Assembly: GCF_024346355.1 (NCBI RefSeq)
Contig: NZ_JAGQCU010000002.1
Location: 124,001-188,000, forward strand
Direction of reading: 5' to 3'
Source of the DNA: Cyanobium sp. ATX 6A2
GTDB taxonomy: Bacteria > Cyanobacteriota > Cyanobacteriia > PCC-6307 > Cyanobiaceae
Length of the DNA stretch: 64,000 nt
Below the pieces are notes generated by a model that was given only the letters and a program-made list of their open reading frames with translations, had not been told where the DNA came from and did no database searches. Position 1 is the stretch's first letter; every line of letters starts with the position of its first letter. Both the position numbers and the translations under genes were made by a program. Below are positions 1 to 64,000 of this stretch, piece by piece.

Positions 1-1
1 G

Positions 2-208
2 GAGGAGGCCCGCCAGCGCCGCCGCTTCGATCGCGATCGCAGCCTGCGCGCCTGGGGTGAATGGATCGGCCTGGAGGCCACCCGGCAGGCGTTGCTGCCC
101 CTGGCTGCCCTGCTGGTGGTGGCGACCGTGGGTGGCTGGTGGCTGGGCAGCCAGCAGGCCTGCCGCGCCCCGGCGCCGCGGCCGGCCATCAGCGACACCC
201 TGCCCTGA
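2..208 (+). CDS. C-terminal part of an unrecognised membrane-anchored protein (partial)
   Basis: The window opens inside a reading frame that runs 68 codons to a TGA. The visible part is an arginine/aspartate-rich stretch (EEARQRRRFDRDR...) followed by one strongly hydrophobic segment (LLPLAALLVVATVGGWWLG, about residues 29-47 of the fragment) and a short proline-rich tail. This looks like a cytoplasmic domain with a C-terminal membrane anchor. The family is not recognised and the start lies outside the window. The larger overlapping frame that starts at 61 reads through this region out of phase and is not preferred here. The gene lies just upstream of the small hypothetical gene at 271 and of mrdA, in the same direction. 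Confidence 0.5.
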   Translation, partial: EEARQRRRFDRDRSLRAWGEWIGLEATRQALLPLAALLVVATVGGWWLGSQQACRAPAPRPAISDTLP

Positions 209-270
209 CCCCGGCGCCCTGCCCTGAGCGCGGCGCCCAAGGCAGACTGGAGAGCCCTGCCCCTCCGGTG

Positions 271-729
271 ATGGCCGCCGACCCCCTCGACGCCCTGCGG
301 CTGACGTTGATGCAGGACGTGCTGCCGGTGGGCATGGCCATGGTGGAGCGGGCCCGCCAGGGCGGTCCCCAGCAGGTGATGGCGGCCTTCGATGGCAGCA
401 GTGCCGACCCCCTCGGCCAGTTGCGCCAGGAGGGTGAACCGGCGGCCAGCCGGGTGCGTGCCCAGCTCGATCAGGTGAGCCCCGGGCTGGGCAACCCGGT
501 GATGCAGGTGGAGGTGCGCGATGTGGGCGAGCAGCCCGCCTGCGCCACTGCCAGCGCCGCTGCCACTGCCACTCCCTCTACCTCTGCCACTTTCGCCGAG
601 GGGGGTGTCGACGCGATTGATCCGCTGGAACTGGAGCAGCGGCTGGCGGCGATCGCCGCGCGGCTGCAGCAGCTTGAGCAGGCGATGGTGCCCCCCGGGT
701 CACCTGAGGCCGGCGACGCCTCCCGCTAG
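271..729 (+). CDS. Conserved-looking hypothetical protein upstream of PBP2
   Basis: The product is 152 aa if started at the ATG at 271; the frame is open further upstream, but that part overlaps the preceding gene and has atypical Pro/Gly/Ala composition. The N-terminal half (DPLDALRLTLMQDVLPVGMA) looks like an ordered helix. An Ala/Thr/Ser-rich linker follows, then a C-terminal amphipathic helix (LELEQRLAAIAARLQQLEQ) with coiled-coil character. No signal peptide or known domain is seen. The stop is 2 bp before the mrdA start, so the two are probably co-transcribed and translationally coupled. This suggests, without proving, a role near the cell-wall synthesis machinery. Confidence 0.55.
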   Translation: MAADPLDALRLTLMQDVLPVGMAMVERARQGGPQQVMAAFDGSSADPLGQLRQEGEPAASRVRAQLDQVSPGLGNPVMQVEVRDVGEQPACATASAAATATPSTSATFAEGGVDAIDPLELEQRLAAIAARLQQLEQAMVPPGSPEAGDASR

Positions 730-731
730 CG

Positions 732-2504
732 ATGGCGTTCGCCTCCGGCGCCCGCCACAGCGGGCTGGGCCGCCAGCCGGTGTGGCTGCTGCTGCTGCTG
801 TTGTTGTTCAGCGGCGCCATGGTCACGCGCCTGGCCTGGCTGCAGCTGCTGCACGGGGCCGAGAACCGCCAGCGGGCCGATGAGAACCGCATCCGGTTGA
901 TGCCGCGCAACCCCATCCGCGGCCGGCTGCTGGATCGCCACGGCCGGGTGCTGGCCACCAGCCGCCTCACCTACAACCTCTACGTGCAGCCCCGCGAGGT
1001 GAGCGATGAGGCCTGGCCGGCCCTGCGCGATCGCCTGGCGGCCCTGCTGGAGCTGCCGGCCAACCAGCTCGAGGAGCAGCGTCGCTCAGGGGCCAACAGC
1101 GAGGGCTTCCGCGTCCAGCTGGCCGAGAACCTCAAGCCCGATCAGGTGCTGCGCTTCCGCGAACGCTCCAGCGAGCTGTCGGGTGCGGAGGTGGATGTGG
1201 ATGTGCTGCGCAGCTATCCCCACGGCCGCCTCGGTGCCCACGTGCTCGGCTACACCAGCGGCATCACCGAGGAGGAATATCAGCGCCTGCGCGACCAGGG
1301 CTATCGCATCCGCGACCGTGTCGGCCGCAGCGGCCTGGAGAAGGTGTTCGAAGCCCATCTGCGCGGTGAGTGGGGCGGCCAGCAGGTGGAGGTGAACGCC
1401 GCCGGTCAGGTGCAGCGGGTGCTGGGGGAGAAGCCGGCCCGGGCCGGCAAGGACCTGCGTCTCACCCTCGATCTGCCCCTGCAGCAGGCCGCCGAGAAGG
1501 CCCTGGATGGGGTGGCCAAGGGGGCGATCGTGGCCATGGATCCCAACACCGGGGCAATCCGGGCGATGGCCAGCCGGCCCTCCTTTGATCCCAACATCTT
1601 CTCCCCGGCCCCGAGCATCCCCCAGTGGGCGGCACTCAACAGCCCCGAGGCTCCCCTGCTCAACCGCACGCTGCAGGGCTTCCCCCCTGCCAGCACCTTC
1701 AAGATCGTCACCAGCCTGGCGGCGCTCGAATCAGAGCGCTATCACCCCGGCTCCACCGAGCTCACCACCGCCTCCTACTGCCGCGCCGGTCTCTGCTATC
1801 GCGACCACGTGAGCATGGGCCAGCTCGGCTTCCCGATGGCCCTGGCCCTCAGCAGCAACAGCTTTTTCTACCGGGCGGGCATCAACATCGGTGGCGATGC
1901 CCTCTTCCACACGGCCAGGCAGCTGGGCTTCGGGCAGCGCACCGGCGTGGAGCTGAGGGATGAGGAGAGCAAGGGCCTGCTGGGGGACAAGGCATGGAAA
2001 AAGGAGGTGCTGGGTGAACCCTGGACCGACGTGGACACGATCACGGCCTCCATCGGTCAGGGGGCCGTGTTGGTCACCCCCCTGCAGATGGCGCGCATGT
2101 ATGCCGCCGTGGCCAACGGCGGCTGGCTGGTGACTCCCCATCTGGTGGAGCGGGAGCCGCAGCGGCAGTGGATCGGCTTCCAGCCGGACACCATCGCCAC
2201 GGTGCGCAAGGGCCTGCGCCTGGCGGTGGAGCAGGGCACGGCCCGGGCGCTCAATCAGTCCAACCTGCCCCCGGCGGCGGGCAAGACGGGCACCGCCGAG
2301 GATCCCCCCAGGCCCGTGCATGCCTGGTTTGGCGGCTACGCGCCCGCGGAGGATGCCGATCTGGTGGTGGTGGCCTTCGGGGAGAACACCGGCGGTTTCG
2401 GCGGCACCGTCGCGGTGCCCATGGCCCAGGCCCTGTTGACCGCCTGGTTCGCAAACGTCCGGGTCGCGGCTCCGGTTCAGCCAGTGCCTGCCCCGTTGAA
2501 CTGA
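732..2504 (+). CDS. mrdA: Penicillin-binding protein 2 (peptidoglycan DD-transpeptidase)
   Basis: This is a class B transpeptidase of 590 aa that cross-links peptidoglycan with the elongation machinery. A short cytoplasmic N-terminus precedes a Leu-rich membrane anchor (about residues 17-37). The dimerisation/pedestal region begins with RGRLLDRHGRVLA. The transpeptidase domain has all three active-site motifs: SxxK as STFK with the catalytic Ser near residue 321, SxN as SSN near 374, and KTG near 518 (AAGKTGTAE). The length and the N-terminal anchor fit PBP2 (MrdA) better than FtsI, because there is no PASTA region and the pedestal carries the PBP2-like GRSGLEK motif. The start follows the preceding stop by 2 bp. 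Confidence 0.9.
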   Translation: MAFASGARHSGLGRQPVWLLLLLLLFSGAMVTRLAWLQLLHGAENRQRADENRIRLMPRNPIRGRLLDRHGRVLATSRLTYNLYVQPREVSDEAWPALRDRLAALLELPANQLEEQRRSGANSEGFRVQLAENLKPDQVLRFRERSSELSGAEVDVDVLRSYPHGRLGAHVLGYTSGITEEEYQRLRDQGYRIRDRVGRSGLEKVFEAHLRGEWGGQQVEVNAAGQVQRVLGEKPARAGKDLRLTLDLPLQQAAEKALDGVAKGAIVAMDPNTGAIRAMASRPSFDPNIFSPAPSIPQWAALNSPEAPLLNRTLQGFPPASTFKIVTSLAALESERYHPGSTELTTASYCRAGLCYRDHVSMGQLGFPMALALSSNSFFYRAGINIGGDALFHTARQLGFGQRTGVELRDEESKGLLGDKAWKKEVLGEPWTDVDTITASIGQGAVLVTPLQMARMYAAVANGGWLVTPHLVEREPQRQWIGFQPDTIATVRKGLRLAVEQGTARALNQSNLPPAAGKTGTAEDPPRPVHAWFGGYAPAEDADLVVVAFGENTGGFGGTVAVPMAQALLTAWFANVRVAAPVQPVPAPLN

Positions 2505-2512
2505 AGCCCGCC

Positions 2513-3661
2513 TCAGGCCACCAGGCGCAGCGGTTCGCCCGCCAGCAGGCGGCCGTAGTAGGCGCGCAGCTGATCGGTGGCGCCGGCCCAGCCCCAGCGT
2601 TCGGCTTCGGCCCGGGCGGCCTGGCGCAGGGCCTGGCGCTCGGCTGGATCGCCGAGCAGGCGCCGGGTTGCCGCCGTCAGGCTGGCGGCTCCGTCGTCGT
2701 CTCCATCGGGTTCGTAGAGGCAGCCGTTCACCCCGTCGGTCACGATGTCGGGGATGCCGCCGCGGTTGGCGCCCACCACCGGACAGCCGGCCGCCATCGC
2801 CTCCAGCAGCACCAGCCCCAGGGTTTCGGTGCTGGAGGGGAACAGGAAGGCATCGCCGCTGGCGTATGCGGCCGCCAGCTCCTCGCCTGCCAGGTAGCCC
2901 ACGAAGTTGGCCGGCAGACCGCTGAAGTGGGCCTCCAGCTGCTGGCGGTGGGGGCCGTCGCCCACCAGGGCCAGGCGGGCATCGGGCATCGCCTCCAGCA
3001 CCGGCCGGATGCGCTCGATCTGCTTCTCGGCCGAGAGGCGGCCGATGTAGAGCAGCAGTTTGCCGGTGTCGCTGTGGCCCCCCAGCAGCCGGCGGCGGGC
3101 GTCCTCACTGCGCAGCTCGGGCCGGAACAGCTCGGTGTCCACCCCCCGCTGCCACAGGTCGGTGTGCTGGATGCCCTTCTCGCTCAGCTCCTGCACCATG
3201 GCGGTGGAGGTGCAGAGGTTGAGGCTGGCCTGGTTGTGGGCGGCCTTGAGCAGCTCCCAGAGCAGGGGCTCGAGCATGCCCATGCCGTAGTGCTCCAGGT
3301 ATTTGGGCAGATGGGTGTGGTAGCTCGCCACCAGGGGAAAGCCCCTGGTCTTGGCCAGCCAGATCCCCCCCAGGCCCAGCACCGCCGGATTCACCACGTG
3401 CACTAGGTGGGGCTCGAACGCCTCCAGCGCCTCCGACACCGCCGGCCGCGGCAGGGCCAGCTTGAGCTCGGGGTAGAGCGGCAGCGGCATGGCCGGCACC
3501 CCCACCACCCGGGCGCCCATGTAGGTGTCCGGCCCCCCTTCCGGGCACACGATCAGCACCTCGTCACCGGCCGCCACCAGATGCTGCACGGTCTTGGTGA
3601 GCCGGGTGACGATCCCGTCCACCTTGGGCAGGAAGGTTTCGGTGAAGAAGGCGATCTTCAA
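2513..3661 (-). CDS. sqdX: Sulfoquinovosyltransferase SqdX (sulfolipid synthase)
   Basis: This 382-aa GT4 glycosyltransferase has a GT-B fold. It is expected to transfer sulfoquinovose from UDP-sulfoquinovose to diacylglycerol, giving the thylakoid sulfolipid SQDG. The N-terminus MKIAFFTETFLPKVDGIV is the typical acceptor-side strand of this family. The C-terminal nucleotide-sugar domain contains LLYIGRLSAEKQIE and the E-x7-E region (PSSTETLGLVLLEAMAAG). The assignment to SqdX rather than a generic GT4 rests on the close match of the N-terminal half to cyanobacterial SqdX and on sqdB lying directly upstream on the same strand, 35 bp away. Confidence 0.88.
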   Translation of the reverse strand: MKIAFFTETFLPKVDGIVTRLTKTVQHLVAAGDEVLIVCPEGGPDTYMGARVVGVPAMPLPLYPELKLALPRPAVSEALEAFEPHLVHVVNPAVLGLGGIWLAKTRGFPLVASYHTHLPKYLEHYGMGMLEPLLWELLKAAHNQASLNLCTSTAMVQELSEKGIQHTDLWQRGVDTELFRPELRSEDARRRLLGGHSDTGKLLLYIGRLSAEKQIERIRPVLEAMPDARLALVGDGPHRQQLEAHFSGLPANFVGYLAGEELAAAYASGDAFLFPSSTETLGLVLLEAMAAGCPVVGANRGGIPDIVTDGVNGCLYEPDGDDDGAASLTAATRRLLGDPAERQALRQAARAEAERWGWAGATDQLRAYYGRLLAGEPLRLVA

Positions 3662-3696
3662 GGGAGGGGGACCGGAGAGGCCGGTGAGGGCGGCGT

Positions 3697-4899
3697 TCAG
3701 ACGGCCGGAACGGCCGCGATGGCCTGGGCCTGTTTGCTGGTCCAGGCCGACTGGCAGGGAATGCGGCTGCGGTCGCAGCGGTCGGCCCAGCGTCGGGCCA
3801 CATCCACCACCTCGGCCATCAGGCCCTCATCGAGGGTGGTGGGCTTGAGGCCCAGCTCGATGAAGCAGCGGTTGTCCACGATCAGGTCGTTTTCGATCGC
3901 CTCCTTGCGGGGGTTGGGCAGGTAGTGGATCGTGGCGCCGGTGAGGTCGGCCACCTTGCGGGCGAGCTCACCCACCTGGTGGCTTTCGGTCATCTGGTTG
4001 AAGATCTTCACCTTCTCGCCGCTGCTGGGGGCGTGCTCCAGGGCCAGCTGCACGCACTTCACCGAGTCGCGGATGTGGATGAAGGCCCGGGTCTGGCCGC
4101 CGGTGCCGTGCACCGTGAGCGGGTAGCCGATCGCCGCCTGCATCAGGAAGCGGTTGAGCACGGTGCCGTAGTCACCGTCGTAGTCGAAGCGGTTGGTGAG
4201 CCGGGGATCTCTCTCGGTGAGGTCGGTGTTGGTGCCCCACACGATGCCCTGGTGGAGGTCGGTGACGCGGATGGCGTCGTTCTTGTTGTAGTAATAAAAG
4301 AGCAGCTGATCCAGCGTCTTGGTCATGTGATAGACGCTGCCCGGATCAGCCGGGTGCAGGATCTTCTCGGTGAAGCGGCTGCCATCGGGCTGCGGCACCT
4401 CCACCGTGAGATAGCCCTCGGGGATGGTGGCGCCGCGGTGGGAGCCGTAGCCATACACGCCCATCGTGCCCAGGTGCACGATGTGCACATCCAGGCCGCT
4501 CTCCACGATCGCGGCCAGCAGGTTGTGGGTGCCGTTGACGTTGTTGTCGACGGTGTAGCGCTTGGTGGCGCTGCTCTTCATCGAGTAGGGCGCGGCCCGC
4601 TGCTCGGCGAAGTGCACCACCGCATCGGGGCGCTCATGGCGCAGCAGCTCGAGCAGGCGGTCGTACTCCGCGGCGATATCGAGGTGCTCGAAGCCGATCG
4701 TCTTGCCGCCCACCTGCTCCCAGGCCCGCAGCCGCTCGCCGATGGTGGCGATGGGGGTGAGCGACTCCACCTCCAGGTCGATGTCGATCTTGCGGCGGCT
4801 GAGGTTGTCCCCGATCAGCACGTCGTGGCCGGCGTCGGCCAGGTTGACGGCGCAGGGCCAGCCGCAGAACCCGTCGCCGCCGAGAACGAAGATCTTCAT
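3697..4899 (-). CDS. sqdB: UDP-sulfoquinovose synthase SqdB
   Basis: The product is a 400-aa extended SDR enzyme that converts UDP-glucose and sulfite to UDP-sulfoquinovose, the donor used by SqdX. The NAD-binding Rossmann motif is MKIFVLGGDGFCGWP at the N-terminus. The SqdB-specific sequence GDNLSRRKIDIDLEVESLTPI follows. The catalytic region contains HLGTMGVYGYGSHRG and YHMTKTLDQL (YxxxK). The ATG at 4899 is chosen because the Rossmann motif begins there; the frame extends eight codons upstream (to 4923) without homology. It forms a two-gene sulfolipid operon with sqdX. Confidence 0.93.
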   Translation of the reverse strand: MKIFVLGGDGFCGWPCAVNLADAGHDVLIGDNLSRRKIDIDLEVESLTPIATIGERLRAWEQVGGKTIGFEHLDIAAEYDRLLELLRHERPDAVVHFAEQRAAPYSMKSSATKRYTVDNNVNGTHNLLAAIVESGLDVHIVHLGTMGVYGYGSHRGATIPEGYLTVEVPQPDGSRFTEKILHPADPGSVYHMTKTLDQLLFYYYNKNDAIRVTDLHQGIVWGTNTDLTERDPRLTNRFDYDGDYGTVLNRFLMQAAIGYPLTVHGTGGQTRAFIHIRDSVKCVQLALEHAPSSGEKVKIFNQMTESHQVGELARKVADLTGATIHYLPNPRKEAIENDLIVDNRCFIELGLKPTTLDEGLMAEVVDVARRWADRCDRSRIPCQSAWTSKQAQAIAAVPAV

Positions 4900-4985
4900 T
4901 GCCGCATCCCCAGGTCTGCCCATCCTGCAATGCGGCCCATCCTGCTACGCAGACCAGCCGCCACCGTCACGCGCGGGCAGGCCCG

Positions 4986-5156
4986 CTAGTGGCTGATCCC
5001 CGCCGCCAGCAGCACCAGCAGGGGCACCAGCACGGCCGCGGCGATCAGCAGCCTGCGGCTGCCGGGCCCGCGCCGTTCCCCCTCCTCCATCACCACCATG
5101 CGGGGTTCGCGGGCGAAGGCGTTGAGTTTGCCGCCGTCTTCTTCGGTGACCTGCAT
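4986..5156 (-). CDS. psb34: Psb34/Ssl1498-like small membrane protein (photosystem II assembly)
   Basis: This 56-aa protein starts MQVTEEDGGKLNAFAREPRM and ends in a single transmembrane helix (LLIAAAVLVPLLVLLAAG). The conserved EEDGG+LNxFAxEP motif before one C-terminal helix is characteristic of the cyanobacterial Ssl1498 family. Members (Psb34) bind PSII assembly intermediates near CP47 and resemble high-light-inducible proteins. The ATG at 5156 matches the family start; a GTG at 5180 would add eight residues. It lies between sqdB and thiG, all on the minus strand. The family call is from memory of the motif. Confidence 0.7.
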   Translation of the reverse strand: MQVTEEDGGKLNAFAREPRMVVMEEGERRGPGSRRLLIAAAVLVPLLVLLAAGISH

Positions 5157-5191
5157 CACGACCTGGCTAGATCCGTTCACCCTATGGAGCG

Positions 5192-5207
5192 TGGGCGGAG
5201 CCGCCCA
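5192..5207. other. Short GC-rich inverted repeat between thiG and the Psb34-like gene
   Basis: TGGGCGG and CCGCCCA are perfect inverted 7-mers separated by AG. They could form a small hairpin downstream of thiG on the minus strand. There is no T-run after it, so it is at best a weak terminator. Confidence 0.25.
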
Positions 5208-5234
5208 GGTGCCGGAACGCTTCTTTACGGGGCC

Positions 5235-6068
5235 TCAGGCGCCGACACGGCCCCGGCTGGGGGAGCTGGGGCTGGCCTCCCCCCGCACCGGCAGCCGGCC
5301 GGCATGGAAGGCGGTGCGGCCCGCCTCGGCGGCCAGCGCCATGGCCCTGGCCATCGCCGGGGGGTCGCCGGCCAGGGCGATGGCGCTGTTGATCAGCAGC
5401 GCGTCGGCGCCCATCTCCATGGCCTGGGCCGCCTCGCTGGGCACGCCGAGACCGGCGTCCACCACCACCGGCACGCTGGCATTCTCGATGATCAGGGCGA
5501 TGTTGGCGGCGTTGCGGATGCCCTGGCCGGAGCCGATCGGCGAGCCCAGGGGCATCACCGTGGCGCAGCCCGCCTCCTCCAGCCGCTTGGCCAGCAGGGG
5601 ATCGGCGTTGATGTAGGGCAGCACGGTGAAACCCTCGCGCACCAGCTGTTCGGCCGCCTCCAGGGTGCCGAACGGATCCGGCAGCAGGTGGCGGCTGTCG
5701 GGAATCACCTCCAGCTTGATGAAGGTGTTGTCCTCCTGCCCCGCCAGCTTGGCCAGCTCGCGGCCCAGCCGGGCCACCCGCACGGCCTCCTCGGCGGTGG
5801 CGCAGCCGGCGGTGTTGGGCAGCATCCAGATGCGCGACCAGTCGACCGCCTCCATCAGCCCCTCGTGGCCGGCGGCCCCGCTCTGCACGCGGCGAACGGC
5901 CACCGTGACGATCTCGCAGGCGCTGGCGGCCACGCTGGCCTGCATGGCCGCGATGCTCGGGTACTTACCGGTGCCGGTCATCAAGCGGCTGTGGAACCGG
6001 CGACCGCCGATCACCAGGGCATCGGGTTCGGGGTTCGTGGGGGCGGTGTGGGGGACGGACTGAACCAC
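5235..6068 (-). CDS. thiG: Thiazole synthase ThiG
   Basis: ThiG forms the thiazole phosphate ring of thiamine from deoxyxylulose phosphate, dehydroglycine/glycine imine and ThiS-thiocarboxylate. The 277-aa TIM-barrel contains [16 protein letters not shown] near the N-terminus, [29 protein letters not shown] and [12 protein letters not shown], which are hallmark ThiG segments. The Lys in TFIKLEV is the expected Schiff-base region. The C-terminal 15 residues are a variable Ser/Gly/Arg tail. No thiS or thiO is seen next to it here. Confidence 0.93.
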
Positions 6069-6136
6069 GCGGAGGACGGACGCAGCGCTGGGGATGGATC
6101 TAGCCTCCCACCACCGCCGTTGTCCTGCCTGCCGCT

Positions 6137-6796
6137 GTGCCCACCACCCCAGAGCCCTCCGCCGCTGCCCCGGCGCGGTCAGCCGCCTCCAGGCCCCTGC
6201 TCGCCGTGCTGGCCGTGGCGGCGGCGGTGCTCACCGGCGGCGGCGGAGCCCTGGCTCAGATGCCCCTGGACAGCAAGGCCTTCGGCGACCCGCCGGCCTT
6301 CAGCCCGCCCTTGAGCCCCTCCGGCGCGGCCTTCCCCGACCCCGCCATGCCCCGCTTGGAGGGTGTGGAGACCTTCGATCCGGTAGCCCGGGCCCAGCTG
6401 CTGGCCAGGGATCTGCCCCTGTTCTGGAGTGGCACCTACCAGCCCTTCGGTTCGTCTCAGAGCGTGCCGGTGCAGCTGCGGCTGGCCAGGCCCCGCACCA
6501 TCGGTCTGATGGTGGATCTGCGCGGAGAGATGCGCGTGGGCGAGGTGGTGAGTCCTGTGCAGGGCAACCTCAATGCCCGCAGCGACCAGCTCGATCTGCT
6601 GCTGCTGCGTCCCGTGGGCCTCGCCAGCCTCGAGCCCGGCGGGGTGTTCATCGGGCTCCAGGGCCTGTCCCTCTCGGGTTGGCAGGCCTCTCGCCTGATC
6701 AACCCCGGCGGCCGCCTGGAACTGAGCCCCCTGTCGGGGCCTGCAGCACCAACCCCGTCCGATCGTCCGGCCGCTCCGATTCGGGGACTGTGGTGA
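6137..6796 (+). CDS. Hypothetical exported protein
   Basis: The product is 219 aa from a GTG start. The N-terminus has an arginine and a hydrophobic core ([20 protein letters not shown]) ending in an AxA-like site (ALAQM), which is a plausible signal peptide. The mature part has a Pro/Ser-rich segment and then a mixed alpha/beta region ([21 protein letters not shown]..., [21 protein letters not shown]). It resembles conserved cyanobacterial hypotheticals but no domain is identified. It is convergent with the Ycf37-like gene, whose stop lies 1 bp away. Confidence 0.6.
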
Positions 6797-6797
6797 G

Positions 6798-7352
6798 CTA
6801 GGGGCCGGCCTGGGGGGCGGGGGTCTCCAGGGTTCGCTCCAGCCGCTCCAGCCGCTTGCGGGCCGTTGTGTTGCCGGCGTCGAGCTCGAGCACCCGCCGG
6901 TAGGTCTGGCTGGCCTCCTCGAGGCTGCCCTGCTTGTCGAGGGCGTAGGCCAGGTTGTTGAGGGCCACCGGGTAGTCGGGCCGGGCCTCCAGGGCCGAGC
7001 GGTAGTGCCGGATGGCGCTCTTGTAGTTGTTCTGGGCCGCCAGGGCGAAACCCAGGGCGTTCTCGATCAGGGCCAGGGCGTCGGCAGGATCGCCGCCGGC
7101 CCGGGCCAGCTTCAGGGCCTTGCGAAGGTTGTCCACCGCCTGGCTGTAGAAGCGCTTGCGCAGCTGCACCGAGGCCAGTTCGTAGAGAGCGGCCGCGTCA
7201 TCGCTTTGTCCGGTCTCGCCGCCCCGCTCGAGCCGGGCCAGGGTGACCTCATCGCTGCGGACGCGCCAGATCTGGCGGGCCACCACGGCTGCTGCCACGC
7301 CAAGCAGCAGCACGAGGCCGATCAGGTAGGCCTGAGGCAGGAGGTTGTCCAA
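6798..7352 (-). CDS. ycf37: Ycf37-like TPR protein (photosystem I assembly)
   Basis: This 184-aa protein has an N-terminal transmembrane helix (YLIGLVLLLGVAAAVVARQIW). Three tetratricopeptide repeats follow (ALYELASVQLRKRFYSQAV, IENALGFALAAQNNYKSAI, ALNNLAYALDKQGSLEEAS). This architecture of one membrane anchor and cytoplasmic TPRs matches Ycf37, which helps assemble or stabilise PSI trimers in thylakoids. The annotation is by architecture and similarity to the remembered family; a generic TPR protein is the alternative. It lies just downstream of rplT on the same strand. Confidence 0.7.
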   Translation of the reverse strand: MDNLLPQAYLIGLVLLLGVAAAVVARQIWRVRSDEVTLARLERGGETGQSDDAAALYELASVQLRKRFYSQAVDNLRKALKLARAGGDPADALALIENALGFALAAQNNYKSAIRHYRSALEARPDYPVALNNLAYALDKQGSLEEASQTYRRVLELDAGNTTARKRLERLERTLETPAPQAGP

Positions 7353-7371
7353 GGACTACCCGGTGTAGAGA

Positions 7372-7719
7372 TCAGTTCTTCGCGGCGCCGGCCACGGTGG
7401 AGAAGCTGCCGGGATCGACCACCGCCAGCTGGGCCAGCATCTTGCGGTTCAGGCGCACGTCGGCCTTCTTGAGGCCACCGATCAAACGGCTGTAGCTGAG
7501 GCCGTTGAGACGGGCGGCGGCGTTGATGCGGGCAATCCAGAGGCGGCGAAAGTCGCGCTTGCGCCTGCGACGGTCCCGGTAGGCGTTGCAGAGGGCCTTC
7601 ATCACCCGCTGGTTGGCGGTGCGGAACAGGCTGCCGTTGCCTCCGCGGAAGCCCCGGGCCAGGCGCAGGATCTTGTTGCGGCGCTTGCGGGCGACATTGC
7701 CTCTCTTGACGCGGGCCAT
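7372..7719 (-). CDS. rplT: 50S ribosomal protein L20
   Basis: L20 binds 23S rRNA early in assembly of the large subunit. The 115-aa protein begins [20 protein letters not shown], the invariant L20 N-terminal basic extension, followed by the globular domain with [21 protein letters not shown]. The length is typical (about 115-120). It lies 40 bp downstream of rpmI as the second gene of an rpmI-rplT operon. infC, which leads this operon in many bacteria, lies far away at 62.2 kb. Confidence 0.97.
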
Positions 7720-7759
7720 GGCAGGGATTCAGGGGGTCGGCGGGACGTGGGTGAAGGGT

Positions 7760-7957
7760 TCAGGCGTAGGGGAGCATGGCGCTCACGTTGTCGGCGTCGC
7801 GCTCATCGACGACCGCCATGGTCCCCAGGAAGCGCTTGCGCTTCGAACTCTTGTGATCGAGCAGGTGGTTGAGGAAAGCACGGCGACGCATGAACTTGCC
7901 GCTGCCGGTGACCTTGAACCGCTTGGCGGCCGCACGGCGGGTCTTGAGCTTCGGCAT
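7760..7957 (-). CDS. rpmI: 50S ribosomal protein L35
   Basis: This is the 65-aa L35 protein, beginning [20 protein letters not shown] and containing the family signature H-L-L[11 protein letters not shown]. The ATG at 7957 is chosen because it gives the canonical MPKLKT start; the sequence AGGAGAG directly upstream serves as the ribosome-binding site. It is the first gene of the rpmI-rplT pair and is divergent from the SpoIID-like gene, with a shared intergenic region of about 190 bp. Confidence 0.97.
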
Positions 7958-8144
7958 CTCTCCTGGCGCTGGCACAAGCCACCACCTTACGACCCAGGTG
8001 ATACCCCCCTCCCTTGCGGGCCTTTTCTGGGCTTGCCCGCCTCCGTTCCGCCGGCCGTCTCAGTTCCGTTGCTCCGGCCTGGTCCTGCAGGATTGGGGTG
8101 CTGCCCCGCGCAGCCTCCGCATTCCGCTGCAACCCGCCGCTCCC

Positions 8145-9776
8145 ATGCCCTGGCCGCGCTTCGCCCTCCGTTTCCACGCCCACTTGCCCAGCCCCCCCAG
8201 GCCCCGGGCGGCCTCAGGTGCACCGCTGCGGCAGCTGGCACCCCTGGGGCTGGCCCTGCCGGTGCTGCTGGCCGGCGGTTGCCGGGCGGAATCGCTGCCG
8301 CCGCCGGCCGCCGCCGCTGAGGCCCTGCACTGGTCGGTGCCCAGCCCGCCGCAGGTGGATTCGCTCACGCCCGTGATCTGGGTGGCCCTGGCCTCCCGCC
8401 TGCGTCCCTCCCAGCCGATCGAGCTGCGCAGCGCCCAGGGACTGCTGACGCTGGTGGCCCCCGACGGTGCCCGCTACCAGACCAACAGCCTGCTGCTGTA
8501 CTGGCGCGATCAGCCCCTGGAGCCGCCCAAGCGCATCCGCCGCCAGGTGCTCGGCCCCTTCTCCAGCTACGAGAGCGCCGCTGAGGCCGCCAGCCGCTGG
8601 CGCCGCGCCGGCGCCGATCCGGTGATCGCTTACCCCCGCGACTGGGAGGTGTGGGCGGCGGCGGACGCTCCCCTGCCGGCCGACCTGGGACCGGCCCGGA
8701 TGGTGGAGCAGGTGCACACGCAGCGGGCCGTTCTGGAGCTGCGCCGCGACAGCGGCCCCGTGTCCCTCGCCGGTCCCATGACCCTGGAGACCCCCGGCGG
8801 GCTGCGCTGGGACGGCGGTGCCAAAGCCGGGAGCGGCGTGTTCGCCGGACCGTTCCGGCTCCTGCCCGATGCCCATGGCGGCTGGAGCCTGGTGGAAACC
8901 GTGCCCCTGGAGCGTTATCTGCAGGGCGTGGTGCCCCATGAGATCGGTGCCGGCTCACCCCCGGTGGCCCTGGCGGCCCAGGCGGTGCTGGCCCGCACCT
9001 GGGCCCTGCGCAACCTGGCGCGCTTCGCCGTGGACGGCTACCACCTCTGCGCCACGGTGCAGTGTCAGGTGTACGCCGATCCGCGCACGGCCGGACCGGC
9101 GGTGCGCCAGGCCATCGACGGCACCCGCCACCAGGTGCTGGCCTGGCAGGGCCGGCCGATCCACGGGGTGTATCACGCCACCAACGGCGGCGTCTCCGCC
9201 GGTTTCGAGGAGGCGTGGAGCGGTGAGCCGCTGCCCTACCTGCGCCCCCGGGTGGATGGCGCCGCCGCCCTCGAGCAGCGCTTCGCCCTGCCCCTGGCCG
9301 CCGCCCAGGTGGGCCCCCTGCTCTCCACCTCCGGCTTCTACGGCGCCGACCACCCCCGCTTCCGCTGGACCCGCACCCTGGAGGCGGGCGAGATGCGCCA
9401 GGCCCTGCAGGTCCAGGCCCCCGAACTCGGCACACCCGAGCGCGTGAGCGTGCTGGAGCGGGGGCCGAGCGGACGGGTGCTGGCTCTGGAGATCGCCGGC
9501 AGCGGCGGCCAGAGCGTGGTGCTGCGGCTGGATGCCATCCGCCGCAGCTTTGCGCAGCTGCCCAGCACCCTGTTCGTGGTGGAGCCGGTGGGGCCGGGCC
9601 GCTGGCGCTTCGTGGGCGGCGGCTTCGGCCATGGGGCCGGTCTGTCCCAGGCCGGTGCCATCGACCTGGCCAGGCGGGGCTGGAGCCTGCAGCGGATTCT
9701 TGAGCACTACTACCCGGGCACCCAGCTGCAGCCCCTCTCGGCCCTCGGCCCCGGCCTCGCCGGGGAAGCCCCCTAG
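8145..9776 (+). CDS. SpoIID/LytB domain protein (amidase-enhancer family)
   Basis: The 543-aa product starts at the ATG at 8145; the frame upstream overlaps rpmI and lacks homology. A hydrophobic segment (LAPLGLALPVLLAGG) just before a cysteine (GGC) suggests a signal or lipobox-like sequence near residue 45. The C-terminal two thirds carry the SpoIID/LytB domain: VPLERYLQGVVPHEIG, LAAQAVLARTWAL, YHATNGGVSAGFEEAW and GGFGHGAGLSQAGA. SpoIID enzymes are lytic transglycosylases on denuded peptidoglycan, and LytB proteins enhance amidases. The cyanobacterial members are of unproven function, presumably in cell-wall remodelling. Confidence 0.85.
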   Translation: MPWPRFALRFHAHLPSPPRPRAASGAPLRQLAPLGLALPVLLAGGCRAESLPPPAAAAEALHWSVPSPPQVDSLTPVIWVALASRLRPSQPIELRSAQGLLTLVAPDGARYQTNSLLLYWRDQPLEPPKRIRRQVLGPFSSYESAAEAASRWRRAGADPVIAYPRDWEVWAAADAPLPADLGPARMVEQVHTQRAVLELRRDSGPVSLAGPMTLETPGGLRWDGGAKAGSGVFAGPFRLLPDAHGGWSLVETVPLERYLQGVVPHEIGAGSPPVALAAQAVLARTWALRNLARFAVDGYHLCATVQCQVYADPRTAGPAVRQAIDGTRHQVLAWQGRPIHGVYHATNGGVSAGFEEAWSGEPLPYLRPRVDGAAALEQRFALPLAAAQVGPLLSTSGFYGADHPRFRWTRTLEAGEMRQALQVQAPELGTPERVSVLERGPSGRVLALEIAGSGGQSVVLRLDAIRRSFAQLPSTLFVVEPVGPGRWRFVGGGFGHGAGLSQAGAIDLARRGWSLQRILEHYYPGTQLQPLSALGPGLAGEAP

Positions 9777-9800
9777 AGTTGCCCCAACTCCGGGATCGCC

Positions 9801-11177
9801 ATGGCCGCTGACGCCAGTGCCACCGATCGCCGTCGGGGCAAGTCGGCGCTCTTTGTGCTGGTATGCGGCTGCGCAGGCCTGGGCCCCCACTGGCTGGACC
9901 CAGGCCTGCGGCTGCTGCCCGCCATCGCCATGGCCCTGTTTCTCGGCGGATACAGCATCCGCACGGTGCTGGCGCCGGCGCTCAGCGGCCTGCGGCCGGC
10001 CCTGGACTGCCACCAGCTGGCCGCAGGCAAGCCCCCCGCAGGCCATGCCCCCGCCGCGGAGGGTGGCGGGGCGCCACCGCCGCCATTGCCGGCGGTGGAT
10101 GTGGTGGTGGCCGCCCGCGATGAGCAGGCGGTGATCGGACGCCTGGTGGAGCGCATCGCCGCCCTGCACTACCCGCCCCAGCTGCTGCGCCTGTGGGTGG
10201 TGGATGACGGCAGCAGCGACCGCACCCCCCAGGTGCTGGCTGAGCTGCAGGCGCGGCACGGCTTTCTGCAGGTGCTGCGCCGGGAGCCCGACGCCGGAGG
10301 CGGCAAGTCTGGCGCCCTGAATCTGGCCCTCAGCCAGCTGCGCGCCCCCTGGATGCTGGTGCTCGACGCCGACGCCGACCTGCAGCCGGACACCCTCGAA
10401 CGGCTGATCCCCCAGGCCGAGGCGGGGGGCTGGGGGGCGGTGCAGCTGCGCAAGGCGGTGGCCAATCCCGAGGCCAACTGGCTCACCCGCGCCCAAGCCA
10501 TGGAGATGGTGCTCGATGCGGTGGTGCAGGAGGGGCGCCTGATGCAGGGTGGTGTGGTGGAGCTGCGCGGCAATGGCGAACTGCTGCGGCGGGCATCGTT
10601 GCTGAGCGCCGGCGGTTTCAATGAGGCCACCGTCACCGACGATCTCGACCTCAGCATCCGCCTGCTGCTCGATCGCCAACTGGTGGCGATCTCCTGGGAT
10701 CCACCGGTGCGGGAGGAAGCGGTGCTCAGCCTGCAGGCCCTGTGGCGGCAGAGGCAGCGCTGGGCTGAGGGTGGCCTGCAGCGCTTCTTCGACTACGCCC
10801 CGGGCCTGCTCTCCCCGCGGCTGGGAGCCCGCCTCAAGCTCGACCTCGCCAGTTTCTTTCTGCTTCAGTACGTGCTGCCGGTGATGGCGGCTGCCGATCT
10901 GCTCGGGGCCGCCATCACCCGCACCCTGCCCACCATCTGGCCGCTGTCGTTTGTGGCCTTCGGCCTGTCGGGGGTGTCGATCGTGGTGGGCTGCCGCCGC
11001 TCCAGCGAGGGCCCGCCGCTGCCGGCCATGGGCCCGCTCAACCTCGCCCTGGGCATCCTCTACCTGGGGCACTGGTTCCTGGTGATCCCCTGGACCACCC
11101 TGCGCATGGCCCTGCTGCCCAAGCGGCTGGTGTGGGCCAAGACCCTGCACCTGGGAGAGGATGCGGCCACCGCCTGA
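9801..11177 (+). CDS. mgdA: Family 2 membrane glycosyltransferase, probable glucosyl-diacylglycerol synthase
   Basis: This 458-aa processive-type GT2 enzyme has two N-terminal membrane segments, then the catalytic domain with VDVVVAARDEQAVIGRLVERI, WVVDDGSSDRT, GKSGALNLAL, LVLDADADL, the TDDLDLS motif and QRQRW (QxxRW). Three or four C-terminal transmembrane helices follow. The order GKSGALN / ADAD / TDD / QxxRW with flanking helices matches the cyanobacterial monoglucosyl-diacylglycerol synthase (Sll1377 type), which makes the precursor of the main thylakoid galactolipid. That substrate assignment is inferred; another lipid or polysaccharide acceptor remains possible. Confidence 0.65.
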   Translation: MAADASATDRRRGKSALFVLVCGCAGLGPHWLDPGLRLLPAIAMALFLGGYSIRTVLAPALSGLRPALDCHQLAAGKPPAGHAPAAEGGGAPPPPLPAVDVVVAARDEQAVIGRLVERIAALHYPPQLLRLWVVDDGSSDRTPQVLAELQARHGFLQVLRREPDAGGGKSGALNLALSQLRAPWMLVLDADADLQPDTLERLIPQAEAGGWGAVQLRKAVANPEANWLTRAQAMEMVLDAVVQEGRLMQGGVVELRGNGELLRRASLLSAGGFNEATVTDDLDLSIRLLLDRQLVAISWDPPVREEAVLSLQALWRQRQRWAEGGLQRFFDYAPGLLSPRLGARLKLDLASFFLLQYVLPVMAAADLLGAAITRTLPTIWPLSFVAFGLSGVSIVVGCRRSSEGPPLPAMGPLNLALGILYLGHWFLVIPWTTLRMALLPKRLVWAKTLHLGEDAATA

Positions 11178-11226
11178 GCGGTACCAGGCTGAGCGGGCCC
11201 AGGCCGGGGTGCTCACAGGCCTGGGG

Positions 11227-13119
11227 TCAGCCGTCGCCCCCCTGGAGTTCGTCGAGGGGGCCGTCGTAATCAACCACTTCGCCGTTGAAGAACTCCGCCA
11301 GCCGGCGTGCCTGCTGATCCAGCGCGGAGCTGGGTGCCGAGTCTGCAGCTGGCTGCAGCGGTGACTCCGGGGTCGTTGGCTGCGCCGCCGCCGCCGTTGG
11401 TGAGGATTGCTCCTCGTCGGGGGCGACCGCAGTCACCGCCGGCGAGGCGCTGCCTGCGGTCGGGGCAGGTGCGGGGGGTGGCGCCGATGATGGTGTCGGG
11501 GCTGCCGCCGGGGCTGGTTTGGCCGTGACCCTTGAGACCAGTGCCGGAGCGGGTGGCGGCGGCGCCTGGGTCCGGGTGTCCAGGCCGGCCTGCAGCGTCA
11601 GCTGGCGGGGCCCGCCCAAGGCCCGGGCGATGGCCTGTTCCACCAGGCTCTGGCGGGTCTGCACCATGGCCATCCAGGTGCCGGCCACCTGCACCACGGC
11701 CTGGCGTTCATCCAGCCGCAGCAGCCGGGCCTGCTGGGAGAGCAACATGCGCGTGGAGGGCAGCTCCAGCCCGGCCAGGATCTGCTGCCACAGCTCCTCC
11801 AGGTTGGGTCCGCCGGCATCGTCGGCACCTGGGGAACCTGCAGTGGGAGTGGCAGCGGGCTGGGCCGGCGGCACCGAAGTCGGTGGCACTGAGGCCAGTG
11901 GCACCGAGGCCAGTGGCACTGGCTCAGGCGCTGACTCCGGCTGGGGCGGCGCTGCAGTCGGCCCAGGGCCGGGCGCCGTGGGGGCGGGCGCCGTGGGCCT
12001 GGGGGGGGCGCTGGCTGCCGGGGTTGGCTCGGCCAGCAGGCCCAGCAGCAGCACCTCCAGCCAGAGGCGCGGATTGACGCTGTGGCGCAGCTGCTGCTCG
12101 CTGCTGCGCAGCTGGGCCTGCCAGCCCAGCAGCCGGGCCTTGCCGATGGCGCGGGCCAGGGCCGGCAGCTGCTCACGCAGCTGGGGGGAGATGCCGGTGA
12201 GCTCCAGCCGCTCCGGCGCGATCCCCGCCAGCACCAGATCCCGCAGCAGGCTCACCAGACCCTGCAGCACCGCCGCCGGTTCGCGGCCCCGCTCCAGCAG
12301 GCCGCGGCAGGTTTCGAGCACGGCCACGGGGTCGCCCACGGCCAGGTTCTGGGCCAGCTGCAGCAGTTCCTGCTCCGGCACCACCCCCAGCAGCTCCCAC
12401 ACCGCCGCCGCTTCGATCGGCGCCGGCAGCAGGCTGAGCTGATCCAGCAGGCTCTCGGCGTCGCGCATTCCACCCTGGGCCCGCTGGGCCACCACGTGCA
12501 GGGCCTCGGCGCTGATGTCGATCTGCTCCCGTTCGGCGATCCAGCCCAGGTGCCCCTCCAGGGCCTGCAGGGGAATGCGGCGGAAGTCGAAGCGCTGGCA
12601 GCGGCTGAGGATCGTGGGCAGCACCCGCTGCGGGTCGGTGGTGGCCAGCACGAACACCACCCGCGGGGGGGGCTCCTCCAGGGTTTTGAGCAGGGCGTTG
12701 AAGGCGGCGGTGGAGAGCATGTGGCACTCGTCCACCACGTACACCTTCCAGCGCGCCTGCACCGGCGCGAAGCGGGAGCGCTCGATCAGCTCGCGGATGT
12801 TGTCCACGCCGGTGTTGGAGGCGGCGTCGATCTCGATCACATCGAGGGCGTTGCCGGCGGCGATGGCGGTGCACAGCTCGCAAACCCCGCAGGGCTCCGG
12901 GGTGGGCCCGTCGGTGGCGAGGCAGTTGAGCGAACGGGCCAGGATGCGGGCGCTGGAGGTCTTGCCGGTGCCGCGTGGCCCGCTGAACAGGTAGGCCGGA
13001 GCGATCCGCCCGGAGAGCAGGGCGTTGGCGAGGGTGGCGGCGATCGCCTCCTGGCCCACCAGCTGATCGAAGCGCTGCGGCCGGTATTTGTGGTGAAGCG
13101 GCTGGTAGGCCTGGGACAT
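11227..13119 (-). CDS. dnaX: DNA polymerase III subunits gamma/tau
   Basis: DnaX is the clamp-loader ATPase of the replisome. In the 630-aa protein the N-terminus YQPLHHKYRPQRFDQLVGQE leads to Walker A GPRGTGKT (residues 47-54). Next come the zinc-binding cysteines (near CLATDGPTPEPCGVCELC), VYVVDECHMLS (Walker B), the SRC motif in TILSRCQRF, and the clamp-loader domain III. The C-terminal 260 residues are Pro/Ala-rich linker plus tau-like tail, including a small 15-nt tandem repeat. No intein is present, although dnaX carries one in some cyanobacteria. The last residues (NGEVVDYDGPL) are typical of cyanobacterial DnaX. Confidence 0.95.
   Translation of the reverse strand: MSQAYQPLHHKYRPQRFDQLVGQEAIAATLANALLSGRIAPAYLFSGPRGTGKTSSARILARSLNCLATDGPTPEPCGVCELCTAIAAGNALDVIEIDAASNTGVDNIRELIERSRFAPVQARWKVYVVDECHMLSTAAFNALLKTLEEPPPRVVFVLATTDPQRVLPTILSRCQRFDFRRIPLQALEGHLGWIAEREQIDISAEALHVVAQRAQGGMRDAESLLDQLSLLPAPIEAAAVWELLGVVPEQELLQLAQNLAVGDPVAVLETCRGLLERGREPAAVLQGLVSLLRDLVLAGIAPERLELTGISPQLREQLPALARAIGKARLLGWQAQLRSSEQQLRHSVNPRLWLEVLLLGLLAEPTPAASAPPRPTAPAPTAPGPGPTAAPPQPESAPEPVPLASVPLASVPPTSVPPAQPAATPTAGSPGADDAGGPNLEELWQQILAGLELPSTRMLLSQQARLLRLDERQAVVQVAGTWMAMVQTRQSLVEQAIARALGGPRQLTLQAGLDTRTQAPPPPAPALVSRVTAKPAPAAAPTPSSAPPPAPAPTAGSASPAVTAVAPDEEQSSPTAAAAQPTTPESPLQPAADSAPSSALDQQARRLAEFFNGEVVDYDGPLDELQGGDG
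11870..11914. repeat. 15-nt tandem repeat in the dnaX linker, three copies
   Basis: Three imperfect copies of GGCACYGARGYCRGT lie in tandem and encode PLASV/PPTSV-type pentapeptides in the Pro-rich linker of DnaX (minus strand). It is in frame and probably neutral, but prone to length variation. Confidence 0.6.
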
Positions 13120-13148
13120 GCGGGACGGCTGCGGAGCGCGGGGGCTGA

Positions 13149-13844
13149 TCAGGACCGGTCAGGACCGGCCGAGGGCAGCAGACCCCGAGGCGGCTCCTGA
13201 CCCTCGAGCAGCCCCTGCAGGCGTTTCTCAAGCGCCGTCTCCAGATCCTCCACCTCCGCCAGCTGGTCGGCGAGCCTGAGGGCGGCGCGGCGCAGGCTCT
13301 CGAACTGGCTCTGACCCCAGCGCGCGTCGGCCTTCGCCAGTTCCTCATCCAGCCGGGCCTGCAGCGTCTGGCGCAGCTCCTCGAGCTGGCGCAGGGTGCG
13401 CCGGGCCAGTTCCAGCCCCCCTTCCAGCGGCACTCCCTGGCGCAGCAGCAGCCGGGTGCCGGCCAGGGCGGCGGCCGGCAGCCACTGGCCGATGGCCAGG
13501 GCGCCGAGGCTGCCGGTGTGCACCCAGTTCTCCACCTGGCCGCTGCGGTGCCGGCCCGTCTTGCACCAGTGGGCGAAGTGCTCGCAGTTGTTGAACAGCA
13601 GGTTGTAGTTCTGCTCGCCCAGCCGGCCCATCGCCCGTCGCAGGGTCACACCACTGGGCGAGCAGAGACCTGCGTCGTAGCGCACCACGCTGATCGGCTC
13701 GCTGCGGCTGAACTCCTGGCAGGGGCTGCGCAGGATCTCACGCCCCTCGAGGTAGTGGGCCACGCTGCCGTCGCCCAGATCGATGCCGTGGTGGCTGAAC
13801 AGGCCGTGCCGGCGGGGGACCTGCAGATGGTCGGCGGCGGCCAA
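13149..13844 (-). CDS. LRAT/NlpC-P60-like domain protein
   Basis: The 231-aa protein has the circularly permuted NlpC/P60 fold of the lecithin:retinol acyltransferase family. The N-terminal catalytic His lies in GLFSHHGIDLGDG and the nucleophile Cys in LLFNNCEHFAHWCKTG (NCEHF is the diagnostic motif). A hydrophobic segment (LGALAIGQWLPAAALAG) and a long coiled-coil (LRQLEELRQTLQARLDEELAKAD..., LADQLAEVEDLETAL) follow. Bacterial LRAT proteins are thought to be acyltransferases or thiol hydrolases; the substrate is unknown. It sits between dnaX and clpX on the same strand. Confidence 0.8.
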   Translation of the reverse strand: MAAADHLQVPRRHGLFSHHGIDLGDGSVAHYLEGREILRSPCQEFSRSEPISVVRYDAGLCSPSGVTLRRAMGRLGEQNYNLLFNNCEHFAHWCKTGRHRSGQVENWVHTGSLGALAIGQWLPAAALAGTRLLLRQGVPLEGGLELARRTLRQLEELRQTLQARLDEELAKADARWGQSQFESLRRAALRLADQLAEVEDLETALEKRLQGLLEGQEPPRGLLPSAGPDRS

Positions 13845-13850
13845 GGGGGA

Positions 13851-15209
<1,359 letters not shown>

Positions 15210-15364
15210 CGGGTGGGTGAGCCGGAGAGAGGTGCCGGGTCGGGCGGAGGGGCTGGATGGTGTCTGGAGGCCCCGTGGAGCTCAGCAGCCAGCATTGCCC
15301 CAATTGCCGGATTCGTCAGCCGCCTGGAAGGATCCAACCAGAGTGATCGAGCGTGGTTCGAGAC

Positions 15365-16102
15365 TCAGGCCGGGTGGACCCCCGCGACGGCGGCGGCAGT
15401 GGCCGCGGTGGTGTCCGTCACCACCCGGTCGATGAGGCCGTATTCAACCGCCTCCGCCGGAGAAAGGAAGTAGTCGCGATCGGTGTCTTCCGTGATCTTC
15501 TCCAGCGGCTGGCCGGTGTGCTCCGCCATCAGGCCGTTGAGGGTGTCTTTGAGGAAGAGGATCTCCCTGGCCTGAATCTCGATGTCAATGGCCTGACCCT
15601 GGGCGCCGCCGAGGGGCTGGTGGATCATGATCCGGGCGCTGGGAAGGGCCAGGCGCTTGCCTTTGGTGCCGCCGGAGAGCAGGAAGGCCCCCATGGAAGC
15701 GGCCAGGCCGTAGCAGATGGTCACCACGTCGGGCGCCACCTGCTGCATCGTGTCGTAGATGGCCAGGCCGGCGGTCACCGATCCACCCGGTGAATTCACA
15801 TAGATCTGAATGTCCTTCTCCGGATCCTCGGCCTCCAGGAACAGCAGCTGGGCCACCACCGCGTCGGCCACGGCGTCGTCGATGCCGGTGCCCAGGAAGA
15901 TGATCCGCTCGCGCAGCAGCCGCGAATAGATGTCGAAGGCGCGCTCGCCCTTGCCCGACTGCTCCACCACCGTGGGCAGCACCCCCGGCGCGGCCACCGG
16001 GCGGCCGCTGATCGCCTGGGGTTCCGGCCCCGCCCAGCGGCTGTGAACCGGATGGGGGCAGAGAGCCGTGGGGTCTGGCATCAGCGGTACGGCGTCGCTC
16101 AT
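15365..16102 (-). CDS. clpP: ATP-dependent Clp protease proteolytic subunit ClpP
   Basis: This 245-aa serine protease forms the ClpXP or mixed ClpP/R core. The catalytic triad is visible: Ser in GLAASMGAF, His in MIHQPLGG and Asp in TEDTDRDYF. The ATG at 16102 (MSDAVPL) is preferred over a TTG three codons upstream. The N-terminus is about 35 residues longer than in E. coli and is probably processed or poorly ordered. Position next to clpX and tig matches the cyanobacterial ClpP paralogue that partners ClpX. Confidence 0.95.
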
Positions 16103-16145
16103 GCGCGGCAAAGGGCAGGGCTGTTCAATCTATGGGCAGCGAGCT

Positions 16146-17576
16146 TCAGGTCGCAGCTGCCGGCTCGTCTGACGAGGGTTCGTCTGGGGAGGGCTGCTCT
16201 GCGGATGACGCCTCTGCCGGGGGCTTGGCGCTGATGGTGCTGTTCTCCTCCAGCCAGGCGAGCAGCTTGTCGCGCAGGAGATCGTCTGCCACCACCTGGT
16301 ACAGGCGCTCCGGATCGATCGCGCCCTCCTGGCTGAGGCCGCGGCGCACCTCCTTCACCTTGGCCTCCAGTTCGTCGGCAGCCACCTCGATGGCCTCGGC
16401 GGCCGCCAGGGCCTGCAGGGCCAGGCGGCGGCGCAGGCGCTGCTCCGCCTCCGGGCGGGAGGTGTCCATCAGCGAGCGCACCAGGTCGGGGGTGAACAGC
16501 TTCTTCACGTCCATTCCCTGCTGGGCGATCTGGCCGGCGGTCTGCTCGATCAGGGTGCGCACCTCCTGCTGGATCAGGGTTTCGGGCAGCTCCACCTCCA
16601 GTTGCTCCACCAGGGCGTCGAGCAGGGCGTCGTGGCGGGCGGCCTTGGCACGGCGCTCGCTGTCCTCCTTGAGCCGCGTCTCCAGGTCCTCGCGCAGCTC
16701 GGCGAGGGTCTGCTTGTCGCTGGCCTGCTGGGCGAAGGCATCGTCCAGAGCCGGCAGCTCGCGGGTCTTGAGATCTTTGAGGGTGATTTCGAAGCTGGCG
16801 CTGCGGCCCGCCGCATCCTTTTGGGCGTAGGTCTCGGGGAACCGGCACGCGATCGTCCTGGTGTCGCCCACGGCCATGCCGATCACCCCCTCCACGAAGC
16901 CGGGGATCATGCGGCCCTCCTCCAGCTCCACCTCGCTGGCGTCGCTGCTGCCGCCCTCGATCTCCTCGCCGCTGTCGGCGAAGACGCCCCGGAAGCTGAG
17001 CACGGCCACATCGCCGCTTGCGGCCGCCCGGTCTTCCACCGGCACCAGGGTGGCCATCTGGCGGCGGGATTGCTCGATCAGTTCATCCACCTTGGCCGGC
17101 TCGAAGGTCACCGCCTCCGCTTGGGCCTTCAGGGCCTTGGTTTGCCTGAGGGTGGGGGTGGGCTCGACATCGAGCTCCAGGGTGATGGTGAGATCGCTGC
17201 CGGGTTCGAAGCGCTCCAGCACAAGCTCGAAGCCCTCGCTCAGCTCCGGCCGGCCGATGGCGGCCACCTTCTCGCTGTCCAGGGCGTCGCGGCAGGCGGC
17301 ATCCACCAGATCCTCGAGGGCGGTGGCGCGCACACGCAGGGGCCCGATCTGCTGCAGGAGCACCGGCCGCGGCACCTTGCCCTTGCGGAACCCGGGCAGT
17401 CGGACGCTGCGGCTCAGTTTGTCCACAGCAGCCTCGTAGCTGGCCTGGCTGCGGCTGCCGGGAATGGCCACCTCCAGCGCCACCCGGCTGCCGGGGCGGG
17501 GGGTGGAGGTCACCTGCAGGGACGCGGCCCCGCTGGTGGCCTGATCCTTCGAGGTGGCTTTGGCGGCGGGACTCAT
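16146..17576 (-). CDS. tig: Trigger factor (ribosome-associated chaperone and PPIase)
   Basis: Trigger factor binds nascent chains at the ribosomal exit. The 476-aa protein has the ribosome-binding loop with the signature [12 protein letters not shown] at about residue 60. A central FKBP-type PPIase domain ([21 protein letters not shown]) and a long helical C-terminal chaperone domain follow. The extreme C-terminus is an acidic Ser/Pro/Glu tail. The gene leads the tig-clpP-clpX cluster and is divergent from asd. Confidence 0.95.
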
Positions 17577-17935
17577 GGCAGTTCAGCGCAGCACGCAACC
17601 TTAAGAAAGAGGGCGACCCCCGCCCCGGGAGCGGTATGGTGCACCAACACAACAGAGTTCTGGCGGGGCTGCCGCGCATCGCCCGCCCGCACCTCTCCAC
17701 CAGTTCCGCGCCCGCCAGCTCCACCCATCCGGATCCCCAGCATGCTGCTGCCGGACAGGGTCCCGCTCCGCGACACCCAAGCTTCAACACACCTCCTGCC
17801 CAGCTCCCCCAGCCAGCTCCCTCCCCCACCTGATTCCGCGCTCCACACTCCGCGCCCCACCAGGTTCGCTCCAGCACCCGAGCACACCGCCTTCTGCCCA
17901 GGCCATCGAGCCCTCGCCATATCCGTTCAGCACCG
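17577..17935. other. Intergenic region between divergent tig and asd
   Basis: No gene or RNA is supported in these 359 bases. The region is C-rich on the plus strand, and open frames here have the composition of shadows. It must contain the promoters of tig and asd, but no convincing -35/-10 pair could be picked by eye. Confidence 0.4.
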
Positions 17936-19012
17936 TTGATCAGCGCTTCCACCGCCCTCTCGTCCGCTCCCCTCTCCCTGCCCCGCCGTCCGCTGCGGGT
18001 GGCCATTCTTGGCGCCACCGGTGCCGTGGGCCAGGAGCTGCTGCAGCTGCTCGATGAGCGCCGCTTCCCGGTGGCCGAGCTGCGCCCCCTGGCATCACCC
18101 CGCTCCGCCGGCCGCACCCTGCGCTGGCAGCAGCAGGAGCTGCCGATCACCGCGGTCAGCGCCGAAAGCTTCGACGGTGTGGATCTGGTGCTGGCCTCAG
18201 CCGGTGGTGCCGCCTCGCGGCAGTGGGCGCCGGTGGCGGCGGCGGCGGGTGCGGTGGTGATCGACAACTCCAGCGCCTTCCGCCTGGATCCCGACGTGCC
18301 GCTGGTGGTGCCGGAAGTGAACCCGCAGGCGGCCTTCCAGCACCGCGGCATCATCGCCAACCCCAACTGCACCACGATCCTGCTCACCCTGGCCCTCGCC
18401 CCCCTGCACGGGCGGCGGCCGATCCGCCGTGTGGTGGTGAGCACCTATCAGAGCGCCAGCGGCGCCGGTGCCCGGGCCATGGAGGAGCTGCGCCAGCTCA
18501 GCCGCACCGTGCTCGACGGCGGCGAGCCCCTCAGCCAGGTGCTGCCCCACTCCCTGGCCTTCAACCTGTTCCTGCACAACTCGCCCCTGCAGCCCAACGG
18601 CTACTGCGAGGAGGAGCTGAAGATGGTGAACGAGACGCGCAAGATCATGGGGATTCCCGATCTGCGCCTCACCGCCACCTGCGTGCGCGTGCCGGTGCTG
18701 CGGGCCCATTCCGAGGCCGTGAACATCGAGTTCAACGAGCCCTTCCCGGTGGAGGAGGCCCGTGAGCTGCTGCGCCATGCCGCCGGGGTGGAGCTGCTGG
18801 AGGACTTCGAGACCAACCGCTTCCCCATGCCCACCGATGTCACCGGCCGGGATCCGGTGGCGGTGGGCCGCATTCGCCAGGACATCAGTGACCCGCACGC
18901 CCTGGAGCTTTGGCTCTGCGGCGATCAGATCCGCAAGGGAGCGGCGCTCAATGCCGTGCAGATCGCCGAGCTGTTGCAGAGTCCGGCCCCGACCGAAGGA
19001 GGTGCCGTTTGA
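17936..19012 (+). CDS. asd: Aspartate-semialdehyde dehydrogenase
   Basis: Asd reduces aspartyl phosphate to aspartate semialdehyde, the branch point to lysine/diaminopimelate, threonine and methionine. The 358-aa protein has the NADP-binding motif [16 protein letters not shown] and the catalytic Cys in IANPNCTTI. The acceptor-binding RxPVxRxHSE is seen as [13 protein letters not shown]. The TTG at 17936 is the start used here; no strong ribosome-binding site precedes it, so the true start may lie slightly downstream. It overlaps dapA by 4 bp, forming an asd-dapA operon. Confidence 0.94.
18995..19003 (+). promoter_or_regulatory. Strong ribosome-binding site deciding the dapA TTG start
   Basis: The sequence GAAGGAGGTG ends 5-6 nt before the TTG at 19009. 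This excellent Shine-Dalgarno match supports TTG as the genuine dapA start, within a TTGA overlap with the asd stop codon. Confidence 0.7.
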
Positions 19013-19899
19013 GCCGCGCTCCCTTCGGCCGGGTGCTCACCGCCATGGTCACCCCGTTCCGCCCTGACGGCGCGGTGGATCTGGAGCTGGCGGCCCGTCT
19101 CGCCGATCATCTGGTGAGCCACGGATCCGATGGGCTGGTGATCTGCGGCACCACCGGCGAGTCTCCCACCCTCAGCTGGGCGGAGCAGCACCGGCTGTTC
19201 GCCGCCGTGCGCGACGCCCTGGGCGATCGGGCCCGGTTGCTGGCCGGCAGCGGCAGCAACTGCACCGCCGAGGCGGTGGAGGCCACCCGCGAGGCCGCCG
19301 CCCTGGGCGCCGATGGGGCCCTGGTGGTGGTGCCCTACTACAACAAGCCGCCCCAGGACGGGCTGGAGGCCCATTTCCGGGCCGTGGCCCAGGCGGCGCC
19401 TGAGCTGCCGCTGATGCTCTACAACATCCCAGGCCGCACCGGCACCAGCCTGGCGCCCGCCACCGTGGCCCGCCTGCTCGATCAGCCCAATGTGGTGAGC
19501 TTCAAGGCCGCCAGCGGCAGCACCGATGAGGTGAGTGCCCTGCGGGCCGTCTGCGGCGATCGCCTGGCCATCTACTCCGGCGACGACGCCCTCACCCTGC
19601 CGATGCTGGCCGTGGGTGCCGTGGGGGTGGTGAGCGTGGCCAGTCACCTGGCCGGCGAGCGCATCAGTGCCATGGTGCGGGCCTTCTTCGCGGGTGATCT
19701 GGCCACGGCCCTGCACCTGCACGAGCAGCTGCTGCCCCTCTGCAAGGCGCTGTTCTGCACCACCAACCCGATCCCGGTCAAGGCCGCCCTGGAGCTGAGC
19801 GGCTGGCCCGTGGGCGCCCCAAGACTTCCCCTTCTTTCCGCTGACGACACCGTGAAACAACGTCTCTCCGAAACCCTGGCTGCCCTGCGTCCCACCTGA
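19009..19899 (+). CDS. dapA: 4-hydroxy-tetrahydrodipicolinate synthase
   Basis: DapA condenses pyruvate with aspartate semialdehyde, the first committed step of lysine/DAP synthesis. The 296-aa TIM-barrel has the active-site GTTGESPTL, Tyr in [11 protein letters not shown], and the Schiff-base Lys in [10 protein letters not shown]. The TTG start at 19009 overlaps the asd stop (TTGA) and has a near-consensus ribosome-binding site, so asd and dapA are translationally coupled. The frame extends upstream to 18910 inside asd but without DapA similarity. Confidence 0.95.
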
Positions 19900-19986
19900 C
19901 GCCAAGGCTGATCCCGCTCAGGCTCCGCCTTCAGGCCGTGCTGCCGAGCTTTTCAACCCAATCCTGACCCCATTTCTGATTTCTTC

Positions 19987-22023
19987 ATGTCCAGTTCCAA
20001 CGGCACATCCAGCTCCAACGGCACGAACGCCTCCCGACAGCCGAACCTGCGGGTGATCCCCCTCGGCGGCCTGCACGAGATCGGCAAGAACACCTGCGTG
20101 TTCGAGTACGGCGACGACATCATGCTGGTGGATGCCGGCCTCTCCTTCCCCAGCGACGGCATGCATGGCGTCAACGTGGTGATGCCGGACACCAGCTATC
20201 TGAAGGAGAACCAGAAGCGCATTCGCGGCATGATCGTGACCCACGGTCACGAAGACCACATCGGCGGCATTGCCCACCACCTCAAGAACTTCAACATCCC
20301 CGTGATCCATGGGCCGCGTCTGGCCCTGGCTCTGCTCACCGGCAAGATGGAGGAGGCCGGTGTGATGGACCGCACGATCCTCAAAACCGTGGCGCCGCGC
20401 GATGTGGTGAAGGTGGGGCAGCACTTCTCAGTGGAATTCATCCGCAACACCCACTCGATGGCCGACAGCTTCTCGCTGGCCATCACCACCCCGGTGGGCA
20501 CGGTGATCTTCACCGGTGACTTCAAGTTCGATCACACCCCGGTGGACGGCGAGCACTTCGACATGGCTCGCCTGGCCCACTACGGCGAGCAGGGGGTGCT
20601 GTGTCTGTTCAGCGATTCCACCAATGCGGAGGTGCCGGGCTTCTGCCCCTCGGAGCGCTCAGTGTTCCCGAACCTCGATCGCCAGATCGCTCAGGCCCAG
20701 GGCCGGGTGATCATCACCACCTTCGCCAGCTCCATTCACCGGGTGTCAATGATCCTGGAGCTGGCGCTCAAGAACGGCCGCAAGGTGGGCCTGCTGGGTC
20801 GCTCGATGCTCAACGTGATCGCCAAGGCCCGCGAGCTCGGCTACATGCGCGCCCCCGATGATCTGTTCGTGCCGATCAAGCAGATCCGCGACCTGCCCGA
20901 CCGCGAAACCCTGCTGCTGATGACCGGCAGCCAGGGTGAACCGCTGGCGGCCCTCAGCCGAATTTCCCGCGGTGAGCACCAACAGGTGCAGGTGAAGAGC
21001 AGCGACACGATCATCTTTTCCGCCAATCCCATCCCTGGAAACACCATCTCGGTGGTGAACACCATCGACCGGCTGATGATGCTCGGGGCCAAGGTGGTCT
21101 ATGGAAAGGGCGAGGGTATCCACGTGTCCGGCCACGGCTTCCAGGAAGACCACAAGCTGATGCTCGCCCTGGTCAAGCCGAAGTTCTTCGTGCCGGTTCA
21201 CGGTGAGCACCGCATGCTCGTGTGCCACAGCAAAACGGCCCAGGCGATGGGGGTGCCGGCCGACAACATGCTGCTCATCGAAAACGGGGATGTGGTGGAG
21301 CTCACCCCGGATTCGATCCGTCGCGGTGAGCCGGTGAAGGCGGGCATCGAACTCCTTGATGCCTCCCGCACCGGCATCGTGGATGTGCGTGTGCTCAAGG
21401 AGCGCCAGCAGCTGGCCGAGGACGGGGTGATCACCCTGCTGGCTGCGATCAGCACCGACGGCGCCATGGCGGCCCCGCCGCGGGTGACCATGCGGGGGGT
21501 GGTGACCACCGCCGATGCCCGCAAGCTCAGCCTCTGGGCCGAGCGCGAGATCACCTGGGTGCTGGAGAACCGCTGGAAGCAGCTCTGCCGTGTCAGTGGC
21601 GGCGAGGCCCCCGACGTGGACTGGGTGGGCGTGCAACGTGAGGTGGAACTCGGCCTGCAGCGCCGCCTGCGCCGGGAGCTGCAGGTGGAGCCCTTGATCC
21701 TCTGTCTGGTGCAGCCCGCTCCCGCCGGCACGCCGGTTTACAAGGGCCGCGCCGATGTCGAACCGGATTCCCGCCCGGCACCGCGGGGTCGCGGTGGCCG
21801 CGATGGTGGCCGCGATGCTGGCCGCGACAGTGGTCGCCCCACCCGCACCGTTGACCGCCAGAGCCGTGCTCCCCGGCCCCAGCAGGATCGCCAGCTGGCT
21901 CCGGTCGGTGCCGCCAGCGCTCCTCCGGCACCGGTCGCCGTTGCTCAGGAAGCGGCCGCCGCGCCGGAACCGGAATTCGCCGGCCGCACCCGCCGCCGCC
22001 GCTCGGCCGCGGCCGCCCGCTGA
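19987..22023 (+). CDS. rnj: Ribonuclease J
   Basis: RNase J is a metallo-beta-lactamase/beta-CASP nuclease with 5'-3' exo- and endonuclease activity, central to cyanobacterial mRNA decay. The 678-aa protein has the zinc-binding motif HGHEDHIGG (starts at about residue 86), GDFKFDHTPV, the beta-CASP segment TTFASSIHRV and the C-terminal HVSGHGFQEDH. Past residue 575 the protein becomes a Gly/Arg/Asp-rich then Pro/Ala-rich tail ending RTRRRRSAAAAR, which is likely disordered and RNA-binding. It follows dapA by 87 bp. Confidence 0.95.
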   Translation: MSSSNGTSSSNGTNASRQPNLRVIPLGGLHEIGKNTCVFEYGDDIMLVDAGLSFPSDGMHGVNVVMPDTSYLKENQKRIRGMIVTHGHEDHIGGIAHHLKNFNIPVIHGPRLALALLTGKMEEAGVMDRTILKTVAPRDVVKVGQHFSVEFIRNTHSMADSFSLAITTPVGTVIFTGDFKFDHTPVDGEHFDMARLAHYGEQGVLCLFSDSTNAEVPGFCPSERSVFPNLDRQIAQAQGRVIITTFASSIHRVSMILELALKNGRKVGLLGRSMLNVIAKARELGYMRAPDDLFVPIKQIRDLPDRETLLLMTGSQGEPLAALSRISRGEHQQVQVKSSDTIIFSANPIPGNTISVVNTIDRLMMLGAKVVYGKGEGIHVSGHGFQEDHKLMLALVKPKFFVPVHGEHRMLVCHSKTAQAMGVPADNMLLIENGDVVELTPDSIRRGEPVKAGIELLDASRTGIVDVRVLKERQQLAEDGVITLLAAISTDGAMAAPPRVTMRGVVTTADARKLSLWAEREITWVLENRWKQLCRVSGGEAPDVDWVGVQREVELGLQRRLRRELQVEPLILCLVQPAPAGTPVYKGRADVEPDSRPAPRGRGGRDGGRDAGRDSGRPTRTVDRQSRAPRPQQDRQLAPVGAASAPPAPVAVAQEAAAAPEPEFAGRTRRRRSAAAAR

Positions 22024-22036
22024 GGCTCTCCGGGCC

Positions 22037-22663
22037 TCAGGCCAGCCGCACCCGCAGCAGCCCCCGGCTGAGCTCCTCGAGCTCCCGGGCGCTGAGGCGG
22101 GTGGGATCGAAGGCCAGGGGATCGGCCGGGCGGCGGGCCGGCCGACCGCCGCCGGCCAGGGCGGGGGCGCTCTCCAGCTCCAGATCCTCAGCGCTGCCGG
22201 GATCGGCCTGGGCCACCTCCAGCTGCTCCGGTTCCTCCACCACCTCCACCGTCAGCTCCTCCATCCAGGGCATCGCCGCCGTTCCGGTGGCGGTAGCGGC
22301 GGCGGTGGCGGCGATCTCGCCAAGGCTGGCCGCCGGCTCAGCGGGGGTGGGCAGGCTCTTGCCCTCCTCCACCTGGGTGCACTGCTGCAGACCCTGCTCG
22401 GCGATCTCGCGCAGGGTGGTTTCATTGCAGTTGTCCAGCACGGCCTGGTAGTGGTCGCGCGCGTCGCCCACGGCGCCAAGGCCATAGAGGCGGGTGTGGC
22501 CCAGCAGCAGCTGCAGCCGCAGCCGCACCGGATCGGCGGGATCGGCCGGCAGCTCGCCCAGCAGCGCCTTGCTGAGCGCCTCCACCTGGGGCCACTCCCG
22601 CTCGCTGTAGAGCCGTTCGATCGTGGCGTAGCGCTGTTGCAGGATTTCGGGCGTCAGGCTCAT
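22037..22663 (-). CDS. Conserved hypothetical protein, alpha-helical N-terminal domain
   Basis: The 208-aa protein has an N-terminal, TPR-like helical region of about 105 residues (ILQQRYATIERLYSEREWPQVEALSKALL, LGHTRLYGLGAVGDARDHYQAVLD). An acidic low-complexity linker and a short conserved C-terminal helix (DPTRLSARELEELSRGLLRVRL) follow. No known catalytic motif is seen. It overlaps the tilS stop by 4 bp (ATGA), so the two are translationally coupled. A role as an adaptor or in translation is only a guess. Confidence 0.6.
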   Translation of the reverse strand: MSLTPEILQQRYATIERLYSEREWPQVEALSKALLGELPADPADPVRLRLQLLLGHTRLYGLGAVGDARDHYQAVLDNCNETTLREIAEQGLQQCTQVEEGKSLPTPAEPAASLGEIAATAAATATGTAAMPWMEELTVEVVEEPEQLEVAQADPGSAEDLELESAPALAGGGRPARRPADPLAFDPTRLSARELEELSRGLLRVRLA

Positions 22664-23676
22664 GGGTCTGCGGGGGCGGAATCACGGCAGAGCCACAGTG
22701 TGGGTCCCTGCCAGCGCAGTTGCCATCCGTTGCCCAGATCGGCTCTGCCGGGGCCACGCTCGGGCGCCAGCCGCTCCAGCGGCGCCTCCAGGCAGCGCGC
22801 CGGCCAGCGCCGGCCGCTGTGGAGTTCCAGCCAGTGCATCAGCAGCTGGGCCTGATTGCCGTGCTGCAGGGCCGCCAGTCGCCGCCGGTCCAGGCCCGCG
22901 GCCACCGCCCCGGGCGGGGCCGGCGTCAACAGCGGCTCCAGGGCCAGCCGCAGCAGTTCGCCGGTGGCCCCCTCCGCCTGGGCCAGCTGTTCCGCCGCGC
23001 GGGCGATGCGGCGATCGGCACCGGGGTGCAGGGCGTTGAGCACCGGCCCCACCTCCAGGCGCAGACGGTTGCGGCTGAAGCGCCGGTCGGCGTTGCTGCT
23101 GTCGGTCCAGATCGGCAGTTCCAGATCGCGGCAGATGCGGGCCGTATCGCGGCGGTCGAACTCCAGCAGCGGCCGCACCAGCTCCACCGTGCCGTCCAGC
23201 TGGCGCCGCAGCCGCAGGCTGGCCAGGCCGCGGCGGTGAGACCCCCGGGCCAGGTTGAGCAGCAGGGTTTCGGCCCGGTCGGTGGCGGTGTGGCCGGTGA
23301 GCACCCGGGTGCTGTCCAGCTGGCGGGCCCGCTGCGCCAGCTGCCCATAGCGCCACTGGCGCGCCGCCGCCTCGCTGGGGCGCTCTGCGGCCGGCCGCTG
23401 CCAGCGCTCCAGCCACAGCGGCAGGTTGCGGTTGTGGGCCCAGGCCGCCAGCTGGTTTGCCTGCTGCGCAGACTCAGGCCGCCAGCCGTGATCGCCATGC
23501 CAGAGGCTGAGCTGCCAGCCGTGGCGCGCGCGCAGATCCAGCAGCAGCCCCAGCAGGGCCATCGAGTCCTGCCCGCCCGATACCGCCAGCAGCAGCGGCG
23601 TGCCGTGCGGCAGCAGCTCCGGCTGGCGCCGCAGCAGCCGGTGCAGGCGGTGGTGGTCGCCGCTCCAGGGGGCCGT
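22660..23676 (-). CDS. tilS: tRNA(Ile)-lysidine synthase TilS
   Basis: TilS modifies C34 of tRNA-Ile(CAU) to lysidine using ATP and lysine. The N-type ATP-pyrophosphatase P-loop reads LLLAVSGGQDSMALLGLLL, followed by HGDHGWR, VLTGHTATDRAETLLLNLARGS and WTDSSNADRRFSRNRLR. The first ATG (23562) lies inside the P-loop, so the start must be upstream. The frame is open to a TGA at 23695-23697 but has no ATG, GTG or TTG. The ACG at 23676 (TAPWSGDHHRLHRLL) sits where family members begin and is used here provisionally. The divergent ycf23-like gene starts 43 bp away. Confidence 0.85.
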   Translation of the reverse strand, partial: TAPWSGDHHRLHRLLRRQPELLPHGTPLLLAVSGGQDSMALLGLLLDLRARHGWQLSLWHGDHGWRPESAQQANQLAAWAHNRNLPLWLERWQRPAAERPSEAAARQWRYGQLAQRARQLDSTRVLTGHTATDRAETLLLNLARGSHRRGLASLRLRRQLDGTVELVRPLLEFDRRDTARICRDLELPIWTDSSNADRRFSRNRLRLEVGPVLNALHPGADRRIARAAEQLAQAEGATGELLRLALEPLLTPAPPGAVAAGLDRRRLAALQHGNQAQLLMHWLELHSGRRWPARCLEAPLERLAPERGPGRADLGNGWQLRWQGPTLWLCRDSAPADP

Positions 23677-23719
23677 GGGCTTGGGGTGGGAGAATCACCC
23701 CCACTGTGCTTCCTCCGGC

Positions 23720-24496
23720 ATGTCGCGTCTCGATCGCCTGCCCGCCCCGCTGCGCGCCGCCCTCGGCCAGCGCCGCCTGCTCAAGGTGATCGCCGGCCTC
23801 ACCAACTTCGATGCCGTCGCCGTGGCCCGCATCGCCCGCGCCGCCGGCAGCGGCGGCGCCGATCTGATCGACATCGCCTGTGATCCCGAGCTGGTGCGCA
23901 TCGCCGCTGCCGCCGGCAGCCTGCCCATCTGCGTGTCGGCGGTGGATCCTGAGCTGTTCCCCGCCGCCGTGGAGGCCGGAGCCGCCCTGGTGGAGATCGG
24001 CAACTACGACGCGTTTTATCCCCAGGGGCGGATCTTCGCTGCCGCCGAGGTGCTGGAGCTGACCCGTCGCACCCGGGCGCTGCTGGCCGAGGTGGTGCTG
24101 AGTGTCACCGTGCCCCATGTGCTGCCGCTGGATCAGCAGGAGCAGCTGGCGGTGGATCTGGTGGCTGTAGGCGCCGACCTGATCCAGACCGAGGGCGGCA
24201 CCAGCGCCCGGCCCGTGAGCCCCGGCAACCTGGGCCTGATCGAGAAGGCCGCACCCACCCTGGCCGCCGCCCACGGCATCAGCCGGGCCCTGGCTGCCGC
24301 CGGCCTGGACACCCCGGTGCTCTGCGCCTCCGGTCTGTCGGCCGTGACCGTGCCGCTGGCGATCGCCGCCGGGGCCGCCGGGGTGGGCGTGGGATCGGCC
24401 GTGAACCGGCTCAGCGACGAGCTGGCGATGGTGGCGGTGGTGCGCGGCCTGCGCGAGGTCCTGGGCGCCGGCGTGACGGCGACCTCCCGCCTGTAA
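23720..24496 (+). CDS. ycf23: Ycf23/DUF561 family protein
   Basis: This 258-aa predicted TIM-barrel protein matches the Ycf23 (DUF561) family conserved in cyanobacteria and some plastids. Characteristic segments are VIAGLTNFDAVAVARIARAA, GADLIDIACDPELV, ALVEIGNYDAFYPQG and GADLIQTEGGTS. The ATG at 23720 gives MSRLDRLPAPLRAAL; the longer frame to 23600 overlaps tilS. The biochemical function is unknown; a proposed link to plastid/cyanobacterial regulation is unproven. It is divergent from tilS. Confidence 0.8.
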   Translation: MSRLDRLPAPLRAALGQRRLLKVIAGLTNFDAVAVARIARAAGSGGADLIDIACDPELVRIAAAAGSLPICVSAVDPELFPAAVEAGAALVEIGNYDAFYPQGRIFAAAEVLELTRRTRALLAEVVLSVTVPHVLPLDQQEQLAVDLVAVGADLIQTEGGTSARPVSPGNLGLIEKAAPTLAAAHGISRALAAAGLDTPVLCASGLSAVTVPLAIAAGAAGVGVGSAVNRLSDELAMVAVVRGLREVLGAGVTATSRL

Positions 24497-24567
24497 CGGC
24501 GCACATTTTGGGTGTTTGCGGCGGCGGCATCCGCGTCTAACTTGGCGCCGACCGTACAAACGAAACG

Positions 24568-24993
24568 ATGGGAGCCTTCATCTGGCTGCTGCAGTGGCCG
24601 ATCCGAGCGCTGATTCTGCTGATCGTTGACTGGCTTCCGCTCGGCGTGAAGGTGGACAGCTTCCGCACCGCCCTGCTCTCGTCGGTGGTGATCGGCCTGC
24701 TGGGCACCCTGCTGATCTGGCCCCTGAGGCTGCTGCTCGGCCCGGTCTGGGCGGTGACCAGCCTCGGCGGCCTGATCAGTCCGGTGAGTCTGCTGTTCAA
24801 CTGGCTGATCACCGTGATCCTGTTCGGCCTGGCGGCCGCCCTGATCAAGGGCTTCCGGCTCGAGCGCGGCCTGCTCAGCGCCGCTCTGGGGGCCGTGGTG
24901 TACGCCGTGCTCTCGGCCCTCATCCTGCGCAGGCTCGGCCTCGAGATCGACTTCAACCGCGTCGCCGCCCTGATCTCCGGAGCCGCCGCCTGA
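24568..24993 (+). CDS. Phage-holin-family (PF04020/YvlD-like) membrane protein
   Basis: The 141-aa protein is made of four hydrophobic helices, with WPIRALILLIVDWLPLGVKV followed by a second helix LLSSVVIGLLGTLLIWPL. This pattern, including the GVKVDSF turn, matches the YvlD/phage-holin-4 membrane family. Despite the name it is a chromosomal membrane protein of unknown role, and no phage genes are nearby. It is 57 bp upstream of uvrB in the same direction. Confidence 0.7.
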   Translation: MGAFIWLLQWPIRALILLIVDWLPLGVKVDSFRTALLSSVVIGLLGTLLIWPLRLLLGPVWAVTSLGGLISPVSLLFNWLITVILFGLAAALIKGFRLERGLLSAALGAVVYAVLSALILRRLGLEIDFNRVAALISGAAA

Positions 24994-25050
24994 GCCTGAG
25001 TCGGCCCAGCCGGGTCGCGCACCGGCGCCCTCCCCAGTGAGAATGGGGCC

Positions 25051-27060
25051 ATGGCCGGCCTCTTCCAGCTCCACGCTCCCTACGAACCCAAGGGCGACCA
25101 GCCCACCGCCATTGCGGGCCTGGTGCGGGGCGTGGACGGGGGCGAGCGCTACCAGACCCTGCTGGGGGCCACCGGCACCGGCAAGACGTTCACGATCGCC
25201 AATGTGATCGCCCACACCGGGCGCCCCACGCTGGTGCTGGCCCACAACAAGACATTGGCGGCCCAGCTCTGCAACGAGCTGCGGGAGTTCTTCCCGAACA
25301 ACGCCGTTGAGTACTTCATCTCTTACTACGACTACTACCAGCCCGAGGCCTATGTGCCGGTCTCGGACACCTATATCGCCAAGACGGCGTCGATCAACGA
25401 AGAGATCGACATGCTGCGCCACTCGGCGACGCGCTCGCTGTTTGAGCGCCGCGATGTGATCGTGGTGGCCTCGATCAGCTGCATCTATGGCCTCGGGATT
25501 CCCAGCGAATACCTCAAGGCCGCCGTGAAGTTCCAGGTGGGTGACAGTCTCAACCTGCGCGGCTCCCTGCGGGAGCTGGTGAACAACCAGTACAGCCGCA
25601 ACGACGTGGAGATCAGCCGCGGCCGCTTCCGGGTGCGGGGCGATGTGCTGGAGATCGGCCCCGCCTACGAAGACCGGCTGGTGCGGATCGAGCTGTTCGG
25701 CGATGAGGTGGAGGCGATCCGCTACGTGGATCCCACCAGTGGCGAGATCCTGCAGAGCCTGGATGCCATCAACATCTATCCGGCCAAGCACTTCGTGACC
25801 CCCAAAGAGCGGCTGGCGGACGCGATCCAGGCGATCCGCACCGAGTTGCGCGAGCGGCTTGATGGGCTCAATGGCCAGGGCCGCCTGCTGGAGGCCCAGC
25901 GCCTGGAGCAGCGCACCACCTACGACCTCGAGATGCTCGAGCAGGTGGGCTACTGCAACGGCGTGGAGAACTACGCCCGCCACCTGGCCGGCCGGGCCGC
26001 CGGCACCCCGCCTGAGTGTCTGATCGACTACTTCCCCGACGACTGGCTGCTGGTGGTGGACGAGTCCCACGTCACCTGCAGCCAGCTGCAGGCGATGTAC
26101 AACGGTGATCAGAGCCGCAAGCAGGTGCTGGTGGAGCATGGCTTCCGCCTGCCCAGCGCCGCCGACAACCGCCCGCTCAAGGCCGAGGAGTTCTGGGAGA
26201 AGGCCAGGCAGACAATCTTCGTGAGCGCCACTCCGGGCACCCTGGAGCTCGGCCGCAGCGAGGGGCAGGTGGTGGAGCAGGTGATCCGGCCCACCGGCGT
26301 GCTCGATCCGGTGGTGGAGGTGCGCCCCACCGAGGGCCAGGTGGATGATCTGCTATGCGAGATCCGTATCCGGGCCGAAAAGCAGGAGCGGGTGCTGGTG
26401 ACCACCCTCACCAAGCGCATGGCCGAAGACCTCACCGATTACCTGGCCGAGAATGGCGTGCGCGTGCGCTATCTGCACTCGGAGATCCACTCGATCGAGC
26501 GCATCGAGATCATCCAGGACCTGCGCAACGGCGAATACGACGTGCTGGTGGGGGTGAACCTGCTGCGCGAGGGTCTGGATCTGCCGGAGGTGTCGCTGGT
26601 GGCGATTCTCGATGCCGACAAGGAGGGCTTCCTGCGGGCCGAGCGCTCCCTGATCCAGACCATCGGCCGCGCCGCCCGCCACGTGGAGGGCACGGCCCTG
26701 CTCTATGCCGAAAATCTCACCGATTCGATGGCCCGGGCGATTTCCGAAACCGAACGCCGTCGCGCCATTCAGCATGCCTACAACGAGAAGCACGGCATCA
26801 CCCCCACCGCGGCCGGCAAGCGGGCCGGCAACGCGATCCTGGCCTTCCTGGAGGTGTCGCGCCGCCTCAATGACGAACAGCTGGAGGAGGCCAGCGAGCA
26901 GGCTGAGCACAACGGGGTGCCCCTCGATGCCCTGCCGGAGCTGATTCAGCAGCTCGAGGAGAAGATGAAGAAGGCCGCCAAGAACCTGGAGTTCGAGGAG
27001 GCCGCCAACCTGCGCGATCGCATCAAGGGCCTGCGCCAGAAGCTGGTGGGCAAGGCCTGA
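25051..27060 (+). CDS. uvrB: UvrABC excinuclease subunit B
   Basis: UvrB is the damage-verification helicase of nucleotide excision repair. The 669-aa protein has Walker A GATGTGKT (39-46), the beta-hairpin region [12 protein letters not shown], and DESH (motif II). Motifs V/VI are in [15 protein letters not shown] and [12 protein letters not shown], and a C-terminal UVR domain ([18 protein letters not shown]) binds UvrC. The gene ends inside the 3' end of the convergent lysC, with a 38-bp overlap. Confidence 0.97.
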
Positions 27061-28966
27061 GCTCCGGGGCGCCCGCATTCGATACCGGCGCTTCGCTGCC
27101 CTCGGCGCGGTGCACGGTGGTGCCCCCCAGGCCGAAGGCGGCGTGCACCGTCTGCAGGGCGCGCACGCCGTCGGCGGCCGCCACCACACAGCTGGTGCGG
27201 ATCTCGCTGGTGGCGATCATCTCGATGTTGATGCCCGCCTCCGCCAGGCAACGGAACATGCGCGCCGCCGTGCCGGCAATGCAGGGCATGCCCGCCCCCA
27301 CGGCGCTGACCCGGGCGATGGCCGGACCCTCCTCGAAGCGCGAGCCGGGCCACTGCCGCAGCAGCGGCGCCAGGGCCCGCTCGGCCCGGGAGCGCTCGTC
27401 GCGGCGCAGGGTGAAGCTGATGTCGCGGCTGAGCTGGCCGGCCTCGGCGTGGGTGCGCTCCGACTGCACGATGGCATCGAGGCTGATGCCGGCATCGGCC
27501 AGGGCGCGGCAGACGGCGGCGGCGGTGCCGGGACGGTCCGGTACCCGGCGCACGGCCACCTGGGCCTGGTCGCGGTCGAGGGCCACGCCGCGCACCGGCG
27601 GGGCCTCCAGGCGGCAGAGCTCGGGGTTGTGCAGCAGCTGGCCCTCCTGCAGCTCGAAGGCGTCGGCGGCGGCCCGCAGGGCCCGCTGGCCCTGCTCGCC
27701 GGCCACCAGGCAGCTCACCTTCACCTCGCTGGTGGCGATCAGGCGCAGGTTGACACCGCAGCGGGCCAGGGTGTCGAACAGGCGGGCTGCCACGCCGGGC
27801 CGGCCCATGATCCCGGCTCCGGAGATGCTGAGCTTGGCCAGACCGCCCTCGCCCCGCAGCTGAGCCGCCATTCCGGTGTTATCTGGGCTGTCCTGGGCCG
27901 CCTCCTCGGCCCTGTCCTCCACCAGGGGGGCACCCATGGCGCTGAGCACCTCGCGGCACACCAGCTGGGCGTGGTCGAGGTCGGTTTCCGGCAGGGTGAA
28001 GGCGATGTCGTTGGTGTAGCCGCCGCCCTGGCTGCCCTCGTGGGTGGCCTGCACGATCAGGTCCACGTTCAGGCCGGCGGCGCCCAGGGCCTCGAACAGC
28101 TGGGCGGCCACCCCGGGGCGGTCGGGCACGTGGGAGAGGGCCACCACCGCCTGCTGGGTTTCCAGCTGGGCGCCGTCCACGGGCTTGCCCAGCTCCAGCC
28201 CGCCGCTGCCGATTGGCTGGGGGCTGCCGCTGGTGAGGTGGGTGCCGGGGGCGTCGCTCCAGCTGGAGCGCACCACCAGCGGCACGCCGTAGTTGCGGGC
28301 GATCTCCACCGCCCGCGGATGCAGCACGGCGGCCCCCAGGCTGGCCAGCTCCAGCATCTCGTCGCAGGTCACCGTGTCCAGGAACTGGGCATCGGCCACC
28401 TTGCGCGGGTCGGTGGTGAGCACCCCCGGCACGTCGGTGTAGATCTCGCAGGCCTCGGCGCCGAGGGCCGCCGCCAGGGCCACCGCCGAGGTGTCGGAGC
28501 CGCCCCGGCCCAGGGTGGTGATCTCGGGGGTGCCGGCGGCGCCGCTGCTGGTGCCCTGGAAGCCGGCCACCACCACCACCTGGCCGTCGTCGAGCAGCCG
28601 CCGCAGCCGCTCGGTGCGGATCTCCAGGATGCGGGCCCGCCCGTGGGCCGATTCGGTCACGATCCCGGCCTGGGTGCCGGTCATCGACACGGCCGGCACC
28701 CCCAGGGCATGGAGGGCCATCGACAGCAGGGCGATCGACACCTGCTCGCCGGTGGAGAGCAGCATGTCCATCTCGCGCTGCGGCGGCTCACTGCAGATCG
28801 CCCGCGCCAGGCCGGTGAGCTCATCGGTGGTGTGGCCCATGGCCGACACCACCACCACCAGCTCGTGGCCGTCCTCGCGGCAGCGGGCAACGCGCTGAGC
28901 CACCGCCTGGATGCGCTCCACGTCGGCCACCGAGGTGCCCCCGAACTTCTGAACCAGCAGGGCCAT
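27023..28966 (-). CDS. lysC: Aspartate kinase with duplicated ACT regulatory domains
   Basis: Aspartate kinase makes aspartyl phosphate, the substrate of Asd encoded 9 kb away. The ATG at 28966 gives [19 protein letters not shown], the catalytic N-terminus; the upstream ten codons lack homology. The kinase domain has [38 protein letters not shown], and EIYTDVPGV. The C-terminal half holds four ACT-type units ([73 protein letters not shown]), i.e. a duplicated ACT pair as in other cyanobacteria, for lysine/threonine feedback. The length is 647 aa. Confidence 0.94.
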
Positions 28967-29020
28967 GGCACCACGGCCGCCCCACGCGGTCCGCACATCG
29001 ATCGCTGCGATTATCTGCCC

Positions 29021-30055
29021 TCAGCCCGCAGCGGTTGTGCCCGGCAGGTTGGCGGTGCCCAGCAGCACGCCATCACGGAAGGCGGCCCCGGGCTCGGCGC
29101 CGCGCTTGAGGTCGGCCTCCACCTCCAGCAGCTGGCCCAGCAGCCGCAGCAGGCGCTCGGGGTTGCGGCCGCGGATCTGTTTGCGCAGCACGTAGATGCG
29201 CTTGGGGTTGCCGATGCCGGCCGCCCTGGCGATGGCGGCCACGTCCTGCTCGCCCTGGCGATCGAGCAGGGCCACCCACAGCCAGCCGCGGACCTGGCCG
29301 CTGAGGGTGGCGACGATGCGCAGGGCCGGCTCGCCGGCCGCCAGCAGGTCGTCCACCAGGGCGATCGCCTCGACGGCCTGGCCGGCCAGCAGGGCATCCC
29401 CCACCGCCAGGGCGGTGGTGCTGTGGCCGGCCACCAGGGCCCGCACCGCCGCCAGGGTGATCGTTGTGCCGGAGCCGCCGGGGCTGTTGCCGGGGCCGGC
29501 GGCGTAGAGGCTGAGTTTCTCCAGTTCGCTGGCCAGCCGGGCGCTGTCGTTGCCGATGGCGGCGGAGAGGGCCTCGGCGGCGGCCGGCTCCAGCTGCAGT
29601 CCCAGCTCCCTGGCGGTGCGCACCACCAGCTCCACCTGGCCGGCGCCGTCCCACACCGAGGGCAGGGCGAAGCTGCGCTCGCTGGCCTGGCCCGCCTTCA
29701 CCAGCTTCTGGAGAGCCTTGGTGGTGCGCAGGCGGCCGTCCGGTTTGGCCGGGTTGATCAGCAGCAGATGGCAGCTGGGGGGAATCAGCTCCAGCGTCGC
29801 CTCCAGCTGATCGGCCAGCTCGGCGGGGCACTGGTTGCAGAAGGGACTGCGCTGCAGCAGCACCACCCGGGCGCCGGCGCCGAAGGGCGGTGTGCGCGCC
29901 TCCCCCAGGGCCCGCGCCGCCTGGTCCGGTTCGTTGCCGTCGAGGCGGCTGAGGTTGATCGCCGCCCAGGCCGGATCCACCAGCTCCGCCACCAGGGCCT
30001 CCACGGCGCGGGTGCGGGCGGCCTCGTCGTCGCCCCAGAGCAGGTGGATGGGCAT
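29021..30055 (-). CDS. holA: DNA polymerase III delta subunit
   Basis: HolA opens the beta clamp during loading. The 344-aa protein begins MPIHLLWGDDEAARTRAVEAL, the delta N-terminus, with VVLLQRSPFC, LLINPAKPDGRLRTTKALQKL and DSARLASELEKLSLYA. Its start codon overlaps the stop of the broken PIN toxin frame upstream (TGATG), indicating that it was transcribed and translated as part of an antitoxin-toxin-holA unit or uses an internal promoter. Confidence 0.88.
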   Translation of the reverse strand: MPIHLLWGDDEAARTRAVEALVAELVDPAWAAINLSRLDGNEPDQAARALGEARTPPFGAGARVVLLQRSPFCNQCPAELADQLEATLELIPPSCHLLLINPAKPDGRLRTTKALQKLVKAGQASERSFALPSVWDGAGQVELVVRTARELGLQLEPAAAEALSAAIGNDSARLASELEKLSLYAAGPGNSPGGSGTTITLAAVRALVAGHSTTALAVGDALLAGQAVEAIALVDDLLAAGEPALRIVATLSGQVRGWLWVALLDRQGEQDVAAIARAAGIGNPKRIYVLRKQIRGRNPERLLRLLGQLLEVEADLKRGAEPGAAFRDGVLLGTANLPGTTAAG

Positions 30056-30387
30056 CAGGTGCTGGATCGGGGGCTGGAGCGGGCGTGGCGGGAGCTGGAC
30101 ACCAGGGGCAGGTCGATGGCGTCCACCAGAGGGTGGCAGTCCAGCAGCTGGTCATCGTTGCTCACCAGCACCGCCGCCCCTGCGCTGATCGCGCAGGCCA
30201 GCTCCAGGGCGGCCATGGCACTGAGGCCGCCTGCGGCTGGCTGCACCCGGCGCAGGCGGGCGGCAGCCTCGGCCACGGCGGCATCCGCCGCCACCACCTG
30301 CCAGGCCTGGCCGTCGGCGAAGACCTGGCGGTAGCTCTGGGCCCGGCCCTCATGGCCCTGGCTGAGCGGGCCCTCGAGCAGCCGCAT
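30055..30387 (-). pseudogene. PIN-domain toxin, C-terminal part, cut from its N-terminus by an inverted duplication
   Basis: The 110-aa frame (MRLLEGPLSQGHEGRAQ... to the stop overlapping holA) is the second half of a PIN ribonuclease. It retains the middle acidic residue in LLEGP and the C-terminal ALELACAISAGAAVLVSNDDQL region with the final Asp pair. The N-terminal half (ALIGFEASALIGFLQG) is in a different frame, fused to the antitoxin at 30350-30799. The frame change coincides exactly with the 51-bp palindrome at 30366-30416. The expected acidic residue of the first motif is Glu instead of Asp, and one in the third motif is replaced, so the protein may have been decaying before the break. 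Confidence 0.7.
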
Positions 30388-30799
30388 CAGCCTGATGCGG
30401 CTGCTCGAGGGCCCGCCAGAAGCCCTGGGCGATGCCCTCCAGCAGCCTGCTGAGCAGCCCGCGCCTGGGTGCCGTTCCCTGCAGGAAGCCGATCAGGGCC
30501 GAGGCCTCGAAGCCGATCAGGGCCCCGTGGGGGAGGAGGTGGGGATCCCATGGACGGCTGGGTGCTGGGGCGCTGGCCTTGTCGTGTGGCCAGGCACCGT
30601 CGTGCGGCCAGTAGCCGCGGCCGCTGCCCCGCAACTCCAGCAGGCGGCGGCGCTGCGGCACCTGACGCTGGAAAAGCGGCACCAGGGCGGCCACCGGCTG
30701 ACCGTTGCGGTTGATCACCAGCTGCTCGCCTGCCTCGGCGCGGCTGAGCAGTTCCGGCAGACGCCGCCTGGCCTCCTGCACCCCCAGAGACTCGGACAT
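30350..30799 (-). CDS. Phd/YefM-type antitoxin fused in frame to a PIN-toxin N-terminus
   Basis: The 149-aa frame starts MSESLGVQEARRRLPELLSR, a prevent-host-death (Phd/YefM) DNA-binding antitoxin with GEQLVINRNGQPVAALVPL. It continues without a stop through a short linker into ALIGFEASALIGFLQGTAPRR (residues 93-113), the first strand and active-site region of a PIN toxin. It then runs through the palindrome into nonsense (EQPHQADAAARGPAQPGP). Normally antitoxin and toxin are separate proteins. The fusion and the downstream frame break make a functional TA pair unlikely, although the antitoxin domain may still fold and repress. Confidence 0.65.
   Translation of the reverse strand: MSESLGVQEARRRLPELLSRAEAGEQLVINRNGQPVAALVPLFQRQVPQRRRLLELRGSGRGYWPHDGAWPHDKASAPAPSRPWDPHLLPHGALIGFEASALIGFLQGTAPRRGLLSRLLEGIAQGFWRALEQPHQADAAARGPAQPGP
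30366..30416. repeat. Perfect 51-bp palindrome (25-bp arms, 1-nt spacer)
   Basis: Arms 30366-30390 and 30392-30416 are exact reverse complements with one C between them. The left arm begins GCGGGCCCTCGAGC and the right arm ends GCTCGAGGGCCCGC. One arm encodes the (L)MRLLEGP segment of the PIN toxin; the other is its inverted copy in the same gene. Confidence 0.95.
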
Positions 30800-30833
30800 G
30801 GGCGCGACGGTAGGTGTGTGGTGGCCTGATCCC

Positions 30834-30855
30834 GATTCTGTACAGGCTGTACAGG
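30834..30855. repeat. 22-bp direct repeat, copy 1 (tandem CTGTACAGG)
   Basis: GATT followed by two tandem CTGTACAGG units, each containing the palindrome CTGTACAG. An identical 22-bp copy in the same orientation lies at 34649-34670. This copy is 35 bp upstream of the Phd-type antitoxin start (minus strand), consistent with an operator, but its role is unknown. Confidence 0.8.
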
Positions 30856-30865
30856 TTCGGGATCG

Positions 30866-30897
30866 GGCCAAACAGAGATCAGGCCAAACAGAGATCA
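30866..30897. repeat. 16-bp perfect tandem duplication
   Basis: Two adjacent identical copies of GGCCAAACAGAGATCA lie in the intergenic region between the antitoxin gene and cobH, just past the 22-bp repeat. They may be a recent slippage duplication or paired binding sites. Confidence 0.7.
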
Positions 30898-30969
30898 GGG
30901 TCCAGCCAAGGGGAAGCGGGCCAGAGCAGGCCAGCGGGTGCCATCCGCCGCGGCTGAAGCAAGGTGAGT

Positions 30970-30986
30970 GCACTGACAGTCAGTGC
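30970..30986. promoter_or_regulatory. 17-bp palindrome upstream of cobH
   Basis: GCACTGAC and GTCAGTGC are perfect inverted 8-mers around a central A, ending 21 bp before the cobH GTG start. The size and position fit a dimeric repressor or activator site; no regulator is identified. Confidence 0.4.
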
Positions 30987-31007
30987 GTCCACCACCTCCA
31001 GGCCCGC

Positions 31008-31751
31008 GTGGAATCCCCGTTCGACCATCCGATCTTCAGCGAGAGCATCGCCCTGATCCGTGCGCTGCTGGCGGAGCGGGCGGCGGCCGATCCGGCCCTG
31101 GCGGCGCTGCTGGCGGGGTGGGATCCGCTGGCGCGCGAGGTGCTCGAGCGCTGCATCCACAGCAGCGGCGATCCGGCGATCAGCAGCCAGCTGCGTTTCA
31201 GCCCGGGGGCCTGCGCGGCCGGGGTGGCGGCGCTGCGGGCCGGCGCGCCGATCCTCACCGACACGGCCATGGCGGCGGCGGCGGTGGCGCCGATGGCGGG
31301 GCGCACCTTTGCCAACCGGGTGGTGTGCGCCCTGGAGTGGGCGCCGGCTCAGGCGCCGGCGGGCTCGACGCGGGCGGCGGCCGGCATGGCGGCGGCCCTG
31401 GCTGATCTGCAGCCCGCTTCCGGGGGGAGGGCGGAACCCGCGCCGGTGGTGCTGATCGGCAGCGCCCCCACCGCCCTGGAGGAGCTGCTGGCGCGGGTGG
31501 CGGCCCCAGCGCCTGGCGGGGCACTGCCTGCGCCGGCCCTGGTGATCGGCATGCCGGTGGGGTTCGTGGGGGTGGAGCAGAGCAAGCGCCGCCTGGCTGC
31601 GAGTGGCCTGGTCCACATCCGGCTGGAGGGCTCCAAGGGCGGAGCCGGTCTGGTGGCCGCGGCCTGCAACGCCCTGCTGCGGGCCGGCTGGCTTCAGGCG
31701 GCGAGCGCCCCGTCCCCTGCGCCCGGCTCCCCGTTGCCGGGCTCCGGCTGA
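31008..31751 (+). CDS. cobH: Precorrin-8X (cobalt-precorrin-8) methylmutase
   Basis: CobH/CbiC moves a methyl group from C-11 to C-12 to give hydrogenobyrinate or cobyrinate in cobalamin synthesis. The GTG at 31008 gives [18 protein letters not shown], the family start. The catalytic His lies in ERCIHSSGD, and further family segments are [26 protein letters not shown] and [18 protein letters not shown]. The 247-aa product has a Pro-rich C-terminal tail longer than usual. That tail overlaps the 3' end of the convergent mutS by 58 bp. Confidence 0.9.
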
Positions 31752-34549
31752 CCGAGGCTGATCTGGCTGTTGGCTTCAATGCGGCCGAGCACCTGGCGGG
31801 CGCGCAGCACCACCGGCGCCGGCACGCCCGCCAGGCGGGCGGCCTCGATGCCGTAGCTGCGGCTGGCGCCGCCCGGCACCACCCGGTGCAGGAAGCGCAG
31901 GTCGTGGCCGGTCTCCTCCACCAGCACCCGGGCGTTGGCCACGTTGGGGAGCAGGCCGGCCAGCTCGTTGAGCTCGTGGTAGTGGGTGGCGAACACGCAG
32001 CGGGCGCCGATGGCGGTGGCCAGGTGCTCGGCCACCGCCCAGGCGATCGAGAGGCCGTCGAAGGTGGCGGTGCCGCGGCCGATCTCATCGAGCAGCACCA
32101 GCGAGCGCGCCGTGGCGTGGTGAAGGATGTTGGCGGTTTCGGCCATCTCCACCATGAAGGTGGACTGGCCGGCGGCCAGGTCGTCGCCGGCGCCGACGCG
32201 GGTGAAGATGCGGTCGGCGACGCCCAGGCGCGCCGAGGTGGCCGGGATCCAGCTGCCCATCTGGGCCATCAGCTGCAGCAGGCCGGTCTGGCGCAGGTAG
32301 CAGCTCTTGCCGCTGGCGTTGGGGCCGGTGAGGATCAGCAGGTCGGGCGGGCCCTCGGCGTCACTGGTGCTCCCCAGGGCGATGCCGTTGGCGGTGAAGC
32401 CCTCCTCCACCAGCAGCTGCTCCACCACCGGGTGGCGGCCGGCCTCGATCTGCACCACCCGGGCGTCGGCGCCATCGGGGGGAGTGATCTCGGGGCGGCA
32501 ATAGCCGCCGGTGGCGCCCACCTCGGCGAGGCCGGCGATGGCGTCGAGCTCGGCCACCAGGCGGGCGGCCGTGCGGATCGCCGCCGCCTGCTCGCCCACC
32601 CGGCCGCGCAGAGCGCAGAACAGCTCGTATTCGCGCTGGGCGGCGCGGGCCCGCAGCTGCTGGATGCGGCCCTCGCGCGCCTTCAGCTCGGGGGTGACGA
32701 AGCGCTCCTCGTTGGCCAGGGTCTGGCGGCGGATCCAGTGCTCCGGCACGGCGCCGGCCTTGGCCCGGCTCACGGCCAGGAAGTAGCCGAAGGTGCGGTG
32801 GTACTGCAGCCGCAGGGTGCTGATGCCGCTGCCGCGGCGCTCGGCGGCCTCCTGGCCGGCCAGCCAGGCGTCCTGGTCGTCGAGCTGGTTGCGCAGGCCG
32901 TCGAGCTGGGCATCGACGCCGTTGTGGATCAGGCCGCCCTCGCTGAGGGCCAGGGGCGGGCTCTCCACCAGGGTGTGGCGCAGCTCGGCCGCCAGCTCGG
33001 CCAGCTCCGGCCAGGGCCGGGCCAGGGCCTGCAGGGGGGGGCTGCTGGCGCCGGTGAGCAGGGCCGCCAGCTGGGGCAGGCGCTCGAGGCCGTCGGCCAG
33101 GGCCACCAGGTCGCGGGCCGAGGCGCTGCCGGCGCCGGCCCGGCCGGCGAGGCGCTCGAGATCGCCCATGGGCCGCAGCAAGCGGCGGATCGCCAGCCTC
33201 AGGGGCCGCTGCCCCACCAGCTCGCTCACCCCGTCCTGGCGCTCCAGGATGGCGGCGCGCTCCACCAGGGGCGCCTCCAGCCAGCGGCGCAGGCAGCGGC
33301 CGCCCATGGCGGTGTGGGTGCGGTCGATGGCCCACAGCAGGGACCCCTGCAGGCTGCCGCCCAGCTGGGTGCGGGTGAGCTCGAGGTTGCGGCGGGTGGC
33401 GGCGTCGAGCACCAGGGCGTCGCCGGCGTGCCAGGTGGTGGGCGGGTCGAGCGGCACCCGCCTCTCCGGCCCGGCGCTGGTGCCGTTCTGGGTGCCATCG
33501 AGGTAGTGCACCAGGCCGCCGGCGGCGCGCAGGGCCAGGGGCACCTCCCCCAGCCCCAGGCCATCGAGGCTGGCCAGGTTGAAGCGCTGGCGCAGGGTGG
33601 CGCTGGCCTCCGGCAGCTCGAAGGGGGTGCGGGGCAGGGGCGTGAGCCGCAGGCCCGCGGGACACCAGGCGGGCGCCGCCGCCGGGGTGTCGCCCGCAGC
33701 GCCGCCGGGCCAGAGCACCTCGGCTGCCTCCAGCTGCAGCAGTTCCTGGTGCAGGGCGTCGCTGCCGCGGCGCTCGCTGACGCGGAACTCGCCGGTGCTC
33801 ACATCGGCCACCGCCAGCCCCCAGCGGGCCGCCGAGCCGCCGGCAGGACCCTCGAGCACCACGGCGCAGAGCCAGTTGTTGCGGCGTGCGGCGAGCATGC
33901 CCTCCTCGAGCACTGTGCCGGGGGTGATCACGCGGGTGATGTCGCGGCGCAGCAGCTCGCCCCGGCCCTGGCTGCGGGCGCTGGCCTCCTCCAGCTGGTC
34001 GCAGAGGGCCACGCTGAGGCCCCGGCGCACCAGCTCGCCGCAGTAGCGCTCGGCGGCGTGGTGGGGGATGCCGGCCATCGGCACCCGGCCGATCGCCTTG
34101 CCGCCCTCCTTGCCGGTGAGGGTGAGCTCCAGCAGCCGCGACACGGTGATCGCGTCCTCGAAGAAGCACTCGAAGAAATCCCCCAGCCGGTAGAGCAGCA
34201 GGCGCTCGGGGTGGGCGCGCTTGAGCTCCACGTAGTGGCGCAGCACCGGCGGCAGCTGGGCGGGGTCCACCAGGTCGTGGTGGTGCCAGGGGGGCAGGTC
34301 GCTGTCGGTGTCGGTGGTGGCGGCGGGCGGCGCTGGGGCGGCGGTGGTGCTTGGCTGCCGGCGCTGTGGGGGGCGCTTTCGGGGGCGGGCGGCGGCGTCG
34401 GCGGCCAGGGCCTCGGGCTCGAGGCCGGGATCCAGACCAGGGGCGGGGGCGGTAGGCGCAGGGGCGGCAGCCGGTGCCGCGGCGAACAGGCTGCCCTGCA
34501 CGGTGGCCTCGGGCACGAGCGAGAGCTGCTGCTCGGCTTCCGCGGCCAC
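31694..34549 (-). CDS. mutS: DNA mismatch repair protein MutS
   Basis: MutS recognises mismatches and small loops. The GTG at 34549 gives [22 protein letters not shown], a typical cyanobacterial start, with AGGGGG just upstream; the frame extends to 34861 without homology. A Pro/Ala-rich N-terminal linker precedes the mismatch-binding domain, where [16 protein letters not shown] carries the mismatch-stacking Phe. The ATPase has Walker A GPNASGKS, Walker [18 protein letters not shown] and [11 protein letters not shown]. The length is 951 aa. Its 3' end overlaps cobH; the 22-bp repeat copy 2 lies 100 bp upstream. Confidence 0.95.
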
Positions 34550-34648
34550 GGACCCCCTGGATGCTGGAGTCGATCGTACGGCGGCTGGCTGGAGGCGCCG
34601 GAGCCGCCGGGGGGGCGAGCGGGGCTGGGGTCGTGACGGGCGAGTCCA

Positions 34649-34670
34649 GATTCTGTACAGGCTGTACAGG
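34649..34670. repeat. 22-bp direct repeat, copy 2 (tandem CTGTACAGG)
   Basis: This is identical to 30834-30855 and in the same orientation. It lies between mutS (start 34549, minus strand) and psbZ (start 34839, plus strand). Together the copies bracket the cobH-mutS segment. Confidence 0.8.
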
Positions 34671-34838
34671 AGGGGATGCGGGCGAGGAGCAGGGGCCTCC
34701 CGGGTGGATCGGCGGATCGGCCCCGCTCGACAACTTGTGAAGGAACGTCCCAGGCAGCCCCGGGCGGCCGGGAGCCCCATGTGAGAATCCCGAAATCGAC
34801 CGGCCGGCCTGCCCCCAGCCGATCCCACCCGCTGATCC

Positions 34839-35027
34839 ATGCAGATCCTCAACACCCTCACCGTTCTGGCCCTGGTGGTGGCGTCGTTCGCCCTGATCGT
34901 GGCGGTGCCGGTGCTCTACGCCAGCAGTGAGGACAGCGGCCGCTCCAACCGTCTGATCCTGCTGGGCGGCATCGCCTGGCTGGTGCTGGTGCTGGTGAAC
35001 TGGGGCATGAGCTTCTTCGTGGTCTGA
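34839..35027 (+). CDS. psbZ: Photosystem II protein PsbZ (Ycf9)
   Basis: PsbZ is a 62-aa PSII subunit with two transmembrane helices at the PSII periphery, involved in PSII-antenna stability. The sequence begins [20 protein letters not shown]. Helix 1 is followed by [21 protein letters not shown] and helix 2 by the Trp-rich end [10 protein letters not shown], all typical. The loop with two acidic residues is conserved. It is followed 48 bp later by ribH in the same direction. Confidence 0.96.
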
Positions 35028-35075
35028 AGGGCGGCTTCTAGGCTCGGCTGCAGATCAGCGCCACGGCAGTGGCGG

Positions 35076-35561
35076 GTGCCCGTGGCCACTTTCGAGGGAA
35101 CGTTTCAGGGTGCCGCCGGCCTGCGGGCGGCGATCGTGGTGGCCCGCTTCAACGACCTGGTGACGGGCAAGCTGCTGAGCGGCTGTCTCGACTGCCTGCA
35201 CCGCCACGGCATCGACACCAGCGCCGGCAGCGCCCAGCTGGATGTGGCCTGGGTGCCGGGCAGCTTCGAGATCCCGCTGGTGGCCCAGAAGCTGGCGGCC
35301 AGCGGCCAGTATCAGGTGGTGATCACCCTGGGGGCCGTGATCCGCGGCGACACCCCCCACTTCGATGTGGTGGTGGCCGAGGTGAGCAAGGGCGTGGCGG
35401 CGGTGAGCCGCGCCACCGGCGTGCCGGTGATCTTCGGGGTGCTCACCACCGACACCATGCAGCAGGCCCTGGAGCGGGCCGGGATCAAGAGCAACCTGGG
35501 CTGGAGCTACGCCCTGCAGGCGATCGAGATGGGCTCCCTCATGGCCGCCCTGCCTGCCTGA
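35076..35561 (+). CDS. ribH: 6,7-dimethyl-8-ribityllumazine synthase
   Basis: RibH condenses ribityl-amino-uracil with dihydroxybutanone phosphate in riboflavin synthesis and forms a 60-mer or pentamers. The 161-aa protein has [41 protein letters not shown] (catalytic His) and [18 protein letters not shown] at 35076 is used; a second GTG at 35082 (MATFEG) is an equally good start. It overlaps the convergent acetyltransferase gene by 23 bp. Confidence 0.95.
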
Positions 35562-36003
35562 CCAGCAGCTGCTGGGTGCCCACCGGGCGAAAGCCGAGCT
35601 GCTCGTAGAAGCCGGCGCTGTTGGTGGTCATCAGATACACCCGCTCCACGCCGCGCACGCGCGGATGGTTGAGCAGGCCCTCCACCACCTGGCGGCCCAG
35701 GCCCCGGCCCTGCAGGTCGCCGGCCACCACCACATCCCAGAGCACGGCGCGGCATTCGCCATCGCTGCTGGCCCGCCCGAAGCCCACCAGCCGCTTGCCG
35801 CGCCACAGGCTCACCACCACCGGACTGCCACCCAGCAGCCGGCGCAGCTGGCCGTAGCTGCGCTGCCGGGCCCAGAAGGCGTGGTGGTTGAACAGGCGCT
35901 GCAGCTTCAGCAGCCCGCGGCTGGGGCGCAGGCTGGGCCCCAGCCCGAGCCAGCGCAGGCCGGGGGCGCCGGGGGCGTGGCGCAGCAGACGGATCGCGAC
36001 CAT
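35539..36003 (-). CDS. GNAT-family N-acetyltransferase
   Basis: The 154-aa protein has the acetyl-CoA-binding signature [20 protein letters not shown] (Q/RxxGxG/A). The last part of the fold follows as [16 protein letters not shown], where Tyr is the common catalytic acid. The ATG at 36003 ([12 protein letters not shown]) is preferred over a TTG at 36021. The N-terminal 50 residues are basic and family-specific. The substrate is unknown. It is divergent from rfbA and convergent with ribH. Confidence 0.8.
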
Positions 36004-36047
36004 CAGAAGCGGCTCGTGCAAACATCCTCCCAGCTACGCCCCCTGCT

Positions 36048-37016
36048 TTGGCTCAGCAGCCCGCCTTGGCTCAGCTGCCCACCCCGGCTCAGTCCCGCAA
36101 GGGGATCATCCTGGCTGGCGGCAGCGGCACCCGCCTGCACCCGATCACGGTGGGGGTGAGCAAGCAGCTGCTGCCGGTGTACGACAAGCCGATGATCTAC
36201 TACCCGCTCAGCACGCTGATGCTGGCGGGAATCCGTGAGGTGCTGATCATCACCACCCCGCTCGATCAGCCTGCTTTCGAGCTGCTGCTGGGGGATGGCA
36301 GTGCCTGGGGGATCACGATCCGCTATGCGGTGCAGCCCAGCCCCGACGGGCTGGCCCAGGCCTTCCTGATCGGTGCCGAGTTTCTCGCCGGTGCCCCGGC
36401 CGCCCTGGTGCTGGGCGACAACCTCTTCCACGGCCACGACCTGGTGCCCCAGCTGCAGGGCAGCAACGGCGGCGGCAGCGCCGCCACGGTGTTCGCCTAT
36501 CCGGTGCGCGACCCGGAGCGCTACGGGGTGGTGGAGTTCGCCTCCGACGGCCGGGTGCTGAGCATCGAGGAGAAGCCGGAGCGGCCGAAGTCGCGCTACG
36601 CCGTGACCGGGCTCTACTTCTATGACGCCTCGGTGGTGGAGCGGGCGCGGCGGGTGCAGCCGTCGGCGCGGGGGGAACTGGAGATCACCGACCTCAACCG
36701 CCAGTACCTCGAGGAGGGGCTGCTGCGGGTGGAGCTGATGGGCCGGGGCATGGCCTGGCTGGACACCGGCACCTGCGATTCGCTGCATGAGGCCGGCAGC
36801 TACATCCGCACCCTGGAGCACCGCCAGGGCCTGAAGGTGGGCTGCCCGGAGGAGGTGGCCTGGCGGCAGGGCTGGATCGACGGGGCCCAGCTGGAGCGGC
36901 TGGCCCAGCCCCTGCGCAAGAGCGGCTATGGCGACTACCTGCTGCGCTGCCTCAATGAGCCCAGCAGCGACCACCGGGCGCTGCAGTCGAGCCTGGAGGT
37001 GGGTCATGCAGGTTGA
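36048..37016 (+). CDS. rfbA: Glucose-1-phosphate thymidylyltransferase RfbA (RmlA)
   Basis: RfbA is the first step of dTDP-L-rhamnose synthesis: dTTP + glucose-1-phosphate to dTDP-glucose. The nucleotidyl-transferase motif is [17 protein letters not shown]. It is followed by [30 protein letters not shown] and [20 protein letters not shown]. The start is a TTG at 36048 (or TTG 36066); no ATG precedes the motif. It is 322 aa and overlaps rfbC by 11 bp, opening the rfbA-rfbC part of the polysaccharide locus. Confidence 0.95.
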
Positions 37017-37593
37017 GCACCTGCGCAGCGCTGGCGGGGTGGAGATCGCCGGGCCTCTGCTGCTGCGTCCAAACGTGTTCGGCGATGGCCGCGGCTTCTT
37101 CTACGAGAGCTGGAACCAGGGGGTGTTCGACGCGGCGGCGGGCGAGACCCGCTTCGTGCAGGACAACCACTCCCGCTCGGCGGCCGGCGTGCTGCGGGGC
37201 CTGCACTACCAGCTGCCACCCCATCCCCAGGGCAAGCTGGTGCGCTGCGTGGTTGGGGCGATCTTCGATGTGGCGGTGGACATCCGCCGTGGCTCGCCCA
37301 CCTTCAGCCAGTGGGTGGGCGCCGAGCTGAGCGCCGAGAACAGGGCCCAGCTGTGGGTACCGGCCGGTTTCGCCCATGGCTTCCTCACCCTGAGCGAGCA
37401 CGCCCAGGTGCTCTACAAGACCACCGACGTGTGGAGCCGGGAGTGTGAGCGCGCGCTGCGCTGGAACGACCCGCAGCTGGCGGTCGCCTGGCCCCTGGCG
37501 CGCCTGGCTGGCGCCCTTCCCCAGCTGAGCGCCAAGGACGCCGCCGCGCCCAGCTTCGCCGAGGCCGTGGCGGCCGGAGAGGTGTTCCCGTGA
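37006..37593 (+). CDS. rfbC: dTDP-4-dehydrorhamnose 3,5-epimerase RfbC (RmlC)
   Basis: RfbC is the third enzyme of the dTDP-rhamnose pathway. The 195-aa cupin has [32 protein letters not shown] (catalytic His in RGLHYQ), [19 protein letters not shown] and [14 protein letters not shown]. The ATG at 37006 is preceded by GGAGGT with good spacing and lies inside the end of rfbA, indicating translational coupling. Confidence 0.94.
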
Positions 37594-37599
37594 GTTGGT

Positions 37600-37812
37600 C
37601 TACACCGTCACGGTGGCCACGCTGGTGCGCTGCACCGGCGTCGATTGGGCATCGTCTGCCAGGCCCTCGAGGTGGAAGGCGATCGCGGCGCGGATCCGCT
37701 CCAGCACGTGCTCTTGGCTTTCTCCCGTGGCCACACACCCAGGCAGATCGGGCACATAGGCCGAGAAGTTCCCCTCAGCCCGCTCGATCACAACGGCAAA
37801 GGATTGGCTCAT
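37600..37812 (-). CDS. HicB-like antitoxin (second copy of the hic cluster)
   Basis: The 70-aa protein MSQSFAVVIERAEGNFSAYV... has the HicB partial RNase H-like fold: an E-x-G-N/D-x-(F/Y)-x-A-x-x-P-D-L-P-G-C motif (YVPDLPGCVATGES) and a following helix (EHVLERIRAAIAFHLEGL). The C-terminal DNA-binding part of longer HicBs is absent. It starts 38 bp after the hicA stop, on the same strand, and may be the original partner of that hicA in hicA-hicB order. Confidence 0.75.
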   Translation of the reverse strand: MSQSFAVVIERAEGNFSAYVPDLPGCVATGESQEHVLERIRAAIAFHLEGLADDAQSTPVQRTSVATVTV

Positions 37813-37849
37813 GGCAGAGAAAGACCGGGTTTTTGGATACGAACGTGAG

Positions 37850-38032
37850 TTACGGACGAGGTACCCCCAGGTCAGTGCAGATCTTCCGCACCAGGAGTTC
37901 TTTGATCTCCGTGTGCCGGGGTATGGCGCTGCGGCGGTTCAGTTCAGGGTGGTGCCACCAGGAATGGTTGCTCCCCTCGCGAAGCTCTGCGCAGCCGTGT
38001 TTTTTGAGGTGGCGCACCAGGTCTCTGCGCTT
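37850..38032 (-). pseudogene. hicA: HicA-type mRNA interferase lacking a start codon
   Basis: A 60-codon frame reads KRRDLVRHLKKHGCAELREG and on to LLVRKICTDLGVPRP, a recognisable HicA double-stranded-RNA-binding-like fold with the catalytic His in GSNHSWW. HicA cleaves mRNA and is neutralised by HicB. The codon before KRRD is GAG, and no ATG/GTG/TTG precedes it in frame close by; the first GTG (V6) would remove the start of helix 1. A single base at 38034 accounts for the loss (see findings). The frame lies inside the C-terminal part of the upstream hicB frame. Confidence 0.75.
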
Positions 38033-38241
38033 CTCAGCGCCAGTGCCAGCTCCTCGTAGGAGCTGCCAGCGGCGGCGCGGGCTTCGGCGCGGTTCATTTC
38101 CAGCGCCTCTTGGAGCACCGCTTTCAGCGATTCAAGCAATGCATCACGACTGGACTCCTGGGCGTTCACACCAGGGACCTCTTCCACCCAGCCAACCCAC
38201 CAGTCCCCGTCCTGCTTCACAACAGCGGTGTAGTGGTTCAC
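37939..38241 (-). CDS. hicB: HicB-type antitoxin with read-through C-terminus
   Basis: The first 70 residues (MNHYTAVVKQDGDWWVGWVE..., VPGVNAQESSRDALLESLKAVLQEALEMNRAEARAAAGSSYEE) are a classic short HicB antitoxin. After LALALR the frame continues for about 30 codons of unrelated sequence (SAETWCATSKNTAAQ...) through the hicA gene in another frame, because the expected TGA at the junction is AGA. The antitoxin domain looks intact; the added tail probably does not fold. It lies between rfbC and rfbD on the opposite strand. Confidence 0.75.
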   Translation of the reverse strand: MNHYTAVVKQDGDWWVGWVEEVPGVNAQESSRDALLESLKAVLQEALEMNRAEARAAAGSSYEELALALRSAETWCATSKNTAAQSFARGATIPGGTTLN

Positions 38242-38347
38242 AGCCGTTGGCTCCTGCGCATTGCCATGGTTTTCATCAACCTAATCAGCCCGCGACCCAG
38301 CAGCAGTCGATCGTGCATCAGTTCTCAGCCTGCGTGGAGGCCCAGCG

Positions 38348-39313
38348 ATGAGAGTGCTGCTCACCGGCGCCGCCGGCCAGCTGGGCCAGGCCCTGCGCCA
38401 GCGGCTGCCTGAGGGGGTGGAGCTGATCGCCACCAGCCGCAGTGGCGCCAACTCTGGCGGCACGGGCGGTGGTGGCGGCGGCGACGGCCTGCTGGCCCTG
38501 GATCTGGCCGATGCCGGCGCCTGCCGGGCGGCGGTGCGGGAGCACCGGCCCGACTGGGTGCTCAACGCCGGCGCCTACACGGCGGTGGACAGGGCCGAGA
38601 GCGAACCGGAGCTGGCGCTGGCGGTGAATGGCGGCGCGCCGCGGGCCTTCGCCGAAGCCCTGGCGGAGACGGGCGGCCGCTTGTTGCAGGTGAGCACCGA
38701 CTTCGTGTTTGACGGCCGCCAGGGCAGCCCCTACCGGCCGGAGCAGCCCCGCCGGCCCCTGGGGGTGTATGGCGCCAGCAAGGCGGCCGGTGAGGAGGAG
38801 GTTGAGGAGGTGCTGGGCGGCAGCGGCCGCGGCGTGATCCTGCGCACCAGCTGGGTGATGGGTCCGGTGGGGAAGAACTTCGCGCTCACGATGCTGCGGC
38901 TGCACCGCGAACGGGGGGCCGCCGGCCCGGCGCTGGGCGTGGTGGCCGACCAGGTGGGCTGCCCCACCAGCACCCTCACCCTGGCGGCGGCCTGCTGGCG
39001 GCTGATCACCCACGCCGATGCGCGCGCTGCTGCCGATCCCCTGCCGCCGGTGCTGCACTGGAGCGACGCCGGCGCCGCCAGCTGGTATGACGTGGCCGTG
39101 GCGGTGGGCGACCTGGGGCTGGAGCTGGGGCTGCTGGAGCAGGCCGCTCCGGTGAACCCGATCACCACTGCCGACTATCCGCTGCCGGCGCCGCGCCCCA
39201 GCTACTCGCTGCTGGCCTGCGGCGCCACGCGGCAGCTGCTGGGCCTCGATCCCCTGCACTGGCGCACTGCCCTGCGGGAGGTGCTGCGGCAGGTGCTGGC
39301 CGCGGTGGGATGA
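38348..39313 (+). CDS. rfbD: dTDP-4-dehydrorhamnose reductase RfbD (RmlD)
   Basis: RfbD carries out the last step of dTDP-L-rhamnose synthesis. The 321-aa SDR protein has the Rossmann motif MRVLLTGAAGQLGQAL, NAGAYTAVDRAESEPELALAVN, LLQVSTDFVFDG and the catalytic YGASKAAGE (YxxxK). GVILRTSWVMGPVGKNF and GCPTSTLTLA are typical. It is separated from rfbC by the hic cluster and from rfbB by a membrane-protein gene, both on the opposite strand. Confidence 0.95.
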   Translation: MRVLLTGAAGQLGQALRQRLPEGVELIATSRSGANSGGTGGGGGGDGLLALDLADAGACRAAVREHRPDWVLNAGAYTAVDRAESEPELALAVNGGAPRAFAEALAETGGRLLQVSTDFVFDGRQGSPYRPEQPRRPLGVYGASKAAGEEEVEEVLGGSGRGVILRTSWVMGPVGKNFALTMLRLHRERGAAGPALGVVADQVGCPTSTLTLAAACWRLITHADARAAADPLPPVLHWSDAGAASWYDVAVAVGDLGLELGLLEQAAPVNPITTADYPLPAPRPSYSLLACGATRQLLGLDPLHWRTALREVLRQVLAAVG

Positions 39314-39351
39314 CCAGCGCTGTGTCGAGATCCAGGTTGCTGCCAGGTGCA

Positions 39352-39918
39352 TCACAGGCCTGGTTGGCGGTAGAGATCAGCCAACTCCGGGCTGTTGAGC
39401 AGGTTCAGCAGTCGTTGGAGCTTGCGTCAGTTGTTGGGGCTGGGGTCGAGCTCGAAGGCAAGCCGGCCTCGATCAAGTCGAGCTCGGATTCGATCCAGGC
39501 GAGAATTGCGTTGTCGTTCCTCAGCTGCTCGGTCTCTTTCTCGAGCTGTTTCCCGCGCCTCCGCGATGCTTCGATCCTCATCTCGACGTCGGGATCGCGA
39601 CGCCAGTTGAGCATCGACAAGAACGAGCGGAAGCGAGAGCGCGATGAGCCACACGCCCCATTGCTGGGGGAGGTTGATTCGGCGGTGGGGGACGTTGATG
39701 TGGTCATAAGAGGAGAACAGGGCAATCAGGGCAACGACGGCGCCAAACAGGGTTTCCACGACGGCCTGGATGTCGAAGCCCAGCCAGTGCCAGGCCTTGG
39801 GAACGGCTCTCTCGAGAGCTGCTGCCGAATCCACACCCCCAGATGATCCATCCACCCTAAGAAGCCCATCCCCCGCAAGCCAAGCCCAGCTTAGTACAAG
39901 CGTACTGCTTGCGTGCAT
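39352..39918 (-). pseudogene. Two-helix membrane protein with Arg/Glu coiled coil, interrupted by an in-frame TGA
   Basis: The frame from 39918 to the TGA at 39427-39429 encodes 163 aa: two hydrophobic segments (VVETLFGAVVALIALFSSYDHI; WGVWLIALSLPLVLVDAQL) and then a charged coiled coil (AEARETARERDRAAEERQRNSRLDRIRARLDRG), ending DPSPNN. After the TGA the same frame continues RKLQRLLNLLNSPELADLY to a stop at 39352. This reads as the natural C-terminus of such proteins (DPSxxNR...), and TGA is one transition from CGA (Arg). No known domain is found. It sits between rfbD and rfbB. Confidence 0.55.
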
Positions 39919-41085
39919 CTGCCTTCCCTGTCTCTGACCCGCTCAACACCCTCAATGGCTGCTGTCCCTGCCGCGATGTCTGTCTCTCCAACTCACTCCC
40001 CCACCGCCGCCGAGCTGCTGGCCGGCCGCCGCCGCGTGCTGGTGACCGGCGGCGCCGGCTTCATCGGTGGGGCGCTGGTGCGGCGGTTGCTGGCGGAGAG
40101 CGAGGCGCTGGTGTTCAACCTCGACAAGTGCGGCTACGCCAGCGACCTCACCAGCATCGAGGCGCTGCCCCAGGCGACAGAGCGCCACCAGCTGCTGCGG
40201 GTGGACCTGGCCGATGGCGAGGCCACGGCGGCGGCGGTGCGCCAGGCCGACCCGGACCTGGTGATGCACCTGGCGGCCGAGAGCCATGTGGACCGCTCGA
40301 TCGAGGGGCCGGGGGCGTTCATCGAGAGCAACGTGAGCGGCACCTTCCAGCTGCTGCAGGCGGTGCGGGCCCACTGGCAGGGGCTGGGCGCGGAGCGGCG
40401 CGAGCATTTCCGCTTCCACCACATCAGCACCGATGAGGTGTTCGGCTCGCTGGGGGCGGAGGGGCGCTTCTCGGAGACCACCCCCTACGACCCGCGCAGC
40501 CCCTATTCGGCCAGCAAGGCGGCCAGCGACCACCTGGTGAACGCCTGGCACCACACCTACGGCCTGCCGGTGGTGCTCACCAACTGCAGCAACAACTACG
40601 GCCCCTGGCAGTTCCCCGAGAAGCTGATCCCGGTGGTGATCCTCAAGGCGGCGGCGGGCGAGCCGATCCCGCTCTACGGCGACGGCGGCAACGTGCGCGA
40701 CTGGCTGTATGTGGACGACCACGTGGACGCCCTGCTGCTGGCGGCCTGCCGCGGCCGGCTGGGCCAGAGCTACTGCGTGGGCGGCCATGGCGAGCGCACC
40801 AACAAGCAGGTGGTGGAGGCGATCTGCGCCCTGCTCGATGAGCTGCGCCCCGCCGGCGCCCCCCACGCGCGCCTGATCACGCCGGTCACGGACCGTCCGG
40901 GCCACGACCGCCGCTACGCCATCGATCCGGCCCGCATCAGCAGCGAACTGGGCTGGCAGCCGCGCCACAGCTTCGAGCAGGGGCTAGAGGCCACGGTGCG
41001 CTGGACCCTGGAGCACCAGGACTGGTGCGCCGAGGTGCGTGAGCGGGGCGGCTACAGCGGCGGGCGGCTGGGGCTGGTGGGGTAG
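39913..41085 (+). CDS. rfbB: dTDP-glucose 4,6-dehydratase RfbB (RmlB)
   Basis: RfbB is the second enzyme of the dTDP-rhamnose pathway. It has the NAD motif RVLVTGGAGFIGGALVRRLL, HLAAESHVDRSIEGP, HISTDEVFGSLG (TDE catalytic) and YSASKAASDHLV (YxxxK). NNYGPWQFPEKLIPVVI and YVDDHVDALLLA follow. The 390-aa length includes about 35 non-conserved N-terminal residues; internal ATGs at 39955 and 39976 are alternative starts. It completes the rfbA-C-D-B set. Confidence 0.94.
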   Translation: MHLPSLSLTRSTPSMAAVPAAMSVSPTHSPTAAELLAGRRRVLVTGGAGFIGGALVRRLLAESEALVFNLDKCGYASDLTSIEALPQATERHQLLRVDLADGEATAAAVRQADPDLVMHLAAESHVDRSIEGPGAFIESNVSGTFQLLQAVRAHWQGLGAERREHFRFHHISTDEVFGSLGAEGRFSETTPYDPRSPYSASKAASDHLVNAWHHTYGLPVVLTNCSNNYGPWQFPEKLIPVVILKAAAGEPIPLYGDGGNVRDWLYVDDHVDALLLAACRGRLGQSYCVGGHGERTNKQVVEAICALLDELRPAGAPHARLITPVTDRPGHDRRYAIDPARISSELGWQPRHSFEQGLEATVRWTLEHQDWCAEVRERGGYSGGRLGLVG

Positions 41086-41089
41086 GCGA

Positions 41090-41134
41090 TCACACCAGCC
41101 AGCCCACCAGGCGCGAGCGCAGGGCCATCAGGCG
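41090..41134 (-). pseudogene. Remnant of a glycosyltransferase 3' end (last 14 codons plus stop)
   Basis: On the minus strand this stretch reads RLMALRSRLVGWLV and a stop, identical in amino acids to the C-terminus of the glycosyltransferase at 41627-42433 but with three synonymous differences (TCG/TCC, CGC/CGT, GTG/GTC). It lies directly after rfbB and just downstream of the RHH-like gene. It is best read as the 3' end of a second, related glycosyltransferase gene otherwise lost. Confidence 0.7.
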
Positions 41135-41142
41135 AGTGCTGA

Positions 41143-41580
41143 TCACTCCGGCGTGCCGCGATCGGAGTCCGACTCGGTGAGGCGAGGGGTTTGCAGCGGA
41201 GAGCGATTGAGGGCCAACTCCAGCACGGTTTCCAGCCGAATCACCCGACTGTTGAGCTCATCGATGCGGCGCTGCTGCTCCTTCATCAGGCCGGCCATGG
41301 AAGCCGCACGGACTTCGGCCAGGGCGTCATCGAGCGCCGCTTCGGTGCGAGCGGTGCTGAGCTCCAGTTGCTTCAAAGCCGCTTCCAGAGCATCGGATTC
41401 TGCCTGCCGCTCCGAACCAGCGCTGGAGGCATAGGCAGCACCCGCTTCCCGGAAAAACTGCCCGAGCGAGAGGCCCAGGCTGCTGGCGCGATCGGTGTAG
41501 GTGGCTTTCTCCGTGGGCGTCATCAAGACGGCAACACGCTCCGTTGCGCGCTCACCTGCGGTTTTCGGGGCCGTCGCCAT
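41143..41580 (-). CDS. Small RHH/MobC-like protein with coiled coil
   Basis: The 145-aa protein has an N-terminal segment (ERVAVLMTPTEKATYTDRASSLGLSLGQFFREA) resembling the ribbon-helix-helix region of plasmid mobilisation (MobC) or CopG-like antitoxins. A long coiled coil follows (LEAALKQLELSTARTEAALDDALAEV..., RIDELNSRVIRLETVLELAL). No partner toxin or relaxase is adjacent. The GC and codon use differ from the flanking genes. It sits between a full glycosyltransferase and a remnant of another, suggesting an inserted gene. The assignment is by pattern only. Confidence 0.5.
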   Translation of the reverse strand: MATAPKTAGERATERVAVLMTPTEKATYTDRASSLGLSLGQFFREAGAAYASSAGSERQAESDALEAALKQLELSTARTEAALDDALAEVRAASMAGLMKEQQRRIDELNSRVIRLETVLELALNRSPLQTPRLTESDSDRGTPE

Positions 41581-41626
41581 CGGGTTTAAGCGCTGTGCAT
41601 GTGCTGCACATATTAAGCGAGGCCAG

Positions 41627-42433
41627 TCACACCAGCCAGCCGACCAGACGGGAGCGCAGGGCCATCAGGCGGGGGTAGTGGCGGGCGAAGGGGCGCAGGC
41701 CGAACTTGATGATCTCCGCCGCCTTGGCGGGCAGGTTGCGGGTGGGTTCGCGCAGGCGCAGGCGCAGTACGGCCCAGGTGGGCAGCTGGCTGGACACGCC
41801 GCCGAGGTTGTAGGCCACCACCGGCTCGCGCAGGTAGGCCACGCGGCTGAGGTCGGCGAGGGCCGAAGCCATCCAGCCGCGGCAGGCGCCCTGGGGCGCG
41901 TCGAGGCGGTAGGGGTGGGCGCGGGCCCAGTCGCCCTCCACCACCAGGCTCTGGTGGTTGGGCAGGTAGAACCACAGCCAGCGGCGCAGGCTGCGCACCG
42001 CCGGGTCCGGCACCAGCCAGGGCGGGCAGCGACTGGGCGGCACGGGGCAGACGCGGGCCTGGCCGAACACCACCCGTGGCGGGGTGCCCGTGCGGCTGAT
42101 GTGGGCCAGGGCGTGATCGAGGAGGCGCTGCAGGGCGTGGGGATGGAGCCAGTTGTCGCCGGAATTGAGGAACTGCACCCAGTGGCCGCGGCAGTGGGCG
42201 AGGCCGAGGTTCATGGCCGGGTAGATGCCGCGGGCCGGGTGATCGCGCACCAGCTCGAAGGGCGCCATGGCCTGGGGAGAAACGGGCTCATCGCTGCCAT
42301 CCACCACCACCACCTGCAGGGCTGCTGACACCTGCTGGCTGCGGATCGAGGCGAGGGTGCCGTCCAGCTCCTGGGGGTTGTTGCGGGTGAGCACGACGAT
42401 GCTCACCAGGGGCTGGGGTGAGGTGGCGCTCAT
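41627..42433 (-). CDS. Family 2 (GT-A) glycosyltransferase
   Basis: The 268-aa protein begins LVSIVVLTRNNPQELDGTLA, the GT2 N-terminal strand, with VVVVDGSDEPVS and the GIYPAMNLGLAHCRGHWVQFLNSGD segment. The latter is typical of WcaA-like colanic-acid/O-antigen transferases where the DxD is replaced by NSGD. No transmembrane segment is seen. It probably adds a sugar in the surface-polysaccharide pathway; donor and acceptor are unknown. Confidence 0.85.
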   Translation of the reverse strand: MSATSPQPLVSIVVLTRNNPQELDGTLASIRSQQVSAALQVVVVDGSDEPVSPQAMAPFELVRDHPARGIYPAMNLGLAHCRGHWVQFLNSGDNWLHPHALQRLLDHALAHISRTGTPPRVVFGQARVCPVPPSRCPPWLVPDPAVRSLRRWLWFYLPNHQSLVVEGDWARAHPYRLDAPQGACRGWMASALADLSRVAYLREPVVAYNLGGVSSQLPTWAVLRLRLREPTRNLPAKAAEIIKFGLRPFARHYPRLMALRSRLVGWLV

Positions 42434-42728
42434 GGGCTGGGGCTTCTTGAGTGAATGGCCATCTCAAAGGCGTAAAAATGTGCGGCTTTCAGGAGAATGG
42501 AGCTGGCGGTTTTTGGATCTAAAGGTGTGATTTTTGCCGACAATTCGTGACTGTCTGAATTGCCAAGTGCTGCCCTGTTCTGAATTTCGGCCATTGATAG
42601 CCTTCAAAGGCACTTGTCAACTGTGAAATTTAATATGCGGGCTTCGGGTACGCTGGTCTTGCTGTGTGTTGCTCGAGCACTCGCGGGTGGTTGAGCTCTT
42701 GAGATCACTTGCGTGGTAAGGAGGCCTT
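42434..42728. other. AT-rich intergenic region at the start of the low-GC segment
   Basis: No gene is supported in these 295 bases. Composition shifts here from the GC-rich flank to a distinctly AT-rich stretch that continues into the methyltransferase gene. It probably marks one edge of an acquired segment and holds a promoter for the downstream minus-strand glycosyltransferase. Confidence 0.4.
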
Positions 42729-43511
42729 TCACGCAATCTTCTTGAAGAGATAGTTTGGGTTTTTCATGACTACTTGATAATTTGAGTTGTGCTTGATTTC
42801 TTTCATTAGCTTCGAAAGGCCAAAGGGGTCGGCGTCAGATGAATCATCAAATAATATAAATCCACCGAGTTCTAAGCTCTTGTCTATATTTTTAAAGTCG
42901 CGCTTTGCAAATTCATAGGTATGATTTCCATCTATATAGGCAAATGCGATCTCGCCGCCGAGGATTGTTGTTCTTCCAAATATATCATTGGCCTTTGCAT
43001 GCTTTTGCCATAAGAGAAAAAACTCGTCAGATGTTTGCTCAACCGCGAAGGGCTTGTTGTCTGGAGAAAAGAATTCAATATTCCTGATGAATGATGACTT
43101 GACAAAGTTCCGATAATCTTTATGAGAGATCTGACTATTTCCTAAGTTTGGTCCATTTTCTGATCCCTCAAAGATCCACTTGTCGCAGCAGAAGATCTTG
43201 TTGTTCTTTCCGGCGATCTTAAGTAGGTAACTGATGACATTCGCAGAGAGGCCGCAGAAGCTCCCGATTTCTACAACGGGGACGCCTGATGGCAGATTCT
43301 CAATCGCAAAGCGCATGGCGTAGATATTGCCTTTTGTCAACATCCCTGCGTTTGCAAATGTAAGCCAATTTATATACTCATCTGAGATTGTTTTGGTTGT
43401 TAGCTGCTGTGCTCCTAGGTGAAGTAGTGTCTTGAGTCTGGCAATCATCGGTTTAGGTGATTTTGTTGCTTCTATCCTGCCGGGGTTCATCATTGCTTTC
43501 AAGCTCTGCAC
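42729..43511 (-). CDS. Class I SAM-dependent methyltransferase (AT-rich)
   Basis: The 260-aa protein has the SAM-binding motif VPVVEIGSFCGLSANVISYLL, then FCCDKWIF and FAYIDGNHTYEFAKRDFKNI, matching the Methyltransf_24/CmcI-like group that modifies secreted sugars. The last motif (ELGGFILFDDSSDADPFGL) is also typical. Codon use is markedly AT-rich compared with the window. GTG at 43511 directly follows the previous stop; ATG at 43493 (MMNPGRI) is an alternative start. Confidence 0.75.
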   Translation of the reverse strand: MQSLKAMMNPGRIEATKSPKPMIARLKTLLHLGAQQLTTKTISDEYINWLTFANAGMLTKGNIYAMRFAIENLPSGVPVVEIGSFCGLSANVISYLLKIAGKNNKIFCCDKWIFEGSENGPNLGNSQISHKDYRNFVKSSFIRNIEFFSPDNKPFAVEQTSDEFFLLWQKHAKANDIFGRTTILGGEIAFAYIDGNHTYEFAKRDFKNIDKSLELGGFILFDDSSDADPFGLSKLMKEIKHNSNYQVVMKNPNYLFKKIA

Positions 43512-44873
43512 TCATGGCCTTTGACTGTGCAGACTGTTCAGCACCTCTCGATAAAGCTCGGCATAGAGCCCGGCGATGCGGCCGGGGTTCCAGAGCTGCT
43601 CCGCGCGCTGGCGGGCCTGGCGTCCCAGGGCGGCTTGCCGCTCGGGGGTCTCCAGCACCCAGCGGATGCCGTGGGCGAGATCGGCGGGGTCGTAGGGCTC
43701 GGCGAGGTAGCCCGTGCGCTGGTGGTCCACCACATCGGGCAGGCCGGTGGCGTTGAAGGCCACCACGGGCACGCCGCAACTCTGGGCTTCGCTCGCAGTT
43801 TGGCCAAATGCCTCCATCAGGGAGGGCACCACCATCACATCGGCGGCGGCGTAGAGCAGCGCCAGTGCTTGGTCATCATGGAGGGCGCCCACGTAGTGCA
43901 CCGGCAGGCCTAGGTGAGGCGGGGCGTTTGGCTCCGATTGGCCGAATACCACTGCCTCGAGGCCGGGAACGCTTCGGGTGAGTCGGCGCAAAGCGGCAAC
44001 CAGCAGATCCCAGCCCTTGCCCGGGTCGCGGCTGCCGCCTACAGCCCCGAAGAGCACTAAGGGCGGCTCTGCCGGCAGGGCGAACAGCTGCCTGGCTAGC
44101 GCCTGAGGCACGGGTCGATAGATCTCTGTAGGCAGCGGATGGGGGATCACCCGTACGGGCCAGTGCCCCAGCAGCGCTGAGCGTTGCACACACTCGGACA
44201 GCCAAGTGCTTGGACATACGAGCTGAATCGGTTGCTTCCAGTGGCGGCGTTTCCGCTGCCAGCACCAGCGGTCGAGATCCAGACCTTGATGGCCTTGCGG
44301 CCTGTTGGATGCAAGGTAGCCCTGCCGGTAGCGGTGATCTTCGAGGCCGTTGGGATGATGTTCACTACCGCAGAAGGCCCAGCTGTCGTGAAGGGACCAG
44401 ACCAAAGCTTTCTTTAGTCGACCGATAGCTTCGATCGATAGCATTTCTCCGTTTACCCAATGTAGATGGAGCAAGTCAGAGTAATTGCTATTTAGTTCTC
44501 GGTCCAGTCGACAGGGTAGAAATGAAGGGGAATGGAGAATTTGATTCGTTGTGCTCTGAAGCCTTGAGAAGAGCAGGCCAGCAGATGATCGTGCAAGGGG
44601 AAGTGCTGCACTCTTCCCTGTTGGGCCATGGATAGTGGAGCAATCGCACAGCTTCCGGCCAACTCGCATCTGGCTGCGGATCTGAGGAAAACTGGTTCCT
44701 TGTAAACAGGTGTGTATGCGGTGCGCAGCGCGAGCAGCGCCACCTTGCTTGTCAGAGAAAGAGACATGGCACACTCGTATTGTGGCGCGCTCTGTAGATG
44801 GGCTGTCAGAGGTCTCTTCTGGAAGGCCCATCTGATTTATAACTTGGGAGAGTTCAGCTTTGGATTTCCTCAT
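43512..44873 (-). CDS. Family 4 (GT-B) glycosyltransferase
   Basis: The 453-aa protein starts its fold at IRVCHVSFSDKQGGAARAAHRI, a WcaC-like N-terminus found in polysaccharide glycosyltransferases. The donor domain has LVLFGAVGGSRDPGKGWDLL and VPSLMEAFGQTASEAQSCGVPVVAF, the E-x7-E motif. The first half has more AT-rich codons than the second, suggesting a mosaic origin. It overlaps the upstream glycosyltransferase by 4 bp (ATGA). Confidence 0.85.
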   Translation of the reverse strand: MRKSKAELSQVINQMGLPEETSDSPSTERATIRVCHVSFSDKQGGAARAAHRIHTCLQGTSFPQIRSQMRVGRKLCDCSTIHGPTGKSAALPLARSSAGLLFSRLQSTTNQILHSPSFLPCRLDRELNSNYSDLLHLHWVNGEMLSIEAIGRLKKALVWSLHDSWAFCGSEHHPNGLEDHRYRQGYLASNRPQGHQGLDLDRWCWQRKRRHWKQPIQLVCPSTWLSECVQRSALLGHWPVRVIPHPLPTEIYRPVPQALARQLFALPAEPPLVLFGAVGGSRDPGKGWDLLVAALRRLTRSVPGLEAVVFGQSEPNAPPHLGLPVHYVGALHDDQALALLYAAADVMVVPSLMEAFGQTASEAQSCGVPVVAFNATGLPDVVDHQRTGYLAEPYDPADLAHGIRWVLETPERQAALGRQARQRAEQLWNPGRIAGLYAELYREVLNSLHSQRP

Positions 44874-45820
44874 GCTATCCCTAGCCTCGCCAAGAGGCGA
44901 TGCCTGATCCGGCGCAAAAGGCTGGGTTTGAAGATCTGGTAAAAAGTAAAACTGTCTGCAGCCGCATCTCTTAAGGCAATAGTTGGGCTCTTCATCTGAA
45001 GAATTCGTGACTGATGACGTGAGATGGCTTCTGAATAGGTGCGATACCCTGAAGGCGCAATTGCGGTATGGGTGGCGTCTTCGCTAAATCCAATGTTGAA
45101 AACTAAGTTCTCGTTTGGCAGGGCTGTCAGACCTCCGTTAACGAGGCAGGTAAAGGTCCACCGATAAGCCCATGAGTCCGGTTTCCCTTCGCGGAGCAGC
45201 CGGTCCCAGATGGCTGCCCAGTAGCGCGCTTCGCTGGGGTTCTCAAAGATTGATCCGAGCAGGCCGGAAGCCTTCAGGGCGGGCCACTGGTGGAGTTCGC
45301 CGTCGTAATGGCGCCAGCAGCGGCGCCAGGTGGCCCAGCCCCAGCAGTGGTTGTAGCGGCTGAAGTAATAGCTGCCGTCGCCACGCCAACGGCCATTCTG
45401 GAAGTTGTTGCCGCTGATGCACCACACCCGCGTGTCGTGGCGGTAGCGCTCCAGGAGGGTGACGCAGTAAACGAAAAAGGCGGGGTGGGGTACACAGTCG
45501 TCCTCTAGGACGATGCCCTCCTCCACCTGCTCGAAGAACCAGCTGATGGCGCGGCTGACGCCTAGGCGGCAACCCTGGTTGGTGTCGGAATAGAGCCGCT
45601 CGATCCGGCAGGGCCAATCGATCTCGTTGTCGATCACGGTTCTTGTGGCTGCCACCTTCTCGGCTTCGCCGGGGCGCTCAGGGTTGGGGCCATCGCAGGC
45701 GACGAACAGCCGCGTGGGTGCCACGGGACGGATGGCATCGATCACCTGGCGCAGGGTGTTGGGGCGGCGCCAGGCGATCAGGAGAAGGGGGGTGTCGGCG
45801 GGGGTGGGATCCAAAGCCAT
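44870..45820 (-). CDS. Glycosyltransferase (HlpA/GT2-like)
   Basis: The 316-aa protein begins TPLLLIAWRRPNTLRQVIDAI with VACDGPNPERPGE, LYSDTNQGCRLGVSRAISWFF and VLEDDCVPHPAFFVYCVTLL (EDD metal site), then WGWATWRRCW. This pattern fits the hemolytic-protein-HlpA-like sugar transferase group. It lies 3 bp downstream of the vapC-like gene and shares its first 45 codons with a broken copy at 46463-46594. Confidence 0.8.
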   Translation of the reverse strand: MALDPTPADTPLLLIAWRRPNTLRQVIDAIRPVAPTRLFVACDGPNPERPGEAEKVAATRTVIDNEIDWPCRIERLYSDTNQGCRLGVSRAISWFFEQVEEGIVLEDDCVPHPAFFVYCVTLLERYRHDTRVWCISGNNFQNGRWRGDGSYYFSRYNHCWGWATWRRCWRHYDGELHQWPALKASGLLGSIFENPSEARYWAAIWDRLLREGKPDSWAYRWTFTCLVNGGLTALPNENLVFNIGFSEDATHTAIAPSGYRTYSEAISRHQSRILQMKSPTIALRDAAADSFTFYQIFKPSLLRRIRHRLLARLGIA

Positions 45821-45823
45821 CGG

Positions 45824-46174
45824 TTAACTGCGCGCCATCAGGTCCACGTCGTGGAGATCCTTGAAATCGGCATCCATCGTGTACAGCCTGGCTTGATGGA
45901 CACGGGCGTTGGTCAGGATGATGCTGTCAGCCATGGGCAGCCGCAGCGTGTGGCTGAGTTGCGCAGCGGCGATGGCGAGGCGGCTGTCGAGATCGTCCAG
46001 CATGCCGCGTTGCATGGCTGCAGCAGCCTGGATGGCCTGGTCCTCGCTGTGTTCCCGCAGCACCCACTTGAATACTTCGGTTTGGAGCATCGCCAGAAAC
46101 CGATCAGGCAGTGGGCCGTTTGTGAACACCTCGATCCAACGAGACGAGTCCACCACGGCTCTTTGCGGATTCAC
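45824..46174 (-). CDS. vapC: PIN-domain (VapC-type) toxin with probable internal deletion
   Basis: The 116-aa protein starts at a GTG (46174) overlapping the antitoxin stop (GTGA). The PIN acidic residues are present: Asp in AVVDSSRWIEVF, Glu in TEVFKWVLREH, Asp in LPMADSII and Asp in YTMDADF. Compared with the usual length of about 130-135 aa, the stretch between RFLAMLQ and TEVFKWV is short, lacking the second beta strand; the loss is in frame. VapC toxins cut tRNA or rRNA. Activity is doubtful. Confidence 0.75.
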   Translation of the reverse strand: MNPQRAVVDSSRWIEVFTNGPLPDRFLAMLQTEVFKWVLREHSEDQAIQAAAAMQRGMLDDLDSRLAIAAAQLSHTLRLPMADSIILTNARVHQARLYTMDADFKDLHDVDLMARS

Positions 46175-46373
46175 AGGCGGTGGGGTTCGCGCTGGAAGGT
46201 GTTGTCTCCATCAAAAACCCGCGCAATGCAGCAGGGGGCTGGTTTGGCACCAGTTCGATCCGCCCCGGCAGCGCCAGCACCTGCGGCTGCTGGCCTGGAG
46301 CGAGGCCGAACTGCTCGCGCACCTGCTTGGGGATGACGACCTGGTACTTGGGGGAGACAGTTGTCAGATCCAT
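46171..46373 (-). pseudogene. vapB: AbrB/MazE-type antitoxin with a frameshift
   Basis: It begins MDLTTVSPKYQVVIPKQVRE, the swapped-hairpin AbrB DNA-binding fold, and continues to AALRGF. The expected C-terminus (DGDNTFQREPHRL and TGA at 46171-46173) is in another frame, shifted at a run of five A on the plus strand (46213-46217). Six would restore it. As it stands the frame runs to 46104 (89 aa) with an unrelated tail, losing the toxin-binding C-terminus and the GTGA coupling to vapC. Confidence 0.7.
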
Positions 46374-46462
46374 GGCCCCAACGTAAGCCGGAAGCCAGGT
46401 GGATGCCGCTTTCCGGCTTCAGGAGCGGTTTGCCCAACCCGCGGGTTGGGGAAGGCGTCGAG

Positions 46463-46594
46463 GTGTTTGGGATTGGGGCCGTCGCAGGCGACGGACGGCT
46501 GGGTGGGCGCCACGGGACGGATTGCGTTAATCACCTGCTGCAGGGTGTGGGGGCGGTGCCAGGCGATAAGCAGGAGGGTGGCGGTGGCTGGGTC
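46463..46594 (-). pseudogene. N-terminal fragment of a glycosyltransferase
   Basis: The minus strand reads DPATATLLLIAWHRPHTLQQ and on through VINAIRPVAPTQPSVACDGPNPKH. This is an evident paralogue of the first 45 residues of the glycosyltransferase at 44870-45820, after which similarity stops. DNA similarity is visible over about 130 bp (compare 45683-45813). It lies upstream of the vapBC-like pair. Confidence 0.75.
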
Positions 46595-46706
46595 ACGCGA
46601 GCGGGTGACGGTGAGCCGTACGTGCAGACAGAATAAGGGTGGTACTGGGCGCCAGGATTGCCAAAGACGCATGAAATCAAGAGGCGCCGATGGACCGATG
46701 TGCGGA

Positions 46707-47387
46707 TTAGTCTTCAGACCTTTCCTTGTATCCAATAGCATAGATAGATGTGGCTCGCCTCGACTCCATGTCTAGCCCAGGCTGAAAATCCCGCAGCCTG
46801 CATTTGCTAAATCCTGCGCTTCTCATGATATTAATAAGATTCTCTTGGTCGAACATGTAGGCGTGTTCGCCTCTTCCCATGTATGCAATGTAATTCACTT
46901 GATCGATAAGGCTGCCTGTGTTGCTTAGCCCTGGGGTGTAAGCCTTCTCCACTTCCAGTAGGTTTTTTCCTGCAAGGTAGGCTTCCATGTAACGGCGAGC
47001 ATTCGGAACGCATACGGAGAAATCGCCGCCAGGCTTTAGAGCTCGATGGCATTTTCTGAGGAGCCTGCGCAAATCATCGAAGGGAATATGTTCCAAGACG
47101 TGTGAGCTGTAGATGCTGTCTAGTGAGTTGTTTGGGAACGGCAGCCCTGCCCGCAAATCCCATGTCAAATCACAGCCTAAACTACGATCTAGTGTTATCC
47201 AGCCTCCGGCTCCAACTTTGTTGCCTGCGCCAATTTCCAGTCGAATTGGTGCCGTTCTTCTAAGGATAGAAGATACCTTTATTCTGGTTTGAATGGATTT
47301 TATCTTGAGGAAAGGCCATTTCCCGGCTCGCTTTGCTGCCGTGCTTATCTCGTTGAGCAAACTGTATCTTGGCTGACCTGCATCCAT
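46707..47387 (-). CDS. Class I SAM-dependent methyltransferase
   Basis: The 226-aa protein has the SAM-binding motif RLEIGAGNKVGAGGWITLD, then SIYSSHVLEHIPFDDLRRLLRKCHRALKPGG (split here as motif II/III), typical of Methyltransf_11-type enzymes in polysaccharide loci. The sequence is AT-rich. It follows the FkbM-type gene by 3 bp on the same strand. Confidence 0.8.
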   Translation of the reverse strand: MDAGQPRYSLLNEISTAAKRAGKWPFLKIKSIQTRIKVSSILRRTAPIRLEIGAGNKVGAGGWITLDRSLGCDLTWDLRAGLPFPNNSLDSIYSSHVLEHIPFDDLRRLLRKCHRALKPGGDFSVCVPNARRYMEAYLAGKNLLEVEKAYTPGLSNTGSLIDQVNYIAYMGRGEHAYMFDQENLINIMRSAGFSKCRLRDFQPGLDMESRRATSIYAIGYKERSED

Positions 47388-47390
47388 GCG

Positions 47391-48242
47391 TCACACTTCC
47401 TCCTGCCCTTGGCTGTGATCACTGCCTAGAATGGCGGCTATGTTCTGGTAGCGAAAAACAGGAAGATCCCCATCGTGAACTGCTAGGAGCCTTCCCTTCG
47501 GAAGTATTCTAAATAAGCTGTAGTCGCCAAGAATGAATCTAAAGTCATTCAAAAATGTGCGACTCGGAATCATCGTCTCGTTAAACTCGAATTGAATCGC
47601 GCCTATTTTCCGTGAGGCAATCATTTCGCGAAACCCTTGGAGTACTTTAAGCTCATGTCCCTCGACGTCAACTTTTAGCAGATCAATAAACCTAATTCTC
47701 TGTTGCCTGCAAAACTCGTCACCAGTCGTCACTTCTACTTTAAACGTCTTTTCCTGCTGCCCGTGGACTTCAGTAATGACGCCGGCTTCAAGAGAGGCGT
47801 GGGTGGACCCATACGATGAATCGGCGTAATCATGCATCCTTGCAGCCCCTCGCTGATTGGATAATCCGATGTTGAACGTTTTTATCGCTGGAATCTCCCG
47901 TACTCGTGCGGCAAGTGTCGTGAAGGTTTCCGGAGAGGGTTCAAAGGCAAAGAGCCGATAGGGTGTTTCGATCTTGAGGCTTGTGACCATCAGTGCCCAG
48001 TTGCCTACGTTGGCACCGACGTCGAAGACGACTGCGTCTGTAGGTGGCAGGTCTGCTGGCCTTCTTTCTTTGTAAGTCTTAAGGACTGAACGGGCAAATC
48101 CCTTTTCGCCCGATATTCTGAAATCCTGGTAGTTAAGAATCCCCTGCCCTCTCAGGCCGGCTAAGACCAGTGCTTTGTTGAATTTCGCCAGCCATGGTTT
48201 GCCAAAAACAGAGGCATAGACGTCAAGCAATACTGTAATCAC
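47391..48242 (-). CDS. FkbM-family methyltransferase
   Basis: The 283-aa protein has AVVFDVGANVGNWALMV (SAM motif), YRLFAFEPSPETFTTLAARV and FIDLLKVDVEGHELKVLQGF, the signature of FkbM methyltransferases that O-methylate sugars. The GTG at 48242 overlaps the flippase stop (GTGA); the longer frame upstream to 48638 is out of phase with the flippase and lacks homology. It is AT-rich like its neighbours. Confidence 0.85.
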   Translation of the reverse strand: MITVLLDVYASVFGKPWLAKFNKALVLAGLRGQGILNYQDFRISGEKGFARSVLKTYKERRPADLPPTDAVVFDVGANVGNWALMVTSLKIETPYRLFAFEPSPETFTTLAARVREIPAIKTFNIGLSNQRGAARMHDYADSSYGSTHASLEAGVITEVHGQQEKTFKVEVTTGDEFCRQQRIRFIDLLKVDVEGHELKVLQGFREMIASRKIGAIQFEFNETMIPSRTFLNDFRFILGDYSLFRILPKGRLLAVHDGDLPVFRYQNIAAILGSDHSQGQEEV

Positions 48243-49528
48243 CTGGCTTTTTGGCCTACAAGCTGGAATGGGAAGGCAAGCTTTAGGGCGTTTGCCCTTG
48301 TTTCCTCGGACCATAGTGCCATCACGGCAAAGGTTGCCAAGCCATAAGAAACAAAAGTCGCAATGGCTGCACCATGGAAGCCGTAACTGGGGATCAGTGC
48401 TAAATTCAAGAGGATGTTTGCTGAGCATCCAGCCGCAGTTCTTGCTGCAGAGACCTTTTCCAGCCCTGCTTTCTGAAGCCAGGATGAGCTTGCAGTGCCT
48501 GTTGAAACGGCAAATGAAGCTAGCCCTAGCCAGATCATCGCATTTTGAGCAGGCTGAAACCGTGGCCCAAAGATCAACGGAATTAGAGCCGATAAAGCTG
48601 TGCTTGTTACTAGTGCCATCCCTACACCGAGAATCCATGCGGCCTTGTACAGGCGTTTGAGTGCTGTGTCCGTATCAAAGTTGCCCCTACCGTGGCCAAT
48701 TCTTGGTAGAAACGTTGCAGACAGGATTACTGGGAGGAAGTAGAGGCTTTCGGCTGTCTTTACGGCTACTGAGTACTGTCCTACTTCTTCAGGCCCGCGC
48801 AACCATTCCAGCATGACTTGGTCACTCTTGACATACAGCATCACCGACAATCCGGCCAGGAGCAACGGCCAGCCACGTTTCAGTAAAACGCGCGCTGTAG
48901 GCCATGATACCTCATGCAAGGTAGTAACGAATCTGTAGCTGTTGGCGAATCTGCTGAGAACAACAGCTCGTGCAGCCATTGCCAGGGTCTGCACGCCTCC
49001 AAACGCCATCAGCGGAGCTTGGCTCAGCAACGCAACGACTGAAACACACGCTCCAGCGATGGTCTGTGCAAGCCCTGCTTTTGCGACGCGGGTGCCTTGC
49101 TGCCGGTTCAGCAGCTCCACCTCAAACACCTCTGCGGAGCTGAACAGATTGCCCAGCACCGCCAGGCCCATCAGGCCGGCCAGCACCGGATCCCGCGCCG
49201 CCCAGGCAAAGGGCACCAGCACCAGGGCAATGACAGCCGTGCCCAGCAGTTCGATCCAGAAGGCGGTGGCCACCAGACCGGGTCGTGGCGGTTCCTCGCA
49301 CAGCAGGATCGCCAGGCTGCCCTTCACGCCCAGGCTCCCCAGCGGGCTGAGCACGCCCACCAGGGCGGCCACATAGCTGAGGGTGCCGAGCTTTTCCGGC
49401 CCCAGATAGCGCGCCGTCCAGCCGCCGATGCCGATCGACACCGCCAGCCTGAACACCTGGCTGCCCACCTGGCTGATCAGGGACGTGCGCAGGCGCTCGG
49501 GTTTGGCTTGAGGCTGCCCCACGGCCAT
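48239..49528 (-). CDS. Polysaccharide flippase (Wzx/MATE-like)
   Basis: This 429-aa membrane protein has about 12 hydrophobic helices. It begins (after a short charged N-terminus) LISQVGSQVFRLAVSIGIGG with ARYLGPEKLGTLSYVAAL, typical of the polysaccharide-exporter/oligosaccharide-flippase family. It would move lipid-linked oligosaccharide units across the plasma membrane. It leads the minus-strand run flippase-FkbM-methyltransferase. Base composition drifts from GC-rich at the 5' end to AT-rich at the 3' end. Confidence 0.85.
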   Translation of the reverse strand: MAVGQPQAKPERLRTSLISQVGSQVFRLAVSIGIGGWTARYLGPEKLGTLSYVAALVGVLSPLGSLGVKGSLAILLCEEPPRPGLVATAFWIELLGTAVIALVLVPFAWAARDPVLAGLMGLAVLGNLFSSAEVFEVELLNRQQGTRVAKAGLAQTIAGACVSVVALLSQAPLMAFGGVQTLAMAARAVVLSRFANSYRFVTTLHEVSWPTARVLLKRGWPLLLAGLSVMLYVKSDQVMLEWLRGPEEVGQYSVAVKTAESLYFLPVILSATFLPRIGHGRGNFDTDTALKRLYKAAWILGVGMALVTSTALSALIPLIFGPRFQPAQNAMIWLGLASFAVSTGTASSSWLQKAGLEKVSAARTAAGCSANILLNLALIPSYGFHGAAIATFVSYGLATFAVMALWSEETRANALKLAFPFQLVGQKAR

Positions 49529-49607
49529 GGCTCAGTGGTGATTTGTCACCAGCCGGGGCACGGGCGGGCTCGCGGTTTCAGGGTAGGGCTCTGTGGGGAC
49601 CGGCGGC

Positions 49608-50351
49608 TCAGGCTGGATCGGGCCCTGGCCAGCGGCCATCCACCAGGAACTGCTCCCTCTTCAGGGTGATCACCTGGCTCAGGCCGAAGGATGCGAAGGT
49701 CACGCCGTCGGGCCGGATTTCCAGCGTCCAGTCCTGGAAATCGAAGGGAGTGCTGCTGAACGCCCAGACAGACAGAACGCCCACGCAGGGCGCCTCCTGG
49801 GGGGCACGAGCCGAGAGCACTTCGAAGGCCTCGATCCCCAGCTGCCGCATCACCCGGCCCAACCGCTGACTGGCGGCATAGCTGCAGGGGTCAGTCACCG
49901 CCTCCAACGCGCTCTCCTCCAGGCAGTCCTGCAGCTGCAGACCCCGCTGCACCTGGATCTCCACGTGAAACGAGGTCTGCTGACGGTGGATCGTCTTGCC
50001 CGGTGGCAGCGGAGCGCCTTCCAGCAGTCGTAACGCATGGAAGGCTTGTTCGGCCAGCACCGTGGTGAGTGCCCGCGCCCCGTAGACCATCTCTCGCTGA
50101 TCCTGTGGCGTGAAACGCGAGCCGCTGCGCAGCGGTGGATAGCGAAACGGGGTGATGAGCAGACGGTGCTGGGCCACCCCCGCCGGCAGCGGCGGTTTCA
50201 CCGTTTCGATCAGGGCCTCCAGCCTGGCCTGGTCGGCCAGGGTTTCGGTCCAGCGCTCGCTGGCATGATAGCCCTGGCGGTCGGTGATGCGCACCACCCC
50301 GCCAGCCATTGGCTGGATGTGGGGCAGCAGAAACGTCTCCGGATCAGGCAC
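49608..50351 (-). CDS. RES-domain toxin (NAD-degrading TA toxin)
   Basis: The 247-aa protein contains GGVVRITDRQGYHASERWTET and the region HRLLITPFRYPPLRSGSRF, matching the RES domain with its conserved Arg, Tyr and Glu residues. RES toxins hydrolyse NAD+ and are paired with Xre/MbcA antitoxins. The GTG at 50351 (MPDPETFLL) overlaps the antitoxin stop by 8 bp. No frameshift or missing segment is evident. Confidence 0.75.
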   Translation of the reverse strand: MPDPETFLLPHIQPMAGGVVRITDRQGYHASERWTETLADQARLEALIETVKPPLPAGVAQHRLLITPFRYPPLRSGSRFTPQDQREMVYGARALTTVLAEQAFHALRLLEGAPLPPGKTIHRQQTSFHVEIQVQRGLQLQDCLEESALEAVTDPCSYAASQRLGRVMRQLGIEAFEVLSARAPQEAPCVGVLSVWAFSSTPFDFQDWTLEIRPDGVTFASFGLSQVITLKREQFLVDGRWPGPDPA

Positions 50352-50709
50352 GCAGGGCGTCCAGGTAGGCGGCCACGCGCGCCAGCCCCTCCACAGAGGC
50401 AAGCAACTGGCGCGGCGCCTGCTGCGCCAGGTGTCGGTTCGGCTGCATCAGCCAGTGCTGCATCAGCTCGGTATCCGATCCCATCAGCGCATCCAGGCTG
50501 CGCGCCACCCGTAGAAACAACAGACCGAGCTCTCCTTCCTTGCTGGCGGGATCCAGGCCGCTGCGTTCCAGGCTGGTGCGGTGCCGCCCCACGATCACAC
50601 CAAGCTCGTCCTTGGAAATGCCCAGTTCAGCGGCTGCCTTGATGCAGGCATCGGCCACCAGCCGGGCATCGGCAGCCGAGGTGTCAGCACCGTGCTCCAG
50701 AACTGCCAT
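50344..50709 (-). CDS. Xre/MbcA/ParS-type antitoxin
   Basis: The 121-aa protein has an N-terminal helical DNA-binding region (LVADACIKAAAELGISKDELGVIVG, HTH-like). Its C-terminal ParS/MbcA toxin-binding region (MQHWLMQPNRHLAQQAPRQL and VEGLARVAAYLDAL) is the usual partner of RES toxins. Order (antitoxin first) and overlap are canonical. Divergent from the amidase gene. Confidence 0.75.
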   Translation of the reverse strand: MAVLEHGADTSAADARLVADACIKAAAELGISKDELGVIVGRHRTSLERSGLDPASKEGELGLLFLRVARSLDALMGSDTELMQHWLMQPNRHLAQQAPRQLLASVEGLARVAAYLDALRA

Positions 50710-50874
50710 TCAGCCTCGGTATTTGTGCGATTGCACGCAGGCTAGGCGCATCTGAGCGTTTGCGCGGTGCCCTTGGGCGTTCCTTTCCGGCCTTGCCAGC
50801 AGGCGTTGCCGCGAAACTGCGGCATCCTGCCTGGCATCGCCTGTTCCCAGCCCGCAGTCACCTGCGCCCCGTCG

Positions 50875-51819
50875 ATGCCGGCCACCATCTACCTGCACTG
50901 GGCCGCCACCCCCTATTCCTGGGTGCGCTCCGGGCTCTATCACACGATCATCGGCGGAGATGGCACCGTCCACCGCCTGCACGCTTACAGCATCGATCTG
51001 CCGGCCCACACCTGGCGCCGCAACAGCAATTCGATCGCCCTCTCCTGCGCCTGCATGGGCGGCCGGCCCGATCCCTGGACGATCCCGCCCACCGAGGTGC
51101 AGCTCGATGCGCTGTGCCGTGAGGCTGCCAGCGTGGCCAGCAGCTGGGGCTGGCGCGAGGGCGACATCACCATCCAGCGGGTGATGACCCACGCCGAGGC
51201 GGCGTCAAACCGCGACGGCCGCCGGATGCACGACAACTACGGTCCGGTGATCTGGGGCGGCACCGGCGAGCGCTGGGATTTCCTGCAGCTCAGCAAGGGC
51301 GGCCCGCCCACTGGCGGCGAGGAGCTGCGGGGGCGCATCCGGCGGTTTCTGGCCGCGCCGGATGGGCCTGCGGGCAGTGGTGCTGGCAAGCCGGGGTCGG
51401 CGTCGAGCGCCGCCGGGGCAGCCCCTGGCGCTCCAGTCCGCCTCGAATTCCGCCGCGCCACCACCATGAGCGCCCGGGGCGAAACCCTGGCGGTGGAGCT
51501 TGACGCCAACGGCTCCTCCTGGGCCCTGGCCGCCGATCTGCTGGCGCTCTACGAGATCCCTTACGAATGGGACGCCAGCCGCCGCCGGGTGCTGGTGGGC
51601 AGCCTCGATGTGGTGCCCACCTTCCGCGACGATCAGGTGCAGCCCGGCGTCGGCTGGCCCCTGTTCGAGATGACCCTGCAGAACGGCAACGCGCCGGTAG
51701 TGCTGCGCGGCATCCTGCGCGACAACCGCGCCTGGTGCAGGGTGCTCGAATTCGCCGAGGAGTTCGGCATCAGCGCCACCTTCGAGCCGTTCACGCTGCT
51801 GGAGCGGCGGGGGGGATGA
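50875..51819 (+). CDS. N-acetylmuramoyl-L-alanine amidase-like protein with unknown C-terminal domain
   Basis: The ATG at 50875 gives MPATIYLHWAATPYSWVRSG. YHTIIGGDGTVHR and RVMTHAEAAS contain the histidines expected of zinc amidases (amidase_2/PGRP-like). The frame upstream to 50767 lacks homology. After a Gly/Ser linker, a C-terminal domain of about 110 residues (AVELDANGSSWALAADLLAL, VLVGSLDVVPTFRDD) is not recognised. No signal peptide is seen. The stop overlaps the following glycosyltransferase start (ATGA). Confidence 0.65.
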   Translation: MPATIYLHWAATPYSWVRSGLYHTIIGGDGTVHRLHAYSIDLPAHTWRRNSNSIALSCACMGGRPDPWTIPPTEVQLDALCREAASVASSWGWREGDITIQRVMTHAEAASNRDGRRMHDNYGPVIWGGTGERWDFLQLSKGGPPTGGEELRGRIRRFLAAPDGPAGSGAGKPGSASSAAGAAPGAPVRLEFRRATTMSARGETLAVELDANGSSWALAADLLALYEIPYEWDASRRRVLVGSLDVVPTFRDDQVQPGVGWPLFEMTLQNGNAPVVLRGILRDNRAWCRVLEFAEEFGISATFEPFTLLERRGG

Positions 51820-52583
51820 ACGGGCCGCCGCTGGTTTCGGTGGTGATGCCCTGCCGCAACGCAGGCGCCTTCATCGGCCAGGCGATCGCCTCGGTGCAGG
51901 CCCAGACGGAATCCCGCTGGGAGCTGTTGATCGTGGACGACCACTCCAGCGATGCCTCCCCCGAGCTGATCGCCGAGGCGGCCCGCGCTGATGCCCGCAT
52001 CCAGCCGCGCCTGCTGCCGTTTGCGGTGGGGGCGGCCACCGCCCGCAACCTGGCCATCGAGCGGGCCCGCGGCCGCTACATCGCCTTCCTCGATGCCGAC
52101 GACCGCTGGCTGCCAGCGAAGCTGGAGCAGCAACTGGCTTGCTTTCGGGCCCACCCGGGCGCCGCGATCGTGTGTTCCTCGTATTACACGGTGCGGGCGA
52201 TCGATGAACCGCTTCAGCACGTGGTGCAGGCACCGCAGCGCATCAGCTTCCGCGAGATCGTGCGCACCAACGCCATCTGCACCAGCACAGCCGTGGTGGA
52301 CACCGCGGTGGTGGGGAGGTGCTACCTGCCCCGGCTCACGATCACCCACGACTGGGGCCTGTGGCTGCAGATCTTTGCTCGTGATCCGGAGCAAGTGGTC
52401 TGCTGTGGTGTGTGCGCCCCCTTGGCTGTACGGGTGCGTCATTCCCGCTCGCTGTCCGCCAATCCGTTGCGCACAACCCTCGACAGCTTCCTCACCCTTC
52501 GCTGCTACAGCGGCCTCTCCACCCCCGCGGTGCTGCTGGCCCTCGCCCACCATTCCCTGGCCGCCCTGCGCAAGCGGCTCTGA
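51816..52583 (+). CDS. Family 2 (GT-A) glycosyltransferase
   Basis: The 255-aa protein begins PLVSVVMPCRNAGAFIGQAI with IVDDHSSDASPELI, ATARNLAIERARGRYIAFLD and DADDRWLP (DxD-like metal site), a standard GT2 set. HDWGLWLQ near residue 180 is the usual acceptor-side motif. It starts within the amidase stop (ATGA) and is followed 8 bp later by the epimerase, so the three are co-transcribed. Confidence 0.87.
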   Translation: MNGPPLVSVVMPCRNAGAFIGQAIASVQAQTESRWELLIVDDHSSDASPELIAEAARADARIQPRLLPFAVGAATARNLAIERARGRYIAFLDADDRWLPAKLEQQLACFRAHPGAAIVCSSYYTVRAIDEPLQHVVQAPQRISFREIVRTNAICTSTAVVDTAVVGRCYLPRLTITHDWGLWLQIFARDPEQVVCCGVCAPLAVRVRHSRSLSANPLRTTLDSFLTLRCYSGLSTPAVLLALAHHSLAALRKRL

Positions 52584-52591
52584 GCTCCGCC

Positions 52592-53500
52592 ATGGCCGCC
52601 CGCATCGCCATCACCGGGGCCTCCGGCTTTGTGGGCCGGGCCCTGGTGGCGGCCCTTTCGCCCCACCACACCGTGTTCCCGGTGCCCCGTGCTCTGCTGG
52701 CCGCCGAGGAGTCGCCCGCTGCCCTGGAGCGCTTCGCGCCCACCCACCTGGTGCACGCCGCCGCCATCGCCCACCGCCGCCCGCCGCGCGGTGCCGCCGA
52801 GCGCCGCGAGCTGCAGCGGGTGAATGTGGAGCTGGCCGCCAGTACGGCCCTCCTGGCTGCCCGGCTGGGAGTGCGGCGGCTGCTGGTGCTCAGCTCCATC
52901 GGCGTGCACGGCGCCGCCACCGCCCACGGCCAGGCGATCACGGAAGCCAGCCCCCTGCAGCCGGCCAACGCCTACGCCCGCTCCAAGCTGGAGGCCGAAG
53001 ATCGCGTGCGCACCGCCCTGGAGGGCACCGCCACCGGCTGCACGATCCTGCGGCCGGCGCTGGTCTACGGCCCCGGCGCCCCCGGCAACCTGGCCGCCTT
53101 CAGCCGCTGGGTGGATGCCGGCCTGCCCCTGCCTCTGGCCGCCGTGGCCAACCGGCGCAGCCTCATCGCCCTGGCCAACCTGGTGGACCTGATCGCCACC
53201 GCCCTGCTCGCCGAGGCCGCCGCCGGCCGCACCTACGTGGCCGCCGACGCCGAAACCATCGCCACCCCCGAGCTGATCCGCCTGATCGCCCGCGTGCGCG
53301 GCCGTCCTGCCCGCCTCTTTCCCCTGCCGCCGCCGGTGCTGGCCGCCGCCGGCCGCCTGCCCCTGCTCGGCCCGAAGCTGCGCCAGCTCAGCGGCAACCT
53401 GGTGGTTCACAGCGCCCTGGTGCGCCGCGAGCTGGGCTGGCGCCAGCCCCTGGCCCAGCGCGCCGCCCTCGAGGCCGCCTTCGCTTCCCAGCCCCGCTGA
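52592..53500 (+). CDS. NAD-dependent epimerase/dehydratase (WbpP/GalE-like SDR)
   Basis: The 302-aa extended SDR has RIAITGASGFVGRALVAAL, HAAAIAHRRP, LLVLSSIGVHG and NAYARSKLEAED (YxxxK), then LRPALVYGPGAPGNLAAF. Sugar specificity cannot be read; UDP-GlcNAc/UDP-Glc 4-epimerase or a 4-keto-reductase acting with the following WecA-like protein are both possible. Confidence 0.8.
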   Translation: MAARIAITGASGFVGRALVAALSPHHTVFPVPRALLAAEESPAALERFAPTHLVHAAAIAHRRPPRGAAERRELQRVNVELAASTALLAARLGVRRLLVLSSIGVHGAATAHGQAITEASPLQPANAYARSKLEAEDRVRTALEGTATGCTILRPALVYGPGAPGNLAAFSRWVDAGLPLPLAAVANRRSLIALANLVDLIATALLAEAAAGRTYVAADAETIATPELIRLIARVRGRPARLFPLPPPVLAAAGRLPLLGPKLRQLSGNLVVHSALVRRELGWRQPLAQRAALEAAFASQPR

Positions 53501-53509
53501 CCGCCGCCG

Positions 53510-54472
53510 ATGGCCCCGCTCCTGCTCACCACCGCGGCGGCCCTGCTCAGCTGGGCGCTGCTGGCCCTGCTGCTGCCCCAGCTGCGCCGCCGCCTGCCCG
53601 ATCAGCCCAACGCCCGCAGTTCCCACCAGCGCCCCACCCCCCGCGGCGGCGGTGTGGTGTTCGCCCTGGTGGGCGCCGCCTTCGCCCTGCCCCTGGGCAG
53701 CGCCATGCCCGCCCTCTGCCTGCCCCTGGCCGGCGTCGGCCTGCTCGACGACCGCCGCTCCCTCTCCCCCGCCCTGCGCCTGGCGGCCCAGCTGGCCACC
53801 GCCCTGGTGCTGCTGGCCGCGAGTTCCTGGGCCGGCACGGGGTGGCTGCTGGCTGCGCCGCTGGCCCTGGCGGTGGTGGCCCTGATCAACCTCACCAACT
53901 TCATGGACGGCCTCGATGGCCTGGTGGCCGGCTGCCTGCTGGTGCTGCTGGCCGCCGCCGCAACGCCGCTGGCGGGGGCCGGCCAGCCTGCCCTCTGGCC
54001 CCTGGTGGGCGCCCTGCTCGGCTTCCTGCCCTGGAACTGGAGTCCGGCGCGGCTGTTCATGGGTGATGCCGGCAGCACCTTCCTCGGCGCCGTGTTCGCC
54101 GGCGCCCTGCTGCAGGCCCCCGGCTGGCGCGATGCCCTGGCCCTGCTGCTGGTGGCCACTCCCCTGCTGGCCGATTCCGGCCTCTGCCTGCTGCGCCGCC
54201 TGCTGGCCCGCCAGCCCCTGTGGCAAGCCCACCGCCTGCACCTCTACCAGCGTCTGCAGCAGGCCGGTTGGAGCCACGCCCGCGTGGCCGGCCTCTACAG
54301 CGCCGCCACCGCCGCCCTCGCCCTGGCCCAGCGCGCCGGCGGCTGGCCCTGGCTGCTGCCCCTCGCCGCCGCCGTGGTGCTGATCGGCGTGGGGCTCGAT
54401 CGCCGCGTGGCGGTGCCGTTCGCCGTGGCGTCTACGGTGACTTTCAACTCGCAGCCGCCGCAGTGGCGCTGA
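53510..54472 (+). CDS. WecA/WbpL-like undecaprenyl-phosphate sugar-1-phosphate transferase
   Basis: The 320-aa polytopic protein contains DQPNARSSHQRPTPRGGG, GLLDDRRSLSP (DD metal site), LINLTNFMDGLDGL (D-x-F/M-N/D-GLDG) and LFMGDAGSTFLG, the full MraY/WecA signature. It starts lipid-linked polysaccharide synthesis by loading a sugar phosphate onto undecaprenyl phosphate. It stands between the SDR and the WbpM-like dehydratase, the same trio as in Pseudomonas-type O-antigen loci. Confidence 0.88.
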   Translation: MAPLLLTTAAALLSWALLALLLPQLRRRLPDQPNARSSHQRPTPRGGGVVFALVGAAFALPLGSAMPALCLPLAGVGLLDDRRSLSPALRLAAQLATALVLLAASSWAGTGWLLAAPLALAVVALINLTNFMDGLDGLVAGCLLVLLAAAATPLAGAGQPALWPLVGALLGFLPWNWSPARLFMGDAGSTFLGAVFAGALLQAPGWRDALALLLVATPLLADSGLCLLRRLLARQPLWQAHRLHLYQRLQQAGWSHARVAGLYSAATAALALAQRAGGWPWLLPLAAAVVLIGVGLDRRVAVPFAVASTVTFNSQPPQWR

Positions 54473-54507
54473 GGTTTCGCTGGCCGTTCATCGGCGGCAT
54501 CCCGCTG

Positions 54508-56331
54508 ATGCTGCGGCGCCTGCCCCTGCTGCTCGCCGACGTGCTGCTGCTGCCCCTCTCGGTGTGGCTCAGCTTCCTGCTGCGCCTGGCCGATCCCTGG
54601 CCGCCCCAGCTGCAGGAGTCGCTCTGGCTGCTGCCCACCGTGCTGGTGATCGGCTTGCCGATCTATGCCCTCAGCGGCCAATACCGCGGCCTGGCCCGCT
54701 ACGTGGGCAGCGCCGCCCTCTACCAGCTGGCCGCCCGCAACGCCCTGCTGGTGCTGCTGGTGGCCTTCGCCGGCCTGCAGCTGCAGCAGCCGGCCCCGCC
54801 CCGCAGCAGCTGGATCCTGCTCTGGATCCTGCTCACCGTGTTCACCGGCGGGTTGCGCTTCGCGCTGCGTGATCTGTTGCTCGGCCAGGTGCCCCGCGCC
54901 CCGCGCCGGCGCCGCCAGCGGGTGCTGATCTACGGCGCCGGTGCCGCCGGCGCCCAGCTTGCCGCCGCCCTGCGCCTGGCCCACAGCACCCGCATCGCCG
55001 CCTTCCTCGACGACGACCCCGGCCTCTGGCACCGCACCCTCTACGGCGTGCCCGTGCTGCCCCCCGCTCGCCTGCCGCGGCTGCTGCGCCAGGGGCGCGT
55101 GGATCAGCTCATCCTCTCGATCCCGTCGCTGCCCCAGAGCGAGCGCCGCCGCCTGCTGGCCTCCCTACAGGGCTATGGCGTGCCCGTGCTGCAGGTGCCC
55201 TCGGTGGATGAGATCGCGTCCGGCCGCGCCCGCATCGACACCCTGCGTCCGGTGCCGATCGAGGATCTGCTCGGTCGCGAGAGCGTCCACCCCGACGCCG
55301 CCCTGCTGGAGGGGGCGATCACCGGCCGCTGCGTGCTGGTGAGCGGTGCCGGCGGCTCGATCGGCGCCGAGCTCTGTCGCCAGATCCTGCGCCTGCGTCC
55401 CGCCCGGCTGGTGCTGCTGGAGCGCAGCGAGTTCGCCCTCTACGCCATCGGCCAGGAGCTGGAGGGCTGGGCGGCCCCGCAGCCATTGGTGCAGGCCCTC
55501 GGCGATGTGGCCGACCAGGGATTTCTGGAGCGGCTGCTGCGCGCCTACGGCGTGCAGGTGCTCTTCCACGCCGCCGCCTACAAGCACGTGCCCCTTGTGG
55601 AGGCCAACATCTGCGCCGGTCTGGCCAACAACCTCAACGGCACCCGCAGCGCCCTGGCTGCATCCCTGGCCTGCGGCCTGGAGCGCTTCACGCTGATCTC
55701 CACCGACAAGGCGGTGCGGCCCACCAACGCCATGGGCGCCAGCAAGCGCGTGTGCGAGCTGCTGGTGCAGAACGCCGCCGCCGCCCAGAGCCGCACCATC
55801 TGCTCCATGGTGCGCTTCGGCAACGTGCTCGGCTCCTCCGGCTCGGTGGTGCCGCTGTTCCGCCGCCAGATCGCCGCCGGCGGGCCGCTCACGGTCACCC
55901 ACCCGGAGATCACCCGTTTCTTCATGACCATCCCCGAGGCCGTGCAGCTGGTGCTCCAGGCCAGCGCCATGGCCGCCGGCGGCGAGGTGTTCCTGCTCGA
56001 CATGGGCCCGCCGGTGCGGATCGCCGACCTGGCCCGCCAGATGATCCAGCTCTCCGGCGCCAGCGTGCGCGACGCCGCCAACCCCGACGGCGACATCGAG
56101 ATCCACTACACCGGCCTGCGGCCCGGCGAGAAGCTGCACGAGGAGCTGCTGCTCGCCGACGCCAGCGACCCCACCGCCCATCCCCTGATCAGGCGCGCCC
56201 GCGAGGAGTCCCTCGCGCCCGCCCGTCTGGCCGAGCTGATGGCCGCCATGGAGGCGGCCCTGGGCCGCTGGGATCAGCCCGCCGCCCTGGCGGTGCTGCG
56301 CCGGCTCGTGACCGATTACCAGCCTCGGTAG
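54508..56331 (+). CDS. WbpM/CapD-type nucleotide-sugar 4,6-dehydratase (membrane-bound)
   Basis: The 607-aa protein has four or so N-terminal helices, a first nucleotide-binding region ([18 protein letters not shown]), and a second, catalytic SDR domain with [35 protein letters not shown] and [33 protein letters not shown] and [13 protein letters not shown] complete the family signature. It converts UDP-GlcNAc to a 4-keto-6-deoxy sugar. A GTG at 54463 overlapping the previous gene is an alternative start. Confidence 0.9.
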
Positions 56332-56368
56332 GCTGCCAGCACCGCCCTCCCTGGTAGCCGTTTTCACC

Positions 56369-59245
<2,877 letters not shown>

Positions 59246-59277
59246 ACGCTCTGCCTGAGTGCTCTGCCTGAGCCCTT

Positions 59278-60027
59278 TCAGTTGGTGGTGCCGGGGTTGT
59301 CGCCCAGGAACTCCAGGATCTCCCGGTCGCGCAGGTTCTGGGACAGGCCGCCGCAGGGCTCGTGCAGCGGCCGCCCGGCGGTGAGCTCCTGCAGGCAGGC
59401 CTGGGTGCGCACCAGCTCGCTCTCCAGGGCGTCGATGCGCTCCATCAGGTTGCGGATCACCCGCGCCTCGGTATCCGGCAGGGCCGAGTGGGCGAGCGGA
59501 TCCACGCGCACACCGCTCTGGTGCACCACCCGACCCGGGATGCCCACCACCGTGCAGTTCGGCTCCACGTCGCGCAGCACCACCGAACCGGCGCCGATGC
59601 GGGTGTTGGCCCCCACCGTGATCGCCCCCAGCACCTTGGCGCCGGCGCCCACCACCACGTTCTGGAGCAGGGTGGGGTGGCGTTTGCCGTGGGCCTTGCC
59701 GGTGCCGCCCAGGGTCACCCCCTGATACAGCAGGCACTGATCGCCGATTTCGGCCGTCTCGCCGATCACCACCCCCATGCCGTGATCGATGAACACGCCG
59801 TGGCCGATGCGCGCACCGGGGTGGATCTCCACGCCGGTGAGCAGGCGGCCCAGCTGGCTCAGCAACCGCGCCGGCAGCGGCAGTCGCAGGCGCCAGAGCC
59901 TGTGGCTGAGCCGGTGCAGCAACAGGGCGTGCAGTCCCGGGTAGCAGAGCAGGATTTCCAGCGGCCCGCGCGCGGCGGGATCCCGCTCCTGGATGATCGC
60001 CAGGTCGGCGCGGATGGCCTTGAACAT
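59278..60027 (-). CDS. cysE: Serine O-acetyltransferase
   Basis: CysE is the first step of cysteine synthesis. The 249-aa hexapeptide-repeat protein has [20 protein letters not shown] (catalytic His/Asp), [18 protein letters not shown] and [13 protein letters not shown], followed by VVGIPGRVV. The C-terminal 50 residues include an alpha-helical region [19 protein letters not shown] typical of short cyanobacterial CysE. It is convergent with secA. Confidence 0.94.
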
Positions 60028-60155
60028 CCGGGCATCCTGGCGGAGCGCCTGCCCTGTTGAGCGGCCCGCGTTTGACCGTGGGGCCCGCCGTCAGGCATGA
60101 TCACTTGGCCGGCGGGGCGAGCCGCCAGGCGTGCTCGGCAATCGCGGCCGAACGT

Positions 60156-60227
60156 GCGGATGTAGCTCAGTGGTAGAGCATCTCCTTGCCAAGGAGAGGG
60201 TCGAGAGTTCGAATCTCTTCATCCGCT
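60156..60227 (+). tRNA. tRNA-Gly(GCC)
   Basis: The 72-nt cloverleaf has acceptor stem GCGGATG/CATCCGC and D-loop GCTCAGTGGTAGAGC. The anticodon stem TCTCC/GGAGA encloses TTGCCAA (anticodon GCC), and the T-arm is GAGAG-TTCGAAT-CTCTT. The discriminator is T and no CCA is encoded. Confidence 0.96.
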
Positions 60228-60278
60228 TGTCTTGAATCAGCCCGTCTTCAGGACGCCTCAGCCCCTCTTCTGGCTGCC

Positions 60279-61301
60279 TCAGTCCACTGTCAGGCCGATC
60301 TCCTTGCGCAGTTCCTCGATGGTGGCGGTGCCCAGATAGCTCTGGGCGCAGTGCACCACCGGCAGGCGCATCAGCTGGCCCCGGTTCTGGCGCAGGCTCT
60401 GCTCCACCAGCGGCAGGCTGGGCCGGTCGCAGAGCACGTGACCGGACGCCCGCAGCAGGGCCAGCAGGCGACTGCCGATGTCGGGGTTGGCGGTCATCAC
60501 CAGCAGCTCGTTGCCCCGCAGGCTGTGCAGGATCACCTCGGCGGCCCGCAGGATGCCGGGGCTGATGCTCACCAGCCCCACGCAGCTGCCGCTGCGCAGT
60601 TCCTTGAGCAGCTCGAGCTCGTGGCGGAAGTCGTTGAGGTCCACCGGCACCGCGCGCACCCCGTGGCGGCGGGCGATCTCCTCCACCGGCTGCAGGAAAT
60701 AGCGGCTGGTCACCACCGTGCCGTTGTTCGACTGCTCCAGCACACCCTCCAGTTCCTCCATCGGCACCACCTCCACCGGCACCGCCAGGTTGGGGGTGAG
60801 TTCCTCGGCGATCAGCAGCGAGGCGCCCAGGTCTTCCCGCGGCGTGCTCACCAGCACCCGGGCACCGCAGCGCAGCCGCCAGTCGATCTCGCGGGTGAGC
60901 AGGTCACGGGTCTGTTGCAGGGTGCAGCCGGCCTGCAGCAGCCCGTCAACGCTCTGGCGCACCTCCCGGTCGATGTCGGGCAGCACGCGGTTGCGGGGCC
61001 CCGGCGGCGGTTTGATCTGCCGCGGTTGCTGCTGGTTGCGCACGTAGATGCCCGAACCGGCCATGGCCTCCACCACACCGTCGGTCTCCAGCTGGCGATA
61101 CACCTTGCTGATCGTGTTGCGGTGCAGTCCCGTCTGCATCGCCAGCTGGCGGGTGCTGGGCAGGCGGTGACCCGGCGGGTAGTGCCGGGCCGCGATCGCG
61201 AAACAAACCTGGTTGTACAGCTGGGTCGACGCGGGAATGTCGCTCTCCTGCTGGATGTGAAATCGCACGCCGCGCCGGGCCTGAGGGTTCGAACTCACCA
61301 T
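60279..61301 (-). CDS. GntR-type transcriptional regulator
   Basis: The 340-aa protein has a winged HTH of the GntR family (YNQVCFAIAARHYPPGHRLP, STRQLAMQTGLHRNTISKVYRQL, DGVVEAMAGSGIYVR). A long C-terminal domain resembling those seen in cyanobacterial GntR regulators follows, not a full aminotransferase. The ATG at 61301 (MVSSNPQARRGVRF) is preferred; an ATG at 61346 is an alternative. Divergent from the hydrolase at 61420, which it may regulate. Confidence 0.8.
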   Translation of the reverse strand: MVSSNPQARRGVRFHIQQESDIPASTQLYNQVCFAIAARHYPPGHRLPSTRQLAMQTGLHRNTISKVYRQLETDGVVEAMAGSGIYVRNQQQPRQIKPPPGPRNRVLPDIDREVRQSVDGLLQAGCTLQQTRDLLTREIDWRLRCGARVLVSTPREDLGASLLIAEELTPNLAVPVEVVPMEELEGVLEQSNNGTVVTSRYFLQPVEEIARRHGVRAVPVDLNDFRHELELLKELRSGSCVGLVSISPGILRAAEVILHSLRGNELLVMTANPDIGSRLLALLRASGHVLCDRPSLPLVEQSLRQNRGQLMRLPVVHCAQSYLGTATIEELRKEIGLTVD

Positions 61302-61419
61302 ACGGAGCATCTCCGTTGGGGACAATCCCCCTGTTGGCATACGCATGTGTGCCGGTTCAGGGACAGTTGCCCGGTCGCGGCGGGCTTCCAGACTGGCTTG
61401 GCCCCCGTTGCGACGCGCC

Positions 61420-62172
61420 ATGGCCTCCGCTGTGATCTCCAGCTGGCAGGAGCTCCCGGCTGCCGGTGGACTGCGGCTGCGCTGCTGGTGGGCGCGGCCG
61501 GCGCAGCAGCGACCCCGGGCCGCCGTGCTGGTGCTGCCGGAGGTGTTCGGCCTCAACGCCTGGGTGCGGGGGGTGGCCGAGCGCCTGGCCGCGGAGGGCT
61601 ATGGCGCCCTGGCGATGCCGATCTTCGCGCGCACCGCCCCCGATCTCGATCTGGGCTACGACGCGGCCGGGCTGGCGGCGGGCCGCGTGCACCGCGACCG
61701 GGTGAGCGCCGCCGACGTTCTCGCCGATGCCCGGGCCGCCATCGCCTGGCTCCAGGCCCAGCCGGGCCTGGACGGGCCCGTGGGCTGCGTGGGCTTCTGC
61801 TTCGGCGGCCACCTGGCCATGCTGGCGGCCACCATTCCCGAGGTGGCCGCCAGCTGCGCTGCCTATGGCGCCCGCGTGTCCAGCTTTCGCCCCGGCGGCG
61901 GTGAGCCCACCCTGGCGGTGCTGCCCACGATCCCAGGCCACCTGCTCTGCCTGGTGGGCGATCAGGACCCGCTGATGCCCGCCGAGGAACGACAGGCCAT
62001 CGCCGCGGCCCTGGCAACCGACGCCGCCCGGCGGCCGCAGCTGGAGCGCCGGCTGGTGGTGGCGCCCGGTGCTGGCCATGGCTTCTTCTGTGAGGCCCGC
62101 GCCGACTACCACCCTGAGGCCGCTGCCCAGGGCTGGCAGGAGATGCTCGCGCTGTTCAGCCGCCGGCTCTGA
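61420..62172 (+). CDS. Dienelactone hydrolase-family protein
   Basis: The 250-aa alpha/beta-hydrolase has AAVLVLPEVFGLNAWVRGVA (oxyanion/acid Glu as in DLH), VGCVGFCFGGHLAML with the Cys nucleophile in GFCFGG, LVGDQDPLMP (Asp) and GAGHGFFC (His). These complete the Cys-Asp-His triad. The physiological substrate in cyanobacteria is unknown. The ATG at 61420 is the first plausible start. Confidence 0.87.
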   Translation: MASAVISSWQELPAAGGLRLRCWWARPAQQRPRAAVLVLPEVFGLNAWVRGVAERLAAEGYGALAMPIFARTAPDLDLGYDAAGLAAGRVHRDRVSAADVLADARAAIAWLQAQPGLDGPVGCVGFCFGGHLAMLAATIPEVAASCAAYGARVSSFRPGGGEPTLAVLPTIPGHLLCLVGDQDPLMPAEERQAIAAALATDAARRPQLERRLVVAPGAGHGFFCEARADYHPEAAAQGWQEMLALFSRRL

Positions 62173-62207
62173 CGGCAGCTCTGGAGCCGTTCTCGGGGTG
62201 CTCCGCC

Positions 62208-62858
62208 TCAGGCCTCGGCCGGACTGACGGCAGCCGGACTGGCAGCGGGCGCCACAGTTTCGGCTTTGTTGGCCTGGCTCTTGACGCGGGTTGGCGTCTT
62301 GGGAGCGGCGGCGCTTTTGCGCGGACTGAGAAACATGATCATGTTGCGGCCCTCGCGCTTGGGGGGCTGCTGGATCTCGGCCGCTGTCTCCAGGTCTTTG
62401 GCCATGCGCTTGAGCAGCACTTCCGCCAGGGCCGTGTGCTGAATCTCCCGGCCCCGGAAGATCACCGTGCACTTCACCTTGTCGCCGGCCTTGAGGAAAC
62501 GGGTGGCCTGACCGATCCGCACGTCGTAGTCGTGCTGATCGATCTTGTAGCGCATCTTCACCTCCTTGACTTCAGTTTGATGCGACTTCTTCTTGGCCTC
62601 CTTGGCCTTCTTCTCCTGCTCAAACTTGTATTTGCCGTAGTCCATGATCCGGCACACCGGCGGATCGGCCTTCTCGCTCACCAGCACCAGGTCGAGTTCC
62701 CGGTCCCTGGCCACGCTCAGGGCTTCGTCCCTGGTGATCACCCCGAGTTGACTGCCGTCGAAATCAACCACCCGTAGCTGGGGGTAGTTGATGCGCTCGT
62801 TGATGTTGGGCAGCTCCCGCACGGGAGCGCGGCGGTCAAAACGGGGACGAGGTGGCAT
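62208..62858 (-). CDS. infC: Translation initiation factor IF-3
   Basis: IF-3 keeps ribosomal subunits apart and checks initiation. The 216-aa protein has [20 protein letters not shown] (N-domain) and [20 protein letters not shown] (linker helix). The C-domain ends with [15 protein letters not shown] and [14 protein letters not shown] basic/Ala-rich tail of about 35 residues follows. It is 39 bp downstream of miaA and not linked to rpmI-rplT. Confidence 0.95.
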
Positions 62859-62897
62859 TCAGGCGTTGGTAGGTGTCGGATGGGTGGATATCTCCCT

Positions 62898-63818
62898 TCA
62901 CCCTAGACGCCCCTCGATCTCCGGCAATGCCTGGTGCAGTTGCCCCTTTGTGTCGGCGGCGCTCAGCCACAGGGGCCGGTGCTGGCGGCGAAACCAGGTG
63001 CGCTGGCGCTTGGCGAACTGGCGCGTGCGCTGGGCGGTGAGCGCCACGGCGGCGCTCCGCTCCAGCTCCCCGGCCAGCAGGCGCCGGGCCTCGCCGTAGC
63101 CGATCGTGTCCAGCAGGGGCAGATCAACGCCGTAGCGCCCGATCAGGGCCCCGGTTTCCTCCACCAGTCCGCCGGCATAGAGGGCCTCGGTGCGGCGCTG
63201 GATGCGCTGGCGCAGATCGGGCGGATCCAGGCCCAGTTCCAGCACCCGCCAGGGCGGCGGTGCGCTCCCCTGCTGGCCCGAGAGCGGGCGGCCGGTGGCG
63301 TACAGCACCTCCAGGGCCCGCTGGGTGCGTACCGCGTCGGCGGGGGTGATGCGGGCGGCGGCCACCGGGTCGGCGCTGCTGAGCAGCTGGTGGCAGAACG
63401 GCTGGCCGAGGGCCTCCAGCTGGCGGCGCAGGGCGGGCTGGGGCGGCACCGCCGGCGGCCGCAGGCCCTGGGTGAGGGCCTTGAGATACAGGCCGCTGCC
63501 CCCCGCCAGCAGGGCCAGGGGCGGCCCGCCACGGGGGTGGGCCAGTTCCGCGGCGATCGCCGCCTCGGCCAGGGCGCAGAACTCCTGCAGGTTGATCGGC
63601 TGGTCGGGCTCGCGCAGGTCGAGCAGGCCATGGCGGGCGGCCGCCTGCTGGGCTGCGCTGGGCTTGGCCGTGCCCACGTCCATGCCCCGGTAGAGCTGGC
63701 GCGAGTCCACGTTCAGCACCGCCAGATCGAGGGCCCGGGCCAGGGCGATGGCCAGGTCGGTCTTGCCGCTGGCCGTGGGGCCCAGCAGCACGATCACCAG
63801 GGGTTGGCCGCTGCCCAT
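62898..63818 (-). CDS. miaA: tRNA dimethylallyltransferase
   Basis: MiaA adds a dimethylallyl group to A37 of tRNAs reading UNN codons. The 306-aa protein has the P-loop [54 protein letters not shown] and the tRNA-binding [17 protein letters not shown]. It is divergent from gyrB across 109 bp. Confidence 0.95.
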
Positions 63819-63927
63819 CGCTCCAGCCTGGCAGGCCGGCTGGCGGTGGTAGATTCACTCTCTGAGAAGGGATCTCGCCGGGAACGGTTGCCGGTTCCAT
63901 GCCTGATCCCAGGGGAACCCCTCCCGC

Positions 63928-64000
63928 ATGAGCGAAGCCACGAAGGTTCAGAACGATTACGGCGCCGAGCAGATCCAGGTGCTCGAGGGCCTGGAGCCGG
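63928..64000 (+). CDS. gyrB: DNA gyrase subunit B, N-terminal start (partial)
   Basis: The ATG at 63928 opens a frame MSEATKVQNDYGAEQIQVLE, followed by GLEP at the window end. This is the typical cyanobacterial GyrB N-terminus (QNDYGAEQIQVLEGLEPVR...). Only 24 codons are inside the window. Confidence 0.85.
   Translation, partial: MSEATKVQNDYGAEQIQVLEGLEP

Follow-up and report, generated by a model that had tools for sequence, protein, structure and literature searches.

How does a small cassette without a recombinase of its own come to lie between two copies of the end of a host gene? The question is raised by a stretch of 64,000 nucleotides from Cyanobium sp. ATX 6A2 (here called the window), in which the 3' end of a glycosyltransferase gene flanks a ribbon-helix-helix-like (RHH-like) gene on both sides. 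Toxin-antitoxin modules consist of two genes and hold no enzyme for moving, and a recurrent scar in which the cassette lies between copies of a host gene terminus while the gene stays intact would reveal their route into the chromosome and provide a signature that can be counted. The scar hints that cassettes enter without breaking the target gene. Picocyanobacteria are rich in toxin-antitoxin genes (PMC12413379), and the question is therefore testable there.

A transferase end on both sides of a fused two-gene unit

The locus comprised the following features.

39913-41085, plus strand: dTDP-glucose 4,6-dehydratase-like gene and conserved left neighbour (family match), which we take to be rmlB from its family membership
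41090-41134, minus strand: remnant of the transferase 3' end comprising its last 14 codons and the stop, 4 nt past the rmlB stop
41143-41580, minus strand: RHH-like (NikA-like) gene of 145 aa, in which both genes of a mobile unit are joined in frame (open reading frame, profile score and unit alignment)
41599-41611, no strand: perfect 13-nt palindrome ATGTGCTGCACAT directly upstream of the RHH-like gene, probable operator (sequence and conserved position in the unit alignment)
41627-41671, minus strand: second repeat copy, the 3' end of the intact transferase (repeat search and codon comparison)
41627-42433, minus strand: complete family 2 glycosyltransferase gene (family match)

The two 45-nt copies start 537 nt apart and share 42 of 45 bases (93%). 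The three differences fall 0, 0 and 3 at codon positions 1, 2 and 3, and both copies encode the identical peptide RLMALRSRLVGWLV followed by the stop. A preliminary description of this DNA had reported that the terminal 14 codons of the transferase, with its stop, recur at 41090-41134 with synonymous differences only and with an RHH-like gene in between, and it was exact in its coordinates, in the nature of the differences and in the gene that it placed there. Its derivation of the repeat from the transferase 3' end also held. Relatives of the transferase with 41-46% identity finish in a similar peptide (full-gene tails ending in YPLAMSLKSRLIGFIY and YPHLMRARAAWMGWRY), so the repeat is transferase sequence and, as judged by these comparisons, the genuine end of this transferase family and not a dispersed element. 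A widespread noncoding element, the origin that the preliminary description had set against its own, or a chance match is scarcely credible. The 45-nt pattern with up to 3 mismatches was present at only 2 places in the own genome and 3 in 13 genomes of the genus with 0 for the reversed control, and a dispersed-repeat origin was rejected on these counts. The repeat moreover encodes a conserved transferase end, and when the flanks of the RHH-like gene were compared the pair scored 37.5, far above the slid controls in the window, where 208 positions slid along the 64 kb gave a single flank repeat of 20 or more (65.5, the one around vapBC described below).

The small gene between the repeats belongs to a unit found in 22 of 400 family genomes at different loci, and the 18 named unit loci were from Cyanobium, Synechococcus or uncultured cyanobacteria. 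In viral contigs, 46 candidate stretches were examined and no relative was encoded in them. In relatives the unit is a two-gene operon with a probable operator, and its RHH-like first gene, predicted to bind DNA, is followed in another frame by a second gene for a 69-aa coiled-coil protein. The two open reading frames overlap by 4 nt (ATGA) in G193 (Cruz-8D1), and in the window and G004 (Cyanobium sp. CH-040) both genes lie in one frame after a deletion. In-frame joins arose in at least three ways (window/G004, G207, and G187 with a stop; window 41143-41580, L083 7157-7609, L084 5895-6236), suggesting that the two proteins of the unit may act together. Comparison of the fused gene between the window and G004 gave a dN of 0.016 and a dS of 0.092, values that would agree with purifying selection. 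The window protein scored 24.2 bits against the NikA-like ribbon-helix-helix family (PF21983, cut-off 27) and the relative in G245 scored 30.6. A monomer model (pLDDT 81, pTM 0.38) was mostly one long helix, with helices at 8-18, 22-34 and 39-126 and no strand formed; the ribbon-helix-helix strand forms only in the dimer. Sequence search against solved structures resulted in weak or designed-protein matches only, the second gene matched no toxin family, and neither PADLOC nor PHROGs returned a useful match to the unit.

The unit is conserved from the palindrome, a predicted and probable operator, through the second stop, and in the unit alignment the flanking sequence differs between loci. The conserved edge near the operator lies at about 41617, and in the window 9 nt separate the unit from the transferase stop and 8 nt separate it from the tail remnant. 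Between the repeats the RHH-like gene was the sole family-matched open reading frame and no integrase was found. The traits of an insertion sequence were looked for as well, and the unit has neither inverted ends (the edges share the operator) nor a fixed duplication length (repeats of 43-196 nt). Separately, a short noncoding palindrome (around ACACCACATCTGGTGT) is repeated next to several units, in the flanks of L092, L093 and L088, and is possibly a miniature element.

The locus in related genomes

In G011, G010 and G008 a gene named secA by eye follows rmlB almost directly, and the rmlB-secA interval is therefore a variable island. This interval (41085-56317 in the window) is absent in those three genomes and has other contents in G002, G004 and G009. 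In G002 and G009 a minus-strand gene of the transferase island ends 3 to about 10 nt past the rmlB stop, and the copy at 41090 therefore occupies the expected end of a single ancestral transferase. This placement bears on the claim of the preliminary description that another transferase gene formerly had its end at this place and that the small gene took the place of most of it. That claim was not borne out, as the single ancestral gene would end at 41090 and the repeats hug the edges of the mobile unit, and a second transferase gene is not required by the data.

The reading that we prefer, at a probability of about 0.6, is that insertion of the mobile unit duplicated the last 45 bases of the transferase with the complete gene kept, and that the locus belongs to a wider group of cases in these cyanobacteria in which a duplicated gene terminus borders a toxin-antitoxin-type cassette and the gene is spared. 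The two-gene unit would have entered the 3' end of a transferase abutting rmlB and would have been fused later, and the insertion would have copied the last 45 bases, leaving the complete transferase (41627-42433) on one side and the 45-base tail (41090-41134) on the other.

Evidence on the age of the arrangement came from CH-040, in which rmlB is followed by a MazE-like gene beside a decayed one, then by the 45-nt tail, by the unit (95.7% identical to that of the window over 484 nt), by 19 nt of the second tail and by another MazE-like/PIN pair. No transferase of the window kind was found in this genome even though both tails are present (19 nt of the second). Because CH-040 keeps both tails without the transferase, the tail-unit-tail arrangement is older than the split between the window species and CH-040. 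Additional MazE-like cassettes lie directly by rmlB and by the truncated second tail in CH-040 (L003 821-1390, 2062-2729), and the site thus keeps receiving cassettes. In G001 rmlB is followed by a MazE-like cassette and the start of the unit with no tail remnant, and the contig ends inside the unit.

The copies in CH-040 also allowed the three differences to be placed. At 41105 it is the window remnant that stands alone, and this difference looks derived there, while 41111 and 41114 set the intact gene apart from both remnants and these differences can belong to the side of the intact, presumably selected gene. Differences confined to synonymous sites are therefore weak evidence for a second gene and do not prove one.

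An arrangement of tandem transferase genes or alleles, the second of which was reduced to its last 45 bases when the small gene arrived, would itself explain copies that differ synonymously only, and truncated second gene copies exist elsewhere in the own genome (L182, L183, with a different layout in which the head of a gene is repeated downstream of the intact gene). We nonetheless consider it unlikely. It needs two events where one suffices, its breakpoints would have to sit within 8-9 nt of both conserved unit edges, and one of the three differences looks derived in the remnant while two may lie in the intact gene. In addition, no second full-length member of this transferase exists among the 13 genus genomes, where the only full-length copy is that of the window. 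The preliminary description had proposed looking for genomes with an alternative allele; a full-length allele was absent from the 13 genus genomes and the best match in 400 family genomes was 46%. Likewise, no genome with this transferase and an empty site, lacking the unit, was found among the 13 genus or the 400 family genomes.

Similar arrangements at other genes and their frequency

A second cassette in the window, a vapBC pair, is bracketed by the start of another transferase gene (44870-45820).

45667-45803, minus strand: copy A of the bracketing repeat, the 5' part of the intact transferase (repeat search)
45824-46373, minus strand: MazE-like antitoxin gene (46104-46373) and PIN toxin gene (45824-46174) (family match)
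46456-46592, minus strand: copy B, a remnant 5' copy of the same transferase (79% over 137 nt)

The vapBC genes end 3 nt before the start of this transferase. Copy A shared 82-87% identity with the orthologues of G002, G004 and G009 and copy B 78-81%, and the two copies were 81% identical to each other, as would be expected for two alleles of species-level age with B decayed. The preliminary description saw in this duplication a mirror of the one around the RHH-like gene and a common mechanism at transferase ends. The layouts are indeed alike, but genes other than transferases are hosts as well. The own genome also holds a dense cluster of PIN toxin genes (C1 357-384 kb) and gave 28 PIN matches at an E value of 0.001, a threshold at which the vapC of the window was still missed.

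Among the RHH units elsewhere G193 is the clearest case. A SpoU-family (trmH-like) gene has a second, 73-nt copy of its tail 1.65 kb further on, made up of its last 20 codons, the stop and about 11 nt, and between the tails lie Uma2-like, RHH-unit and MazE-like genes with an ABC permease-like gene beyond (named by eye). In G006 the repeat is a permease tail of 43 nt, with wider copies in G124 and G245 that belong to one permease-tail site, and in both G193 and G006 the repeats are hundreds of bases away from the unit. In the own genome a ParE/RelE tail of 62 nt surrounds MazE-like and PIN genes (L163, by eye).

Further loci were noted. At L186 2105-3784 in the own genome, another gene-sparing case read by eye, a sigma-factor-like gene (matched by Pfam in region 2 only), an antitoxin-like open reading frame and a PIN gene are followed by a 196-nt copy of the tail of the sigma-factor-like gene, and this locus adjoins a terminase-like open reading frame (named by eye). 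In several genera an ABC permease-like tail (ending in RLAMPILIERMSA and the stop) and the start of the next gene surround differing small cassettes (L092 5947-6970, L149 1501-2824, L148), and this tail site is likely a shared hot spot.

The frequency of flank repeats was assessed with two flank lengths. Using 1200-nt flanks, a repeat scoring at least 20 was detected in 8 of 21 units as compared to 33 of 420 cross pairs (nominal p 0.0002) and to 34 of 224 positions slid along the same loci (p 0.014, which is nominal as the positions overlap). The other 13 units had no repeat at this score, and a 22nd unit (G352) was omitted because its upstream sequence was too short. Using 700-nt flanks, 3 of 21 units scored at least 20 (a set of 20 of the 21 units with measurable flanks plus G352, which was too short), as compared to 21 of 324 slid positions with 600-nt flanks. 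Gene ends were involved in five of the eight scoring units (window, G006, G124, G245 and G193), and the remaining ones were an antitoxin-like paralogue by eye (G410), a dispersed repeat (G188) and a marginal case (G302).

Close direct repeats in the own genome were denser near toxin-antitoxin genes and numbered 47 pairs in 234 kb of toxin-antitoxin stretches (window included) as compared to 21 pairs in 437 kb of control stretches, two sets that hold different gene kinds and in which the overlapping L163 and L193 were counted twice. An automatic classifier assigned 31 of the 47 and 7 of the 21 pairs to gene termini, which is a rough guide as spurious open reading frames were counted. Pairs in the control stretches mostly resemble paralogous genes (open reading frames read for L168 6667 alone). 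Background repeats are frequent in these islands, and a common mechanism is plausible and short of proof. A 904-nt tandem duplication with 98% identity in an apparent transporter gene was also seen (L164 2836-5157).

Possible routes of entry and known systems

Of 75 differences between repeat copies, counted over six repeats, 43 were at third codon positions, which exceeds one third (p 1.7e-5). The count omits the 75-nt PIN pair, which lies mostly outside a gene, and the G193 repeat, which has one second-position and one third-position difference by eye. With one copy selected the third-position share would be expected at about 0.43 (a rough estimate) and the excess is then weaker (p 0.009). 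These shares were weighed against neutral target duplication alone and disfavour it, the second comparison less strongly. The excess would fit copies that diverged as coding alleles, the donor and recipient versions of the gene end, and would partly fit one selected and one decaying copy too.

For the preferred reading, in which insertion itself duplicated the gene end, the route we infer is a single crossover or a joining with homology on one side only. Most likely, DNA that brought the cassette together with a stretch of the gene end would have been joined homologously at one junction and by end joining at the other, or it would have come as a circle that integrated through a single crossover. 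Either route would produce terminus, cassette and terminus without a recombinase of the cassette's own, and insertions whose duplication spans a gene terminus would be retained because the gene survives. Tentatively, toxin-antitoxin-type cassettes without a recombinase may repeatedly colonise cyanobacterial chromosomes in this way, duplicating tens to about 200 bases of a host gene terminus so that the gene is spared, with direct repeats that could also permit later excision.

Some integrative elements insert into gene 3' ends and restore them. They resemble the window in having a complete gene on one side, a tail remnant on the other and synonymous differences. On this model a transposase or integrase supplied in trans would have inserted the unit, leaving a long target duplication or using a gene end as attachment site, and the direct repeats on both sides and the restored gene end are as expected from such elements. 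We regard this explanation as improbable. Unlike these elements the unit has no integrase or other recombinase reading frame, no common terminal sequences were seen beside the repeats by eye, and several different host genes are involved with repeat lengths varying from 43 to 196 nt.

A parallel to entry by one-sided homology is found in homology-facilitated illegitimate recombination and single-crossover integration. In PMC3240628, a circularised molecule lacking part of a gene end integrated in E. coli by a single crossover and left 14 sequenced clones with duplications of part of the gene, 109-950 bp long, with a duplication PCR product in 56 of 60 Lac-negative recombinants. The shared features are the one-sided homology and the partial duplication of the target gene end beside new DNA; however, the systems there are laboratory bacteria with long homology, whereas the window provides a natural scar alone. 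Our search of the open-access literature found no description of such a terminus-cassette-terminus scar.

Toxin-antitoxin genes are described as mobile in PMC2701414. The unit resembles the type II modules treated there in being a small two-gene operon with a predicted DNA-binding first gene and a palindromic operator, in the ATGA overlap of 4 nt (G193), in its patchy distribution and in having vapBC and relBE neighbours. It is unlike them in that its second gene encodes a 69-aa coiled coil that matched no known toxin and that the window genes are fused. A parallel for vapBC comes from Sulfolobus islandicus, in which vapBC genes are bracketed by degenerate IS copies (PMC3718332). Both cases place toxin-antitoxin genes between repeats in variable regions, but the brackets in S. 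islandicus are IS remnants while those in Cyanobium are host gene ends.
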